Assembly: GCA_024688885.1 (NCBI GenBank)
Contig: JAILDV010000053.1
Location: 36,988 to 100,987, forward strand
Origin: Bacteroidaceae bacterium
GTDB taxonomy: Bacteria > Bacteroidota > Bacteroidia > Bacteroidales > Bacteroidaceae
DNA: 64,000 nucleotides
Direction of reading: 5' to 3'
Shown here: positions 1 through 64,000 of the stretch, one piece after another
Layout of the letters: each line of letters begins with the position of its first letter
Numbering within the stretch: the first letter of the stretch is position 1
Program-made: the position numbers and the translations under genes
Notes under the pieces: model-generated
The model's database searches: none
What the model was told of the DNA's origin: nothing
The model's input: the letters and a program-made list of their open reading frames with translations, nothing else

Positions 1-2315
1 CCTTGGCTGTCAGCGTATCCTTGCAACGAACACGAAGGGTACCATTTTGCTGGGCTTTGATAGTCGCAGTCTTGATGGTGCCATTTTCCCATGCCTCGCT
101 CACTTCGTAACCACCACGGGCGCGAAGACCGCTCACGCTACCCTCTTTCCATGCATCGGGCAGAGCTGGCAACAAATGGATGGCCGGCTTCTCGTTGGTG
201 ATAGGATCACTCTGCATCAGCATTTCAGCAATACCTGCTGTGACACCGAAGTTTCCGTCAATCTGGAAAGGTGGGTGTGCATCGAAGAGGTTCGGGAAAG
301 TACGTCCGTTGGGGTACTGACGTTCACGTCCCTCGTTGGGCAGGAGCCTCAACATGTTGCTGATAATGGTGAAAGCATGGTTGCCATCGAGCATACGCGC
401 CCAGAAGTTTGTTTTCCATCCAAGACTCCAACCCGTAGCTTGGTCACCACGCTGTTTCAAGGTCACGCCTGCTGCCTTCCAAAGGTCAGGTGTGGTATAA
501 GGAGAAATCTGATTAGAAGGATAGAGTCCGTACAGATGTGAGATGTGACGATGTTGGTCATTAGGATCATCAAGGTCGTCACGCCACTCCTGCAGCTGAC
601 CATACTGTCCCACTTTCATCTTGGGGAGTTTGCTGATAGCAACGGAGAGTTTCTGCTGGTAGCCAGCGTCTTCACCCAGAATCTTAGCTGCTGCCAAGGT
701 CTGTGAGAGAACGTCGTGAACAATCTGGTTGTCCATCGTACAACCTGCTGTAATGGTTGATGACTTGCCGCGACCACCATGCTCAGGAGATGTGCTGGGC
801 ACAACAAGGAGTTCGCCATTACGCTCCACCATAAAGTCAAGATAGAAATCGGCAGCACCTTTCATGATAGGATAATATTCACGCAGGAATGCCTTGTCGA
901 GCGTATACTGGTAGTGCTCCCACAGGTGAGTGGTGAGCCAACCTCCTCCATGAGGGAACATGCCCCATGCGGCACCATCCACAGGACCTGCAATGCGCCA
1001 AATGTCCGTGTTGTGGTGTGCCACCCATCCTCCGCAGTTATACATGACGCGGGCAGTCTCTGCACCTGTTACACTCAGGTCTTTCACCATTGAGAACAGA
1101 GGTTCGGCAGTCTCAGAGATGTTGCACACCTCAGCAGGCCAGTAGTTCATTTCCGCATTGATGTTGATGGTGTATTTCGAATCCCAAGGAGCATCACGTT
1201 TGTCATTCCACACGCCCTGCAGATTGGCAGCCTGTCCACCCTTCTGCGAAGAGGAAATGAGCAGGTAACGACCATAGTTGAAGAGAAGCGAAACCATGCC
1301 CATGTCGCTGCTTCCATAGAACTTGTCCAATCGTTGGTCGGTTGGGAGCTTCTGATTGTCAGAAGAGGTCAAAGAAAGATTGACACGATTATATTGCTTC
1401 TGATAAACAGCCAAATGGCGTTTCAAAAGCTGGTCAAACTTCATCTTATCTGCTGCCGCCAGGAACTGTTCGTTCTTCTTGGCTGCATCGCCAGACACAT
1501 CGTGGTAGTTGACGAAATTAGTGGCTGCAGAAATGTAGAGCGTGGCTTCTGTCGCGCCAGCCACCACCAACGAATCACCTTCAGCCTTAGTTGTGCCGTC
1601 AGCCTTCACACGTGTCAAGCACTGAGCTGTCAATGCCGCACGAATACCCTCTTGGTCAACGCCCTTGATGGTTGCCTGCAACTGATTGCCGGAAGCTTTT
1701 GCCTCCATCGGGAAGATACATTTGTGAGAGAGTGTGAAATTCAGCGCACCCTTCTTGCTTGCCTTCACGTTCACCACGACAATGCCGTCGGCAAGTGAAG
1801 CGATGACACGACGAGTGTATTGTACATTGTCACAGGTATAGGAAGTGGTGCTGACAGCTGTCTGCAAATCCAGGTCGCGCACATAGTTTTCCACCTTCTG
1901 ATGTCCGAAATGCAAGCGCAGGCTTCCCACTGTGAGGAAACGCATGCCATGAGGACCTTTGACAAATTCCTTGTTGATGATGTTCTCAGCCTCACGCTCC
2001 TTACCGTCAAAAATCAGGTTGCGCACCTCATCGAGATGCTGCAAGGAAGTGGTGCTGTTGTTGTTGTGAGGGCCACCGCTCCAGAAGGTCTCCTCATTCA
2101 ACTGGATTTCCTCCACATCGGTACCACCAAACACCATGGCACCCATGCGTGAATTACCCAGAGGAACTGCTTCGAGCCACACCGTGGCTGGGTGGTCATA
2201 CCACAACCGCTGGTCATTATCCACTGACTTTGTCTGAGCCGCTGCCCACACCTTTGTCTGTCCGCCAATGCATGCCACGAAAGCCAGACAGATACAAACA
2301 ATAATCTTTTTCATA
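1..2315 (-). CDS. GH95 family glycoside hydrolase (alpha-L-fucosidase-like), 3' end beyond window
   Basis: The ORF track omits this gene because its stop lies outside the window. I read it from ATG at 2313-2315 on the minus strand, and it stays open to base 1 (about 771 codons). It opens with a signal peptide (MKKIIVCICLAFVACIGG), followed by the GH95 N-terminal signature WYDHPATVWLEAVPLGNSRM and LNEETFWSGGP. Further on come PSTSPEH, TAGCTMDNQIVHDV and the C-terminal QIDGNFGVTAGIAEML block. GH95 enzymes release alpha-1,2-L-fucose (some alpha-L-galactose) from plant or host glycans. The family is normally about 800 residues, so only a few dozen residues should be missing. The common 'SPEN' motif reads SPEH here, so substrate preference may differ. 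Likely periplasmic. It has its own promoter. Family sure, substrate uncertain. Confidence 0.93.
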
Positions 2316-2349
2316 TACAATATAGTTCTTGATTAGTAAAAATATGCCG

Positions 2350-2357
2350 CAAAGTTA
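2350..2357 (-). promoter_or_regulatory. Bacteroidota-type -7 promoter element for GH95 gene
   Basis: On the minus strand this reads TAACTTTG, matching the Bacteroidota -7 consensus TAnnTTTG, about 35 bp upstream of the GH95 ATG. No convincing TTTG -33 box was found. This suggests GH95 is transcribed separately from the CotH gene upstream of it. Confidence 0.55.
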
Positions 2358-2437
2358 CTCCTTTTTTACCGAAAGAGCATTGCACCATGTACCCTAAAGT
2401 TGCAAATTTGTAACATTCTCTCCTATTTTGTCGCATA

Positions 2438-4765
2438 TTAACGAATATACACCTTTCTTCCATTGTAAATGTAGATGCCACGAGTAGGATGTTCGACAGG
2501 CTGACCCTGCAAATTGTAATACAGTTGAGAGTTGGCAGTTGAAGGTTGAGAGTTGGTAACAGGACTGTTGATAGCCATCTCTGACTCCGTAGGAATCAGG
2601 TAAGCACCCTTGAGGTTCACCATGCTGTTCCAATCCACCTTGAGTGCATTCAGGTGTACAAAATCATCCACTCTCCGCTCATTTTCCGTCGTACGCATTG
2701 TACGGATTTCCTCCAATGGAATCACGATAGCACCCAATTCGCTGTCCCAATAGGGGTCATCCTCTCTGAAGGACACCACAATCTGTTTCCATGGTCCATG
2801 CGGCACCAGCCTGTTCGTAAGGATGCGCAATCCACTTCCTGTGCCACGCAGGACAAGTTTCTCGTACGGACTGATATCAGCATATTGATTGTGATCCACA
2901 TTCACAAAACCAGCCAAAGCCGTGCCACCCCCTGTGTTCTGACGCATGTTCCAATCCACATTCACATCTTTATCCAGAGGCTGTGCATCAGCATCCACGC
3001 CATTCCATTCCTTGAACATTTCGGGTGCCAAAGCAATCCATCCGTCTGGCATCTCGAAGTCATCTACATTGACGAGGCTCACAATGCTGTTCAGCACACG
3101 CTCAGTACGCACTGGGAAGTATTGCGTCAAGAGTCTGTTACGCTCTTTCATATAGGTTCCATCGACGGTGTAGAGATTACCCCTGGTTGTGTAGGGATGG
3201 ACGTCACGACGGTAGTCACCCCAACGGGCAGCCTCCACATAGAGTGCCGAAGAAATGGTATTGTAGAGACTGTCCCACACTGCCACAACAGACGCCTCGC
3301 CTAACAAGCCATCGTCTGCCAACATCTCTTTAGCACGACGGAGATAGCGACGGGCGAAATCCTCATTCTGCAACAGATTGTTGAAGATACCTGTAGGGAA
3401 ACTTTTGCCATTGTTCTTGCCCAGCACATTCTCATTTTCACTTTCAAAGATGATTTCCGAATCCCAACACAAGAAACGGAACCCTTCGGAATCCAGACCA
3501 TGACGACGGATGGCATACCAATTATGATGGTCCCAATCCGTGTTACCACCATATTGGTTGATAAGCATATAGTCAATAAAGTTGTCCACATCAAGCAATG
3601 TATCCAATTGAGCATAAGCTTCCGGCGAAGCAGCATGAGTCACTGTTTCCACCATGAGGTTCCATGCTTCCAAATCACCTTCACTCGCCTCAATGTGGTT
3701 GCCACCATCTTCTTCTATCTTGATGACATCGTAGTCACCTTTCTTACCCCCGATGTGATTTTTTCCGAACTGGTCATCAACCCGTTCTGCAATGTTGTAA
3801 AGTCCCCAGTACATACCATTGAGGAACAGATGGACATAGAGGGCATTGGCTGCAGTATGTCCCATCTTACGCTGCATGCGGCGAGCCCAAACATCGCGAG
3901 TGTATTGAGCTTTCTGACGGTTTGCTTCTGTCCAATGTTGCCAAGCATTACCAAAGTGACAACGCAGCACCAGTTGGTCAAACTTACTGGGTTCATCTTC
4001 ACCATAGAGAGGGTATTTCAGAGTCTTCTCACCATACTTTTCCTTGAAGACAAGACGGAACGAATGCTTGGGATTCTTTTCAGCCAAACGCCCATGACCT
4101 CCATGCAGACGCAATCCGCAAGTGGCAGAGAGGTCATGTTTCTGGTCGCCGCCCATCAACTCGATGCTGGCAGGACGTGTCCATCCGTGCCCCGTCGCAT
4201 CACCTATTGGAGGACCTGTAAAGATGTAGATGCCCCCCTTCTCCTCGTCATTCTCATGACTGAACAGATTATCTTTGTCAGTCACGATACTGAGGATTGG
4301 CAACGATTTCAATCCTTCTTGTATCTTTTCTTTCAACACAGGATCGTTTGTCATTTCCGCATCCATGCCATAGTCGGCTGGAGCTACACCGCTCATCTGG
4401 GTGTAGCGTCCCCACTCTGTCGGATAGCCCGTCGGGGTGTCCGACTGGTTCAGCACACTATTCATGAAGATATAAGATGCTGTGGAGATGGGCGAAATAA
4501 TTTCCCCATCTTTCACCTCAACGGCGCGTATGATAGTCGTCTTGCTGATAGTGAGCGGTGCTGAATAGAGTCGGCTGGTCGTGGTCGGTTCACTGCCATC
4601 CGTGGTATATCGAATGGCTGCCTCAGCATCTTGTGCTGTCATACTAACACTCAAGCTGCCACCATCATAAAGACCATGAGGCTGACTGAATTGAGGCTGA
4701 GCCATCATTGGCATTACACCCATCCACGCCATCACCCATAGCTTCAAAAATGTTTTCTTCTTCAT
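2438..4765 (-). CDS. CotH kinase-fold secreted protein with chitobiase-like N-terminal domain
   Basis: 775 aa. A signal peptide (MKKKTFLKLWVMAWMG...) is followed at about residues 25-100 by a chitobiase/hexosaminidase C-terminal-like fold (IRYTTDGSEPTT...LTISKTTIIRAVEV). The CotH domain spans about 150-480, with LRLHGGHGR, YTRDVWARRMQ, GLYNIAERVDDQF and TDWDHHNWY. CotH proteins are atypical kinases; in Bacillus they phosphorylate spore-coat proteins. In Bacteroidota the substrates are unknown. The C-terminus (YYNLQGQPVE..RGIYIYNGRKVYIR) is the sorting-tail-like sequence shared by several secreted proteins here. A heptad repeat encodes the linker just before that tail. It lies 77 bp downstream of a GH115 gene with no promoter seen between, so the two are probably cotranscribed. 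Confidence 0.85.
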   Translation of the reverse strand: MKKKTFLKLWVMAWMGVMPMMAQPQFSQPHGLYDGGSLSVSMTAQDAEAAIRYTTDGSEPTTTSRLYSAPLTISKTTIIRAVEVKDGEIISPISTASYIFMNSVLNQSDTPTGYPTEWGRYTQMSGVAPADYGMDAEMTNDPVLKEKIQEGLKSLPILSIVTDKDNLFSHENDEEKGGIYIFTGPPIGDATGHGWTRPASIELMGGDQKHDLSATCGLRLHGGHGRLAEKNPKHSFRLVFKEKYGEKTLKYPLYGEDEPSKFDQLVLRCHFGNAWQHWTEANRQKAQYTRDVWARRMQRKMGHTAANALYVHLFLNGMYWGLYNIAERVDDQFGKNHIGGKKGDYDVIKIEEDGGNHIEASEGDLEAWNLMVETVTHAASPEAYAQLDTLLDVDNFIDYMLINQYGGNTDWDHHNWYAIRRHGLDSEGFRFLCWDSEIIFESENENVLGKNNGKSFPTGIFNNLLQNEDFARRYLRRAKEMLADDGLLGEASVVAVWDSLYNTISSALYVEAARWGDYRRDVHPYTTRGNLYTVDGTYMKERNRLLTQYFPVRTERVLNSIVSLVNVDDFEMPDGWIALAPEMFKEWNGVDADAQPLDKDVNVDWNMRQNTGGGTALAGFVNVDHNQYADISPYEKLVLRGTGSGLRILTNRLVPHGPWKQIVVSFREDDPYWDSELGAIVIPLEEIRTMRTTENERRVDDFVHLNALKVDWNSMVNLKGAYLIPTESEMAINSPVTNSQPSTANSQLYYNLQGQPVEHPTRGIYIYNGRKVYIR
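2524..2558. repeat. Heptad repeat tract inside CotH coding sequence
   Basis: Five successive 7-bp words (GTTGAGA, GTTGGCA, GTTGAAG, GTTGAGA, GTTGGTA) lie inside the CotH gene. Read on the coding strand they encode an S/T/N/Q-rich linker (TNSQPSTANSQL) between the last domain and the sorting-like tail. No stop is introduced. Confidence 0.75.
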
Positions 4766-4842
4766 TGATCAGTTCTTGGTATTTCTTTTCTTCTTTATAT
4801 CAATTGTTTTAGGTCTCGTTTTTATGAAACTTGAGTCGATTG

Positions 4843-7329
4843 TCATTTGTATGGCGCACCAAAGTAACTGTAATGCTGGTTGTCAGGATTAACCACGATT
4901 TGTTCCACCACGATCTCAGGGTCTATCATGATGACCTTCAACGTGTGTTTGCTTGCGGTGGTGTTGAAAGTGGCATCCAACCAACGAAGGTTGTCAAACA
5001 CCTCGTCACGACGGGGAAGTTGGCGTCCCTGCCAAGAACCGCTCAATGCAAGGCGACTTCGAGGGGGCAATGCCTTCAACACTTTGGACACGGCCAAATT
5101 TTGTTTTGTATATTCAGAGAAAGTGTCCACGAGTCCACGACGGGCATCAATCACTTGCATAGGCTGGTCATCCAATTGGATTCCGAGACGAAGACCCCGA
5201 GCCGGATAAATATCCTGAGTGGGGAGAATCCCAATGGCAATCGTAAGAGACGAGGAATCAGAGGTGAGGGACGACAGGTCGTATTCCAATGTGGCACCAC
5301 TATTTTCTGCTAGCACATTGCTACTCCCCATGCAACCTTCACCACGTCCGAGATCTGGCAAGAATGTCCATGAAGCATCTTTCCCGTCAGTTTTTCGAGT
5401 ATAGCGGAAGGCCGGGATGGAATATTCCTGTGTGGCAGGCTGTTCTTGTAGCGCATGAGCCGTGCCAAACCTGAAACTGAGGGTGACAGGATTGATATTA
5501 TCCTTAGGCATCGACCACTGCGTATAGCCAATGTGCTTGTCCTGCATCATGTTGCGCCACTTGCCATGTGCCATTTCGTTGTTATAATAGGCTGTGAGCT
5601 GGCGATCTTTCTCCATCAGTTGCTCAATACGGAGGGAATCACCCACAGTGGCAGCATTGTAGATTTCAGCCACCCCAGCACTTGCCACAAGAGGATAATA
5701 AACCAATTGATAGTAGGCATCCTGTGCTTCTTGAGGCAGCATACCTTTGAGTTTTTCAGCTCTCTCGACAAGGTTTTGCCAAAGACCGCTGATATGCGCC
5801 ATTTCCTCACGGTTGTAAATACCTGGCACCTGTACTTCTGGTTTGCGCCACAAGTTGAATTTGCTGTATTTGGCAATGAGGTCAGCTATTTCCGTAGCGT
5901 ATTCAGCAGGGAAAATGCTACGGGCGAAACTTTCAAGATAGGTCTTCTCATCACCTGCCTGTACCGCGTCGGGGTTCCAAGCATAATGCATAATGAAGTC
6001 AATGGGCACTTCTTTCGGTTTGAGGTCACCTACATTAATAAGCCAAATTCTGTCGATGCCCGTCTGATAGGCAAGATTGAGTTGTTCGCGAAGTTTGGGT
6101 ATGGTGGTGGTGTTGACCCATCGGTCATTCCAAGGACCACCGTTCATATCTATATGATAATAAAGCCCGAGACCGCCTTTGCGCTTACGTTCGAAGTCGC
6201 GTCCGATACGGCGTATGTAACCCCAGTTGTTATCGCACAGCAGGAGGGTTACATCGTCTGGCACCGTGAAACCCGCATCGTAGTAGCGTTGTACCTCCGT
6301 GAAGATTGCCCACAGCTGCGGCACCTCACTGGCTGGCTTACCATATGCCTTGCTGATGATACGGCGCTGCACGTCAATAACCTTCTCCAAGGTCTTCATG
6401 TTGTCAGCATCATTGCCAGTACCCATCGCCACATCGCCATCGCCACGCATGCCAATGGTGATAAAATTCTCATAATTCTTGTTACGCTCAATGCCTTCCG
6501 TGAAAAACTTTTCGATGCGCTCGGGATTCTTGGCATAATCCCATGCACCCACTTCCTCGCGACGACGGGTGTATTCCTTATGGGCACGCATCATCGGTTC
6601 ATGATGGGAGGTACCCATCACAATACCCATCTCATCTGCCACCTGTGGAGAAAGCGGATCATCCTCGTTGAAAGCAGAATCCCACATGGCAGGCCATAGG
6701 TAATTTGCCTTCAAGCGAAGAAGCAGTTCAAACATGTGAGCATACATCTTGGAATTCACACCACCAAAATTGGCTGTTGCCCATCCTCCAAAGGAAGGCC
6801 ACTCATCGTTGATGAAAATACCACGGTACTTCACCTTCGGCTCCCCATCTGTATATTCCCCCCGATGGACATATATGCTTTCGTGTTTTGCAATCGGTGC
6901 ATCAGCCCACCAATACCAAGGACTAACCCCAATCTGACGGGAGAGCTCGTAGATGCCATAGATAGTGCCCCTCTTGTCACTACCAAGAATGACCAATCTA
7001 TTGCCGTCTGTAGTGATGATGTACTGCTCCCATTTGCCCTCCAGCTGTTTGACAAGTTTCTTGTATTTCTTCGCGAATTTGCTCTTACCCACAGTGCCAA
7101 CTACGACAGGGGCACAATCACTGCCCGTCACTGCCTTCATGTCAGTGCGAAGATTACGAACGGCTATTTTCACGCCTTCCCAATCGGCGGCATCATATAA
7201 GATTGTGTCCTTGCTGCCTGTCAAACACAATTGAGAGGCATTCTCTTTGGAAAAAGTGACAAATGGTTCTGCTGCCCACACACCAGAGGTGAACAACACA
7301 CACAACAACAATGAATACAATTTTCCCAT
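4843..7329 (-). CDS. GH115 alpha-glucuronidase (classical clade)
   Basis: 828 aa from the chosen start. The ORF track begins at 7437, but that N-terminus runs through the promoter. ATG at 7327-7329 gives a clean signal peptide (MGKLYSLLLCVLFTSGVWA). GH115 landmarks are WYWWADAPIA, KYRGIFINDEWPSFGGWA, the LLLRLKANYLWPAMWDSAF block, IVMGTSHHEPM, and FTEVQRYYDAG followed by LLLCDNNWGYIRRI. Family enzymes remove alpha-1,2-linked (4-O-methyl)glucuronic acid from xylan. The C-terminal beta-domain ends without the sorting-like tail, so it is probably periplasmic. The second GH115 gene lies immediately upstream on the same strand, but this gene has its own promoter at 7392. Homology to GH115 is certain; the exact glycan is inferred. 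Confidence 0.93.
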   Translation of the reverse strand: MGKLYSLLLCVLFTSGVWAAEPFVTFSKENASQLCLTGSKDTILYDAADWEGVKIAVRNLRTDMKAVTGSDCAPVVVGTVGKSKFAKKYKKLVKQLEGKWEQYIITTDGNRLVILGSDKRGTIYGIYELSRQIGVSPWYWWADAPIAKHESIYVHRGEYTDGEPKVKYRGIFINDEWPSFGGWATANFGGVNSKMYAHMFELLLRLKANYLWPAMWDSAFNEDDPLSPQVADEMGIVMGTSHHEPMMRAHKEYTRRREEVGAWDYAKNPERIEKFFTEGIERNKNYENFITIGMRGDGDVAMGTGNDADNMKTLEKVIDVQRRIISKAYGKPASEVPQLWAIFTEVQRYYDAGFTVPDDVTLLLCDNNWGYIRRIGRDFERKRKGGLGLYYHIDMNGGPWNDRWVNTTTIPKLREQLNLAYQTGIDRIWLINVGDLKPKEVPIDFIMHYAWNPDAVQAGDEKTYLESFARSIFPAEYATEIADLIAKYSKFNLWRKPEVQVPGIYNREEMAHISGLWQNLVERAEKLKGMLPQEAQDAYYQLVYYPLVASAGVAEIYNAATVGDSLRIEQLMEKDRQLTAYYNNEMAHGKWRNMMQDKHIGYTQWSMPKDNINPVTLSFRFGTAHALQEQPATQEYSIPAFRYTRKTDGKDASWTFLPDLGRGEGCMGSSNVLAENSGATLEYDLSSLTSDSSSLTIAIGILPTQDIYPARGLRLGIQLDDQPMQVIDARRGLVDTFSEYTKQNLAVSKVLKALPPRSRLALSGSWQGRQLPRRDEVFDNLRWLDATFNTTASKHTLKVIMIDPEIVVEQIVVNPDNQHYSYFGAPYK

Positions 7330-7391
7330 TTGGTTTTGGCTTTTTTCTTTGTAAAAGATAACGTGATGACCCATCATCACAAAACATGTTG

Positions 7392-7399
7392 CAAAGGTA
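7392..7399 (-). promoter_or_regulatory. -7 promoter element for GH115/CotH transcript
   Basis: Reads TACCTTTG on the minus strand and predicts a 5' UTR of about 55 nt to the GH115 start at 7329. It lies inside the ORF track's longer version of the gene, which is one reason for choosing the shorter start. Confidence 0.6.
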
Positions 7400-7497
7400 G
7401 GTGTTCTTGAAGAAAACCACTTTGCAACACGTTTCATATTATTGTGTGTATGTTACCTTGTATAATAATCGGGAGTAGCACCTACATCAAAAGCCTT

Positions 7498-9900
7498 TTA
7501 TTGGAAGGTGATCTGCTGAACCATTTGTCCAGGATCGCCGATGACGAGGGTCAAGACATGCTGTTTCCTGGCACGGTCGACAGGGAATGTGAGAAGGTAG
7601 TCTTTACGGTTTTCGAGCACTTGCAGTTTCCAAGGATAAGACCACTCTTCGAATTTGTTTTCGCAGACAACAGGGGGGCAACCATCGACACTGACACCAA
7701 TACGGTTACCACGTTCAAGGGTGACGGGCCAGAAGGGAATGGTCGAGATGCAGACCGAGAGGGTGTCTTTGGAAGAGGAATAATCGAAGGGGATGTCTAT
7801 ATGAGCAGAGGTGAGACGGGCAGGATTCTGCACAGGGTCGAGTGGTTCACCCATCTGGAGAGCCATCCAGTCAGTGCCGATTCCCTCAATGAGGCGGAAA
7901 GGAGCGCGTGCCTTCACTTGTTCAAGGTTCATGTGCTGGTCATAAATAGGATGCCGTTGATGATCAGGTAAGCGATGAGCATGAGTGGGAGCTGTGACCA
8001 GTTCCGGCATGAGCTGATATAAGGCACAATAACCAGGGGGTATTTGCGAAATCATCTGGTTCCATTTGCCCGAAAGCTGCGTGTTGTAAGTGTCAAGGAG
8101 CGTTTGAAGGCTGTCAAAGGCTTGAGTTGCCTCTCTTGCAGCCTCCGCATCTCCCGTTTCGTGATTGCGCTGTGCCATAAGAAACTTACGGTTCATCTGA
8201 CAGGCAGACTTGACGCTGTAAGCAATGATTTCAAAGAAGGATGGTTGCAGAACAGGAGGCAGTTCCTGCTGAATGGCATCGATGCGGTCAGAAATACGCT
8301 GATAGTCTGCAAGGCGCTTCTGTGCAGTGCCTGACTCAAAAGAGAAGTCTGTATCGTGCAGCTTACTGTTCTCCTGATTGTCCCACTCTATTTCATAACC
8401 CATGAATTCGGGTTTTCTTTCCCATGCCAAACGATAGTAAGTGTCGAGAATCTGTTGGAAATCACGCTCATACTTTTTCCCATATATAGAAGCAAGCCAT
8501 GTTGCTTGGTATTGGTTCACATTCTCATAAGTGAAGGAAGAGAAATCCCATGCCATGTCAAAGAAATGCTGCATTTCCATCTCCATCGGCTTGATGTCGC
8601 CAACATTCAGCAGCCAGTAGCGGTCTGCTCCTGCATCATAAGCTTTTTTCAGTTCCTCATACATCAGCATGGGAGCTGTGGTGGCTATCCAGATGTTGTC
8701 ATGCGGGGTTCCCAAATAGCTGAGGTGATAGTACACACCAGAACCGCCCTTGCGCTGACGTTCCTGCTCGTTTGACACGCGTTTCATATACCCATAGTTG
8801 TCATCAGGCCACACCAGCGTGATGTCATCAGGTACACGAAGACCTGCATCGTAGATGTCCAACGTCTCTTTGTAAGGAACAAATATTTGGGGAATGTCTG
8901 CAGCAGGCTTCCGCTTGTGGGTTTCCAATATTTTCCGCTGATCCGCAAACACTGTTTCCAAAGTCCCTGCACGGACTTTCGGGTCTGTGGAGCCTTTCAT
9001 CGCCTCATCATGCAAACCGCGCATGCCAGTCGTGTAGATGTTGTCATATTGAGCCGTCTCACGCAGGCGGTTGTCCAACTTTTTCCAAATCGTTTCCTTG
9101 TTAGTCAGGTAATTCCATTCGCCATCACGTTCCTTATCCCATTCAGAAGGAGCTGCATTATTAAAGAGCAGCGGTTCACAATGGCTTGTTGTAATCATAA
9201 TGCTCCACTCTGCCGCCACTTTCTGACTTCCCGGATGACTGTAGAAAGCGCCCGTGCAGTCGTGCATGGCAGGTGCCAACATATTGGCTTTCAAGCGCAA
9301 CAGCAGCTCACACACTTTGTCGTAGGTTTTCGGACCTATATCATTCAGTTCTTTTTCAAAGTTCTCAGCAGCCCACGTCTTCATTCCCCAGTCCTCATCG
9401 TTAATGAAAATGCCACGATACTTGATGGTGGGTGACTTGGATGTATAGTTTTCCTTATAATCAAGTGTCTTCTTTTTCTGCACAGGCACATCGGCAAACC
9501 AATACCACGGAGACACACCGATACGCTCACTCACGTGGAATGCGCCGTATGCAGCCCCTCTCGCATCACTACCTACAATGATGAGGCGGTTGCCTTTGGT
9601 GACAATCTTGTAGCGTTCCCAGCACCCCCTGACATCACTCACATCCACGTCCAACGATGCCGGCAGATGCTCCACGGTTGCCAAGACAACCTCATTCTTG
9701 GAAGATGCTGTTCCCGATGTCTCCACCACGGGTTTCACTCCTGTCACCCGTTCTATGTCCTCACTCAGCACCACGCCCATCTTCTTCACCAAAGCGGCAT
9801 CCTCTTCAGCCACCACAATACGACACTGCTTCAAATCGACCGCGCCAGCCGACAAGAAGCAGCAAATCAAGACTAAGAAAAAGAAACAGATTTTTTTCAT
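7498..9900 (-). CDS. GH115 family protein (divergent clade)
   Basis: 800 aa with a signal peptide (MKKICFFFLVLICCFLSAGA). It aligns along its length with the neighbouring GH115: ERIGVSPWYWFADVPV, KYRGIFINDEDWGMKTWA, CELLLRLKANMLAPAMHD, TTSHCEPLL, YKETLDIYDAG, WPDDNYGYMKR and YWLLNVGDIKPMEME. The glutamate in FTEV of the paralogue is kept in YKET, but LWPAMWDSAF becomes LAPAMHDCTGAF and GTSHHEPM becomes TTSHCEPL. The active-site surround therefore differs and a different decoration or backbone is likely. The start ATG overlaps the stop of the upstream esterase (ATGA), giving tight translational coupling. Confidence 0.9.
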   Translation of the reverse strand: MKKICFFFLVLICCFLSAGAVDLKQCRIVVAEEDAALVKKMGVVLSEDIERVTGVKPVVETSGTASSKNEVVLATVEHLPASLDVDVSDVRGCWERYKIVTKGNRLIIVGSDARGAAYGAFHVSERIGVSPWYWFADVPVQKKKTLDYKENYTSKSPTIKYRGIFINDEDWGMKTWAAENFEKELNDIGPKTYDKVCELLLRLKANMLAPAMHDCTGAFYSHPGSQKVAAEWSIMITTSHCEPLLFNNAAPSEWDKERDGEWNYLTNKETIWKKLDNRLRETAQYDNIYTTGMRGLHDEAMKGSTDPKVRAGTLETVFADQRKILETHKRKPAADIPQIFVPYKETLDIYDAGLRVPDDITLVWPDDNYGYMKRVSNEQERQRKGGSGVYYHLSYLGTPHDNIWIATTAPMLMYEELKKAYDAGADRYWLLNVGDIKPMEMEMQHFFDMAWDFSSFTYENVNQYQATWLASIYGKKYERDFQQILDTYYRLAWERKPEFMGYEIEWDNQENSKLHDTDFSFESGTAQKRLADYQRISDRIDAIQQELPPVLQPSFFEIIAYSVKSACQMNRKFLMAQRNHETGDAEAAREATQAFDSLQTLLDTYNTQLSGKWNQMISQIPPGYCALYQLMPELVTAPTHAHRLPDHQRHPIYDQHMNLEQVKARAPFRLIEGIGTDWMALQMGEPLDPVQNPARLTSAHIDIPFDYSSSKDTLSVCISTIPFWPVTLERGNRIGVSVDGCPPVVCENKFEEWSYPWKLQVLENRKDYLLTFPVDRARKQHVLTLVIGDPGQMVQQITFQ

Positions 9901-11666
9901 TCAACCCACACCTTTCTGCCGTTTCTGATATAGATTCCGTGTTGGGGATTTGAAACCTTGCGTCCCTGCAAGTCATAGATTTCATTTTCCATAAGGAAAG
10001 GTGAAGCGGGCACAGCGCTGATGGCTGTTGACACATAACTGTTTGCCGTCAGGGAAAGTTGCCCCAAGATGCAGTCACTCCATTCCTGTTCTGCCGAATA
10101 AAGGGCAATGACATAATTGCCCTGCTCTGTGATGTCAAACTCAAAGGTCTGCTGTTTCAACGAACCAAAACTATTGGATGCATTATTGCCAATATTGATG
10201 GTTGGGGTATATATCTGACTTGCAACGCTCACGCTACCAACACGTTTCTCAATACTCAGTTCAATGGGCGCAAAATCAGGTTTGTTCCAATTGCAAATCT
10301 TATATTTCAACGTATAGTGTCCGGGCGCCATACTGATGGTTGTGCCACTTTCAGAGAGACCAAACTTTGCCCATCCCTGATGGGTTTTCCCCTCGATGTT
10401 GCGGAAATAGAGTCCATAGTCCAATCCACGAGGCGAACCCGTGAACTGCAAGACACGACATCCCTGCGAATATCCGCTGCCGTAACCAACACGCTTTTCA
10501 GAGCCATCGAAAGTGACCCAGCCTGCAGGCAGCGCTCCTCCCTCGGTGAACGCCGTGGAGATGGTAAGGGTCAGGGGGGCTTGCAGCATCACCTCCACGG
10601 TGGCTGAGCCCGTCTCACCGTCGTTGTCTGTAGCAACCACTTTCAACGTATGTTTACCCACTTTGCTACTCGTCAATGTAGCCTTGTAGGGTTTTGCCGT
10701 GCAAGTGGACAACAGGGTTGTTCCATCATAGAACTCCACTTTCTCAATAGTTCCATTGGGGTCATCAGCAGTGGCTGTGACAGCAATGTCAGGAAAGGTT
10801 ACCTCACCAGTAGGAGCATAATTGACATACCTGAGGCCCGAAGAAGGCGCTGTAATCTTCACGCTGGGAGCAGTCTTGTTCAGCGAGTAACGCTTGCAGA
10901 AGTTCCAAATCTCCTTACCAGTGTACACCTGACGTTCCTTGCAAATCCAGTGACCTTTGTCCTTCAACTCCAAAAGCTTGACCTCAACACCGTCGTTGCC
11001 GGGTCCCCAAGTGTGCATCTTGGCTCCTGCAAAACCATTGTAATTGGAAACGACCTTGTCTGTCGTTGGACATCCATTATGCTGAATCCAAGGGTTCAGT
11101 GCAGGTTGTACACCTCCGAAGTTGTCGGCAGTTCCTTGAATATGCAAGATAGGCACTGCGCGAGTGGTTGATCTCGGAGTTACAACTGAAGGACCACTAC
11201 AAGAAACAAAAGCTGCAATGATATTGGACATCTTGTTGATGGCGTTGTACGTCAGCATGCCACCCATCGAGAACCCGCCGAGGTAGATGCGGTTACGGTC
11301 AATCTTGTGCAGCGTCACCATCCTTTCGATGATAGCCTTGATGAAATTAATGTCGCGGTCACCACCAGTGTCCCATGCTCTGTCTATACCATTGGGGAAC
11401 ACACAGATAAACTTGGCAGTGTCACACACGGCTTCCATGCTGACATTGTCATTCTTGAACTCGCTGTTCTGCATCCAGTTGGCATCTTGGTTATAGCCAT
11501 GGCAGAAGATAAGCAAAGGACGGTTCTCACCTAAATTCTTAGGCACAATGACATTATACGAACGATTAGTGCCGTTGACGGTGATGTTGTCAGCCTTCAC
11601 GGACAGGAATCCCGCCACAAGCAGGATGAATGAAAGAACGGAATGTTTCATGTTGAGTAGTCTCAT
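9897..11666 (-). CDS. Secreted CE1/PHB-depolymerase-like esterase with Ig-like and C-terminal modules
   Basis: 589 aa. ATG at 11666 (MRLLNMKHSV) or ATG at 11651 (MKHSVLSFILLVAGFL) both leave a signal peptide. The alpha/beta-hydrolase spans about 25-270: oxyanion region FCHGYN, nucleophile elbow GGFSMGG, acid-residue region HIQGTADNFGG and a late histidine in KGHW. This is the feruloyl/acetyl esterase (CE1, LpqC-like) pattern. An Ig-like domain follows (about 275-365, VEFYDGTTLLSTCTAKPY), then a beta-rich, possibly glycan-binding module and the tail IYDLQGRKV..HGIYIRNGRKVWVE. Four-base overlap with a GH115 gene suggests it removes ester decorations from the same glucuronoxylan. Esterase fold sure; acyl group unknown. 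Confidence 0.87.
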   Translation of the reverse strand: MRLLNMKHSVLSFILLVAGFLSVKADNITVNGTNRSYNVIVPKNLGENRPLLIFCHGYNQDANWMQNSEFKNDNVSMEAVCDTAKFICVFPNGIDRAWDTGGDRDINFIKAIIERMVTLHKIDRNRIYLGGFSMGGMLTYNAINKMSNIIAAFVSCSGPSVVTPRSTTRAVPILHIQGTADNFGGVQPALNPWIQHNGCPTTDKVVSNYNGFAGAKMHTWGPGNDGVEVKLLELKDKGHWICKERQVYTGKEIWNFCKRYSLNKTAPSVKITAPSSGLRYVNYAPTGEVTFPDIAVTATADDPNGTIEKVEFYDGTTLLSTCTAKPYKATLTSSKVGKHTLKVVATDNDGETGSATVEVMLQAPLTLTISTAFTEGGALPAGWVTFDGSEKRVGYGSGYSQGCRVLQFTGSPRGLDYGLYFRNIEGKTHQGWAKFGLSESGTTISMAPGHYTLKYKICNWNKPDFAPIELSIEKRVGSVSVASQIYTPTINIGNNASNSFGSLKQQTFEFDITEQGNYVIALYSAEQEWSDCILGQLSLTANSYVSTAISAVPASPFLMENEIYDLQGRKVSNPQHGIYIRNGRKVWVE

Positions 11667-11701
11667 ATACGGTTTGGAAATTGGAATTAGGTTTTATTGT
11701 G

Positions 11702-11709
11702 CAAATTTA
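11702..11709 (-). promoter_or_regulatory. -7 promoter element for esterase-GH115 operon
   Basis: Minus strand TAAATTTG fits TAnnTTTG, 30-50 bp upstream of the esterase starts. No clear -33 box. Confidence 0.45.
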
Positions 11710-11798
11710 GCACAAATTACCCCTTTCCTCTTTTACGACAGGTTACATTTTCTTTTCTTTATCGTTCATTCTTCCCAATTTCAGGCAGAATCAGGCAC

Positions 11799-11837
11799 AA
11801 AAAAAGAGGAGAATCGCATCACTGCGGCTCTCCTCCC
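11799..11837 (-). terminator. Rho-independent terminator of the sigma/anti-sigma/Spy-like cassette
   Basis: On the minus strand the 7-bp stem GAGGAGA...TCTCCTC, with a GC-rich loop, is followed by seven T. It lies about 70 bp past the stop of the Spy-like gene and upstream of the esterase promoter, so it insulates the two transcripts. Confidence 0.8.
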
Positions 11838-11904
11838 CAATCACTCTTTTTCTATCCAGTAAAAGAAATGTATATTTTTGTCGTGTTTAATTTGTGAGAT
11901 TCTT

Positions 11905-12639
11905 TTATTTGATGTACACTCGTTCCCCCTTACTATTGAGATAGATGCCAGGAGTGGTGGGCATGCCATTGATGGTTGTTCCATTCATGGACACCCAACG
12001 GTCAGATTTCCTGCTCTGCTGTTCCACGGACTCAATGTCCGAGGCTATACCTTCTGACACCTGAGCCTTGCGCTGCTTGGCATCAGCCCCACTATTGGGA
12101 CGCTGTGGGGGATTAGGCTTGCCATTCGGTTTGCCGTTGAACTTACCATTGGGCATGCGGCGCATCCGTTCAGACTTCATGCGCTGCAGATTCATCCTTT
12201 CCAACTGTTTCATCTTTTCGTACTGACGCTGGGTGAGCACGGTGAGGAAACGCTTGTAGTAGGTCTCTTCCACATCGATGGTGGCACGGCTGCGAGCGAA
12301 ACGGTTGGCATTCATTTTCTCCAGTTCTTCCTCTGTCGGCTGGTGATATTTAGGTTTTTCACCCCCCTGAGGCTTTCCCTGCTTTGCCGTAGGATGGTTG
12401 GAATACTTCTCCCACACCGCTTTCAATTCACTGCGATAATCCACATAGATAGGAACAAATTTCGAAGTCTTCTCTTCGTCCAGCTGAAGCTGACACGCCA
12501 TGCGTGCAGCCAGCCTTTGTGAAAGTTGTTCTTCAGTCAGTCTTTGAGGCTTGCCACCCTGTTTGGGTTGAGCCATCAGTGTGCATCCTGCCACGAAGAG
12601 GAATGCCACTGCCATTGAAAGAATCCTTTTCATATTCAT
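11905..12639 (-). CDS. Secreted Spy/CpxP-like helical protein with sorting-like tail
   Basis: 244 aa, start MNMKRILSMAVAFLFVAGCTLMAQ. The signal sequence contains VAGC, which could be a lipobox, or signal peptidase I could cut after LMAQ. The middle (about 30-155) is charged and helical, with LTEEQLSQRLAARMACQLQLDEE and LTQRQYEKMKQLERM. This resembles the LTxxQ arrangement of Spy/CpxP-type periplasmic proteins. A G/N/K/P-rich stretch (FNGKPNGKPNPP) follows, then a tail ending GIYLNSKGERVYIK. It is the third gene of an ECF sigma / anti-sigma cassette (17 bp after the anti-sigma gene), so it is a plausible stress-response output or sensor. The Spy-like call rests on pattern only. Confidence 0.7.
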   Translation of the reverse strand: MNMKRILSMAVAFLFVAGCTLMAQPKQGGKPQRLTEEQLSQRLAARMACQLQLDEEKTSKFVPIYVDYRSELKAVWEKYSNHPTAKQGKPQGGEKPKYHQPTEEELEKMNANRFARSRATIDVEETYYKRFLTVLTQRQYEKMKQLERMNLQRMKSERMRRMPNGKFNGKPNGKPNPPQRPNSGADAKQRKAQVSEGIASDIESVEQQSRKSDRWVSMNGTTINGMPTTPGIYLNSKGERVYIK

Positions 12640-12655
12640 ACCATTTTTTCAGTGG

Positions 12656-12976
12656 TTATAAAACTGTATTGTCTATATTCTCGTAGATGGCAATCCACTC
12701 ATCGAGTGCATCGTCAGTCATGTAAGTCTCGACCGACTCGTCTGCCAGCAGATTCGTCTCTGACTGCTCTGAGCGTTGGAGAGTATAGAATGACACTCCT
12801 GCGATGAGCAGCACCACAGCCGCTGCCGACATCCAGAAACGGCTGCGAGAGTGAACCGTTGGCAATTGAGAATTGACGGTGGTCTTCTCCATCAATCGCC
12901 CGTGCATCTCATCGAAAAAGCCTTCCGGCACTGTGTATGGCATACGCTTGCCGATGTTATTGAGTTGCTCTTCCAT
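12656..12976 (-). CDS. Single-pass membrane protein, putative anti-sigma factor
   Basis: 106 aa. A short cytoplasmic N-terminus (MEEQLNNIGKRMPYTVPEGFF) is followed by one transmembrane helix at about 47-66 (FWMSAAAVVLLIAGVSFYTL) and an acidic outer segment. Bacteroidota anti-sigma proteins encoded directly after ECF sigma factors often have the VPEGFFD-type start. No zinc-binding anti-sigma motif is visible. Residues about 33-40 (VNSQLPTV) are encoded by a heptad repeat, so the juxtamembrane linker is repeat-derived. Sigma gene upstream, Spy-like gene downstream. Confidence 0.72.
   Translation of the reverse strand: MEEQLNNIGKRMPYTVPEGFFDEMHGRLMEKTTVNSQLPTVHSRSRFWMSAAAVVLLIAGVSFYTLQRSEQSETNLLADESVETYMTDDALDEWIAIYENIDNTVL
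12858..12878. repeat. Heptad repeat inside putative anti-sigma gene
   Basis: Three in-frame 7-bp words (GTTGGCA, ATTGAGA, ATTGACG), 21 bp in all, contribute exactly seven codons to the linker before the transmembrane helix. Confidence 0.65.
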
Positions 12977-12997
12977 ATCTATTCAGTTTATTTAAGT

Positions 12998-13185
12998 TGC
13001 GCAAGTTTTATTTATTTGAAGTTATAGAAGTTATAGAAGTTCTCGCTTCGCTCAGTTGACAATTGACAGTTGACAAACTCATCGTACATCGTTCATCGTA
13101 CATTTCCCTGATGTCCTTCTCACTGCCAGGTATCGTCGTTAACTCCTTTAACTTCAATTACTCCGTCACTTCCGAAATTTGAGTT
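12998..13185 (-). repeat. Composite inverted-end repeat, copy 1
   Basis: This is a copy, in reverse orientation, of a roughly 190-bp element found at five places. It has a GAAGTT/CGCTTCGCTC arm, a GTTGACA heptad core, a section reading CATCGTACATCGTTCATCG, then TCGTCGTTAACTCCTTTAAC and a CACTTCCGAAATTTGAGTT end. It fills the gap between the sigma and anti-sigma genes. The sigma stop codon is at its edge. Confidence 0.75.
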
Positions 13186-13708
13186 AATTTAGTAGTTCAT
13201 TCTTAATTTTCTCTTTGGCATGGTGATATGCAACCTTGAGGGTAGCCACCTTACTACCAGTCACTTCGCTAATCTCCTCATAACTCATCTCGTCATAGTA
13301 GCGCATGTTGAACACCATGCGTTCCTGCTGGCTCAATCGGAGGATTGCCTGTTGCAGGCGCACTCCTTCCACATCTTCCCAATCCACATGCTCCGATGCT
13401 GTCAGACGGTTCAACAGCACATCCTCCTCGCTCAGTTCCGACATCGTCCGTTCTCTCATCTTGTTGAGATGACGGATGCACTCGTTAGTGGCTATCCTGT
13501 ACACCCACACTTTCAGCAGCTCCTTCTTCCTCAGTTTTTCCAAGCCCTGATACACACGAATGAAGGTCTCCTGCATCACGTCCTGCGCATCCTCGTGGCT
13601 GACCACCATGCGGCGGATATGCCAATAGATGGGGCGTTCGTACTGTTTCAGCACGGCTTCAAACGTAGGCGCGTCATCGTCTTGCCGTCCCAACCGCATC
13701 AATCTCAT
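13184..13708 (-). CDS. ECF-family RNA polymerase sigma factor
   Basis: 174 aa. Region 2 (about 15-80) includes YERPIYWHIRRMVVSHEDAQDVMQ and WVYRIATNECIRHLNK. Region 4 (about 115-172) includes LSQQERMVFNMRYYDEMSYE and a helix-turn-helix ending AYHHAKEKIKNELLN. ECF sigma factors direct RNA polymerase to envelope-stress or cell-surface regulons and are held by a membrane anti-sigma, here the next gene. The start is ATG at 13708 (MRLMRLG) or at 13699 (MRLGRQ). A -7-like TACTTTTG lies only a few bases upstream, so the transcript would be leaderless or nearly so. The gap to the anti-sigma gene is filled by a composite repeat. Confidence 0.93.
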   Translation of the reverse strand: MRLMRLGRQDDDAPTFEAVLKQYERPIYWHIRRMVVSHEDAQDVMQETFIRVYQGLEKLRKKELLKVWVYRIATNECIRHLNKMRERTMSELSEEDVLLNRLTASEHVDWEDVEGVRLQQAILRLSQQERMVFNMRYYDEMSYEEISEVTGSKVATLKVAYHHAKEKIKNELLN

Positions 13709-13710
13709 AT

Positions 13711-13718
13711 CAAAAGTA
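13711..13718 (-). promoter_or_regulatory. Possible -7 promoter element of the ECF sigma gene
   Basis: TACTTTTG on the minus strand is a consensus match, but it ends 2 bp before the first ATG. If used, translation would begin at the second ATG (13699) with little or no leader. Confidence 0.35.
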
Positions 13719-13829
13719 CTTTCGTTGTGTGTATATTGTAAAGAAACTTCAAAAAGGAAAAAGTTAATGCAGGAAAACTAATTTTTATACAAAAAAGTTT
13801 TCCTGCATCATTTTCAAAGACAGGTTGTA

Positions 13830-15218
13830 TCACTTCACATAGATAGTCTTGGCATTGGAACCTGTGCGGACAATGTTCATGCCTTTCTGGGGTTGAGGCA
13901 CGGGAACACCTGCCAGCGTGTAATAGGCTGCTGCCTGATTATGAAAGGCATTGGGCACCTGAATACTGGTCATTTCTTCATCGGTGGCAGTATGGAGTTC
14001 GATGTTCGTCACACTAATGTTGTCAGCGTTATCATTGCGGGTCAAAGCAAAAATATATTCACCCCAGCCATCCTCCACCTTGAAGCAGAAAGCAGCATCT
14101 TCGCCCACCTTTGCAGTAGTGTCAAGCACATAATCTCCACCTATTTTTTTAATACGCACCAAGAAATCCTTACCCACATCACCAGAAGACTTAAAGGTCA
14201 GTTTGTAGTTTCCCTTGTCAAGCTGGAACGAGCGATACACATTGTGGTCACTGTTATCGCTGGCATGCTTGGCACCACCATAGCGAAGAATGGTCTTACC
14301 CGTCATTACCCATCCGTGTTGAGCAGGTTGATAGCCTTCTTCCTCCACTCGTGGCATCCACTTGAGCGTGGCATCACAAGGGGTGTCCAAAGTGTACTGT
14401 TTGAAGTGAGCCCACATAGTTTTAGCAGAGTTACCCTCTGGTGTGTTGTTTGTAATGTCATTATGCCCCATTCCGTCCATTTCGTAGTACACGTACGGGA
14501 ATCCTCCTTCGGTTGCCTCATACACACTCTTCGTGTACTTGCCAGTAACGGTTGTCTTCACTGGCACTGGATTTGCACCCACTCTTGCGACCATTTCATC
14601 TACAATCGTGGGCATCAACGAATACTTTACAAAATCGTCCGCCTTTCCATGAATGTGCAGGAATGGCACAGGACGTACACCGGTATGACGGAAATGGAAT
14701 TCATTCATCTGGAATCCACTAATGGAAGCAAATGCCGCGAAAATGTCAGCACAAGTGTTGGAGAGCGCATAGGTCATCATACCACCATTAGAGAATCCAC
14801 AGCAATAAATGCGTTTGCTATCCACCGAATAGTTCTTCTTCACGTCTTCAATAACAGCCTTAATGAACTCGACATCAGCATTGACCTCACCAGAAGAGAC
14901 CCAACCCGTCGTATTCATTCCTGCCAAATAAAAATCCACCGTCTTTCCTTGTGGATAGACAACAATGAAACCTTCATCGTCAGCTACCTCTGTCGTCATT
15001 GGATGGTTAGCCCACTGATTGCCATTAGCACCATGGAGCGAAACCACCAACGGAGCGTTATCCCCCACATTGGCAGGCACATACAGTCTATAAGAACGTG
15101 ACTCTGTTTTCCCTTTGTCATCTTTCACGGAGATGTTCACAATTTTGTCCACCTTCGCTGCAAATCCCTGCATGGCACAAAGCAGCATCAAGGCAAACAC
15201 AAAAAATAACTTTTTCAT
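13830..15218 (-). CDS. Secreted CE1/PHB-depolymerase-like esterase
   Basis: 462 aa. Signal peptide MKKLFFVFALMLLCAMQGFA. The alpha/beta-hydrolase covers about 25-290, with VVSLHGANGNQWANH (oxyanion region), nucleophile elbow CCGFSNGGMMTY, HIHGKADDFVKY (acid region) and MDGMGHNDI (catalytic His). This is the same superfamily as the esterase at 9897 but clearly divergent. A C-terminal beta-module (about 310-425) and a tail (YYTLAGVPVPQPQKGMNI...KTIYVK) follow. It sits 37 bp after a YARHG-domain gene on the same strand, so it is probably in that transcript. Candidate feruloyl or acetyl esterase; substrate not determinable. Confidence 0.85.
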   Translation of the reverse strand: MKKLFFVFALMLLCAMQGFAAKVDKIVNISVKDDKGKTESRSYRLYVPANVGDNAPLVVSLHGANGNQWANHPMTTEVADDEGFIVVYPQGKTVDFYLAGMNTTGWVSSGEVNADVEFIKAVIEDVKKNYSVDSKRIYCCGFSNGGMMTYALSNTCADIFAAFASISGFQMNEFHFRHTGVRPVPFLHIHGKADDFVKYSLMPTIVDEMVARVGANPVPVKTTVTGKYTKSVYEATEGGFPYVYYEMDGMGHNDITNNTPEGNSAKTMWAHFKQYTLDTPCDATLKWMPRVEEEGYQPAQHGWVMTGKTILRYGGAKHASDNSDHNVYRSFQLDKGNYKLTFKSSGDVGKDFLVRIKKIGGDYVLDTTAKVGEDAAFCFKVEDGWGEYIFALTRNDNADNISVTNIELHTATDEEMTSIQVPNAFHNQAAAYYTLAGVPVPQPQKGMNIVRTGSNAKTIYVK

Positions 15219-15255
15219 AGATTAAGATAGATAATTGAGTGATTTAAAGATGAAG

Positions 15256-16443
15256 TTACTTATAATCATTGACAAGTTTCCGTTCCTCCTCTGTAAAGTC
15301 AGAGGTATCCTGATTCCATTGAGGATCGGGCATATACCACCAAAGCGACTTGAAGTAGGCTGCCAATTTCTGGTCTTTGAACACATACCCACGATTGGCA
15401 TAAGGAAGATTACGCAAGATGCGAGAGTTGGGAATGCCATCGGTCGTGGCATTGGCGGGAATCCGAAGGTCGTCATCCGTCTCTTCCATCAGTTCGTAGG
15501 GCACCAACATATTCATGGGGGCTGTACGATCATAAAAGCGTCCCAATTTGAAATCCTCCCGTGAGAAAAGAGCACCTTCCGCAGAATCGATATGGATGTC
15601 ATCCGTTGGACGGAAATTCTTAGCATGCCACTCATAGGTGCCATTGCGCAAAGAGAACTCATAATACCCTGTATCATATCCGCTTTGAACGACATGCATC
15701 TTACCTGCCCCCTCTGCCAAACGCCATTGGGCAGCGCTCCACATCGGATCTTTGGCTATACAGAACTGTTTGGCTGTTTTCTCAGCCTTGATGCGAAGTG
15801 TGAAATCATCTATCTGATGGTTTGCCCAACGCATGGCAGGCTTCAACCAATAGGGAATGCCGAAATGGTTATAGATTCCACCAGACATCTGATATCGGTA
15901 AGTGTGATGAACCACATTCTTTCCCTCCTTAAAGTTGGCTTTGAAACAATAAGCATAGGAATAGTCGATGTTTTCTTTCGTCTTTTTATTGATGATGCCT
16001 GATATTGCTTCATCGGAATCCTCAAGGTCACGCCACTGACTGAGGTCAAGCGGCACAAAATCGGTTGGTTCATCTTCTGAACTATGATGCACTACATAGT
16101 TGCGGATAGGAAGTTTCGCTCCATTCATTTCAACGGTGAAATCGAAAATGTAGGGGTGCTTACCCGTCTTATCCAATTCATCCCCTGTATTGTAAGGTGA
16201 CGACGCTTCAAAACCCACATCCACCACTTTTGCGGCTCCACGATTGGTGAATTCATAAAGCACGTCCACGGCTGCGTATCCATCATCCTGAATGCTGATG
16301 GTCAGCACTTCCTTTGTCACTGCCACATCTGTTTCCTGCAAGGGAACAATTTGGTTACCATTCACATAAAACACGCCATCATTGGCACTTGCCAGTATGG
16401 CGATAATCCACAAAATTGATGTTGTCAGAAATTTCATTTTCAT
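15256..16443 (-). CDS. Secreted protein with C-terminal YARHG domain, function unknown
   Basis: 395 aa from ATG 16443 (MKMKFLTTSILWIIAILASA signal peptide). The ORF track start at 16593 runs through the promoter and the divergent gene. The body (about 22-310) is a beta-rich domain I do not recognise, with VFYVNGNQIVPLQETDVAV and WYEHAKN-like aromatic stretches (NGTYEWHAKNFRPTDDI). It resembles the generic secreted domains that precede YARHG. The last ~70 residues (RILRNLPYANRGYVFKDQKL...LWWYMPD) match YARHG, a presumed extracellular domain of unknown role. First gene of a likely two-gene transcript with the downstream esterase. Confidence 0.75.
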   Translation of the reverse strand: MKMKFLTTSILWIIAILASANDGVFYVNGNQIVPLQETDVAVTKEVLTISIQDDGYAAVDVLYEFTNRGAAKVVDVGFEASSPYNTGDELDKTGKHPYIFDFTVEMNGAKLPIRNYVVHHSSEDEPTDFVPLDLSQWRDLEDSDEAISGIINKKTKENIDYSYAYCFKANFKEGKNVVHHTYRYQMSGGIYNHFGIPYWLKPAMRWANHQIDDFTLRIKAEKTAKQFCIAKDPMWSAAQWRLAEGAGKMHVVQSGYDTGYYEFSLRNGTYEWHAKNFRPTDDIHIDSAEGALFSREDFKLGRFYDRTAPMNMLVPYELMEETDDDLRIPANATTDGIPNSRILRNLPYANRGYVFKDQKLAAYFKSLWWYMPDPQWNQDTSDFTEEERKLVNDYK

Positions 16444-16466
16444 TATCATTTTGATGATTGATGATG

Positions 16467-16474
16467 CAAAGATA
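16467..16474 (-). promoter_or_regulatory. -7 promoter element for YARHG-esterase transcript
   Basis: TATCTTTG on the minus strand, about 23 bp before the chosen ATG. It forms a compact divergent promoter region with the plus-strand element at 16518. Confidence 0.55.
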
Positions 16475-16517
16475 AAAAAAAGTGACGAGTTGGAGGGGAT
16501 GAGTTGGGATTTTTTTA

Positions 16518-16525
16518 TACCTTTG
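16518..16525 (+). promoter_or_regulatory. -7 promoter element for M6 metalloprotease
   Basis: TACCTTTG, 16 bp upstream of the ATG at 16542, predicting a 5' leader of about 10 nt. No canonical TTTG at the right distance. Confidence 0.55.
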
Positions 16526-16541
16526 TCCCGTTTTTTCAACA

Positions 16542-18266
16542 ATGAAGCAACTATTATTAAGCATATTATGGCTATTTGTGGCGGGAACAACATGGAGCAT
16601 TCCTGCCCAATTAAGACCTTTCACTGTGACGAACAGTGATGGTACTGTGCTGACCATCACTCTATGCGGTGACGAGTGTTGTCATTTCTATGCCACATTA
16701 GATGGCGTGCCTGTAGTAGAGGAAACCAATGGTGACTGGCGATTGGCACCCGAACTCACCGATTCCATCAACAAGGTGTGGAACGAAAAAAGCACACGGC
16801 TCAACTTGCGCCGTCAGCAACGTGCTTTACAGAACAAGACCAGGCAAGCATTTGGCTATCCATCCTCCTACACTGGGAAGAAAAAGGGCATTGTCTTATT
16901 GGTGAACTTTGCCAACAAAGCAATGAAAAGCACCCATACGAGAGACACGTTCGACAAAATGTTCAACCAAGTGGGATACAACGAAGACAACATCGTCGGC
17001 TCTGTCCACGATTATTTTTATGACCAATCCTACGAGCAGTTCGACCTTTCTTTCGATGTGTATGGTCCCATCGTAGTCAACCAGGACTATGCTTATTATG
17101 GTACAAATAGTAAAGGTGGTGACGACCAACGAGTGGGAGAACTCACCACAGAGGTATGTCGATTGGCAGATACAAAATACGACATCAATTGGGCTGACTA
17201 TGATTGGGATGGCGACAAAGAGGTGGATCAGGTTATCATCATCTATGCTGGTAGCGGAGAGCATGCCAACAACGACAAAAACACCATCTGGCCACACGAA
17301 TCATCACTCACTATTCTCAAGACATTCGGAGACGGGGAAGGCCCTATCAAATTTGGTGGAATAAAAATTGACACCTATGCCATGACTTGCGAGCTGGCCA
17401 ACGACAACAGCAGCACCCTGAACGGCATTGGCACTGCCTGTCATGAGTTCAGCCACTGCCTCGGACTTCCCGATTTCTACGATGCCAATTATTCAGGTGG
17501 CTATGGCATGCAGCATTGGGACATCATGGCTTCTGGCAGCAACAATGGAATGTATTACAATAGCGAATGCCCAGCAGGTTTCACTGCCTATGAACGTTGG
17601 TTTGCCGGATGGCTCGACTTGATTGAATTGAATGAGCCAACCACTATCACCGACATGCCCTGCCTTCAGGATGAGCCCGTGGCATACGTCATCTACAACG
17701 ACGGCAACCGCAACGAATACTTCATCCTTGAGAACCGCCAATCCAAAGGTTGGTACCAATATGTCAGCACCTTCACCGGTATGCATGGGTTGCTCGTCAC
17801 ACACGTGGATTATGACCGATATAAATGGGTGCTCAACACCGTCAACACATTGAAAAAGCACCAACGTATGACCATCATCTGCGCAGGAGGTGAATATGGC
17901 ACTTATTCAGGCAAAAGCTATATTATCACCGCCTCACAATATCGTTCCCAACTCTTCCCTGGCAGAAAGAATGTGACAGAACTCACTAATGATTCCCATA
18001 TTGACTATGGCGGGAAGCTCTTCAACAAAAATACTGACGGCACCTTATTCATGAACAAGCCCATCACCGACATTCAAGAAAGCAACGGGTTGATTTCCTT
18101 TAAGTTTATGGGTGGAAACGAAGCAATGGACATTCATGACTTGGCAGACGCCAAACTACCTGTCACCTACTACACATTGGATGGCATTCGTGTTGAGAGC
18201 CCTCAATCACCAGGCATTTACCTAGTCAGACAAGGTACACAAACACACAAAGTCTTCCTCAAATAA
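16542..18266 (+). CDS. Secreted M6 family metalloprotease (immune inhibitor A-like)
   Basis: 574 aa. Signal peptide MKQLLLSILWLFVAGTTWS; a propeptide-like region to about 100; the M6 catalytic domain about 110-400. It contains GKKKGIVLLVNF, the zinc site HEFSHCLGLPDFYD (HExxHxxGxxD) and the Met-turn WDIMASGSNN. M6 peptidases are secreted zinc endopeptidases; in pathogens they cleave host antimicrobial proteins, in commensals substrates are unknown. The C-terminus (YYTLDGIRVESPQSPGIYLV...HKVFLK) is the sorting-like tail. Monocistronic and divergent from the YARHG gene. Confidence 0.93.
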   Translation: MKQLLLSILWLFVAGTTWSIPAQLRPFTVTNSDGTVLTITLCGDECCHFYATLDGVPVVEETNGDWRLAPELTDSINKVWNEKSTRLNLRRQQRALQNKTRQAFGYPSSYTGKKKGIVLLVNFANKAMKSTHTRDTFDKMFNQVGYNEDNIVGSVHDYFYDQSYEQFDLSFDVYGPIVVNQDYAYYGTNSKGGDDQRVGELTTEVCRLADTKYDINWADYDWDGDKEVDQVIIIYAGSGEHANNDKNTIWPHESSLTILKTFGDGEGPIKFGGIKIDTYAMTCELANDNSSTLNGIGTACHEFSHCLGLPDFYDANYSGGYGMQHWDIMASGSNNGMYYNSECPAGFTAYERWFAGWLDLIELNEPTTITDMPCLQDEPVAYVIYNDGNRNEYFILENRQSKGWYQYVSTFTGMHGLLVTHVDYDRYKWVLNTVNTLKKHQRMTIICAGGEYGTYSGKSYIITASQYRSQLFPGRKNVTELTNDSHIDYGGKLFNKNTDGTLFMNKPITDIQESNGLISFKFMGGNEAMDIHDLADAKLPVTYYTLDGIRVESPQSPGIYLVRQGTQTHKVFLK

Positions 18267-18269
18267 AAG

Positions 18270-18460
18270 ACTCAACTTTCTGAAGTGACGAAGTTAATGG
18301 AGTTAACGAAGTAAACGACGATACATAGCAACGAGAAGGACATCAGGGAGATGTACGATGAACGATGAGTCTGTCAACTGTCAATTGTCAACTGAGCGAA
18401 GTGATAACTTCTATAACTTCAACAACTACAAAAAAGTGAAGCTTACGAACCTTCAGCTCG
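18270..18460 (+). repeat. Composite inverted-end repeat, copy 2
   Basis: Starts ACTCAACTTTCTGAAGTGAC, continues with GAGTTAACGAAGTAAACGACG and GGACATCAGGGAGATGTACG, a heptad core (TGTCAACTGTCAATTGTCAAC, 18371-18391) and GAGCGAAGTGATAACTTC as the inverted end. It occupies the whole gap between the convergent metalloprotease and gamma-carbonic-anhydrase genes. Confidence 0.75.
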
Positions 18461-18477
18461 ACGAAGTCAAACTTGAG

Positions 18478-18996
18478 TCAATTATCCTTATACCATTCAG
18501 CATACATGATGTAATGCTTGGCAATTCCAATGTTGAGTTCCTTCGCCTGTTCGGGATCCACCTTCTTGATGAATTTTGCCGGCACACCACCCCACATCTC
18601 TCCGTCACCCACCTGTGTGCCCTTCAACACCAAGGCACCTGCTGCAATAATCGCGCCCTCGCCTATCACGGCATCATCAAGCACTGTCGCACCCATGCCA
18701 ATCAGAGCACCACTCTTCACTGTGCAGCCATGCAAGGTCACGTTGTGTCCGATGGTCACATCGTCACCAATCTCAATCGCTGCTTTCTTATATAAAGTAT
18801 GCAGACATGACCCATCCTGTATGTTCACGCGGTTACCTATCTTGATGTAGTTCACATCACCACGCACCACCGCATTAAACCACACCGTACATTGGTCGCC
18901 CATCTGCACATCGCCCACAATTGTGGCGTTCTCGCTGAAATAGCAGCCCTCGCCCCATTTGGGAGTCAAGCCGCACACTGTCTTGATTAAAGCCAT
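18478..18996 (-). CDS. Gamma-carbonic anhydrase-like hexapeptide-repeat protein
   Basis: 172 aa left-handed beta-helix protein with repeated I/V-G hexapeptides (TIVGDVQMGDQCTVWFNAVV, IEIGDDVTIGHNVTLHG, AVIGEGAIIAAGALV). The RGD in VVRGDVNYI, NIQDGSCLH and GHNVTLHG supply the RxD...H...HxxxxH zinc pattern of the YrdA/CaiE/PaaY group. These cytoplasmic proteins trimerise around metal; some hydrate CO2, others have no proven activity. It follows GH36 by 43 bp on the same strand and is probably cotranscribed, though a functional link is not obvious. The C-terminal helix (EQAKELNIGIAKHYIMYAEW) is typical. Confidence 0.9.
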   Translation of the reverse strand: MALIKTVCGLTPKWGEGCYFSENATIVGDVQMGDQCTVWFNAVVRGDVNYIKIGNRVNIQDGSCLHTLYKKAAIEIGDDVTIGHNVTLHGCTVKSGALIGMGATVLDDAVIGEGAIIAAGALVLKGTQVGDGEMWGGVPAKFIKKVDPEQAKELNIGIAKHYIMYAEWYKDN

Positions 18997-19039
18997 TCTT
19001 ATTTACAATTTGACAATTTACGATTAATTGTTTAGGGGT

Positions 19040-21196
19040 TTAGATTTTCCGCAAGCGAATCACCCTGCTGGCGAACTGTCCGCCCATCGTCGCTTCGATG
19101 CCCGTCTCCATTAGGAACTTACCCGAGAAAGTCTTGCCTTCAAAGTTGCGCCTTCTTTCCGCCCCCTCAAACTCATTGAGGCGGTAGGTCGCATCAGGGT
19201 CAAGACCTGCCATATGCCAACGGGGAGTTTCCAAACCGATGTAGTTCTCAAACTTATAACAAAAGAACACAGCCTCGTTCTTGTCCTCACTCACAAACAT
19301 CTCACTACAGAAACCCTGATTCTCGTAAGGTGAAAGCAGACGATAGAGGTCACCTTGCTGCACAAGAGGACGAATCTCCTTGTAGAATGCCACTGCCTTC
19401 TTCGCGTAGGCACGCTCCTGCTCATTTAAGTCACTGGGCTTCATCTCCATGCCCAGACGCCCTGTCATCGCCACATCGAAGCGGAACTTCAACGGAATTA
19501 CACGTCCCGTCTGGTGGTTAGGCGAGGCGCTCACGTGCTGAGCCATCGCCATCGGAGGGAAGAAGTGGCTGGTGCCCCATTGAATGAAGAGTCGCTGCTG
19601 GGCATCAGTGTCATCACTTACCCAAAACTCATCGAAATAGGGCAAAGCACCCCAGTTTACACGACCGCCGCCGCTTGAACAGAGCTGAATGACAAGGTCG
19701 GGATGAGCCTTGCGAATACGCTCCAATGCGCTGCGCAATCCCAGATGATAATCCACGAAGAGGTGGCTCTGCTTATCTGCTGTCAGATAGCTGCTACCGA
19801 AGTTCTGCATAGACATGTTGCAGTCCCATTTGATATAGTGCAGCGTCGGGTTCTCCTTCACCAAATTGTCCACGATGCCCACTACAAAGTCCTGCACTTT
19901 AGGGTTCGAGAGATCGAGCACCAGCTGTGTGCCTCCACGCCCTTTCGCCAATTCTCGGGTAGGATGTGCCACCACCCAATCAGGATGCGCCTCAAAGAGT
20001 TCGCTCTTGCTGTTGGTCATTTCGGGTTCTATCCAAATGCCGAACTTCAAACCACGGTTCTCAGCAGCCTTCACCAAGGCAGGAATGCCGTTAGGCAGTT
20101 TTTGTGTATCAGTCACCCAGTCGCCCAAGCCCTGTGTATCATCGGTGCGTCGATACTTACGCCCGAACCAACCATCATCCACAACGAACAATTCACCACC
20201 CAACTCCTTGATGCCATCCATCATCTGTTCGCACACCTCTTGATTCACGTTCATATAGACGCCTTCCCATGAGTTCAGCAAAATCTCGCGCAGAACATGT
20301 CCATTGTGCAGCTGCACGTTGCGGCCCCATCGGTGGAAAGCCCGACTCACGCCACCCTTACCCTCATTGCTGAAGGTCAATGCCAGTTCTGGGGTCGTAA
20401 AGGTTTCGCCAGATTTCAACGTATAGGCTGTATGCAAATCATCAATACCAGCCAAAAGTGTATGTCTGTTCTTGCCACGCGTCTCGATGCGAAGTTTGTA
20501 GTTGCCCGTCCAACAAAGGGCAGCACCCACCACACGCCCACAGTTCTCTTGCGGCTTGCCGTCGAGAGAAATCATGACTTCTGCACGGTCATCCATTGCT
20601 GTGCGCACTCCATCATGATTCACAATGGTTTTCAAGCCAGCCGTCAGCGGCTCTTCAGTCATGCCTGCCTCCTGTCCCCATGCTCCATGAAAATGAGTAA
20701 GCCAGGCACCCTCTTGACGGAACGTCATCACACCGCTGGCATACTGCTCCATCTTGACAGGCTTCTTTTCACCATTGCGAATCACCGACCATGTCACAAT
20801 CACATCGCTCTTATCGTCAGCACGGTAATACAAATCCACAAAAAAATCATACGTCTTGTCTTTCAGCGACACAATTGTTTCATTGCCCCATTGCTGGCAA
20901 CCCGTCACCACCAATTCCGTGGTCATATTACCATCGGCATGCGTCACGCTCAGCGCCGTCTCGTCGAAACTATTGCGACCAAAAGCAGGATAGGCATCTC
21001 CATTCAGACCTGAGGCATCATACACCTCATGCGCATGTTCCGGCTTGATACGAGAACCATAATACTGGATACGTGGCGTCTGGCCCTCGTTCACAGCGAG
21101 CATCAACGTCGTCTTGGGCGTGTTCACAAACACGTCTTTGGCACTGGCAACCTGACACATGGTCAAGGTAAGGACGAAAAGAACTAATTGTCTCAT
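19040..21196 (-). CDS. GH36 alpha-galactosidase
   Basis: 718 aa. Signal peptide MRQLVLFVLTLTMCQVASA. N-terminal beta-supersandwich to about 290; TIM barrel about 295-620. Landmarks: NSWEGVYMNVNQE, FVVDDGWFG, GIWIEPEMTN, YIKWDCNMSMQNFGSSY (nucleophile Asp in WDCN, about 456) and FWVSDDTDAQQRL (acid/base Asp, about 530). Family enzymes hydrolyse alpha-1,6-galactose of raffinose-type sugars and galactomannan. The signal peptide places it in the periplasm; there is no sorting-like tail. Its transcript starts at a good two-box promoter and probably includes the gamma-carbonic-anhydrase-like gene. Confidence 0.95.
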   Translation of the reverse strand: MRQLVLFVLTLTMCQVASAKDVFVNTPKTTLMLAVNEGQTPRIQYYGSRIKPEHAHEVYDASGLNGDAYPAFGRNSFDETALSVTHADGNMTTELVVTGCQQWGNETIVSLKDKTYDFFVDLYYRADDKSDVIVTWSVIRNGEKKPVKMEQYASGVMTFRQEGAWLTHFHGAWGQEAGMTEEPLTAGLKTIVNHDGVRTAMDDRAEVMISLDGKPQENCGRVVGAALCWTGNYKLRIETRGKNRHTLLAGIDDLHTAYTLKSGETFTTPELALTFSNEGKGGVSRAFHRWGRNVQLHNGHVLREILLNSWEGVYMNVNQEVCEQMMDGIKELGGELFVVDDGWFGRKYRRTDDTQGLGDWVTDTQKLPNGIPALVKAAENRGLKFGIWIEPEMTNSKSELFEAHPDWVVAHPTRELAKGRGGTQLVLDLSNPKVQDFVVGIVDNLVKENPTLHYIKWDCNMSMQNFGSSYLTADKQSHLFVDYHLGLRSALERIRKAHPDLVIQLCSSGGGRVNWGALPYFDEFWVSDDTDAQQRLFIQWGTSHFFPPMAMAQHVSASPNHQTGRVIPLKFRFDVAMTGRLGMEMKPSDLNEQERAYAKKAVAFYKEIRPLVQQGDLYRLLSPYENQGFCSEMFVSEDKNEAVFFCYKFENYIGLETPRWHMAGLDPDATYRLNEFEGAERRRNFEGKTFSGKFLMETGIEATMGGQFASRVIRLRKI

Positions 21197-21272
21197 TGGG
21201 CAAGAATAGTATTTTTGTGAGTGAATAATTGGTATTAACCACAGAATCTCTGCAAGACTCCATTTGTGACTA

Positions 21273-21305
21273 CAAAGTTACGAATAAAAATTCCCCACCA
21301 CCAAA
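21273..21305 (-). promoter_or_regulatory. Two-box promoter for GH36 transcript
   Basis: Minus strand TTTG (21302-21305), a 21-bp spacer, then TAACTTTG (21273-21280). It predicts a 5' UTR of about 70 nt. Confidence 0.65.
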
Positions 21306-21388
21306 ATATCGGGCAAAAATTTACTTTTGTGTAGATTACTTAACTTTGGAAAGTTAAAAATGAAGTGAAAATGGGAGTGAAAGCATTT

Positions 21389-21577
21389 ACTCAACGTTCT
21401 GAAGTTATCGCTGCGCTCGAAGTAATCGAAGTTAAAGGAGTTAACGACGATACCTGGCAGTGAGAAAATCATCAGATAAATGTACGATGAGTTTGCCAAC
21501 TGTCAATTGTCAACTAAGCGCAGCGCTCACTTCGGTAACTTCATTTACTTCAAATAAATTAAACTTGCGAACCTTTA
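21389..21577 (+). repeat. Composite inverted-end repeat, copy 3
   Basis: TCAACGTTCTGAAGTTATCGC at the left, then GAGTTAACGACGATACCTGG, a heptad core (AACTGTCAATTGTCAAC) and the right end GCGCAGCGCTCACTTCGGTAAC. Left (GAAGTTATCGCTGCGCTCGAAG) and right ends are imperfect inverted repeats. It lies directly upstream of the ATP synthase promoter. With the two promoters it accounts for most of the 467-bp GH36-atpD gap. Confidence 0.75.
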
Positions 21578-21607
21578 GACGGAGTCAATCTTAAATTATC
21601 TAAAAAA

Positions 21608-21639
21608 ATTGTTCGATAATATGATTTTACTTATATTTG
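21608..21639 (+). promoter_or_regulatory. ATP synthase operon promoter
   Basis: ATTG at 21608-21611, a 20-bp spacer and TATATTTG at 21632-21639, close to the Bacteroidota -33/-7 consensus. Predicted leader to atpD is under 20 nt. Confidence 0.65.
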
Positions 21640-21654
21640 CATTCGAAAATGTGA

Positions 21655-23175
<1,521 letters not shown>

Positions 23176-23179
23176 GGGT

Positions 23180-23425
23180 ATGCATCTACAAATCATCACA
23201 CCTACAGGCACACAATACGAGGGGGAAGTGAAGCGTTTCCAGTTCACCTCGGCAACGGGACTTATGGAGTTCTTGCCAGGTCATGCACCGATGATAGCGG
23301 AGCTGAAGGAGGGGAGCATTCACACGGAAAGTGAAGCGATCAATTGCGGCAATGGTGTGGTGAGGATTGAGAATGACGAAATAAAAGTGGTATGTGAGCC
23401 AGCCCGTCAGCTGGATGAATCATAA
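23180..23425 (+). CDS. atpC: F1Fo ATP synthase subunit epsilon
   Basis: 81 aa, the short form of epsilon: only the N-terminal beta-sandwich (MHLQIITPTGTQYEGEVKRF ... LMEFLPGHAPMIAELKEGS) is present. The helical C-terminal regulatory hairpin of E. coli epsilon is absent, as is common in Bacteroidota. Four bases after atpD and four bases before atpB. It connects the rotor to F1. Confidence 0.95.
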   Translation: MHLQIITPTGTQYEGEVKRFQFTSATGLMEFLPGHAPMIAELKEGSIHTESEAINCGNGVVRIENDEIKVVCEPARQLDES

Positions 23426-23429
23426 AGGC

Positions 23430-24434
23430 ATGGTTAAAAGACTGCTTGTATATATAATATGTGCATTGGCTTTCGCCGCACCCATCAGAGCGGAGGAGGA
23501 AGAGCTGGATGTGTCCAAGCTCATCTTCGAGCATTTGGGTGACAGCTACGAGTGGCACATCACGAAGGGGGCAGTCATTCCCCTACCCTGCATTCTCATC
23601 GGAGAGGGGGGCGTGGACGTGTTCATGTCGGACAAGCTGGAGCATGGAGCGACCTATAAGGGATACCATATCGCCGAGGAGGGTGACCATGAGGGAAAGA
23701 TTGTGAATGCAGCTGGTGAACGACCCTTCGACATCAGCATCACAAAGAATGTGCTGGAGCTGTTCATTGTGTGCACCTTGCTTTGTTCTGTGGTGTTAGG
23801 CTTGGCACGATGGTACAGGAAGAATGGCTACAAGAAAGCCCCAGGTGGCTTTGTAGGCATGATGGAGGCAGTCATTGATTTCATAGACAAGGATGTAGCA
23901 AAAGAGAGCATCGGACATGGGTATGAGAAGTTCTCTCCCTATCTGATGACGGTGTTCCTCTTCATCTTGACCAGCAACCTCTTAGGGCTCATTCCCGTCT
24001 TCCCCGGCGGAGCGAACCTGACAGGCAACATCGCTGTGACACTGACGTGTGCTGTCACAGCATTCATCGCCATCAACTGCTTTGCGCCAAAGGGGTACTA
24101 CAAAAGCATCTTCTGGCCAGACGTGCCCATCTTCCTCAAGGCACCGCTGCCCATCATGCCAACCATCGAGTTCATCGGGGTCTTCACAAAACCCTTCTCG
24201 CTGACCGTCCGTCTCTTTGCCAACATCATGGCAGGACACATCATCATCCTCGCTTTGACCAGTGTGGTGTTTGTGACGGCAAAGATGGGCACCGCCATGT
24301 GCGCCTCGATGACGGCTGTGAGCGTCCTTTTCTGCATCTTCATGAATTGCCTCGAACTACTCGTGGCGTTCATCCAAGCATATGTATTCACCATCCTCAC
24401 CGCCAACTTCATAGGATTGGCGCACGATGAATAA
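23430..24434 (+). CDS. atpB: F1Fo ATP synthase subunit a
   Basis: 334 aa from ATG 23430. The ORF track start at 23394 lies inside atpC. The N-terminus is a signal-like segment (MVKRLLVYIICALAFAAPIRA) and an extended periplasmic domain rich in E/D (to about 105), typical of Bacteroidota subunit a. The membrane domain follows (PYLMTVFLFILTSNLLGLIP; essential Arg in FSLTVRLFANIMAGH; LLVAFIQAYVFTILTANFIG). It forms the proton half-channels against the c-ring. No separate atpI-like gene lies between atpC and this gene. Confidence 0.96.
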   Translation: MVKRLLVYIICALAFAAPIRAEEEELDVSKLIFEHLGDSYEWHITKGAVIPLPCILIGEGGVDVFMSDKLEHGATYKGYHIAEEGDHEGKIVNAAGERPFDISITKNVLELFIVCTLLCSVVLGLARWYRKNGYKKAPGGFVGMMEAVIDFIDKDVAKESIGHGYEKFSPYLMTVFLFILTSNLLGLIPVFPGGANLTGNIAVTLTCAVTAFIAINCFAPKGYYKSIFWPDVPIFLKAPLPIMPTIEFIGVFTKPFSLTVRLFANIMAGHIIILALTSVVFVTAKMGTAMCASMTAVSVLFCIFMNCLELLVAFIQAYVFTILTANFIGLAHDE

Positions 24435-24460
24435 ATAAACCAAGAACAATAAAACTGTAA

Positions 24461-24730
<270 letters not shown>

Positions 24731-24741
24731 GTTTCAAAAGA

Positions 24742-24797
24742 ACTAGCATTACTAGAAAAGACTAGCATCACTAGAAAAGACTAGTATATCTAGCTAA
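24742..24797 (+). repeat. ACTAG-type short tandem repeat between atpE and atpF
   Basis: Units of about 19 bp (ACTAGCATTACTAGAAAAG, ACTAGCATCACTAGAAAAG, then a degenerate ACTAGTATATCTAGCTAAAAG) run in tandem and fill the atpE-atpF spacer. CTAG is rare elsewhere in the window. The units are partly self-complementary. Confidence 0.7.
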
Positions 24798-24807
24798 AAG
24801 AAAAAAG

Positions 24808-25293
24808 ATGAATCCACTCATACCAGACCCGGGGTTGCTCTTCTGGATGGTACTCTCCTTCGGTGTGGTGTTCTTCCTGCTGGCGAAGTTCGGCTTCCCG
24901 GTCATCGTGAAGGCCATCAACGAGCGTAAGGAGTTCATCGAGATGTCGCTCCTCTCTGCCAAGCAAGCCAACGAAAAGTTAGCAAGCATCCAAGCAGAGG
25001 GTGAGAAGTTGTTGGCTGATGCCAAGGCACAACAGAAAGACATCATCGCCAGTGCCATGCAGGAAAAGAAACAGATTGTGCAGGCCGCACAGGACGAAGC
25101 GCAAGCCGCTGCCGACCAAATGATTGAGGAAGCACGGCTGAGCATTCAGGTGGAGAAGGAACGAGCCTTGCAAGACGTGCGGCAAGAGGTGGCAAGCCTC
25201 GCCCTCGACATTGCAGAGAAGGTAATTGGTGAACGGATGAAGGACGATGCCATTCAGAAAAAGGCCATCGAGCAACTCATTGACAAGCTCTGA
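24808..25293 (+). CDS. atpF: F1Fo ATP synthase subunit b
   Basis: 161 aa. One N-terminal transmembrane helix (GLLFWMVLSFGVVFFLLAKF), then a long charged coiled coil (AKQANEKLASIQAEGEKLLA to the end) that forms the peripheral stalk. Normal length and place between c and delta. Confidence 0.96.
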   Translation: MNPLIPDPGLLFWMVLSFGVVFFLLAKFGFPVIVKAINERKEFIEMSLLSAKQANEKLASIQAEGEKLLADAKAQQKDIIASAMQEKKQIVQAAQDEAQAAADQMIEEARLSIQVEKERALQDVRQEVASLALDIAEKVIGERMKDDAIQKKAIEQLIDKL

Positions 25294-25317
25294 GCCCGCA
25301 ACTTTCATTTTTCGCCA

Positions 25318-25332
25318 TTCAACTGTCAACTA
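25318..25332 (+). repeat. Minimal heptad repeat between atpF and atpH
   Basis: TTCAACTGTCAACTA: two heptads (CAACTGT, CAACT) in the 43-bp spacer, the smallest seed of the family seen in the operon. Confidence 0.5.
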
Positions 25333-25336
25333 AAAC

Positions 25337-25885
25337 ATGATGAACGGAAGTATTGCCAAACGGTATGCCACAGCCTTGTACGAAGAGGCGAAGGCGCAGT
25401 TCGTAGATCAACAAATCTATGAACACCTCGGCATGCTCCATACCACCATGAAAGCGGAGCCCGACTTGCAGATGGCGCTCATCAATCCCCGTGTCACGGC
25501 AGAGAAGAAGTACATGCTGCTCCTGTTGGCATCGGGACTTGACCCTGAAGCCGACACGCTATACACACGATTTCTTCGCCTTTTGCTGAAAAACCACCGC
25601 GAGAACCAGTTGCGCATCATCATCTTTGTCTATCGCGACATGTATAGAGAGCATCATGGCATTGACCGCGTGGTGTTTGAAACGGCAGTAGCAGTCGATG
25701 ACACCATCGTTAACCACTTGACCGAGCGTATCAAGGCACATCGGCATCGCGAAGTGGAATGTGTACACAAGGTCAATCCCAACCTCATCGGTGGTTTCCG
25801 GCTCCGCATCGGTGACCGCCACTATGATTATAGTTACAGACATCAACTTGAAAAGATTAGGAAAGAATTATGTCCGACCCCATAA
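25337..25885 (+). CDS. atpH: F1Fo ATP synthase subunit delta
   Basis: 182 aa OSCP/delta protein: N-terminal helical bundle ([38 protein letters not shown]) and C-terminal [20 protein letters not shown] with [13 protein letters not shown]. It caps F1 and joins it to the stalk. Two in-frame ATGs (25337, 25340) are possible. The end overlaps atpA by 16 bp. Confidence 0.95.
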
Positions 25886-27456
25886 AAGTAAGTGAAGTGA
25901 CAGCGATGCTGCGTCAGCAACTCGCTGACATCGACAACGAAGAGAACACCCTCGGTAACGAAACCGAGGTGGGTACCGTACTGACAGTCAGTGACGGTGT
26001 GGTTCGTGCCTACGGACTCCGCAATGCAGAAGCGGGCGAACTCCTCCAGTTCGACAATGGCATGGAAGCCATCGTGATGAACCTTGAGGAAGACAATGTG
26101 GGCGCCGTGTTGCTCGGTCCTACCGACAATATCGAGGAGGGCGACATCGTGAAACGTACGGGACGCATCGCCTCCATCGCTGTGAGTGAAGGGATGGTGG
26201 GACGTGTGGTTGACACCCTCGGACATCCTATTGACGGACAGGGTGCCATCACGGGAGAGACCTTTGACATGCCACTGGAGCGCAAAGCCCCTGGCGTCAT
26301 CTTCCGTCAACCCGTGAACGAGCCGTTACAGACAGGACTCAAAGCGGTGGACGCCATGATTCCGATTGGCAGAGGACAACGAGAACTCATCATCGGTGAC
26401 CGTCAGACAGGTAAGACAGCCATTGCCATCGACACCATCATCAACCAGCGTGCCAACTACGAGGCTGGGAAACCCGTCTATTGCATCTATGTGGCGATTG
26501 GACAGAAAGGCTCCACCGTTGCCACTATTGTCAACACGCTTCGTCAAAAGGGGGCGATGGACTACACCATCGTCGTGTCCGCCACTGCCAGCGACCCTGC
26601 AGCTATGCAATATTACGCACCATTTGCCGGTGCGGCGATTGGCGAATATTTCCGAGACACAGGACGTCACGCCCTTGTGGTGTATGATGACCTTTCCAAA
26701 CAAGCCGTCGCCTACCGTGAGGTGTCGCTGATTCTGAAACGTCCTTCAGGTCGTGAAGCCTATCCTGGCGACATCTTCTATCTCCACTCCCGTCTGCTCG
26801 AACGATCCGCCAAGATCATTGCCCAACAAGAAGTGGCTGAGCAGATGAATGACTTGCCAGACAGCCTCAAGGGAAAAGTGCGTGGTGGTGGTTCACTCAC
26901 AGCATTACCTATCATTGAGACACAGGCTGGTGATGTGTCGGCATACATCCCCACCAATGTCATCTCCATTACAGATGGACAGATATTCCTCGAGACAGAC
27001 CTCTTCAACCAAGGTGTCCGTCCTGCCATCAACGTCGGCATCTCAGTCTCACGTGTAGGTGGCAACGCCCAATTGAAAGCCATGAAGAAAGTGGCAGGTA
27101 CGTTGAAGATAGATCAGGCCCAGTATCGTGAACTGGAATCTTTCTCCAAGTTTGGCAGCGACATGGATCCTGTCACCGCTTTCACCATTGATAAAGGTCG
27201 CAAGAATGCCCAACTGCTCATTCAAAAGCAGTATCAACCCATGCCCGTGGAGGAGCAGATTGCCATTCTCTATTGTGGCACACACGGATTGTTGCGTGAC
27301 ATCCCTGTTGAGAAGTCACGTGAATTTGAGGCAGCCTTCCTCGATTTGCTTCGCACCACCCATCAAGAGGATGTGCTCACAGCACTTCGTGCAGGCAAGA
27401 TTGATGACAAAATCACCACCATCATCGAACAAACTGCCGCCACCATCAAATTGTAA
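25870..27456 (+). CDS. atpA: F1Fo ATP synthase subunit alpha
   Basis: 528 aa. N-terminal barrel ([20 protein letters not shown]), Walker [32 protein letters not shown] and the arginine-finger region [10 protein letters not shown]. Non-catalytic nucleotide-binding subunit of F1. Full length. Start overlaps the end of atpH. Confidence 0.98.
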
Positions 27457-27484
27457 ATTGTAAATAGAATAATTGTAAACCATC

Positions 27485-28441
27485 TTGGCTTCTCTCAAAG
27501 AAATAAAAAGTCGCATCGCGTCTGTCCGCAACACACAGAAAATCACCAGTGCCATGCGCATGGTGGCAAGCGCGAAACTCCATCACACACAAGGTATGAC
27601 GGAGGCATTCCTGCGGTATAAGGATGAACTGGAAAAGACAGTTGACAGTTTACAGTTGACAGTTGACAGTTCCATGCAGACAGATGACAGCTCCATGCAG
27701 ACAGATGACCCACAAGGCGCCAGCCAACTGTCAACTGTCAACTGTCAACTGTCAACTCTCCTAATTCCCATTTCTTCCAATAGCGGACTTTGTGGTGCGT
27801 TCAACAGCAACATTGCTAAAGCCACGATGCAACGTGTTCAGGAGTTAGAAGCACAAGGTAGGCAGGTCCAACTGTTGCCCATCGGTAAGAAGATTGCTCA
27901 TGAACTGAAAAAGACGAATAAAGACTTCAGTACAGACTTTGTGGACATGCTCGACAAGATAGAGAAGAGTAATGCCTATACAGATGTGGAGACTTTAGTA
28001 AGATGTGTGAATGGGCTCTACCAACGTGAGACAATTGATGACGTGGAATTCTTGTACCATCATTTCAAATCAATGGGCACACAAGTTATTCAAGTTGACA
28101 GTTTACAGTTGACAACTGACAATTCCATGCGGACTGATGACACACAAGTCGCCAGCCAACTATCAGCTGTCAACTATCAACTGTCAACTTATCTCACCGA
28201 GCCATCCCGCCAAGAACTGCTTGCCTCTCTTTTCCCTCGTCTGCTCAACGCCAAGGTTTATGGCATCATGCTTGATTCTCTCACCAGTGAGCATGCTGCA
28301 CGAATGTTGGCAATGCAAACAGCAGATGACAATGCCAACGACTTGCTCAAAGAACTGACATTACTTTACAACAAGACCCGTCAACAAAGCATCACCAACG
28401 AACTTATCGATATCATGTCGGGAAAAATTGGTGAACACTAA
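27485..28441 (+). CDS. atpG: F1Fo ATP synthase subunit gamma with two in-frame repeat insertions
   Basis: 318 aa central rotor subunit. It starts with TTG at 27485; the reading (M)ASLKEIKSRIASVRNTQKIT is the family N-terminus and no in-frame ATG fits. The conserved SSNSGLCGAFNSNIAK and the C-terminal helix (LTLLYNKTRQQSITNELIDI) are intact. Between ELEK and LLIP, and again after GTQVIQ, the sequence turns into CQLSTVN/SLQLTVD-type peptide encoded by two copies of a hairpin heptad element (27638-27757 and 28092-28190). Both replace or extend surface-loop regions (inference from family layout) and stay in frame. The stop overlaps the convergent GH30 stop by four bases. Confidence 0.93.
   Translation: MASLKEIKSRIASVRNTQKITSAMRMVASAKLHHTQGMTEAFLRYKDELEKTVDSLQLTVDSSMQTDDSSMQTDDPQGASQLSTVNCQLSTLLIPISSNSGLCGAFNSNIAKATMQRVQELEAQGRQVQLLPIGKKIAHELKKTNKDFSTDFVDMLDKIEKSNAYTDVETLVRCVNGLYQRETIDDVEFLYHHFKSMGTQVIQVDSLQLTTDNSMRTDDTQVASQLSAVNYQLSTYLTEPSRQELLASLFPRLLNAKVYGIMLDSLTSEHAARMLAMQTADDNANDLLKELTLLYNKTRQQSITNELIDIMSGKIGEH
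27638..27757 (+). repeat. Hairpin heptad element copy A inside atpG
   Basis: The left arm is (GTTGACA)n with one GTTTACA; the right arm is (AACTGTC)n, its inverted complement over about 32 bp with one mismatch. Between them lies a 21-bp unit in two tandem copies (TCCATGCAGACAGATGAC core), then CCCACAAGGCGCCAGCC. The variant GTTTACA sits where GTTGACA would give an in-frame TGA. Entire element is translated. Confidence 0.85.
28092..28190 (+). repeat. Hairpin heptad element copy B inside atpG
   Basis: Same architecture as copy A with more divergence: left arm AAGTTGACAGTTTACAGTTG, core CCATGCGGACTGATGAC and CACAAGTCGCCAGCC, right arm AACTATCAGCTGTCAACTAT. It has one core unit where copy A has two, and it again carries GTTTACA at the stop-avoiding position. 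Arms remain largely complementary. Confidence 0.85.
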
Positions 28442-31038
28442 TCCTTTACAAGCACTTTCTTCACCTTTTCGCCCTTACGGATGATGATGAATTGCCCCTT
28501 CTGCACATTCGTCATGTTCTTGATTTGCCTACCCTGCAAGTCATAATACTGTTCCACATCCGAACGGGAAGCATCCACCACATCCTCAATGCCTGTTGAA
28601 GAAAGATCCAGAGGAATGAAATCCTCCGTAGAGCCAAGTTGTGCATAGACATCAAAAGGCACCAAGGTTGAAACGGCCGTCTGCCGAACCCAACCCCATT
28701 GACCATCCTTCTGTCCCAAAACGTAATCACCTGCACAAAGCGGTATCTGCACATAGGTTCCTCGGAAGGTAGCTTCCAGAGGACTAGTAGCAAAGGAGAC
28801 CTGATGCATGACAGCTTCTTCACCCACTGTGAAGGTCACATCGCCATTCGCAACAATGAACACAGGCTGATGAGCAGCAATTGTCGTCACCTCTTGCAAC
28901 ATCTGGTCATCGCCAATGGTGTATGCCGTCACACCCTTAGGCACATTCGCCGCAAATGGTAACATCAGCATACGTGCACCTTCCACATGAACCTCCAATG
29001 ATGCATCCTGGGCTGTGAAGGCAGTCGCAGGACGGAAGTCACCACCTGTTGCCGAGAGTTTCAAGATTGGGCAAACTGCACCTTTCACCACATTATCAGC
29101 AGTCAGTGTGCTTTCCTCACCCACATACACCACACGGTTAGTTCCGTCCAGCCATGGCAGTTCCGCAGGCAAGCCCGTCACCCCCGTCAAGTCAAGACTG
29201 GTGCAAGCCTCATCCTCGGTATATTCCAGCACATTGCTGTCATCTGCCACGTAAGCACCACTCAGTTTTGCAGCATAATTGTTTCCATTGTCCAAATAGA
29301 CATCGCCAAACGTGATGGTCAGATGCGATTGGGCATTGTCACAAGTGAAGGAAATCAATCCCATGCAACCATCAGTAAGAGTTGCAGGCGAAAGATCCAA
29401 TACCACATCAAAGTTCTGTGCACGGCTCAAGTCAATACGTTCATATTCATGTTTCTGCACCTTGCCCTCATCATTCACATAGATAAGTGTAGGAGCACCC
29501 ATCGTAAGTGAATTGGTGGAGGTCACCTTGTTGATGTGCATGACCAACCTCGAGAAGCGGTCACTCAGTGCCACATACCCGCTGGCAGCAGTTGTTCGGG
29601 TTGAAATGAGCGGATTAGAGGCATCGAAAGTCTTAGTCTTACCACTCAGTTTGTAGGTGGTACCGAAATTCGTCTTCGTGGTTTGCATATCATCAAGGCG
29701 GTTGAATCGAGTTGTCGAACCAGTCATGTTCGAAGCCTGACGGTCACGCGAGCGCACAAACAGCACCGTGCATACACTTTTGGCAGCGATAGTTGCCACA
29801 GGACGGCACGTCTCCTTCTCCTGATTCAGCACCGTCTTCGAGAAGTTCTTCGTTTTTGCGGTTGTGTAGAGTTCACCCTTCTCCGTATAGAACGGCAAAT
29901 CTACAGTCAGCGTCACCTCTTCATCACCACTGTTCGACATCACAGCCACCACAGTGTCACCCGTCTGCGACAGATATGCCGAACTTTCCAAACTATTGCC
30001 ACTCCATGTGGCATCAATGCGAGTCATGCCCGTTACAAACTTGGCAAAGTGCGCCATGATGTAACCACGTTTCGTGATGACACCATTCGATGTACCACGC
30101 TGTCCATCACCCATCATCGCATAGAAGCGCTTCGATGCATAGTGAATCCATGCATTGAAGTCACCCACCATGCAGTTGTTGATGGCTGAGAAGAAATTGA
30201 AGAAGTCCTTCGAGAAGTCGAAGTTGCGCATGTCACTCTCCTGCTTGTTCTCATTCCAGTTGATGAGGTACTCTGTCATCCACACCTCCTTGCCCTTCTT
30301 CCCATGGTTCTTATATGACGACTGGATGCCACCATACTGGTGTCCGCCATAAATGTCGAAGCATTCGAGCACATCTGTCTTATTCAGCGCATTGGCGTAG
30401 GAGTCACTCACGCCGATGGTCTCAGGAGCCATCACCTTGCAACTGATGCTCTTTCCGTAAGTCTTCACAAACTCAGCCATCTCAGAGGCTGACCACAGGC
30501 ACCCCGCATACGTGGCATCCCAATCGGGCTCGTTCTGAATGGAGATGGCATCCAACTCCACCCCGTTCTGACGCAGATACTTCACATAGTCATCCAGATA
30601 CTTCGCGTAATCAGGCCAATTGGCTTTCTTCAACTTACCCGTGGTGCCATCGCTGTTCTTCGCGTTGCTGGTTCCGTTCGTCTTCCACTCGGCTGGCTGT
30701 CCCCAAGGCGAGGCAAACACGATGAGTCCCATCTGCTTGGCTTTCTTGGCAGTAGCCAACGACTGTCCCCACGCATTCTTTCCGATGGGGATATAGAGTC
30801 GCATGATATTACACCCCACAGTGCTGTTCTTTCCCCACACCTTTTCAATCTCCGTGTTTGACATATGGTTATATGTAAATTGCGGGCTACACACAAATCC
30901 ACCAAAACCAGTGATACGCTGATGCGTCTTCTGAGCATCGAGGTGCACTGTAGCCTTTGTTTGCGCGATTGCCACAGACGAGATGGTCGCAAAAAGGATT
31001 GCCATCATCGTCACGTTTTTCCATTTTCCGTCTATCAT
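28438..31038 (-). CDS. GH30 family secreted xylanase (glucuronoxylanase-like) with C-terminal modules
   Basis: 866 aa from ATG 31038, chosen because the ORF-track start at 31092 is next to the promoter. MIDGKWKNVTMMAILFATISSVAIAQ is a signal peptide. The GH30 barrel and side beta-domain span about 27-420: RITGFGGFVCSP, ISIQNEPDW (acid/base Glu), VWMTEY (nucleophile Glu) and ITKRGYIMAHFAKFV. The KRGY stretch matches the loop that in GH30_8 enzymes contacts the glucuronic acid side chain, so an endo-glucuronoxylanase is likely (inference). Two beta-rich modules follow, then the tail YYDLQGRQI...GQFIIIRKGEKVKKVLVKD. It fits with the GH115 enzymes 20 kb away. Confidence 0.9.
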   Translation of the reverse strand: MIDGKWKNVTMMAILFATISSVAIAQTKATVHLDAQKTHQRITGFGGFVCSPQFTYNHMSNTEIEKVWGKNSTVGCNIMRLYIPIGKNAWGQSLATAKKAKQMGLIVFASPWGQPAEWKTNGTSNAKNSDGTTGKLKKANWPDYAKYLDDYVKYLRQNGVELDAISIQNEPDWDATYAGCLWSASEMAEFVKTYGKSISCKVMAPETIGVSDSYANALNKTDVLECFDIYGGHQYGGIQSSYKNHGKKGKEVWMTEYLINWNENKQESDMRNFDFSKDFFNFFSAINNCMVGDFNAWIHYASKRFYAMMGDGQRGTSNGVITKRGYIMAHFAKFVTGMTRIDATWSGNSLESSAYLSQTGDTVVAVMSNSGDEEVTLTVDLPFYTEKGELYTTAKTKNFSKTVLNQEKETCRPVATIAAKSVCTVLFVRSRDRQASNMTGSTTRFNRLDDMQTTKTNFGTTYKLSGKTKTFDASNPLISTRTTAASGYVALSDRFSRLVMHINKVTSTNSLTMGAPTLIYVNDEGKVQKHEYERIDLSRAQNFDVVLDLSPATLTDGCMGLISFTCDNAQSHLTITFGDVYLDNGNNYAAKLSGAYVADDSNVLEYTEDEACTSLDLTGVTGLPAELPWLDGTNRVVYVGEESTLTADNVVKGAVCPILKLSATGGDFRPATAFTAQDASLEVHVEGARMLMLPFAANVPKGVTAYTIGDDQMLQEVTTIAAHQPVFIVANGDVTFTVGEEAVMHQVSFATSPLEATFRGTYVQIPLCAGDYVLGQKDGQWGWVRQTAVSTLVPFDVYAQLGSTEDFIPLDLSSTGIEDVVDASRSDVEQYYDLQGRQIKNMTNVQKGQFIIIRKGEKVKKVLVKD

Positions 31039-31104
31039 GCTATTATTCAAGTTTTTGGTAATACACTCTTCGTGTTGGTTAAATATGTACAATTATTTGC
31101 GCGA

Positions 31105-31112
31105 CAAAGTTA
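31105..31112 (-). promoter_or_regulatory. -7 promoter element for GH30 gene
   Basis: TAACTTTG on the minus strand, predicting a leader of about 60 nt. With the plus-strand SNF2 promoter it accounts for the 364-bp divergent gap (31039-31402); I see no repeat element there. Confidence 0.55.
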
Positions 31113-31343
31113 GTATTTATCTTCCAGATTCATCATCTTCCACGTTACATATATTTATTCACATGTTACAACCGTTTCGTACCTGCTCCACTTCTTAGTA
31201 GTTCGAGGAGTTAAAGGATTCAGAAGCCGAATGTGTTACTGACGTCAGAGGGATTGGTTTCACTTCTAAGCAGAGCGATAATCCCCCTTTACTCCCACAT
31301 AAAGAATAAAAGAGTGACCAAGCACAACAAAAAGAGTTTTTCC

Positions 31344-31375
31344 TTTGGCATTTCGCTCGGAATGTACTACCTTTG
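31344..31375 (+). promoter_or_regulatory. Consensus promoter for SNF2 helicase gene
   Basis: TTTG (31344-31347), a 20-bp spacer, TACCTTTG (31368-31375): a perfect Bacteroidota promoter. The ORF track's TTG start falls in the -7 box, so translation must begin downstream at 31403. Confidence 0.8.
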
Positions 31376-31402
31376 CACGCTTTTAACCAACACAAACGAT
31401 TC

Positions 31403-34400
31403 ATGGTATTTGACAAGTACGAACAACTGAGTGAGGATGCACAACGGCTGCTCTGCTTCCATGTTGACATGGGAGTGGATTCCAACAAGCGGATGGACGA
31501 GCACATCTACATTTTGGGGCAGTATTGCTTCAAAGTGTTCGATGGCAAGGCCGCATTGAACGAGCTGGTACAAAAAGGCATCTTCACAGAAGAGGGGAAA
31601 GATTGGTATTCCAATATGCCACGCTATGGGGTGAATGAAGAGGATTTCATACCTGCACTGTGGTATCTGTATGAATGCCGTAAGGATTTGTTGCTGGCAT
31701 TCAAGAAATTGCAACAGTTTAGCGGTCAGACCTACATGTTTGTGCGATATGCAGTCAAACAGTTAGTGGAGAGCAACTACCAACTATGCCGCAGTGCCAA
31801 TGTAATTGGGAAAGACCACGTGCATCTTTTCTATAGCGTGGCGACAGAACCCCGTTTCCAGTCATTATTTGAGAACTTGCAAACAGAATCCTTCATGCAG
31901 TTCTACGGGCACCTGAGCAACTACCTCCTCTGCCACGACATGGTGGTCGATATGACATTGACACTCACCATCATCAGCAACTACAACGCCATTACAGAAT
32001 CCTCGCGCTTCCGTCTGTTAGCAGAGATGGAACTTTACGAATACATCGCCACTGGACAAGCACCCTCTGAAGGCATCTACTCTAACATCTCAGCAGGATT
32101 TCAGTTGGGGGCATTGCGGAACCTTTGTGCAGGCAAGGTCATTGAGTCAGCGCAGTGGTTTGACATGGCACTGAAGACACAACTGAAGGAAGGAGGAATA
32201 AGAGGCTATTTCCTCAATGGACTGCTGACGTTCTATCTGGTGTTATCATATATGGCTGTGGCTTCGGAAGGGACAACAGACAACGGACAACAGACAACAG
32301 AACGCGGAAAGATGGCTGCCGCCTGTCGTAACAGACTCAAGGAGCTTGTAGCGAACATGGGAGTGAGAACAGACAGACAGATGTTGCCTGCCAGACTTTT
32401 AGCTGAAGATTTCTGCAACATCAGCATTTCCCTGCACAAAGAACAAGTACAGAAAATGTATGAGGATGGAGTCAATGGCGAATTACCACCACTGTTTCGC
32501 CATTTGGCATTCTTGCTTGCCAACTACTTGGGTTATCCCACCAACGGCATGGATGTCAATCTCTGCATTCCCCATTTGGCATTGCTGCAACATGAGATGT
32601 CGAAATATCTTCCTTTATACGACTACGAACGCGAATCATTGCGTCATCGTTTCGGTGACCACCCCACTCTCGCGAACATTTACCACAAGGCAGAATGGGA
32701 ATCCGTGTTACAGGGTCTGATAGACGAGGCAAACGGCAGCAAGCCTGTAATCGAGATGCAAGACACGCGATTGATGTATCTTCGTGAGTCTGCTGATTCG
32801 CGCACCATACAAGTCAGGGAACAGACACGACTGAAGAACGGTGCATGGGGTAATGGCAAGCGACTGAGTGATACCAGATACAGAAGAGGAGACGTGGAAT
32901 GCATGAACAATGCCGACCGCCGCATATTGGCACGACTCAACCACAGCGAGCATTGGGAACTGCTGGTGGAAGACGTGATTGAGGAAATGGTTGACGAAAG
33001 TCGCCTGTACGTCGGTCCATCAGTTCCATATGAGCTGGTGAAGGTGGATCGGGACAAGCCCTATCTGATTGTAGAGAAGGAAGACGACCGGTTTGTGGTT
33101 AAGTCAAACGTGCCACTTGGAAATGCAAAGGATGACCTTGTGATTGTGGAGGACTCTCCCACACACTACAGCCTCATCAACATTCCTAATGAAATACGCG
33201 GCTACTACGTCAAATTACTGCAGCTGGGCAGTCTGCCCCTGGAAGCGGAGAACACCCTCAGAAGCCTTTTGGCAAAGATTGGCGGCAAGGTGGAACTGCA
33301 CTCTTCATTGATAGAGGGCGGCAGCACCCTACCCCTTGTTGATGGACAATGGAACGTAGGATTCAAACTTAGCCCCAAGCAAGGCAGCAACTGGGAAGTG
33401 GAAATCTTTGTACGTCCCCTGCAAGGAGGCAGAAAGACGTTACGTTTAGGAAAAGGTGACGACACCATCATCGATGAGAACGAAGAAGGTCGTGTGAGGG
33501 TGAAGCGCAACATGGAGATGGAACGACAAAACCTTGAGTTGGTACATGCCTTCTGGCGAAGCGAAGGGTATGATGAAGAAGAGGCTGTCTATCCCCCTGA
33601 GTTCATGCTTGACCTCGTACAACTGATACAAGAGCACCCCGACACTTTTTATGCCGAATGGCCTGAAGGTCAAGGTTTCAAGATTCGCAACCTCACCAAG
33701 GGCACAGGTTCATGGAGCGGTGTGGTGAAACAGCGTGGTCAATGGTTCGACATCGAGGGTGAGGTCAACATCGACGAACAAACGCGCATCAGCATCAGCG
33801 AACTGCTGGAACTGGTGGGTAAGAGCAAGGGTAAGTTTGTCAAAATTGCCGAAGGTGAATTCCTTGCCTTGAGCGAGAAACTAAGGAACCAATTGAAGGC
33901 GCTTGATGCCATTGCCAACCGTGAACGTGGCAAAATCAAGATTTCACCTTTCAGTGCAGCCTTGATGGGCGATGACCTCCTGTATGGTGAAATGAGACTG
34001 GACATGGACGAAAAACTCATGGACATCCGAAAGCGCATCCTTGAAGGTTCCAATTACAGTCCTGAAGTGCCTAAAGAACTGAATGCAACCCTACGTCCCT
34101 ACCAGAAGGACGGCTACATCTGGATAGCCCGCCTCAACAGTTGGGGAGCCGGAGCTTTGCTTGCCGACGACATGGGACTTGGCAAAACCATACAAACCAT
34201 TGCATTCCTTTTGTTGAAGAAGGAAGAAGGGCCATCCCTTGTGGTGGCACCTGCATCTGTTGCACCGAACTGGAAGACAGAGATGGAAAAATTTGCGCCT
34301 ACCCTCAACGTGCAGATTCTCAATTTTGCGACTGACCGTCAACAAACCATTCAAGATGCCAAGGCTGGCGACGTGATAGTGACCACCTACGGCATCCTGC

Positions 34401-35452
34401 TCAGCATACAAGAACACATCACCAAGAAACATTGGAACGTGGCATGTCTGGACGAGGCACACATCATCAAGAATAGAGGGGCCAAGACCAGTGCCGCAGC
34501 GATGAAAATACAAGCAGACAATTGTGTGATGCTGACAGGTACGCCCGTACAGAACCACCTGGGTGAGCTTTGGAGCCTTTTCCAATTCGTCAATCCAGGA
34601 CTTTTGGGCAACTACGAACATTTCTCACAAAAGTTCATCATTCCCATCGAAGGACATCAAGATAAAGAAAAGCAGGAACAGCTTGAACACATCGTACACC
34701 CCTTCATGCTCAGGCGCACCAAACAGGCTGTGCTGAAAGAACTGCCCGAAAAGACAGAAATCTACCATTCCGTGGAAATGAACCGCGATGAACTTGCCAT
34801 TTACGAAAGCATCCGCATCCGCGCCGAGAAGATGCTCCAAGCCTCAGGAGCAGAAATTGACATGCATGTATTGGCAGAAATCACACGACTGCGCCAAGCG
34901 GCATGCAGCGCACAACTCATTGAACCGAAATGGACTGGCGAGTGTTCCAAGATCACAGCTCTCACTGAATTGCTGCAAGGTGTCATTGAGGGAGGAAACA
35001 CAGCTTTGGTATTCAGTCAGTTCGTCAGTTTCTTCGATCTTGTCAGACGTGAGCTTGACCGTCTTGGCATGTCCTACTTCTACATTGATGGTGGGGTGCC
35101 TCTCAAGCAACGCACCGAGATGGTGGATGCCTTCCAGCGTGGTGAAAGGCCCATTTTCCTCATCAGTCTTAAAGCTGGAGGATTGGGTCTAAACCTCACT
35201 CAAGCCAACTATGTGTTCCACCTCGATCCATGGTGGAATCCTGCCATTGAGCAACAAGCCACCGACCGTACCTACCGCATCGGACAGAACCGTGCTGTCA
35301 CTGTCTATCACCTGGTCAGCAAGAACACCATCGAGGAGAAAATCATCCGTCTCCACCAGACCAAGCGAGACCTTGCCGAGAACATTCTGGCAGGAACAGA
35401 TGCCAGTTACAAACTCACAGGCAAAGATTTGCTCGAAATGGTTGCCCAATAA
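31403..35452 (+). CDS. SNF2-family DEAD/DEAH helicase
   Basis: 1349 aa from ATG 31403 (MVFDKYEQLSEDAQRLLCFH). The N-terminal ~870 residues have no fold I recognise. The SNF2 ATPase core follows: Walker A region GALLADDMGLGKTIQTIAF (about 920), CLDEAHIIKN (DEAH, about 1015), MLTGTPVQNHLGELWSLF, FMLRRTKQAVLKELPEKTE. Helicase C has LVFSQFVSFFDLVRRELDRL, LISLKAGGLGLNLTQANYV and QQATDRTYRIGQ. Bacterial SNF2 proteins are RapA-like transcription recyclers or DNA translocases. No methylase, nuclease or defence partner is adjacent. A heptad tract encodes TTDNGQQTTERG at about residues 290-300. Monocistronic. Confidence 0.92.
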   Translation: MVFDKYEQLSEDAQRLLCFHVDMGVDSNKRMDEHIYILGQYCFKVFDGKAALNELVQKGIFTEEGKDWYSNMPRYGVNEEDFIPALWYLYECRKDLLLAFKKLQQFSGQTYMFVRYAVKQLVESNYQLCRSANVIGKDHVHLFYSVATEPRFQSLFENLQTESFMQFYGHLSNYLLCHDMVVDMTLTLTIISNYNAITESSRFRLLAEMELYEYIATGQAPSEGIYSNISAGFQLGALRNLCAGKVIESAQWFDMALKTQLKEGGIRGYFLNGLLTFYLVLSYMAVASEGTTDNGQQTTERGKMAAACRNRLKELVANMGVRTDRQMLPARLLAEDFCNISISLHKEQVQKMYEDGVNGELPPLFRHLAFLLANYLGYPTNGMDVNLCIPHLALLQHEMSKYLPLYDYERESLRHRFGDHPTLANIYHKAEWESVLQGLIDEANGSKPVIEMQDTRLMYLRESADSRTIQVREQTRLKNGAWGNGKRLSDTRYRRGDVECMNNADRRILARLNHSEHWELLVEDVIEEMVDESRLYVGPSVPYELVKVDRDKPYLIVEKEDDRFVVKSNVPLGNAKDDLVIVEDSPTHYSLINIPNEIRGYYVKLLQLGSLPLEAENTLRSLLAKIGGKVELHSSLIEGGSTLPLVDGQWNVGFKLSPKQGSNWEVEIFVRPLQGGRKTLRLGKGDDTIIDENEEGRVRVKRNMEMERQNLELVHAFWRSEGYDEEEAVYPPEFMLDLVQLIQEHPDTFYAEWPEGQGFKIRNLTKGTGSWSGVVKQRGQWFDIEGEVNIDEQTRISISELLELVGKSKGKFVKIAEGEFLALSEKLRNQLKALDAIANRERGKIKISPFSAALMGDDLLYGEMRLDMDEKLMDIRKRILEGSNYSPEVPKELNATLRPYQKDGYIWIARLNSWGAGALLADDMGLGKTIQTIAFLLLKKEEGPSLVVAPASVAPNWKTEMEKFAPTLNVQILNFATDRQQTIQDAKAGDVIVTTYGILLSIQEHITKKHWNVACLDEAHIIKNRGAKTSAAAMKIQADNCVMLTGTPVQNHLGELWSLFQFVNPGLLGNYEHFSQKFIIPIEGHQDKEKQEQLEHIVHPFMLRRTKQAVLKELPEKTEIYHSVEMNRDELAIYESIRIRAEKMLQASGAEIDMHVLAEITRLRQAACSAQLIEPKWTGECSKITALTELLQGVIEGGNTALVFSQFVSFFDLVRRELDRLGMSYFYIDGGVPLKQRTEMVDAFQRGERPIFLISLKAGGLGLNLTQANYVFHLDPWWNPAIEQQATDRTYRIGQNRAVTVYHLVSKNTIEEKIIRLHQTKRDLAENILAGTDASYKLTGKDLLEMVAQ
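32272..32300 (+). repeat. Heptad repeat inside SNF2 gene
   Basis: GACAACA, GACAACG, GACAACA, GACAACA: four in-frame 7-bp words giving T/D/N/Q-rich residues in the non-conserved N-terminal region. Confidence 0.65.
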
Positions 35453-35492
35453 AATGATTATTCGTAACTTTGACACCACTTTAACATTATAC

Positions 35493-35676
35493 ACTCAACT
35501 TTCGGAAGTTATCGCTGCGCTCGAAGTAATCGAAGCTACTCCGAATTAGGAATGAGGAGTTAGGAATTAGGAATGGAATCTGTCAACTGTCAATTGTCAA
35601 CTGTCAATTGTCAACTAAGCGCAGCGCTCACTTCACTAACTGCATTAACTTCAAGTAAATAAAACTCTCGAAACTT
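35493..35676 (+). repeat. Composite inverted-end repeat, copy 4
   Basis: ACTCAACTTTCGGAAGTTAT, then CGCTGCGCTCGAAGTAATCG. The middle section is replaced by GGAATGAGGAGTTAGGAATT-type heptads, followed by a five-heptad GTCAACT/GTCAATT core (35579-35616) and the end GCGCAGCGCTCACTTCACTAAC. It fills the gap between SNF2 and PL11 genes (282 bp); no promoter with a full consensus was seen for PL11. Confidence 0.75.
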
Positions 35677-35734
35677 AAAAAATATCATATTCTTAGCAAC
35701 AATAACTAACAGAAACAACTAATTATCCTATTTT

Positions 35735-38700
35735 ATGAAAAAAATCATTCTCACATCCCTCTTCGTCATGCTTGCCGCAGCAGGTTTCGCACAGCGCTTC
35801 ACTGACAAGCTTGACCGTGGACTCGTAGCGGTACCAAGTGGCAATGGAAATTTCGTCAGTTGGCGTGTACTTGGCGAAGAATACTATGATGTGACCTACA
35901 ACCTCTATTGTAATGGTACGAAGATAGCCGAGAACCTTCAGGCATCTAACTACACGCACATTTCAGGCAATGCTTCCAGCAGTTATCAGGTGGCGCCTGT
36001 GGTGCGTGGTGTCGAACAGACAAAGAGCAAGTCTGTGACACGATGGAACAACGGTCACTTCGACATTCCTGTTGCCAAAGTATTGGATCGCAATGGGAAC
36101 GATGTGACTTCCCAATACATCATCAACGACATCTCCTTAGGTGACGTGGATGGTGACGGCATGGTGGAGTTTATGGTGAAGCGCAACTACAAAGGCGACA
36201 TCCTCAATGCCGCCAACACTACCAAGTTCCACCACTACGAATGCTACAAGCTTGACGGTACACGCCTGTGGTGGATAGACCTTGGCCCCAACCTCATGGC
36301 TGGTCCCGATGAACAGTGGGATCTCGTCAGCTACGACTGGGACATGGATGGAAAAGCAGAGTGTCTCATGCGTGGTGCTGACAATATGATTATCCATGCT
36401 GGCGATGGCACAGTCATCAAGGTGGGTAACATGAACTATGTGGCTCCACGTGACGAATACACGCGCAATGGTGCTGAATACCTGCTCTACATGAACGGAG
36501 CCACGGCTGTGCCTTACGATTATCAATCGCAATCAGCGACATACACCCCGATGACATACCCTCTTCCCCGTTTCGAAAGCGATGAAAGTGACTATGCCAC
36601 CGTTTGGGGTAAAAACGACACAGGACACCGTTCGTCCAAGCACTATTTCGGTGCCCCTTATCTTGATGGGCGCAAACCCAGCATCTTCCTTGGACGTGGC
36701 TGTTACAGCCAGCACAAGATGTGTGCGTTGGACGTTGATCCGCAAACTCACCAGCTGAATCAACTCTGGCGTTGGGATGCCACTTCGGGACCTTGGTTTG
36801 GCAATGGTTTCCACAACTTCACCATTGGAGATGTTGACTGGGACGGACGCGATGAAATCATCTTCGGTTCCATGATGATTGACGACAACGGAAAGGGACT
36901 CTGCACCACAGGGCTCGGACATGGCGATGCACAACATTGTGCAGACCTTGACCCTTACCGCAAATACGCAGAGCAGTTCATCTGTAACGAGACACAGCCT
37001 GCCTGCACCTACTACAATGCCACCACTGGCGAAATCTACTACCGTTTGAAATCCACATCAGATGATGGACGTGCGCTATGCGCCAACTTCTCCAATGACT
37101 TTGTGGGCAGCATAGGCAGAAGCACCCAGACAGGCATTGTTTCCACCGTAAAGGATTTGGTGGTGGCAAATGCTCCCGGCGGCACCAACGATGCACTCTT
37201 CTGGCCACACCTTAACCAGCGCATCTATTGGGACGGTGACCTCTGCGATGAAGTGTATGATTCTCCCGGTAGTGCCAATGAAGGACGCGCTGCAGCCATC
37301 TACAAGTATCCATCAGGGCGTCTTTTCAACTCCGACGACTGCCTGACCATCAACGGCACGAAAAACAATGCATGTGCCATTGCCGACATCTTTGGAGACT
37401 GGCGTGAAGAAGTGGTGACGCGTACATCTGACAACAAGAACATCCGCATCTTCACCACGCCCCATGCCACCACTTACCGCATCCCTACCCTCTGGTCTGA
37501 CCACCAGTACCGCAATGCCATGGTGACACAGCCTATCGGATACAACCAACCTCCTCACAAGAGTTACTTCCTTGGTGAACTGGAGGGTATCACTCAGGCT
37601 CCTCCCACCAACACCATGACAGGACGCACCGAGGTGAAAAATGGCGGTACCATCTCCACTACGAGCGACCATCTGATTGTATGTGAGACAAACAACACTA
37701 AAGTGAGCATCCAGGACGGTGCCGCACCCTATATCGTGACCTTCAATGTGCCATCACATGTACAAGGCAATGCAACCAGCGGCACTACCGCAAAGCCTGC
37801 CCCCACTTATCAATACTTCACCTGCGAGGTGACAGGTGGTGGTCTGGCTGGTGATGCCCGTCTCGTAAAACAAGGTGATGGTATCCTCACCTTGCCGAAC
37901 GTGACCATGAAGCACACCGGCAACACTGACGTATGGGCAGGTACTGTCAACTTCAACGGCACATTTCAGAACTCAGCTCTTTGGCTCAACCGCTTTGTAG
38001 AACTGAATTCCAATGGTGGCAAATTCCTCGGTGGCATCAAGGCAGACTACGCCTCCACCATCCGTCCGGGTGGTGAGAACACCATGGGTACCATCACCAC
38101 AACCACCTACACGATGGGCTTTGGTTCACGATTGGCCCTTGATCTCTATTCCGACGGGGTTAAGGCAGACCAAGTGATTGCCGACAAACTTGTCATTGAG
38201 ACCAAACTCAACGAGAAAGTCTGGATGGACTATGGCCCACGCTATCTGCAGCCCGTCATTGAGGTGGTGGAACACTGCAAGGATGGTGCCAAGACCCTCG
38301 AACCTGGCAGCTACATCATCGGTAAGATTGGTGCGGTGTCTGGTTCTCTCAACGACATCAAGATTGAAGGTGTCACCAACCATCGCGCCGTTCTCTCTCT
38401 CAATGCTCAAAACCAGCTCATCCTCACCATCAGTGCCGTGCGTGCTGCAAGCGAGATCGTGTGGACAGGTGCAAACTCTTCCACTTGGGACTTTGCCAAG
38501 ACTGAGAACTTCTACGTAGCAGACGACCAAGCCAAGGCTGCTGACATCTTTGTGAAGGGCGACATTGTCAACTTCACCGATGAAGCCTCCAAGACATCCA
38601 TCGCCATCACTGAAAATCTCGATCCCAAGACGTTTAAGGTAAATGCCTCCAAGAACTACACCATCTCGGGCAATGGAGCCATCACCTCTGGTGCTTTGGT

Positions 38701-40411
38701 GAAAGAAGGCACAGGCACACTGACAATCTCCACTGAAAACTCCTATATGGACGGCAATGCGCTGAAAGGGGGCACAGTCGTAGTTTCCTCGCTTTCCAAT
38801 GAAAACAAAGCGGCAGGCAACTTAGGTGCCGTAACCACTTCTGCAGACCTATTCACCATGGAGAATGGAGCCATGATTCAGACAGCAGCCACGGTCACCA
38901 ATGGTTCGCCCATCAAGTTTGTGGGTGAAAAAGGAGGCGTCATCAGTGCTGATGCCAATAAGGACTTCATCCAAAACAAGGCTCTCTCTGGCACGCTCCT
39001 CACCAAGAAGGGGTCAGGATGGCTCAAGACCTACACCAGCGGTGCCAACCTTAATAGAGTCATCATTGTTGGTGGAGCCATTGACAACTTCTCCGGCAAT
39101 GCCGCCAAAGTCGTCGAGTTCCAAGGTGGAACGCTGATTGATGAGGTAGGCACCAACAATGAACTCAACATACCAAAGGATAAGAAAGGTGCATGGAACA
39201 CCGCCAACCGTTCCACCTACACCAATAAGGTGACAGGAGAAGGCTCCCTCGACATTACTTGTGCAGGAGAGCAGGGAAATGGCTGGGTGGCTACACGCAC
39301 CGCGCTCCAGCTCAACCTCTCTGCCTTCAAAGGCACCATTGTACCACACGCTGCCATCGTTGCTGACAAACGATTCACACTCGACACCAGCAATGGCTCA
39401 GAGAACTGCACCTTCAACATTCCTGAAAATGTCATTGTACAGAACTCAGGTAAGACCTTGCGCATCGGTAAACTGACTGGCAAGGGCACATTGGGTGGTT
39501 TCTGTTCATTCCAGCAGAATGCCACTGTAAGAGCCAACACATGGCAGGTAGGCAATGACAATAACTTCAAGTTCGAAGGCATCGTCACCAGCAACGATAA
39601 CTTCACCAAGATGGGCTCAGGAGAGATGACCGTCACCGGTGCTTGGAACAGCACAGGAGCAGTGAACATCTCTGCCGGCAGCATTCGTTTGGGCACAGGT
39701 GGCTCACTCGGTACAGGCTCACTGACAGTTTCCGAGAACGCCGCACTGACAGGTGTGAGCGACAGCAAGTTGGCACTGACCAACAGCAGCATCACCATCA
39801 ACGGCACTGTCCACCCAGGAGAGTCAGCTACTTCCACTTTAGGCAACATCAATTTGGGTGGCAAGAATGTCACCTTGAGCAAGACAGCTAAAGTGGTTAT
39901 CGGCATCCGCAAGAGTGCCTCTGAAAATTCCATCAACAACTCATACATCAAGGGCATCGGCACCCTGAAGTTGGCAGCAGGCACTACCATTGGTGCTGTC
40001 ATCAGCAAAAACAACTTAGGGAAACTCACCACCGATGAGGCAGTGGCAGACTCCTTCTATGTTTGGACAGACGTGAAGAATGTCAACATCGCAGGTGAGC
40101 TCAACTTCGACCTGCCTGAACTGCCCGTCTATAACTACTGGGACACCAGCCGCATCAGCGAAGGTATCCTTTATGTGAGATGCAATGCCGCCAAGTATCA
40201 GGAATACCTCACAGGCATCAGTGCCATTGATGCAGGAGAAACCGTTGTGGTGGATGTCATCAATACAGGCAGTGTCACAGTCAAGACATTCACCTGCCAG
40301 ATGGGCGATGTGTCCGACACCTTCGCCAAAACACCCCTTCCAAAGGGAATCTACCTGTTACGCATCAAAAGCGAGGCAGGTAAGAAAGGTACGCTCAAAC
40401 TCATGAAATAA
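35735..40411 (+). CDS. PL11 rhamnogalacturonan lyase fused to autotransporter-type beta-strand repeats
   Basis: 1558 aa, far longer than a usual PL11 (about 600). Signal peptide MKKIILTSLFVMLAAAGFA. PL11 beta-propeller about 25-625: LDRGLVAVPSGNGNFVSWR, DISLGDVDGDGMVEFMVKR, DWDMDGKAECLMRGAD, DVDWDGRDEIIFGSM, the repeated D-x-D-G loops that bind calcium. From about 640 on there is a right-handed-helix-like region with passenger strand repeats (WTGANSSTWD, LVKEGTGTLTISTENSY, FTKMGSGEMTVTGAW, GTGSLTVSENAAL). The end, PLPKGIYLLRIKSEAGKKGTLKLMK, is a type IX-like sorting tail. It cleaves the rhamnogalacturonan I backbone, probably at the cell surface. fhs follows after 15 bp. Confidence 0.9.
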   Translation: MKKIILTSLFVMLAAAGFAQRFTDKLDRGLVAVPSGNGNFVSWRVLGEEYYDVTYNLYCNGTKIAENLQASNYTHISGNASSSYQVAPVVRGVEQTKSKSVTRWNNGHFDIPVAKVLDRNGNDVTSQYIINDISLGDVDGDGMVEFMVKRNYKGDILNAANTTKFHHYECYKLDGTRLWWIDLGPNLMAGPDEQWDLVSYDWDMDGKAECLMRGADNMIIHAGDGTVIKVGNMNYVAPRDEYTRNGAEYLLYMNGATAVPYDYQSQSATYTPMTYPLPRFESDESDYATVWGKNDTGHRSSKHYFGAPYLDGRKPSIFLGRGCYSQHKMCALDVDPQTHQLNQLWRWDATSGPWFGNGFHNFTIGDVDWDGRDEIIFGSMMIDDNGKGLCTTGLGHGDAQHCADLDPYRKYAEQFICNETQPACTYYNATTGEIYYRLKSTSDDGRALCANFSNDFVGSIGRSTQTGIVSTVKDLVVANAPGGTNDALFWPHLNQRIYWDGDLCDEVYDSPGSANEGRAAAIYKYPSGRLFNSDDCLTINGTKNNACAIADIFGDWREEVVTRTSDNKNIRIFTTPHATTYRIPTLWSDHQYRNAMVTQPIGYNQPPHKSYFLGELEGITQAPPTNTMTGRTEVKNGGTISTTSDHLIVCETNNTKVSIQDGAAPYIVTFNVPSHVQGNATSGTTAKPAPTYQYFTCEVTGGGLAGDARLVKQGDGILTLPNVTMKHTGNTDVWAGTVNFNGTFQNSALWLNRFVELNSNGGKFLGGIKADYASTIRPGGENTMGTITTTTYTMGFGSRLALDLYSDGVKADQVIADKLVIETKLNEKVWMDYGPRYLQPVIEVVEHCKDGAKTLEPGSYIIGKIGAVSGSLNDIKIEGVTNHRAVLSLNAQNQLILTISAVRAASEIVWTGANSSTWDFAKTENFYVADDQAKAADIFVKGDIVNFTDEASKTSIAITENLDPKTFKVNASKNYTISGNGAITSGALVKEGTGTLTISTENSYMDGNALKGGTVVVSSLSNENKAAGNLGAVTTSADLFTMENGAMIQTAATVTNGSPIKFVGEKGGVISADANKDFIQNKALSGTLLTKKGSGWLKTYTSGANLNRVIIVGGAIDNFSGNAAKVVEFQGGTLIDEVGTNNELNIPKDKKGAWNTANRSTYTNKVTGEGSLDITCAGEQGNGWVATRTALQLNLSAFKGTIVPHAAIVADKRFTLDTSNGSENCTFNIPENVIVQNSGKTLRIGKLTGKGTLGGFCSFQQNATVRANTWQVGNDNNFKFEGIVTSNDNFTKMGSGEMTVTGAWNSTGAVNISAGSIRLGTGGSLGTGSLTVSENAALTGVSDSKLALTNSSITINGTVHPGESATSTLGNINLGGKNVTLSKTAKVVIGIRKSASENSINNSYIKGIGTLKLAAGTTIGAVISKNNLGKLTTDEAVADSFYVWTDVKNVNIAGELNFDLPELPVYNYWDTSRISEGILYVRCNAAKYQEYLTGISAIDAGETVVVDVINTGSVTVKTFTCQMGDVSDTFAKTPLPKGIYLLRIKSEAGKKGTLKLMK

Positions 40412-40426
40412 ACATTCATTTAACCT

Positions 40427-42094
40427 ATGAAAACAGACATAGAAATCGCACGTGAATGTAAGCTGAGTCCCATTGAGGAGATTGCAGCATACATTCAGAT
40501 TCCCACCGATGAACTTGAGCATTACGGCAAGTACATCGCCAAGGTGCCCACGCACCTCATTGACGAAAAGAAGATGGCGAAAAGCAACCTTATCCTTGTC
40601 ACAGCCATCACCCCCACCAAAGCAGGCATTGGCAAAACCACTGTCAGCATTGGGCTTTCCCTTGGATTGAACAAGATAGGAAAGAAGGCGGTGTGTGCCC
40701 TGCGTGAACCCTCATTAGGCCCTTGCTTCGGTGTGAAGGGAGGTGCAGCAGGAGGTGGCTATGCACAGGTGCTGCCTATGGAGAAAATCAATCTCCATTT
40801 CACAGGCGATTTCCATGCTGTCACCACAGCCACCAACATGATTGCAGCCCTGCTGGACAACTATCTCTTCCAGCACCGTGATGATGGCTTTGCGCTCAAG
40901 GAAGTGCTGTGGAAACGTGTGCTTGATGTGAATGACCGCAGCTTGCGCAACATCGTGACAGGGCTTGGTCCTAAAACTGATGGTATCCCTGCAGAGACCG
41001 GATTTGACATCACGCCTGCTTCCGAGATCATGGCGATTCTTTGTCTCTCCAAAGACCTCGACGACCTGCGCAGACGCATTGACAATATCCTCCTTGGCAT
41101 CAAGATGGACGACACACCCTTCTATGTCAGAGACATGGGTGTAGGAGGCGCCATCACAGTGTTGCTCATGGATGCCATCAAGCCCAATCTTGTGCAGACC
41201 ACAGAGCAGACTCCTGGTTTCGTGCATGGAGGACCTTTCGCTAATATCGCCCATGGATGCAACACACTCCTTGCCACACAAATGGCAATGACTTTTGCTG
41301 ATTACGTGGTGACAGAAGCGGGCTTCGGTGCTGACCTTGGCGCAGAGAAGTTCTTCGACATCAAGTGCCGCAAGAGCGGGCTACAACCCAAACTCACCGT
41401 CATCGTTGCCACCACACAAGGGCTCAAGATGCATGGAGGAGTTCCTATAGAAGCCATCAAGGAACCAAACATGGAGGGACTTGCCAAGGGCTTTGACAAC
41501 TTGGATCGTCACATCCGCAACTTGAAAGGGTTTGGACAGAGCGTGGTGGTTGCTTTCAATCGCTTCGACACCGATGCAGAAGAGGAGATAGAACTCGTGC
41601 GCCAGCATTGCAACAGCATTGGTGTGGGATTCGCCATCAACAATGCCTTCCACGAAGGAGGAGAAGGGGCAAAGGAATTGGCACAGTTGGTAGTAGATAC
41701 CATAGAACAGCAACCCTCGCATCCGCTCACCTACACCTATGCAGACAACGACTCCATCAAGACAAAAGTGGAGAAGGTGTGCCGCAAGATATACGGGGCT
41801 TCCAGTGTCTCGTATGGCAAGACAGCAGAAGCAGCGTTACTGCGCATCCAGAAGTTGGGGCTCGAGCACTACCCTGTCTGCATTGCCAAGACACAATTCT
41901 CGTTCTCCGCAGACAAGAAACTGTATGGAAGTCCTCGAGACTTCAACATCAAGATTCGTGACTTTGTCATCAATACGGGTGCAGAGATGATTGTCGCCAT
42001 CGCAGGTGACATCATGCGAATGCCAGGATTGGCGAAGTCACCGCAAGCGGAACGCATCAACATCGTTGACGGGTTGATAGAAGGGCTGTCATAA
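40427..42094 (+). CDS. fhs: Formate-tetrahydrofolate ligase
   Basis: 555 aa. ATP-dependent formation of 10-formyl-THF from formate. Landmarks: [20 protein letters not shown] (P-loop region), [46 protein letters not shown] and [18 protein letters not shown]. Full length. It starts 15 bp after the PL11 stop, so it may ride on that transcript despite the unrelated role. A heptad array follows the stop. Confidence 0.97.
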
Positions 42095-42099
42095 AGAAA

Positions 42100-42135
42100 G
42101 TTGACAGTTGACAATTGACAGTTGACAGTTGACAA
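42100..42135 (+). repeat. Heptad array after fhs
   Basis: Five tandem words GTTGACA/ATTGACA starting six bases after the fhs stop codon. Confidence 0.75.
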
Positions 42136-42244
42136 GTAGCCATACTCCTGTCTTAATATAGACATACTCTAGCCTTACTCAAGGAGCAGTTTAGGAGGAG
42201 CTTAGGAGGAGGATAGGAGCAGGCATGATTTTATGGGAACGGAT

Positions 42245-42281
42245 AAAAAAGGGTGGAACCATGCGGCTCCACCCTTTTTTT
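42245..42281. terminator. Bidirectional terminator between fhs and surface protein 1
   Basis: A6, stem-loop GGGTGGAACCATGCGGCTCCACCC, T7: symmetrical, so it can stop both convergent transcripts. The same hairpin recurs at 47650 after the second surface-protein gene. Confidence 0.85.
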
Positions 42282-42304
42282 ATAGAATTGTTAATTCTGT
42301 CGGA

Positions 42305-45300
42305 TTACTTGATTGCAACACCAGCAGCGTTGTACTTCACACCGTTCTTCACGATAACGATCTGACCATTGATGAAGTACTTGCCATCCTTAACAGCGTC
42401 TTCTGCAGTCTCAACGCCTTCGATAGCAGTTGCAGTTGCCTTGTGCTTGTAGATGCCATAAACCTTCATGTCGAATGGATAGCCACCAGGCCAGAGTGTC
42501 AGAACACAAATCTGTGGGAGAACGTCGTCCTTGATAGCGCACTTCGCATCATCAGCAAATACATACTTATATTCAGTAGCACCTTCTGGAATTTCCACAT
42601 TGTCTGTGCCACCCTGTGCCCAGAATGCGATGTTCCAACCCTTAGGAGCAGGCTGAGCGAACTTCACTGTTACATAGTCGCAGTCCTTCACGTCGATGTC
42701 ATACATCTTGAACGCAACCTGAAGGTCAGCAGAAGCTGTGTAAGTATTGAAGTCTGCACCTTCCTCAACTGCTGTACGAGCAAATGTGTCAAGATCCTTA
42801 CCCTGATCCTGTGCAATCTCTTCGAAGTCTGCATAGTCTGGATCAGTTTCAGGCTTTGGCAGATACTCTTCTTCTCCAGACTCAACAGCCTTGAAGGTAG
42901 CAGTTACCGTCACAGCAGCAGCAGGCATCGTGAAGGTGTTGTCATCAGCCACCTCTACAGGAGTTTCGCCAGCAGCGACAGAGAGTGCGTCAAGCTCATA
43001 GCCCTCAGCAGGAGAGATGGTGAGAGTCACCTTGGCACCCTCAGCAGCCTCAGTCACATTTGCAGAAACAGAACCGTTCTCAGCCTCAGTAATGGTGATA
43101 GCGTAAGTAGGAACATATTCTTCAAACTTAACGTTTCTGAACTTATAAGTGATAGGATCTGCATTATTAGAAAGATCCACGCAGTACTGGTCAACCTGAC
43201 GGCTTGAATAAGGAGCACCAGCGTTTGACTTAACATTCTCTGTGTTCAGGATGCGCTCGATGGTGATCCACTTGTCTTGTTCAGTGATTTCAAGTTTAGC
43301 ACTTGCACTTGGTGCAGCATTAGCACCCCAACCCTTACCGGTAGCGGTAGCCTGATAGCTTTCAGGAGCAGAAACAACCTGATCAGCCATAACCTCGAAG
43401 GTCATCTTAGTAGTCTTGCCTACCCATTCGTCTGGAATCTGAATCCAAATCTGGCTGTTGTAAGGCTGGCTTGGGCTAGCGTTAGACACAACCTGTACAT
43501 AGCCACCTTCAGCTACGTAATTAGCCAATGGGTGTGGAGTGTCAGTGTCAGTATAAGTAGCAGTTGGATCCAAATAGTCCTTTGCACGGATTTCCTGAGC
43601 ATAGTACCAGTCAGCCTTGTACTCTTCAACCTGAACGTCATCGATGTAGAAGTTGTTAGAAGTACCATTCTTCTCGCTGAGGTTGAACACAACGCTCACG
43701 AAGTTGGTTGGATGACCGTTACCAGCTTCAACCTTCAGAGACACCTTCTTCCATTCAGTGGTTACATCTATTTGACCAAAGCCAAGATAACCATTTGAAG
43801 CATTGTTATAATCCCAATCAACACCGTGACCCTGAGTAGCAATGGTCTGAGCGCGGTCAGCTCTGATGCGGAATGAGAGAGCAAGAGGAGTAGATTCCTC
43901 AGTCATTGGCTCGTCACTTACCTTCATCCAGAACTGAGACCAATAATCCTCACCAGCATTGTTGTCAGTAGTAACTACGATGCAACCATTGCCAGTTGTC
44001 TTATCTTCCAGTTCGAAACGAGGAATTTCACGGATAAGCTTACCCTGTTCGTCCTTTTCAATGCGACCACCGTCCTCTTTACCCTTGTAGTCAACCACGC
44101 GGAAGTTGTCTGCAACGAACCATGCGTCTGGCGTGATAGGTGTAGCAGACTCGACAAAGGTAGCGCTAACAGTAACAGGGAATGCAGGCATAGTGAACAC
44201 ACCCTCAGCAGACACCTCTACATCCTTGTCCTCAGTACCATCATTGTAAGTAACATAGAAAGCTTTCAGTTCATAAGTTACAACAGGAGTAGCCTCCAGA
44301 GTAACCTTGGCACCCTCAGCAGCCTTCTTAAGGCCATCCTTCACAGCTACAGTACCGTTCTCGATACCATCAGCAATAGTGATGTCATACTTAGCAGCTG
44401 GGAGGTAAGCCTCAACTGTGGCGAGCTTCATCTCCTCAACGTTAACCGTTGTGTTCCATGAAGAAGCCTTAATGGCGTTCAGGTGAACAAAACCCTTGTC
44501 AGCCTTGAACTTAGCGAGGTCGTAAACGATAACACCATTCTCATTGCTTACAACATAGTCAGCATCGTTAGCATAAACAAGGATGTTATTGGCATCATTT
44601 TGGTTGAAGAACAAACGTGGTTCACCAGATGCTGCAACGATTGTGAGGTAATCCCAGTCACCGAGGTCAGCAAACTGTGTTGCTGTGCCTGCGTTGATAT
44701 CGCTGTTACCATATACACAACCTGTTTCTTTATTCAAATCATAAGCACAATTAGGATTGTCAGGATCTGCGATAGTTGCCTCGGCATCGTAGCCTGTCCA
44801 CTTGTGGAACATGTCAGCAGCAAGGTCTGCAACCTCAGCTTTTACAGGGATGTAAGGCTTAACTGTAGCAAGCTTCATCTCTGCAACATTTGCTTTTGTG
44901 TTCCATGAAGAAGCCTTGATAGAGTTCAGGTGAACGAAACCTACAGCTGCCTTGATAGCAGCAAGATTGTAAACGATGACACCATCCTCGTTGCTCACCA
45001 CATAGTTCGCATCGTTGGTGTTCACTTGAATGCGGTCGCTGCCACCCTTGCTGTTGAGGAACATACGGGGCTGGTCGTCAGTATTCAAAACAACTGTGAG
45101 ATAATCCCATGCAGAGAGGTCTGCATACTCGAATTCTGTCACGTTCGTGTTACCGTATGGGCAGTCAGTCTCAGCGTCCAGATTGATCGCGCCACCATTT
45201 TCATCGGGATCTGCCACTGTAGCTTCAGCATCGAAACCAGTCCACTTGTGGAACATGTCAATAGCCAAGTCAGCAACTTTCGCCTCTGTGCCTTGTTCTT

Positions 45301-46522
45301 CTCCACCTTCTTTCTCCTTGAAGGTAGCAGTCACAGTCACGGCAGCAGCAGGCATGGTGAAGGTATTGTCGTTAGCCACTTCTACAGCAGTTTCACCAGC
45401 AACAACAGAGAGTGCGTCAAGCTCATAGCCCTCAGCAGGAGTGATGGTGAGAGTCACCTTGGCACCCTCAGCAGCCTTCTTAAGGCCATCCTTCACAGCT
45501 ACAGTACCGTTCTCGATACCAGCAGCAATAGTGATGTCATACTTAGTAGCTGGGATGTAAGGCTCAACAGTAGCGAGCTTCATTTCCTCAACAACAGCTT
45601 TTGTGTTCCATGAAGATGCCTTAATGGCATTCAGGTGAACAAAGCCGCGAGCTTCCTTAATGGCTGCGAGATTAATGACATACACGCCATCACCCTTGTT
45701 CTCAACGTAAGGATCAGAAGCATTTGCAGTTGCGACAGTGAGACGTCCGCCATCCACACTACTGTCATTGAAGAACAAACGGGGGTTGTCAGAAGTCACA
45801 ACGAGTGTGAGATAATCCCATGCAGTAAGGTCTGCAAAATCTTGTCCTATCACACCTGTGTTACCATAAGGGCAATCGGTCTCAGTGTTAAGTTTAACGC
45901 CTCCATCGGGAGCATCTGGGTCTGCGATAGCAGCATCAGCCTCAACACCAACCCATCTGTGATACATGTCTGCAGACAGATCTGCAACCTCAGCTTTTAC
46001 AGGGATGTAAGGAGCGCCCTTGGCAAGCTTCATTGCTGAAACAACAGCTTTTGTGTTCCATGAAGATGCCTTAATGGCATTCAGGTGAACAAAACTGCGA
46101 GCTTCCTTGATGGCTGCGAGATTAATGACATACACGCCATCACCCTTGTTCTCAACGTAAGGATCAGAAGCATTTGCAGTTGCGACAGTGAGACGACCGC
46201 CACCCACACTACTGTCGTTGAAGAACAAACGGGGGTTGTCAGAAGTCACAACGAGTGTGAGATAATCCCATGCAGTAAGGTCTGCAAAATCTTGTCCTAT
46301 CACACCTGTGTTACCGTAAGGGCAATCGGTCTCAGTGTTAAGTTTAACGCCTCCATCGGGAGCATCTGGGTCTGCGATAGCAGCATCAGCCTCAACACCA
46401 ACCCATCTGTGATACATGTCTGCAGACAGATCCGCCACTTCCGTGGGTTTCTGTCCATACGCCACACCTGCCACCATCAGTAACAGGAGCGTAAGAAAAG
46501 ATTGTGTAATCTTTTTCAACAT
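42305..46522 (-). CDS. Giant secreted multi-module protein, putative glycan binding (surface protein 1)
   Basis: 1405 aa. Signal peptide MLKKITQSFLTLLLLMVAGVAYG. Four copies of a ~150-residue module A (VADLSADMYHRWVGVEADA ... FVHLNAIKASSWNTKAVV), the first two about 98% identical in DNA. Copies of an InlB-like B-repeat follow (GYELDALSVVAGETAVEVA, FTMPAAAVTVTATFKE), then two carbohydrate-binding-like beta-sandwiches (QFWMKVSDEP...FYIDDVQVEEY; SQIWIQIPDEWVGKTTKMTF) and a last beta-module. It ends with YFINGQIVIVKNGVKYNAAG. No catalytic domain recognised. It may act as a cell-surface glycan binder, but no SusC/D is near. The function is inference; the modular layout is directly visible. Confidence 0.8.
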   Translation of the reverse strand: MLKKITQSFLTLLLLMVAGVAYGQKPTEVADLSADMYHRWVGVEADAAIADPDAPDGGVKLNTETDCPYGNTGVIGQDFADLTAWDYLTLVVTSDNPRLFFNDSSVGGGRLTVATANASDPYVENKGDGVYVINLAAIKEARSFVHLNAIKASSWNTKAVVSAMKLAKGAPYIPVKAEVADLSADMYHRWVGVEADAAIADPDAPDGGVKLNTETDCPYGNTGVIGQDFADLTAWDYLTLVVTSDNPRLFFNDSSVDGGRLTVATANASDPYVENKGDGVYVINLAAIKEARGFVHLNAIKASSWNTKAVVEEMKLATVEPYIPATKYDITIAAGIENGTVAVKDGLKKAAEGAKVTLTITPAEGYELDALSVVAGETAVEVANDNTFTMPAAAVTVTATFKEKEGGEEQGTEAKVADLAIDMFHKWTGFDAEATVADPDENGGAINLDAETDCPYGNTNVTEFEYADLSAWDYLTVVLNTDDQPRMFLNSKGGSDRIQVNTNDANYVVSNEDGVIVYNLAAIKAAVGFVHLNSIKASSWNTKANVAEMKLATVKPYIPVKAEVADLAADMFHKWTGYDAEATIADPDNPNCAYDLNKETGCVYGNSDINAGTATQFADLGDWDYLTIVAASGEPRLFFNQNDANNILVYANDADYVVSNENGVIVYDLAKFKADKGFVHLNAIKASSWNTTVNVEEMKLATVEAYLPAAKYDITIADGIENGTVAVKDGLKKAAEGAKVTLEATPVVTYELKAFYVTYNDGTEDKDVEVSAEGVFTMPAFPVTVSATFVESATPITPDAWFVADNFRVVDYKGKEDGGRIEKDEQGKLIREIPRFELEDKTTGNGCIVVTTDNNAGEDYWSQFWMKVSDEPMTEESTPLALSFRIRADRAQTIATQGHGVDWDYNNASNGYLGFGQIDVTTEWKKVSLKVEAGNGHPTNFVSVVFNLSEKNGTSNNFYIDDVQVEEYKADWYYAQEIRAKDYLDPTATYTDTDTPHPLANYVAEGGYVQVVSNASPSQPYNSQIWIQIPDEWVGKTTKMTFEVMADQVVSAPESYQATATGKGWGANAAPSASAKLEITEQDKWITIERILNTENVKSNAGAPYSSRQVDQYCVDLSNNADPITYKFRNVKFEEYVPTYAITITEAENGSVSANVTEAAEGAKVTLTISPAEGYELDALSVAAGETPVEVADDNTFTMPAAAVTVTATFKAVESGEEEYLPKPETDPDYADFEEIAQDQGKDLDTFARTAVEEGADFNTYTASADLQVAFKMYDIDVKDCDYVTVKFAQPAPKGWNIAFWAQGGTDNVEIPEGATEYKYVFADDAKCAIKDDVLPQICVLTLWPGGYPFDMKVYGIYKHKATATAIEGVETAEDAVKDGKYFINGQIVIVKNGVKYNAAGVAIK
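45591..46430 (-). repeat. 450-bp-period internal duplication in surface protein 1
   Basis: About 390 bp at 45591-45980 recur at 46041-46430 with only a handful of differences (e.g. GCCGCGAG/ACTGCGAG, ATTG/GTTG). They encode modules A1 and A2. The period is 150 codons, so the frame is kept. Recent tandem duplication or gene conversion. Confidence 0.85.
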
Positions 46523-46595
46523 AGTTTTTTAAGTTTTAGTTAAATGAAATTGGTTAATTAAAGAAATGTGTAAAACAGTGATTGTCAATCGCCGG

Positions 46596-46603
46596 CAAAG
46601 ATA
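46596..46603 (-). promoter_or_regulatory. -7 promoter element for surface protein 1
   Basis: TATCTTTG on the minus strand with a leader of about 70 nt. Confidence 0.5.
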
Positions 46604-46761
46604 CGACGTTCCTTGAAAAAGCTGGAAATTATCCTGTTACAAAAATTTGTTCCCATGTTACGTAAATTCAAATTTTTCGAACAGTTCCCCTTAAAACACA
46701 AATTGTTATCTATTAGAAAACTGATGCAACATAGGGAAAAGCGATTTCTGTGAAAAGTCCG

Positions 46762-46769
46762 TAACTTTG
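46762..46769 (+). promoter_or_regulatory. Orphan plus-strand -7 promoter element
   Basis: TAACTTTG with no plus-strand gene downstream. A terminator-like hairpin follows 60-90 bp later, which suggests a short RNA (next entry). Confidence 0.4.
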
Positions 46770-46775
46770 CACCCA

Positions 46776-46859
46776 GAAAAGCAAATAAGATTTAGTTAGT
46801 AAAAAAGTTGATTATTATTAGTATGAAATCCTCCTTCGTGAGAAGGGGGAGTTTTTTTT
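46776..46859 (+). ncRNA. Candidate small RNA (orphan promoter plus terminator)
   Basis: Begins about 7 nt after TAACTTTG and ends at a hairpin CTCCTTC-GTGA-GAAGGGGGAG with T7 (46830-46859). No ORF of note inside. A leader remnant of a lost gene is an alternative. Confidence 0.35.
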
Positions 46860-47649
46860 AGTTCGGGTGCTAGATGAACATTCCCACATGTGTCAAAGTC
46901 ACTCCCCCACAAGGGACAAGCTGAGACTTCCACAAAGACTGCTTTGCGTAGCCCATAAGGACTAAGCTGCGTCCCCCACAAGGACAGTGCATCTTTCGGA
47001 ACACCACGGGGAATTATTGGCTCACTTGCATAATCCCGTGTATAGGTTTGAATACATCCTATAAATCTGCTGAATCAGCTTAATCATCCCAAAGGAGTAT
47101 GTTTTATATCAACAAGTTCCTGCGTAACGATTGAGCGAAGGTGAACGGAGTTTTAATATTTTCAACCACGAATTGAACCGATTATGCTGATTTTTTGTTT
47201 ATGGATATAGCATTACCCAGATTAGAGTCGTGGATGACTCTTGCTACCATCCGGACGGGCTTTTTTGTGTCACACAGATAGCACAGATATTCACAGATTA
47301 TTTTTAATAACTCAACTTTCGGAAGTTATAAAAACCACTCACAGTTTTTTAACAACGAACCTTTATCACGCCGCGCAAGGCGTTTCATCCGTGCCATCTG
47401 TGCAATCCGTGTGGACTTTTACATCTCTCACGGATTCCACTGATTCCACAGATTTTTGTTTGACCCCCTTTACATTTCTCATTTATCATTTAGCGCCGCG
47501 CAAGGCGTTTCTTCTGCTAAATCGGCTTAATCCGTGGTTTTATTACTTACGAGTGGCTTTGTTTAAGACAGACACGGGGTTTTACAAGTAAACTGAATTA
47601 ATTCCCCTTTTTTCTTTTGTGATTCAAAGACAGTAAATATCTTCACATC
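46860..47649. other. Gene-free repeat-rich region
   Basis: No credible gene. It contains CCCCCACAAGGGACAAGC/CCCACAAGGAC units (46905-46985), a copy of a dispersed element (AAATCTGCTGAATCAGC ... CAAGTTCCTGCGTAACGATT, about 47060-47150), a left-end fragment of the composite repeat (ACTCAACTTTCGGAAGTT, 47310-47328), CGCCGCGCAAGGCG words and CACAGAT/GATTCCAC words (47270-47460). The 116-aa ORF here is built from these repeats. Confidence 0.7.
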
Positions 47650-47686
47650 AAAAAAGGGGTGGAACCATGCGGCTCCACCCTTTTTT
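47650..47686 (-). terminator. Terminator of surface protein 2
   Basis: A6-GGGGTGGAACCATGCGGCTC-CACCC-T6, nearly identical to the hairpin at 42245. Together with the next ~135 bp of coding sequence it is a duplicated 3' cassette. Confidence 0.85.
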
Positions 47687-47709
47687 ATAGAATTGTTAAT
47701 TCTGTCGGA

Positions 47710-50700
47710 TTACTTGATTGCAACACCTGCTGCGTTGTACTTCACACCGTTCTTCACGATAACGATCTGACCATTGATGAAGTACTTGCCATCCTTAACA
47801 GCGTCTTCTGCAGTCTCAAGACCTTCGATAGCTGTTGGGATTGGGAGAGCTGGCTTTTCACCTGCATAACCAAGCTTAATCTCTGTAACAGTAGTGTTAG
47901 CCCAGTTAGCGCCCTTGATAGCGTGGAGGTGAGCGAAGCCGTATTCAGCTACGATAGCAGCAATGTCGATGACGTAAGTCTTGGAACCGTCGCCATTGTC
48001 AACAACAGTCTCATACTTATCCTTATCGCGTGGAACTTCTGCAAATACAGTACCTTCATTTTCGATGCGGTTGAAGAGGAGACGAGGCTCACCCTCAGTA
48101 GCTGTCAACTCGATAGTGTTGTAAGCAGAGAGGTCTGCGAATCTGTCATGGTTAACAGTGCTCAAACCATAAGGCTGACCTGTAGATGTACCAATGTTGT
48201 AATCACAGTTAGAAGCTTCAATAGGCTCTGCAGTTTCATCAGCAGCATTCCAATGGAAGAACATCTCCTTAGTCAAGTCGGTGTAAGCGAGTGCAGGAGC
48301 ATCCTTCTTTAGACCTGCGATAGCGTCAGTGATAGCCTGAGCAGCAGCAGTGAGAGACTCAGCAGTAGCCTCTGCATTGGCGAGTTCAGCCTTGGCAGCA
48401 GCGATAGCGTCTGTCAGAGCCTGGAAGCTCTCCTCAGTGTACTGACCATCCTCGTTGCTGTAGCTTCTACCCTCGTGTGCAGCCTCGTTGGCAGCGAGAG
48501 TCTCAGCCCAAAGAGTAGTCTCGTCAGCTGTAGCAGTAGCAGCCTCGATGGCAGCCTTGTCGTCGTTGACAATCTGAACCTTGATGTTAGAGAATCCATA
48601 AGTGGTAGCATCAGCAACTGCGAGGTTGAATGCAATAGTGCGCATATCATCTGGGGCAGTCAAGTACTCCTGGAAGTGAACAGCGTCTACTGATGGGTCT
48701 GTCTTAACTGAGCTTATGTTAGCCTTCCACTCACCAGGTTCTCCGTGAGCTGCAATAGCAAGTGTATTGATATGCTCTGCATAGAGGTCAAACTCAAGGT
48801 TGAACTTCTTGCCCTTTGGCAGAACGTATGGCAGACGAACAAAGAACTGAGCATCGTAGTCATTGCCACCAACTGAGCCGTCTTCATTAGTTGGACGTGC
48901 AACAGTTTCGATGCCAATTTCACCATATTGATTCTTCTCAGCCAGAAGCATCTCTGGATCCTCAACATCGTTGTTCTTCAGAATGAACTCGCTCATGTCG
49001 TCAGTAGAGAGGTCACCATTCTTAAGGATGTTTTCAGACCAGTCAAGAGTAGTTGGATCAACATACTCATAGATTGGGTATTCAGTAGCGGAGAGGTAGT
49101 CAGGAGCAACTTCTTTGCCTTCTGTATCCTTGATTGGGAGCGTACCAGAAGGAACCTGAACTCTGATATTATCGATGAATACGATAGCATTTGGCTGACC
49201 AGACTGTGCCATATCAAACACGTCCCAACGGAGACCGTTGTCACGGCTAATCTTATATTCGTCAGAATAGTGCAGCCAAGTATTTACTTCACCTTCCTTC
49301 ACTGTCATAGCCTTTGTGCCACCTGATGCATAAGAACCAACGCCGCCATCCCATGACTGAGTGCCGAAGTTTGCTGTAGCGTTAACCATGTAGTCGAACT
49401 CAATTCTATACTTTGTACCGTTTGGCAACTGATATGGGAAACGGATCTCAAACTGGCTGTCCCAGTTAGCAGAACCACCTTGTGTGCGGAATTCAATACC
49501 GTACTTGCTATCTTTACCAGCACCTTCTACGATACGAGCTCTGTGAGTGTCATCTGCTGCGATAACATTCTCCTTAGAGAGGAAGTAGAATATCTCATCA
49601 TCAGCGCCAGTGTAACCAGCTTCGAAGTCCTGAAGAGGAATCAGGTCAACCCAGTCAAGAACTGGAGCCTCTGTCCAAGTAGCAGAAACTTCGTCAATCA
49701 GATAAGTGATAGGATTAGCATCCTGTGAAAGGTCGATTGAGTAGCATGTAGGAACACCCTTGTCATATTCAGAGATATCCAATGTCAGTTCAACGGGTGT
49801 CCATTCACCAACCGTGAACTTAGCAGCAGGAGCACCGGCCATCCAGTTAGCGCCATCATATGAACCGTGGAAACCGCCACCAGCCTGAATCTCAGTGCCA
49901 GCAGCAAGAGTTTCTGTTGCAAGAGCCTTGATCTTGAACGACAGCTTCACTGTCTCGTTCTTCTTCAAAGCCTTAGATGGAGCAACGTCAGCAATCTGGA
50001 AGAAGAACTGAGTCTCGTAAGTCTGTTCCTGCTTACCAGCAGCTGTCACTTCGAAGTAACCGCCTTCTTCGCCACCAGTACCGAAGCTATATGTTGGAGC
50101 ATTGTTTGTATCTGGTTGCTTTTCACCTTCAACGAATGGAGTAACCTTCACACGATAAGCCATTGTTTCAGTCCAAGCCTCTTCTGCGTCTTCAAATTTC
50201 ACGTTTCTGAACTTGTAAGTGATAGCTTCTTTGTCACCACTTGCCTCAGACAGATCCAGACAATACTGGTCAGCCTGCAAGTCTTTCCAAGTACCAGTTG
50301 ATTTAACGCCATTAGTCTTGAGAACACGTTCAACTGTAGTCCATTCACCAACAGTGAATTCGACACCGTTGCCAGGACCAGGGTTACAACCCCAACCGTT
50401 ACCAGTTGCTGTTGCCTGGAAGCTCTCTGGACACTTGATAGCCTTAGAAGCCTGAACTTCCATGGTCATCTTAGTGCTTGTTCCAACATACTTCTCAGGA
50501 ATAGCAATCCAAAGCTGGCTGTTGTAAGTCTGACCTGCATTAGCATTAGAGATAACCTCTACATAACCACCCTCTGCATCAGAAACGAAGCGAGCAGCTG
50601 GATGTGGATCTTGGCCATCAGAGTATGAAGCAGCTGGATCCTTATAGTCCTTAGCGTGGAACTCATTGTTGAGATACCACTCAGAACCTCTTACAATCTG

Positions 50701-52449
50701 AACATCGTCGAAGTAGAATGTTCTATCAGCATCTGAAGCAGCCAGGTTGAAGCAAAGGTCTGTAAAGCCAGCTCTCGCATCATCAGCTATACAAACAAAT
50801 GTTACAGTCTGCCATTCTTTTGTTACATTCAGAGTGCCAAAGCCGTCATTGGACACGTGCTGGAAAGCTTTATGAGTCTGAGATCCAGCGGAATATTCGC
50901 CATCAGCCTTCACACGCATTGTAACTTTGAATCCTGTTCCAGAAGCAAAGCCTCCCTTATCATAAACAGCTGTCAATTGAGCCTTATCTTTACCAATATA
51001 GGTAGGCTCAACATACTCAGCACCTCTAATCCAGAACTGAGCATTAGTTGCACTGCTATTTTTGCCTGCAGTCGCTACAATACAGCCATTCGTAACATCA
51101 TCAGGATCTGCTCCCCATACTGCAAAAGTCTTTTCCGTGGACGTTGCAACAGTAGAAGCCTTATCCCTGAAGCAGAAGTCAATTTCATTGAACCACTTGT
51201 CCTTTTCAGGAGCAGTAGGAGCAACAGCTGGCTTAACCAGAGTAAGTTTGAAGTTGTCAACAGTGAACCAACGAGCAGCCATTGGAGCTTCGAAGCTCTT
51301 TACACCAATGCGGATTTTGCCATCAGTCACTTCAATTTCGTCAGTAACATAAGGAACGCGAGTTTCAGAATTCACATCTACAAGCTTAGAAACAGTAGTT
51401 TCACCAACTGTAGCATAAACACCAACTGTAGGCTTGAACTCAGTGTAATCACCACCTTCATTGTTCAAAGAGTTGTACATTTCTGCACTAACAGTGTAAG
51501 TTCCATTTGGAAGACCGGTGATTTCCTGCCAATAATCGAAGGAAGCCTCTGCGCGGTTAGAAGCATTACCTGCCCAATATTCGAAATCACCACCATGATC
51601 AGGACCATTACCGCCAAGAGGCTTTTCACAAGTCCAACCATCCTTAGCACCGCAATCGAAGTTAGCAATAACACGAGTGAAATCAGAACCAGCAGCTGTC
51701 TGAGTCTTTGCAAGCGCTGGAAGAGCAGCTTCCACCTTCTGAGCATCAGCAAGTGCATCAGCAGATTTATCAGGATCGATACCAGCAATAGCAGCATCGT
51801 ACTCTGCTGATGTTGCACCCTTCTTCTTCATAGCTTCACCTTCTGCGAGGAGAGCCTTCAGAGCTGGTACATAAGTGATCGATACAGGAACAAAAGCAAA
51901 GTAAACAGCTTCTTCCTTATTAGCTGTACCACCATCTGCACCCTTGTAAAGACCTGTACCAATGTTCTTCAGAGAGAAACCTTTTCCCTCTACAAACTGA
52001 ACATCCCATACTGCACCATAGTCGATGTCTTGACCCAGCTTCTTGGCTGTGATACCCAAGTTGAAGCAGCACCAACCGCCCTTATCCTGAGAGTTCAGAT
52101 ACTTACCTCCCCAATCTGAAGTTGGAACTGGCGTTCCATTAGGAGCCACAAGATGGAGAAGATAATAACCATGGACAGACTCGTCTTCGTTTTCAGCCAA
52201 ACTTTCGAGCTGCCACGTGTAACCAGAATTTGTTGTAACAAACGCGCTACCATACGCGTCGAAAGCCAAATTCTGGTTGTTTGAGCCAAACAGTGCCTTT
52301 TCAGCAGCCTTGTCAACAATCGCAAATGTCTTGCCGTCAAGAGCTGCAACACTGGTAAACTCATCACCAAGTTGGACAGTTGGTGTAATAGCAGCATTTG
52401 CCACCATCGCAACTACCATTGTCAGGAGAAATGTAAATAATTTTCTCAT
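47710..52449 (-). CDS. Giant secreted multi-module protein, putative glycan binding (surface protein 2)
   Basis: 1579 aa. Signal peptide MRKLFTFLLTMVVAMVANA. N-terminal about 25-195 is a beta-rich, ricin-type-like domain (FAIVDKAAEKALFGSNNQN, GGWCCFNLGITAKKLGQ). A helical linker leads to five or six beta-sandwich carbohydrate-binding-like modules, each with a Q-(F/L)-(F/W)-I/V strand (NAQFWIRGAEY, SQLWIAIPEKYVG, TQFFFQIADVAP, SQFEIRFPYQLPNG, AQFFVRLPYVLPKG). A FIVAR-like helix pair (YTEESFQALTDAIAAAKAEL, about 1400) and one module A follow. The last ~40 residues are nearly identical to surface protein 1 (YFINGQIVIVKNGVKYNAAG). No catalytic motif seen. Probably exported glycan-binding; separate promoter. 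Confidence 0.78.
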   Translation of the reverse strand: MRKLFTFLLTMVVAMVANAAITPTVQLGDEFTSVAALDGKTFAIVDKAAEKALFGSNNQNLAFDAYGSAFVTTNSGYTWQLESLAENEDESVHGYYLLHLVAPNGTPVPTSDWGGKYLNSQDKGGWCCFNLGITAKKLGQDIDYGAVWDVQFVEGKGFSLKNIGTGLYKGADGGTANKEEAVYFAFVPVSITYVPALKALLAEGEAMKKKGATSAEYDAAIAGIDPDKSADALADAQKVEAALPALAKTQTAAGSDFTRVIANFDCGAKDGWTCEKPLGGNGPDHGGDFEYWAGNASNRAEASFDYWQEITGLPNGTYTVSAEMYNSLNNEGGDYTEFKPTVGVYATVGETTVSKLVDVNSETRVPYVTDEIEVTDGKIRIGVKSFEAPMAARWFTVDNFKLTLVKPAVAPTAPEKDKWFNEIDFCFRDKASTVATSTEKTFAVWGADPDDVTNGCIVATAGKNSSATNAQFWIRGAEYVEPTYIGKDKAQLTAVYDKGGFASGTGFKVTMRVKADGEYSAGSQTHKAFQHVSNDGFGTLNVTKEWQTVTFVCIADDARAGFTDLCFNLAASDADRTFYFDDVQIVRGSEWYLNNEFHAKDYKDPAASYSDGQDPHPAARFVSDAEGGYVEVISNANAGQTYNSQLWIAIPEKYVGTSTKMTMEVQASKAIKCPESFQATATGNGWGCNPGPGNGVEFTVGEWTTVERVLKTNGVKSTGTWKDLQADQYCLDLSEASGDKEAITYKFRNVKFEDAEEAWTETMAYRVKVTPFVEGEKQPDTNNAPTYSFGTGGEEGGYFEVTAAGKQEQTYETQFFFQIADVAPSKALKKNETVKLSFKIKALATETLAAGTEIQAGGGFHGSYDGANWMAGAPAAKFTVGEWTPVELTLDISEYDKGVPTCYSIDLSQDANPITYLIDEVSATWTEAPVLDWVDLIPLQDFEAGYTGADDEIFYFLSKENVIAADDTHRARIVEGAGKDSKYGIEFRTQGGSANWDSQFEIRFPYQLPNGTKYRIEFDYMVNATANFGTQSWDGGVGSYASGGTKAMTVKEGEVNTWLHYSDEYKISRDNGLRWDVFDMAQSGQPNAIVFIDNIRVQVPSGTLPIKDTEGKEVAPDYLSATEYPIYEYVDPTTLDWSENILKNGDLSTDDMSEFILKNNDVEDPEMLLAEKNQYGEIGIETVARPTNEDGSVGGNDYDAQFFVRLPYVLPKGKKFNLEFDLYAEHINTLAIAAHGEPGEWKANISSVKTDPSVDAVHFQEYLTAPDDMRTIAFNLAVADATTYGFSNIKVQIVNDDKAAIEAATATADETTLWAETLAANEAAHEGRSYSNEDGQYTEESFQALTDAIAAAKAELANAEATAESLTAAAQAITDAIAGLKKDAPALAYTDLTKEMFFHWNAADETAEPIEASNCDYNIGTSTGQPYGLSTVNHDRFADLSAYNTIELTATEGEPRLLFNRIENEGTVFAEVPRDKDKYETVVDNGDGSKTYVIDIAAIVAEYGFAHLHAIKGANWANTTVTEIKLGYAGEKPALPIPTAIEGLETAEDAVKDGKYFINGQIVIVKNGVKYNAAGVAIK

Positions 52450-52624
52450 AATTGGTTTGAATTTAAGTTAATAAAAAAGTTGATTAAAAAAATTGTTTTT
52501 GGTTTTGATATTTTTGTTTTGGTTGTCTCTGCTTATTATATATTAATGTGTATTTTGATTGATTAGTATCAGCTGAATCCTCCCGAGAGAGGTATTCAAG
52601 AATGGGTGTTAGCCAATTCGGCGG

Positions 52625-52632
52625 TAAAGTTA
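52625..52632 (-). promoter_or_regulatory. Weak -7-like element upstream of surface protein 2
   Basis: TAACTTTA, one mismatch to TAnnTTTG, implying a long leader of about 170 nt. Confidence 0.3.
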
Positions 52633-53808
52633 CGGTTTATTATTGTTAATTCCTCATGTTTTTGCAATTTTTTTTGCGAAAATTGATGGTTTTTTTCAAA
52701 TTTTTACATTTTTAGGTGTTTTTGGAGACATAAGCGGAGGAAAGAGAGGTGGCGAAAGACAAAATTTAACAATTTAACAATTTAACAGCATGTGCTAAAT
52801 GATAAATGACAAATGAGAAAGAATAAAGTCTTCGAATTGTGAGATAACACTTGACCGAACATTCCATTCCTCACTCCTCATTCCTAATTCCTCATTCAAA
52901 AATAAGTCTCCCCCACTCGTGCATACAAGTGTTCCCCACACGCGAACGTAAGTCTTGCTAACAAACGAACGTAAGTCTTGCCCACAAACGAGTTGCAAAT
53001 CGTGGAATATTCCAAACATTTCATTTTTTTCTGGACTTTTTTGGTAAAACCAATTATTTACGCTACGCTAAATGATAAATGATTAACTCAACTTTCGGAA
53101 GTTATCGCTGCGCTCGCAGTAATCGGAGTTAAAGGAGTTAACGTCGATACCCAGTCATTGGAAATGAGGAATGAGGAAAGATGCGGTTGAGCGAGTGCAG
53201 AGGTCAAGCTTGTTTGAACTATGCCGAGCGTGAGCATCTTCGGCGAAGCCAATGAGGTATTGAATCTCTAATCTCTAAACCCTAAACTCTAAACTCTCAA
53301 CCCTCAATTGTCAACTGTCAACTCAGCAAAGCGCTTACTTGGGTAACTTCATTAACTTCAGATAAATAAAACTTGCGAAACTTTAGTGATTAAGAAACTC
53401 ACACAGATAGCACGGATGACACGGATGGAACGCCTTGCGCGGCGTAAGGAAGGGAGTGCCCTGTGCGGGTAGAAATTAGACAAATCCATTCAAAATCATT
53501 CAAATATGGAAGATTTGGAGCGATTTGTATGATTTTTCGCGAAGCGACTCCTTTCATTCCGATGAATCAACTTAATCATCCCAAAGGGGGTATGTCTTTA
53601 TGTTAAACAAGTTCCTGCGGAACGATTGAGCGAATGAAGCGGAATTCACCCAAGCCCCGCGGGACTTCAAATCTGTGGAATCTGTGGAATCTGTGTGAGT
53701 TATTATATATCACACTGAAAATATAGATTTGTTCGAACACGGATGACACGAATGGAACGGATTTTATGCGACTCTAAACCCTAAACTCTCATCCCTAAAC
53801 TCTAAACC
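52633..53808. other. Gene-free repeat-rich region
   Basis: No credible gene in about 1.2 kb. In order: AATTTAACAATTTAACAATT words (52763-52786); ATTCCTC heptads (52862-52896); CGAACGTAAGTCTTGC units (52939-52985); composite repeat copy 5; CACGGATGACACGGATGG and GGCGTAAGG words (53400-53455); a copy of the AACTTAATCATCCCAAAGGG / CAAGTTCCTGCGGAACGATT element (53568-53640); AATCTGTGG triplets (53670-53698); CTAAACC/CTAAACT heptads (53770-53818). Confidence 0.7.
53084..53387 (+). repeat. Composite inverted-end repeat, copy 5 (enlarged)
   Basis: Left end AACTCAACTTTCGGAAGTTA, then GGAGTTAACGTCGATACCC. The middle is swollen with ATGAGGA and CTAAACT heptads and a foreign-looking GATGCGGTTGAGCGAGTGC stretch. 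Then comes the heptad core (CAATTGTCAACTGTCAAC, 53303-53320) and right end AGCGCTTACTTGGGTAAC...AAACTTGCGAAACTTTAG. Confidence 0.7.
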
Positions 53809-54532
<724 letters not shown>

Positions 54533-54549
<17 letters not shown>

Positions 54550-55360
54550 AATGCTGGCAGTAGTTAGCTTTGAGGTCTGTTTTCTCGTTGCAGCGGGGGC
54601 ATCTTCCGTTCTTGCCCTTCTTCTTGGTCTCGTCTATCATGGTGGCTGACACAATGCCGGTGGGGACAGCGATGATGGTGTAACCAAGTATCATGACCAC
54701 ACTGGAGAGGAGACGCCCGACAAGGGTGACAGGAGTGATGTCGCCATATCCCACGGTGGTGAGGGTGACGATTGCCCAGTAGATGCTGGTGCCGATGTCG
54801 GTGAATTGTGTGCCAGGCTGTCCTCCTTCAACCATAAACATCAGAGTTCCGATGATGGTGACGAGTATGAGCACGAAGAGAAAATAGACAAGTATCTTGC
54901 GGAAACTCAGGCGAATGCTCTGAAGAAGCAGATGACCTTCGTTGATGAAGGAGAAGAGCTTGAGCACACGGAAAATGCGCAGGAGACGGAACACTCGCAA
55001 GATGAAAAAGTAGCGTGCGGAAGATAGATAAGGAATGAAGGAAAGATAGAGCGGCAAGGTTGCCAAGAGGTCTATGATGCCAAAGAAACTGAGGGCATAA
55101 TCTTTAGGACGTGGCGAACAATAGAGCCGGAGAATGTATTCGATGGTAAAGAAAAAAGTGAGGACATACTCCATGATGGTGAGCACATCCTTGAAACGTC
55201 CCATCACAGCGGGTTTCGTCTCGATGAACGCCACAATGAGACTGAGGACAATCGCCACCATGACAGCGAGATCGAATGCCTTGCCAGCTTTCGTGTCGGA
55301 ATTGAACACGATATTGTAGAGGCGTGGCTTGTCTTTGAGCAATGCAAAAAACCTTTTCAT
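54533..55360 (-). CDS. Voltage-gated potassium channel-like ion transporter with C-terminal zinc ribbon
   Basis: 275 aa from ATG 55360 (MKRFFALLKDKPRLYNIVFN). The ORF-track version adds repeat-derived peptide. Six transmembrane segments: FDLAVMVAIVLSLIVAFIE, VLTFFFTIEYILRLYC, and an S4-like helix with regularly spaced arginines (FILRVFRLLRIFRVLKLFS). The pore has TLTTVGYGDITP (K+ selectivity filter). The tail RCPRCNEKTDLKANYCQHCGERL is a CxxC...CxxC zinc ribbon. It probably lets K+ cross the inner membrane. Its -7 box is only 4 bp before the ATG, so the mRNA may be leaderless. The next gene starts inside its 3' end. Confidence 0.9.
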
Positions 55361-55364
55361 ACTG

Positions 55365-55372
55365 CAAAGATA
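55365..55372 (-). promoter_or_regulatory. -7 promoter element abutting the channel start codon
   Basis: TATCTTTG on the minus strand, then CAGT and the ATG. With a usual -7 spacing transcription would start at or next to the ATG. Confidence 0.6.
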
Positions 55373-55379
55373 CGAAAAA

Positions 55380-55410
55380 GTTGACAGTTGACAGTTGACA
55401 GTTGACAGTT
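55380..55410. repeat. Heptad array next to channel promoter
   Basis: Four perfect GTTGACA units lie 8 bp upstream of the -7 box, exactly where a -33 region would be. Confidence 0.75.
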
Positions 55411-56130
55411 TTTTTCTATTCAGATGTATTTTTAGGGAATATGGCTCGACTTTCCGGTTCACCAGTAAAACCCTGTGTGGGGATTTAGATAAATCCCATA
55501 AATCTGCTGAATCAGCTAAATCATCCCAAAGGGGTATGTTTTTATATAAACAAGTTCCTGCGGAACGATTGAGCGGATTAAACAGATTTTTGCTTATGGG
55601 TAAGCCATTACTCGGATTGATTCTGATTAATCGGATTAGAGCCTCGCGCGGCTCTTGCAACTATCCGGATGGACTTTCGCCAAGAAAGGGGAAATCTGCA
55701 ATCTGTCATAATCGGAGTAAATAAATCTGAATCAGCTAAATCCGCGGTTTTATTACTTGAGAGTGTTTTTGTTTAAGACAGACACAGGTGTTTACGAGTG
55801 AGCCGACTTTCCGAAGTAGTTAAGTAGTTAAGCCGATACCGATTTACAATTTGACCATTTACAATGTACAATTTATTTGGCAATTTGAGAATTGAGCAAT
55901 TGAGAACCTTAGAGCTCGGCGTAGCCAATTAGGCTAACGCGGTGCGTACACCCCGCATGGCAACTCCTCACTCCTAATTCCTCATTCCTCATTCGCTATA
56001 GCTGTCAATTGTCAACTGTCAACTTTCTTCGTTTTTGCACACGTTTTTGGTGTGGTGTGCAATTATTTTTGTCATTTATTACACAGAAAGGCAAAGTGTG
56101 TGTAAAATGCTCATTTTTATGTGTTTTTTA
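55411..56130. other. Gene-free repeat-rich region
   Basis: No credible gene. It holds another copy of the AAATCTGCTGAATCAGC / AAGTTCCTGCGGAACGATTG element (55498-55580), GATTAATCGGATTAGAG words, a composite-repeat fragment (CCGACTTTCCGAAGTAGTTA, 55803-55825), TTTACAA/TTTGACA words (55845-55880), ATTCCTC heptads (55968-55993) and a heptad core (CTGTCAATTGTCAACTGTC, 56002-56022). The 109-aa plus-strand ORF is composed of these repeats. Confidence 0.7.
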
Positions 56131-56162
56131 TTTGTTCAAACCGCAATTTGTCTGTAATTTTG
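56131..56162 (+). promoter_or_regulatory. Promoter of acyl-CoA synthetase / oxidoreductase operon
   Basis: TTTG (56131-56134), 20-bp spacer, TAATTTTG (56155-56162): full consensus. It predicts a ~60-nt leader. Confidence 0.75.
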
Positions 56163-56229
56163 AACTCGAAAAGCAGCACCTCCTGTGTGGAGTGTGCATT
56201 TTTCATGGAGTAAAGAGAAAGAAAGAGAT

Positions 56230-57906
56230 ATGACCAACACAATGCTTGACAGGTTCCTGAAAAAGTCAACCTTCAATTCTCAAGAAGATTTCGAGAAGAA
56301 CTTTGAATTTGTGATTCCCGAAAACTTCAATTTTGCCTACGACGTGATGGACGTGTGGGCAGAGGAGACGCCCGACCGCTTGGCGCTGCTATGGTGCAAC
56401 GACAAGGGGATTGAACGCCGATTCACTTTTGCTGACATCCGCCGCGAATCGAACAAGGTGGCAAGTTACCTGCTTTCATTGGGCATCGGGAAGGGTGACT
56501 TTGTGATGCTGATTATGAAACGCCGTTACCAGTTTTGGCTCACGATGTTGGCACTGCATAAGATTGGTGCGGTGGCGATTCCGGCATCGTTCTTGCTGAC
56601 GAAGAAGGACATTGTGTATCGCGTGAAGGCCGCAGGTGTGAAAGCGTTGATTGCCACTGGCGACGAGGAGATCTTGCGCCACGTGAACGAGGCGCATGCC
56701 GAGTTTCCCGCACTGAAGCACCGCATCAGCATCGGTCCTGTGGTGCCCGAAGGATGGGATGACTTCAAGGCTGGTGTGAAGGTGGCGCAGGAATACAAGG
56801 GCGAGCGTGTGACGAAATCTTCGGATTTCCTGCTCATGTACTTCACTTCAGGCACGAACGGACAGCCTAAGATGGCGATTCATGACCACACTTATCCATT
56901 GGGACATATCGGCACGGGGGCGTTCTGGCACAACCTGCACATGGGCAGTTTGCACCTGACGGTGGCTGACACGGGTTGGGCAAAGGCTACATGGGGAAAG
57001 ATGTACGGACAATGGATTGCCGGTGCAACGCTGTTTGTGTATGACCATGAGAAGTTCCATGCTGCCGACATTCTGGAGAAGGTGGGTCAGTACCGCATCA
57101 CCAGTTTCTGTGCTCCTCCGACGATTTACCGCTTTATGATTCGTGAGGACTTGAGCAGGTTTGACCTCAGTTCTCTGGAGCACGTGACGACTGCAGGAGA
57201 GGCATTGAACTCAGCTGTGTTTGACAAGTTTAAGGAGATTACGGGACTGGAAATCAAGGAAGGTTTCGGACAGAGCGAAACAACCTGTCTGATTGCCACA
57301 ACTCCTTGGATGAAAACAAAACCCGGCTCAATGGGTAAGCCCATGCCACAATATGACATTCATTTGATCACACATGAGGGGAAAGAGGCCAAAGTGGGCG
57401 AAGAGGGACAGATTGCCATCCGTACGGACAGGGAAAAGCCGATTGGTTTGTGCTGTGAGTACTACCACAACGCAGGTGAGACGAAGAAGGGCTGGCACGA
57501 TGGCTTCTACTTCACAGGCGACTTGGCATATAAGGATGAGGACGGGTATTTCTGGTTTGTGGGACGTGCTGACGACGTCATCAAGTCATCGGGTTACCGC
57601 ATTGGTCCTTTCGAGGTGGAGAGTGCCTTGATGACTCACCCATCGGTGGTGGAATGCGCCATCACGGGTGTGCCTGACGACATCCGAGGTATGGTGGTGA
57701 AAGCAACTATCGTGCTGGGCAAGGAATGGAAGGACAAGGCAAACGAAGATTTGGTGAAGGAGCTGCAAGACCATGTGAAGAAGACCACCGCTCCCTATAA
57801 GTATCCACGCATTATCGAGTTTGTGGATGAACTGCCCAAGACTCACTCTGGAAAAATCAGAAGAGTGGAAATCAGAGAGAATGACGCGAGGAAAGTTGAG
57901 GGTTGA
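56230..57906 (+). CDS. AMP-forming acyl-CoA synthetase
   Basis: 558 aa from ATG 56230 (MTNTMLDRFL); the ORF-track start is in the leader. ANL superfamily: P-loop YFTSGTNGQPKMAIHD, GEALNSAVFDKF, EGFGQSETT (A5 motif), YFTGDLAYKDEDGYFWFVGR (A7), and a C-terminal hinge with KSSGYRIGPFEVESAL and catalytic Lys in HSGKIRRVEI. It resembles medium/branched-chain or aryl-acid CoA ligases more than acetyl-CoA synthetase. It heads an operon with a 2-oxoacid:ferredoxin oxidoreductase, so it may activate branched-chain or aromatic acids for interconversion with 2-oxoacids (inference). Its last residues (KVEG) and stop lie in a heptad array. Confidence 0.92.
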   Translation: MTNTMLDRFLKKSTFNSQEDFEKNFEFVIPENFNFAYDVMDVWAEETPDRLALLWCNDKGIERRFTFADIRRESNKVASYLLSLGIGKGDFVMLIMKRRYQFWLTMLALHKIGAVAIPASFLLTKKDIVYRVKAAGVKALIATGDEEILRHVNEAHAEFPALKHRISIGPVVPEGWDDFKAGVKVAQEYKGERVTKSSDFLLMYFTSGTNGQPKMAIHDHTYPLGHIGTGAFWHNLHMGSLHLTVADTGWAKATWGKMYGQWIAGATLFVYDHEKFHAADILEKVGQYRITSFCAPPTIYRFMIREDLSRFDLSSLEHVTTAGEALNSAVFDKFKEITGLEIKEGFGQSETTCLIATTPWMKTKPGSMGKPMPQYDIHLITHEGKEAKVGEEGQIAIRTDREKPIGLCCEYYHNAGETKKGWHDGFYFTGDLAYKDEDGYFWFVGRADDVIKSSGYRIGPFEVESALMTHPSVVECAITGVPDDIRGMVVKATIVLGKEWKDKANEDLVKELQDHVKKTTAPYKYPRIIEFVDELPKTHSGKIRRVEIRENDARKVEG

Positions 57907-58014
57907 GGGTTTAGGGTTGAGGGTTTAGAGTTGAGAGTTGAGAGTTTAGAGTTTAGGGGGTAGAGTTTAGAGGGTAGAGTTTAGAAGTTAGAGTTGAGGG
58001 TTTAGAGTTTAGAG
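57895..58014 (+). repeat. Long GTTGAGG/GTTTAGA heptad array
   Basis: About 17 uninterrupted 7-bp words (GTTGAGG, GTTTAGG, GTTGAGA, GTTTAGA, GGGTAGA, AGTTAGA). It supplies the stop codon of the synthetase upstream and ends one base before the ATG of the TPR gene downstream, so it is the entire intergenic region. Confidence 0.85.
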
Positions 58015-58194
58015 ATGACGGAACAGGATTGGATAGCGAAGGGCAAGGAGGCGTATGCACGGCAGGACTGGAAGGAGTGCCTGGATGCTTATGCTGAAGC
58101 CATCAAGCTGAATCCGGCTTCGGAGGCGGTGGAACTGAGGAAGATGACAATGGAGATTGTGGAGTTCTATTGCAAGGACAGGTTTAATCCTTAG
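58015..58194 (+). CDS. Small TPR-like protein in oxidoreductase operon
   Basis: 59 aa, below the ORF-track cutoff. It reads MTEQDWIAKGKEAYARQDWK, then ECLDAYAEAIKLNPASEAVE and a final helix ending CKDRFNP. Residues 5-38 make one tetratricopeptide motif (GKEAYARQDWKECLDAYAEA). Small TPR proteins in the same place between the synthetase and ferredoxin genes fit a partner or assembly role, but I infer this only from position. Both flanks are heptad arrays, yet the coding sequence itself is free of repeats, supporting a real gene. Confidence 0.75.
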   Translation: MTEQDWIAKGKEAYARQDWKECLDAYAEAIKLNPASEAVELRKMTMEIVEFYCKDRFNP

Positions 58195-58252
58195 ACAGTT
58201 GACAATTGACAGTTGACAATTGACAGTTGAGAGTTGACAGTTGAGAGTTGAC
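58195..58252 (+). repeat. Heptad array between TPR and ferredoxin genes
   Basis: About eight units of GTTGACA/ATTGACA/GTTGAGA begin directly after the TPR stop codon. The remaining ~80 bp to the ferredoxin gene is A-rich with no clear signal. Confidence 0.8.
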
Positions 58253-58331
58253 AAGAGGGGGAAGGGTTTAGTGGAGAGATGAGATGGAGTAAAGATTCTA
58301 AAATAAAAGCAAAAGTATAATATAAGTAATT

Positions 58332-58571
58332 ATGGCAAAAATGAGAGGCGCTATCGTTGTGGACATCGAGCGTTGCAAGGGATGCAACCTCTGCACGATA
58401 GCTTGTCCATTACATCTTGTCACACTGAGTGCAACTGTCAACCACAAGGGTTACAACTATGCGGAACAGACAGATTGGGAGAAGTGCAACGGCTGTACCA
58501 GTTGCGCTATTGTATGCCCTGACGGCTGCATTACAGTTTATCGGAAAAAGGAGGAAAGCGATGGACAATAA
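58332..58571 (+). CDS. 2[4Fe-4S] ferredoxin-type subunit of 2-oxoacid oxidoreductase
   Basis: 79 aa with two cluster motifs, CKGCNLCTIACP and CNGCTSCAIVCP. Electron-carrying (delta-type) subunit of 2-oxoacid:ferredoxin oxidoreductases of the four-subunit type. Its 3' end overlaps the alpha-subunit gene by 11 bp. Cytoplasmic. Confidence 0.93.
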   Translation: MAKMRGAIVVDIERCKGCNLCTIACPLHLVTLSATVNHKGYNYAEQTDWEKCNGCTSCAIVCPDGCITVYRKKEESDGQ

Positions 58572-59694
58572 GAAAGACATTGTATTGCTGAAAGGCAATG
58601 AAGTAATTGCCAAGGCCGCCATCCGCTATGGATATGACGGTTTCTTTGGCTATCCTATCACCCCACAAAGTGAAGTGTTGGAGACACTCGCCGTGGATAA
58701 GCCTTGGGAAACTACCGGCATGGTGGTGCTGCAGGCTGAGAGCGAGCTGGCTTCCATCAATATGCTGTATGGCGCTGGCTGTACGGGCAAGCTGGTGTTT
58801 ACATCCAGTTCATCGCCGGGCATCGCACTGATGCAGGAAGGCATCAGCTACATGGCTGGTAATGAACTCCCCGGTGTGATTGTCAGTGTTGGTCGTGGTG
58901 GTCCAGGTTTGGGCACCATCCAACCTGGTCAGGCAGACTATTTCCAGGCCGTGTATGGCGGTGGCAACGGTGACTATCACACCATCGTGCTGGCTCCTAA
59001 TAGTGTGCAGGAGATGAGTGACTGCATGGGCAAAGCAGCAGAACTGGCGTTTAAGTGGCGCATGCCCGTCATCATCCTGTCAGATGGTATGATTGGACAG
59101 ATGATGGAAAAGGTGGAACTGCCACCCTATCATCCACGCCGCACCGATGAGGAGATTGCCAAGCAGTGTCCTTGGGCAACCAATGGCATCGGGCTGAAAA
59201 ACCGTAAGTACAACTTCATGTCCACACTGGAGTTTGACCCTGCCGTGATGGAGGAGCGCAACCAGAAGATGGCTGCCAAATACCGTCAGGTGGAGGCTGA
59301 GGAGGTGGATTATGAGCTTTATCGTGTGGATGACGACACTGAATATCTCATCGTGGCATACGGCATCTCGTCGCGCATCAGCATGAAAGCCATTGATCTG
59401 CTGCAAGAAACGGGTGTGAAGATTGGCATGCTGCGTCCGAAGACGCTGTGGCCATTCCCCAACAAAATCATCAGCCAGCTCTCTGAGCGAATCAAGAGCA
59501 TCCTCTGCGTGGAACAGTGCGAGGGACAGATGATTAACGATGTGCGCCTTGCCACCGAAGGTCAAGCCACCGTGTTCCACTCCGGACGCTCTGGCGGCAT
59601 GATTTCCTCCCCAATGGAAGTGGTTGAGGACTTCAAGTGCATGGCTCGCGAAAAGATGAGCAACAACTGGCCAAAAGGCTACTGGATGAAGTAA
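58561..59694 (+). CDS. vorB: 2-oxoacid:ferredoxin oxidoreductase alpha subunit (VorB type)
   Basis: 377 aa from ATG 58561, inside the ferredoxin 3' end; the ORF-track start at 58429 is out of context. N-terminal pyrimidine-binding domain: KGNEVIAKAAIRYGYDGFFGYPITPQSEV, QAESELASINMLYGAG and SSSSPGIALMQEG. C-terminal part: YLIVAYGISSR, MLRPKTLWPFPNK and ILCVEQCEGQMINDV. With the beta, gamma and ferredoxin subunits it oxidatively decarboxylates a 2-oxoacid to acyl-CoA, or runs in reverse. Branched-chain, 2-oxoglutarate or aryl substrates cannot be told apart from sequence alone. Confidence 0.93.
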   Translation: MDNKKDIVLLKGNEVIAKAAIRYGYDGFFGYPITPQSEVLETLAVDKPWETTGMVVLQAESELASINMLYGAGCTGKLVFTSSSSPGIALMQEGISYMAGNELPGVIVSVGRGGPGLGTIQPGQADYFQAVYGGGNGDYHTIVLAPNSVQEMSDCMGKAAELAFKWRMPVIILSDGMIGQMMEKVELPPYHPRRTDEEIAKQCPWATNGIGLKNRKYNFMSTLEFDPAVMEERNQKMAAKYRQVEAEEVDYELYRVDDDTEYLIVAYGISSRISMKAIDLLQETGVKIGMLRPKTLWPFPNKIISQLSERIKSILCVEQCEGQMINDVRLATEGQATVFHSGRSGGMISSPMEVVEDFKCMAREKMSNNWPKGYWMK

Positions 59695-59704
59695 ATCCAT
59701 GTAC

Positions 59705-59831
59705 TATTTGACAATTTACAATGTACAATTGATTGGACTATTTAATGATTTAGCCATGCGGTTCGTACAGAAATTGTCAAATGATAATTAAAAATAAATT
59801 GTACCTTGTAAATTGTCAAATTGTAATTGAT
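59705..59831. repeat. TTTACAA-type inverted repeat between alpha and beta subunit genes
   Basis: ATTTGACAATTTACAATGTA on the left is mirrored by TACCTTGTAAATTGTCAAAT on the right, around a centre with GCCATGCGGTTCGTAC. It fills the gap. Related words occur at 18999-19025, 55845-55880 and 27456-27478. Confidence 0.7.
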
Positions 59832-60602
59832 ATGTTGACAAAAGAACAACTCATAATTCCTGAGAATAAAATATATGGCAAGCCAGCGCTGATGAATGAG
59901 ACGCCTATGCACTATTGCCCTGGTTGTAGCCATGGTGTGGTGCACAAGTTGGTGGCTGAAATCATCGAGGAGATGGGCATGGAGGAAGACACCATCGCCA
60001 TCTGTCCCGTGGGTTGTGCGGTGTTCGCATACCGCTATGTAGATGTGGATTGGATTGAAGCCAGCCACGGACGTGCTCCTGCATGTGCTTCTGCCGTCAA
60101 GCGTCTTTGGCCCAACAAGCTCGTCTTCACTTATCAGGGTGACGGCGACATGGCCTGCATCGGTACGGGTGAGACCATCCATGCACTAAACCGTGGTGAG
60201 AACATCGCCATGATTTTCATCAACAACGCCATCTACGGTATGACTGGCGGACAAATGGCTCCCACCACCTTGATGGGCATGAAGACTGCCACATGTCCTT
60301 ATGGCCGTCAGGCAGACCTGCACGGATACCCACTCCACATCACCGACCTCGCTGTCAACCTCGAAGGCACCTGCTACGTGACCCGTCAGGCTGTCAATAA
60401 TGTTGCCAACATCCGTAAGGCAAAACGCGCCATCAGACAGGCATTCGAGAACTCTCTGAACAAGAAGGGAACTTCCCTTGTAGAGATTGTCTCCACTTGT
60501 GCATCAGGTTGGAAGATGACACCAGAGCAGGCAAACCAGTGGATGACGGAGAACATGTTCCCCTATTACCCATTGGGCGACTTGAAGAATACAGTAGAAT
60601 AG
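59832..60602 (+). CDS. 2-oxoacid:ferredoxin oxidoreductase beta subunit (TPP-binding)
   Basis: 256 aa from ATG 59832 (MLTKEQLIIPENKIYGKPAL); the ORF-track start is in the upstream repeat. Motifs: MHYCPGCSHGVVHKL and ICPVGCAVF (Fe-S cysteines), TPP motif GDGDMACIGTGETIHAL ... IFINNAIYGMTGGQMAPTT, and SLVEIVSTCASGWKM. Catalytic thiamine half of the enzyme. Downstream of vorB across an inverted repeat. Confidence 0.93.
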   Translation: MLTKEQLIIPENKIYGKPALMNETPMHYCPGCSHGVVHKLVAEIIEEMGMEEDTIAICPVGCAVFAYRYVDVDWIEASHGRAPACASAVKRLWPNKLVFTYQGDGDMACIGTGETIHALNRGENIAMIFINNAIYGMTGGQMAPTTLMGMKTATCPYGRQADLHGYPLHITDLAVNLEGTCYVTRQAVNNVANIRKAKRAIRQAFENSLNKKGTSLVEIVSTCASGWKMTPEQANQWMTENMFPYYPLGDLKNTVE

Positions 60603-60603
60603 G

Positions 60604-60728
60604 AGACCTTCCCCTCACCCTTCCTGAAGAGAGGGGGTGGTTACCTGTTAAATAAAAAAAACAAACAGTAGAATCCTCCCCACTAACATTCTACTCTTCC
60701 CCTTTAGGGGGAGCGGGGAGGGGGTCTT
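60604..60728. repeat. Dispersed ~125-bp inverted-end element, copy 2
   Basis: GAGACCTTCCCCTCACCC at the left and GAGCGGGGAGGGGGTCTTT at the right. It is similar in ends and length to 54403-54528 and fills the beta-gamma gap up to the gamma ATG. Confidence 0.7.
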
Positions 60729-60729
60729 T

Positions 60730-61275
60730 ATGACTGAAGAAATCATCATATCAGGCTTTGGAGGACAGGGTGTCCTCTCGATGGGAAAAATTCTGGCATA
60801 TGCAGGCATCATGGAAGAGAAGGAAGTGAGCTGGATGCCCGCCTATGGTCCCGAACAGCGTGGCGGTACTGCCAATGTGACCGTCATCGTGAGTGATGCC
60901 CCCGTCAGCTCTCCTATCGTCAGTGCCTACGACACTGCCATCGTGCTTAACCAACCTTCTTTGGAGAAGTTCGAACCATTGGTGAAACCTGGTGGCACCA
61001 TCATCTATGACGGACATTCCATCATCCAGCCACCAAAGCGCGATGACATCAATGTCTATCGCATCGATGCCATGGAAGAGGCTGCACGTACCGGCAACTC
61101 GAAGGTGTTTAACATGCTCGTCCTTGGCGGCTTCCTCAAGGTGCGCCCTATTGCCACTGTTGAAGACGTGGTGAAAGGACTCCACAAGGCACTGCCAGAG
61201 CGTCACCACAAGCTCATCCCCATGAATGAGGAAGCCATCCGCAGAGGCATGGAACTCATTCAGAAAATGAATTGA
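60730..61275 (+). CDS. 2-oxoacid:ferredoxin oxidoreductase gamma subunit
   Basis: 181 aa: SGFGGQGVLSMGKILAYAGI, SWMPAYGPEQRGGTANVTV and VKPGGTIIYDGHSI are the gamma-domain hallmarks. It completes the heterotetramer with the ferredoxin, alpha and beta subunits. The final codons (LIQKMN, stop) lie in the first copy of a 109-bp tandem repeat. Confidence 0.93.
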   Translation: MTEEIIISGFGGQGVLSMGKILAYAGIMEEKEVSWMPAYGPEQRGGTANVTVIVSDAPVSSPIVSAYDTAIVLNQPSLEKFEPLVKPGGTIIYDGHSIIQPPKRDDINVYRIDAMEEAARTGNSKVFNMLVLGGFLKVRPIATVEDVVKGLHKALPERHHKLIPMNEEAIRRGMELIQKMN

Positions 61276-61494
61276 TAATACATTTTTGAATGAGTTGGGA
61301 TGGAAGTAGCATTCTGCGAATCAAGGAACGAAGATGAAGCGGAATACGAACGGACATCGGGGGATTATTCAGAAAATGAATTGATAATACATTTTTGAAT
61401 GAGTTGGGATGGAAGTAGCATTCTGCGAATCAAGGAACGAAGATGAAGCGGAATGCGAACGGACATCGGGGGATTATTCAGAAAATGAATTGAT
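61261..61494. repeat. 109-bp tandem duplication between convergent genes
   Basis: The unit begins CAGAAAATGAATTGATAATA. Copies start at 61261 and 61370, and a partial third (CAGAAAATGAATTGAT) at 61479. The two full copies differ at about one position (GGAATAC/GGAATGC). The first copy holds the end of the gamma-subunit gene; the partial third holds the end of the CydB-like gene on the other strand. Confidence 0.9.
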
Positions 61495-62199
61495 CAACAG
61501 GTGAATCAAATAGACTCCGAAGAGTCCCGTGAAGGCGATGGCACTGCCCGTCAACCGAACACGGGCTCTTGAACGGATGTCAGCATCATTCACCTTTCGG
61601 AGCACATACAGAGTGCCCATCACCCTTGCCAAGAACAACACGGAAAAGCCCAGAAGAAGCACCCACGGATTGAGCAAGGCATCTAAACCATCTGTGTCAA
61701 ATATAGACCAACGGAGGAAGTGCTTGTGTTCCAAGAAGGTTCCTAAAATACTCCCAAAGAGAAAGGGTATCGCCATGCCAGTCATGACAAAGAAGAGATG
61801 GAATGGGCGAGATCCGAACACGCGGGAGAGTATAGATTGGAAAACATAAAGGACTGTCTGAAGGACAGAGAAAATGAAGAGGGCCATCCAAAGTCCATAG
61901 GGACCATAAAGAGACATCCACAATTTATTATAGTCATTGGGGCTCAAAAAATAGAGAATCGCTTCGCTGGCGCCCCAGAAGAGAACGAGTGAGATGAAGG
62001 TGAACTTCCATTTTGGACGCGTAGAGTGAATGATTACCCTACGCCCTTTGGCATCACCTCCCAAAGAGCCCAACAAGGAATTGGCTCCTTGCACAAATAG
62101 CAAGGTGACCGACAATGCTCCCAACAACAAAACCAGGAGTATACAGCATGTCTGCAAAAAACCGTATGATATCATCTTACTTACAAATTGGGCATGCAT
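61474..62199 (-). CDS. CydB-like membrane protein (short cytochrome bd subunit II homologue)
   Basis: 241 aa from ATG 62199; ATG 62175 (MISYGFLQTCCILLVLLLGA) matches the usual CydB start better. Membrane segments align with CydB: LGALSVTLLFVQGANSLLG, STRPKWKFTFISLVLFWGA, FHLFFVMTGMAIPFLFGSIL, GLDALLNPWVLLLGFSVLFLARVMGTLYVL, VNDADIRSRARVRL. CydB is normally about 340-380 aa, and this one stops around the helix IAFTGLFGVYLIHLLI, lacking the C-terminal third. No cydA is in the window. It may be a truncated remnant or a shortened paralogue. The stop falls in the 109-bp repeat. Confidence 0.7.
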   Translation of the reverse strand: MHAQFVSKMISYGFLQTCCILLVLLLGALSVTLLFVQGANSLLGSLGGDAKGRRVIIHSTRPKWKFTFISLVLFWGASEAILYFLSPNDYNKLWMSLYGPYGLWMALFIFSVLQTVLYVFQSILSRVFGSRPFHLFFVMTGMAIPFLFGSILGTFLEHKHFLRWSIFDTDGLDALLNPWVLLLGFSVLFLARVMGTLYVLRKVNDADIRSRARVRLTGSAIAFTGLFGVYLIHLLINSFSE

Positions 62200-62240
62200 C
62201 AACCGCCCGCTTTCTTGACCATCATTAAACTTATGGGTGA

Positions 62241-62248
62241 CAAAGGTA
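62241..62248 (-). promoter_or_regulatory. -7 promoter element for CydB-like gene
   Basis: TACCTTTG on the minus strand, about 40 bp upstream, so the gene has its own promoter. A tiny ORF (ATGATGGTCAAGAAAGCG...) ends TGATG at the first ATG. Confidence 0.5.
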
Positions 62249-62264
62249 CGAAAAAGTTAGGAAT

Positions 62265-63464
62265 TTAGAGTTCTTTCGTACTACATAATACTTCCTTCAG
62301 CCGCTCCAACGCTTCTTTCAGCACATAACGCTGGGTACCCACATTCAAACGCATGAAGCCTTCGCCACCAGAACCGAACATCTCACCATCATTGAGGGCA
62401 AGGTGGGCTTGATTGACGAAGAGGTCAACGAGTTCCTGATGGTTGAGTCGCAAGTCACGGCAATCGAGCCAGACAAGAAAGGAGGCTTGAGGACGAAGGG
62501 GCTTGATTTGCGGAAGGTACTGCTGGCAGTAGTCGATGAGGAAGTCTATATTACCCTCCACATAACGAAGCATCTGCTGTCGCCACTCTTCTCCGTGTTG
62601 CAGGGCTGCAAGGGTGGCAATTGGGGCAAAAAGATGGGGTTCGTTCCATTCGTTGGCTGTTAGCCATCGGTAGAAGGGATTACGCAGTTGCGGATTGGGG
62701 ATGATTGCCCACGAAGAGACGATGCCTGCCATGTTGAAGGTCTTGGTGGGAGCACCAAAGGTGATGCTCACTTCGGCAGCCTCCTCGCTCACGGAAGCGA
62801 AAGGAACGTGCTTATAGCCATAGAGCGCCATGTCTGAATGTATCTCATCGCTGATGACAATGAGGTGATGCTCTTTGGCAAAGTGAGCTAAGCGTTGCAG
62901 GGTTTCTTTATCCCACACAATACCAGCTGGGTTATGAGGGTTCGCCAAGATGAGTAGACGGCACTTCTCGTCACACACCTGTTCGAGATTCTCGAAGTCC
63001 ATCTGGTAACTCATTCCCCCTTGGGGGGACAAGAAGGGGACTAACGGATTCCAAACCACTTCCCGCTTGTTCCCTCTGGGAGTGAGATAGAACGGATGGT
63101 AAATAGGCGGTTGCACAATCACTTTCTCATCGGGTTTCAGAAAGAAATTGATGACCATGCCAATCCCTTTCACAATGCCCGGAATATAAGACAGCCACTC
63201 GCGTTCCACCTTCCATTGGTGGTGTTCCTCTATCCATCGCTGCACTGTTGGCCATAGTTCTTTCGGTTCGATGGTGTAGCCAAACAACGAGTGTTCGAGC
63301 CGCTGTTTCAACGCCTCAGTGATGAATTGTGGGGTTTCCCAATCCATATCAGCCACCCAAAGTGGCAGCAAATCGCCACGTCCATATCTCTCCTTCAGCA
63401 CCTCATGCTTCAGGTCGCCTGACCCAATGCGGTCAACAGGCTTGTCAAAATCATATATCATCAT
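62265..63464 (-). CDS. MalY/PatB-type PLP-dependent aminotransferase/cystathionine beta-lyase
   Basis: 399 aa fold-type I PLP enzyme. Start ATG 63464 or 63461 (MIYDFDKPVDRIGSGDLKHE). Signature residues: LPLWVADMDWETP, LILANPHNPAGIVWDKETL, VISDEIHSDMALYG (PLP Asp), GAPTKTFNMAG (Schiff-base Lys) and FMRLNVGTQRYVL. MalY/PatB enzymes cleave C-S bonds of cystathionine or cysteine conjugates, or transaminate. Cytoplasmic. A short palindrome-like stretch (CCCCCTTGGGGGGAC) encodes SPQGG in a variable loop. No clear promoter seen. Confidence 0.92.
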   Translation of the reverse strand: MMIYDFDKPVDRIGSGDLKHEVLKERYGRGDLLPLWVADMDWETPQFITEALKQRLEHSLFGYTIEPKELWPTVQRWIEEHHQWKVEREWLSYIPGIVKGIGMVINFFLKPDEKVIVQPPIYHPFYLTPRGNKREVVWNPLVPFLSPQGGMSYQMDFENLEQVCDEKCRLLILANPHNPAGIVWDKETLQRLAHFAKEHHLIVISDEIHSDMALYGYKHVPFASVSEEAAEVSITFGAPTKTFNMAGIVSSWAIIPNPQLRNPFYRWLTANEWNEPHLFAPIATLAALQHGEEWRQQMLRYVEGNIDFLIDYCQQYLPQIKPLRPQASFLVWLDCRDLRLNHQELVDLFVNQAHLALNDGEMFGSGGEGFMRLNVGTQRYVLKEALERLKEVLCSTKEL

Positions 63465-63559
63465 TCACTAGTGTCTCTTAAAATTATTTAAATTAGAAAT
63501 TAAAATTCTCATGCACAACGTTTTAGCCATCCGATACCCTGTCCGGGTTTTGAAATGCC

Positions 63560-63567
63560 TACCTTTG
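63560..63567 (+). promoter_or_regulatory. -7 promoter element for transposase
   Basis: TACCTTTG 25 bp before the transposase ATG, probably inside the insertion sequence's left end. Confidence 0.5.
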
Positions 63568-63592
63568 CATCCGATTCTAAATCGGAGCAGAT

Positions 63593-64000
63593 ATGCATAT
63601 AGGGACATTCGTTTTTGCACAGATAGTACAGTTCCTCCCTCAGAGGCAGTTCAGGCGTATTGTCGCCAAGTACAACGACAGGACCAAAGGCTGGTCGATG
63701 TCTCATTGGAACCATTTGCTGGTTCTGATGTTCGGTCAGCTCATGGGCTGCGGAAGCCTCAGGGAACTCACAGATATAACAACCGCCCATGCCAAGAAGT
63801 CCAAACACCTCGGATTTGGCCACCAATCCATCAACAGACAGATGCTGTCGAAGGCCAATACCCTCAGAGACCATCGCATCTTTGAGGAGTTCGCTTTCTA
63901 CATGGTGGCTATTGCCCAATCCAGACGTATCACGAAGGAGTTTGAATTGCATGGCAGATTCTATGCCATTGACTCCACGACCATTGACCTGTGCATGTCC
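63593..64000 (+). CDS. IS4 family transposase with DUF4372-type N-terminus, cut by window end
   Basis: Read from ATG 63593 to base 64000, 136 codons, still open; the ORF track shows only a shadow frame. The protein begins MHIGTFVFAQIVQFLPQRQF and continues with SHWNHLLVLMFGQLMGCGSL, HLGFGHQSINRQMLSKANTL, DHRIFEEFAFYMVAIAQ and FYAIDSTTIDL. The last contains the first catalytic Asp (IDST) of IS4/IS5-like DDE transposases. The order matches IS4-group transposases common in Bacteroidales. Confidence 0.88.
   Translation, partial: MHIGTFVFAQIVQFLPQRQFRRIVAKYNDRTKGWSMSHWNHLLVLMFGQLMGCGSLRELTDITTAHAKKSKHLGFGHQSINRQMLSKANTLRDHRIFEEFAFYMVAIAQSRRITKEFELHGRFYAIDSTTIDLCMS

Follow-up and report, generated by a model that had tools for sequence, protein, structure and literature searches.

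A PL11 rhamnogalacturonan lyase with probable accessory beta-helix modules and a type IX-like tail in Bacteroidaceae

Why should a rhamnogalacturonan lyase continue for about 900 residues beyond its catalytic domain? This question is raised by an open reading frame in a 64,000-nucleotide stretch of DNA (the window) from a species of Bacteroidaceae/Prevotellaceae that lives uncultured in gut or rumen. The initial annotation suggested that the extension might project the enzyme from the cell surface on a beta-helix stalk. The intact frame encodes, in order, a signal peptide, a PL11 lyase (residues 22-618), approximately 860 residues of predicted beta-helix and a type IX-like tail, with the following features:

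35735-40411, + strand: rhamnogalacturonan lyase fusion ORF; ATG start, 1558 aa, without internal stop
35735-35797, + strand: Sec-type signal peptide MKKIILTSLFVMLAAAGFAQ-R, read from the sequence; lipobox cysteine absent
35801-36046, + strand: RGI_lyase N-terminal beta-sheet domain of PL11, residues 23-104 (PF18370, E 2.2e-27)
36065-37579, + strand: PL11 beta-propeller catalytic domain, residues 111-615 (PF21348, RGL11_C, E 1.2e-99)
37610-38446, + strand: predicted beta-helix module A, residues 626-904 (AlphaFold model; occurrence in all close relatives)
37862-37948, + strand: PATR / TIGR02601 repeat within module A, residues 710-738 (profile matches)
38447-40183, + strand: predicted beta-helix module B, residues 905-1483 (AlphaFold model; profile B)
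38696-38785, + strand: PATR repeat within module B, residues 988-1017 (25.4 bits)
40184-40408, + strand: T9SS type A-like C-terminal sorting domain, residues 1484-1558 (TIGR04183 score, weak fold matches)

Module B starts near VWTGANSSTWDFAKTENF and ends at YNYWDTSRISEGILYV. Among 86 full-length relatives, at least 97% share A19-Q20-R21, the end of the signal peptide.

The catalytic part ends where the initial annotation had placed it, near residue 625: the RGL11_C match extends to residue 615, and PDB sequence matches (YesW, YesX and 4cag) stop at residue 629. Based on its domains, with PF18370 and PF21348 far above cut-off, and on the propeller fold of its model, the protein is a predicted PL11 rhamnogalacturonan lyase. 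An AlphaFold model of residues 22-905 (75 sequences, pLDDT 92.5, pTM 0.91) resembles YesX, YesW and 4cag with TM-scores by target length of 0.86-0.88. These solved enzymes (YesW and YesX, 2z8r, 2zux and 2zuy; 4cag from B. licheniformis) share the fold and most aligned ligand-contact positions with the window protein but are about 600 aa long and lack an extension. For the comparison of active sites, YesW numbering was transferred through sequence alignments, and the ligand-contact residues of YesW were those attributed to Ochiai et al. N152, D153, R452, N532, K535 and Y595 are unchanged in the window protein and its orthologues, and the window protein also retains G533, T534 and the H363, H399, D401 and E422 positions. 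In contrast, D172 is replaced by Asn (residue 151 of the window protein) and N592 by Pro (residue 600). Position 592 is Asn in 22 of 23 canonical enzymes, whereas Pro, Cys or Ser is found in nearly all of the window clade. In the alignment with YesX, the window protein is also missing the exo-type loop PPGNDGMSY. The window clade forms a branch separate from canonical Bacteroidota PL11, and the altered 172 and 592 positions suggest that its specificity may differ. In a second helix-bearing clade, divAB, all 22 sequences carry Gly or Ala for K535, Gln for E422 and Phe or Tyr for D153, and with the loss of these residues these proteins may act on another substrate or have no lyase activity. The divAB members, PL11-like proteins of about 1500 aa that carry the helix, are L193-L195, L228-L235, L277-L283, L285, L286, L288 and L289.

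The region behind the lyase does contain the autotransporter-type repeats that had been described. PATR matches three stretches of the protein (Pfam, E 1e-8, 35.4 bits, cut-off 27), as does the TIGR02601 beta strand repeat (NCBIfam, E 4e-6, 26.4 bits, cut-off 19.85), and this is the only protein of the source genome with a PATR match at E <=0.001. The beta-helix fold that had been anticipated is also recovered by structure prediction: in an AlphaFold model of residues 605-1558 (82 sequences, mean pLDDT 91.5, pTM 0.72), a short-stranded all-beta solenoid is followed by a small C-terminal beta domain. The roughly 900 repeat residues are thus present, but rather than a single stalk they comprise module A (626-904), module B (905-1483) and a 75-residue tail. 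Given the pTM of 0.91 for the 22-905 model, as compared with 0.72 for the model of module A, module B and tail, we read PL11 and module A as one rigid unit in the predicted structure.

The closest solved fold to the helix model is 7jvi (Foldseek, E 2.2e-5, TM-score by target 0.60), followed by Ssp 8e7f. The former is CapCBM89, a crystallised xylan-binding beta-helix on CapGH10 from a capybara-gut Bacteroidaceae MAG, in which the binding region was located by Y62A and E82A (PMC8810776). Like the window helix, CBM89 is a beta-helix accessory module attached to a plant-wall enzyme; CBM89, for its part, precedes the catalytic domain of a GH10 enzyme and has xylan as its ligand. The likeness is one of predicted fold only, and beta-helices readily match one another. 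No match to 7jvi was obtained with the helix-region profile A1 at E up to 10, which leaves CBM89 membership unsupported by sequence. Since the matches of this profile among PDB sequences are weak and limited to autotransporter proteases, such membership is not claimed.

Relatives of the window protein have residues 1 to approximately 905 in common at roughly 40-51% identity, and module A is found in every close relative. These include a minimal one of 939 aa (L196), in which PL11 and module A are followed by a short tail without module B. Module B is exchangeable. In L182-L192 and L197-L199, its position is occupied by modules of other kinds, and among the proteins sampled, profile B also matches five that are about 1100-1340 aa long and have pectate lyase-type N-termini (L273-L276 and L284). 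The PelZ-like assignment of these N-termini is based on PDB 9buj for L273 and on the NCBIfam PelZ model for L273, L276 and L284; L274 and L275 align to L273. As in the window group, a module B relative is combined with short or T9SS-like tails, but the catalytic domain is different, TSP3 and fn3 linkers form the junction before the helix, and module A is absent. At L274, a PL11 ORF (1-1791) lies directly upstream of the PelZ-like pectate lyase ORF (1798-5208), the product of which carries TSP3, fn3, the PATR helix and a short tail.

The description of the C-terminus as type IX-like also holds. The window tail scores 19.9 bits against TIGR04183 (match at 1522-1558), below the cut-off of 23, whereas orthologue tails reach 23.6 and 33.7 bits. 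By Foldseek, the C-terminal domain resembles the RemA-CTD (8gl6_D) with a probability of 0.99 at a weak E of 0.47, and the T9SS CTDs 8gl6_D, 8glk_D and 8gl8_D (CTDs of RemA, NucA and RemZ being among the matches) are found with probabilities of 0.84-0.99 at weak E values of 0.5-1.5. SprA is encoded in the source genome (2646 bits, G000:C21) and in 11 of 11 other genus genomes checked, and all 12 contain between 5 and 11 TIGR04183 matches.

The interpretation preferred here, to which we assign a probability of roughly 60%, is that of a T9SS-sorted RG-I lyase whose beta-helix modules are accessory and probably serve to bind substrate as well as to space the enzyme. The Sec signal would carry the lyase to the periplasm, and the C-terminal domain would then direct its passage to the cell exterior via the SprA-type translocon. 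The PL11 propeller would cut RG-I, as suggested by its fold and by the ligand-contact positions, most of which are kept. Both helices would bind sugar: module A as a predicted rigid attachment of the propeller, and module B as a separate, exchangeable helix that would hold the enzyme at pectic or other wall substrate and also set it away from the membrane.

In the plain stalk first suggested, modules A and B would only project the lyase from the surface. In its favour, the enzyme and the sorting tail are separated by a long stretch of predicted beta-helix, the repeats are of passenger type (PATR, TIGR02601), autotransporter passengers are among the fold matches, and a stalk geometry is plausible. 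As a full account, this is nonetheless rather unlikely. In the model, module A and the lyase pack into a single rigid body, L196 keeps module A and a tail without module B, and module B is swapped for modules of another kind and recurs on PelZ-like pectate lyases. In addition, the best solved fold is a CBM. Because module A is constant with one enzyme and module B is portable among pectinases, accessory and probably binding roles fit better than a stalk, and accessory substrate binding has, from the sequence comparisons and models, no lower likelihood than projection alone.

For PATR-type autotransporters, a folding or export aid has been proposed for the helix repeat, and a helix that chiefly assists folding and export of this large protein would agree with the PATR and TIGR02601 matches and with the resemblance to the Ssp autotransporter 8e7f, in sequence and in fold, around the module A repeat (E 2e-6). 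We consider this improbable. The C-terminus is a small beta domain with no Pfam or NCBIfam match to the translocator barrel of type V autotransporters, export would follow a T9SS-like route, PATR matches only a small fraction of the helix, and module B can be missing, as in L196. The PATR-type passengers Ssp 8e7f, fusolisin 8axg and antigen 43 share TIGR02601/PATR repeats and/or the helix fold with the window protein, which differs from them in its missing autotransporter barrel, its T9SS-like or, in relatives, dockerin-like tail and its propeller catalytic domain. The PL1, PL9, GH28 and PL6 families are beta-helices, but that module A or B is a second catalytic domain of one of these pectinase types is very improbable: searches of Pfam, NCBIfam and PDB sequences gave no match to enzymes of this kind, for which reason this candidate was rejected, and the sole such enzyme among the 50 Foldseek matches listed is the PL6 enzyme 7o7a (E 0.74).

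The fusion itself is genuine. A search of named genomes returned 265 relatives from rumen and gut Bacteroidales MAGs, and most of the 80 that were kept cover nearly the whole length; one of them (L008, RUG204) is 98% identical across all 1558 residues. By our own count from the genus-wide match listing, 40 of 45 genus genomes hold a copy, 98-45% identical and free of internal stops, that includes the helix region in whole or for the most part. The helix region alone has matches in 105 of 301 family-sample genomes (12 of 30 genera). Relative to five relatives, dN/dS is 0.04-0.12 in PL11, 0.09-0.14 in modules A and B and 0.14-0.23 in the tail, so the helix part is under purifying selection at a dN/dS of about 0.1. 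A frameshift or assembly error joining two genes is ruled out by this conservation in frame within the genus, by the 98% identical copy and by purifying selection across the junction, and nothing in the window gene speaks for one. Such breaks do occur elsewhere: two MAGs carry the fusion gene as a pair of neighbouring frames (L025:1545-6209 and L046:2811-7415), the result of sequencing error or decay.

Whether the fusion is uncommon in PL11, as had been implied, depends on the clade. It is absent from the canonical PL11 enzymes sampled and the rule in this Bacteroidaceae clade. Across a phylum sample, PL11 is above cut-off in 25 of 396 genomes. Most of these frames are about 620-720 aa long and score 560-838 bits, far above the 338 bits of the window copy. 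In a 92-row PL11 tree, with PL11 and helix-module labels set by our own profile thresholds, the window clade (41 rows, SH-aLRT 99) and divAB (22 rows, support 100) both stand apart from canonical PL11, in which profile searches for modules A and B found none. The tree is unrooted and compatible with either one or two origins of the helix fusion.

The tail is exchanged as well. After residue ~1484, orthologues end in a long T9SS-type tail (39), a short tail of the pattern YDLxGRxV...GIYIxxGKKVxxK (37) or a dockerin-like pair (9). On the tree, for which the tail type of six rows was set by visual inspection and a single truncated row was left out, at least 10 changes of tail type are needed while the body stays. 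The two short tails that were scanned have no Pfam or NCBIfam match, and the T9SS label for the short type is therefore one of resemblance. The dockerin-like pair occurs at the C-termini of L024, L027, L028, L031, L034, L038, L065, L074 and L110, with Dockerin_1 above cut-off in L028 and L027; the paralogues L191 and L192 also close with such a pair. Four genomes of the genus in which copies have a dockerin tail (G037, G042, G014 and G025) all encode SprA and contain 16-27 dockerin matches, as compared with 0-7 in the other eight. Cohesins are present in 5 of the 12 genus genomes checked and are in tandem in G037 and G014, where multi-cohesin proteins are encoded at L210:5843-7216, L213:74-1420 and L214:3697-5010. 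In G037, L212:1564-2217 joins one cohesin to a short T9SS-like tail. No cohesins were found in the dockerin-rich G042 and G025, and cohesin docking is therefore not general. In the source genome, which has no match to the cohesin family PF00963, a 223-aa ORF (L222:659-1327, G000:C14) closes with a dockerin pair, and its preceding part is cohesin-like by eye. Dockerins and cohesins have been reported in rumen Bacteroidetes bins (PMC6071333), and none were found in another rumen Bacteroidetes genome paper (PMC5831590).

The combination of dockerin-tailed copies, SprA and multi-cohesin proteins in two genomes raises the idea that T9SS bacteria might place pectinases on surface cohesins. Extended further, this would have sister species display one enzyme body differently by virtue of its last 60-80 residues, most through a T9SS sorting domain and some through a dockerin-like tail, with module B founding a family of pectin-binding beta-helix CBMs, a speculative scheme that we hold to be doubtful. 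Among the open-licence papers retrieved on PL11, TIGR02601-type repeats and T9SS, no title or abstract about this architecture was found. Beta-helix repeats behind carbohydrate-active enzymes are readily written off as passenger or filler. With module A predicted to be rigidly fused, module B portable over two pectinase classes and a CBM as the nearest fold, a large unassigned part of gut pectinases can now be tested for a role in binding. The exchange of T9SS, short and dockerin-like tails while the orthologous body stays the same is also a natural experiment on how Bacteroidota sort and dock their surface enzymes.

Three further genes of the window, all on the - strand, are of note. At 28438-31092, a GH30-like protein with matches just under the Pfam cut-offs has a short YYDLQGRQ-type tail at its end. 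For a 1579-aa protein at 47710-52449, NCBIfam gave no match and Pfam none above cut-off, and at 42305-46522 a 1405-aa protein has three stretches of the InlB B-repeat type (Flg_new_2, E 4.5e-36).
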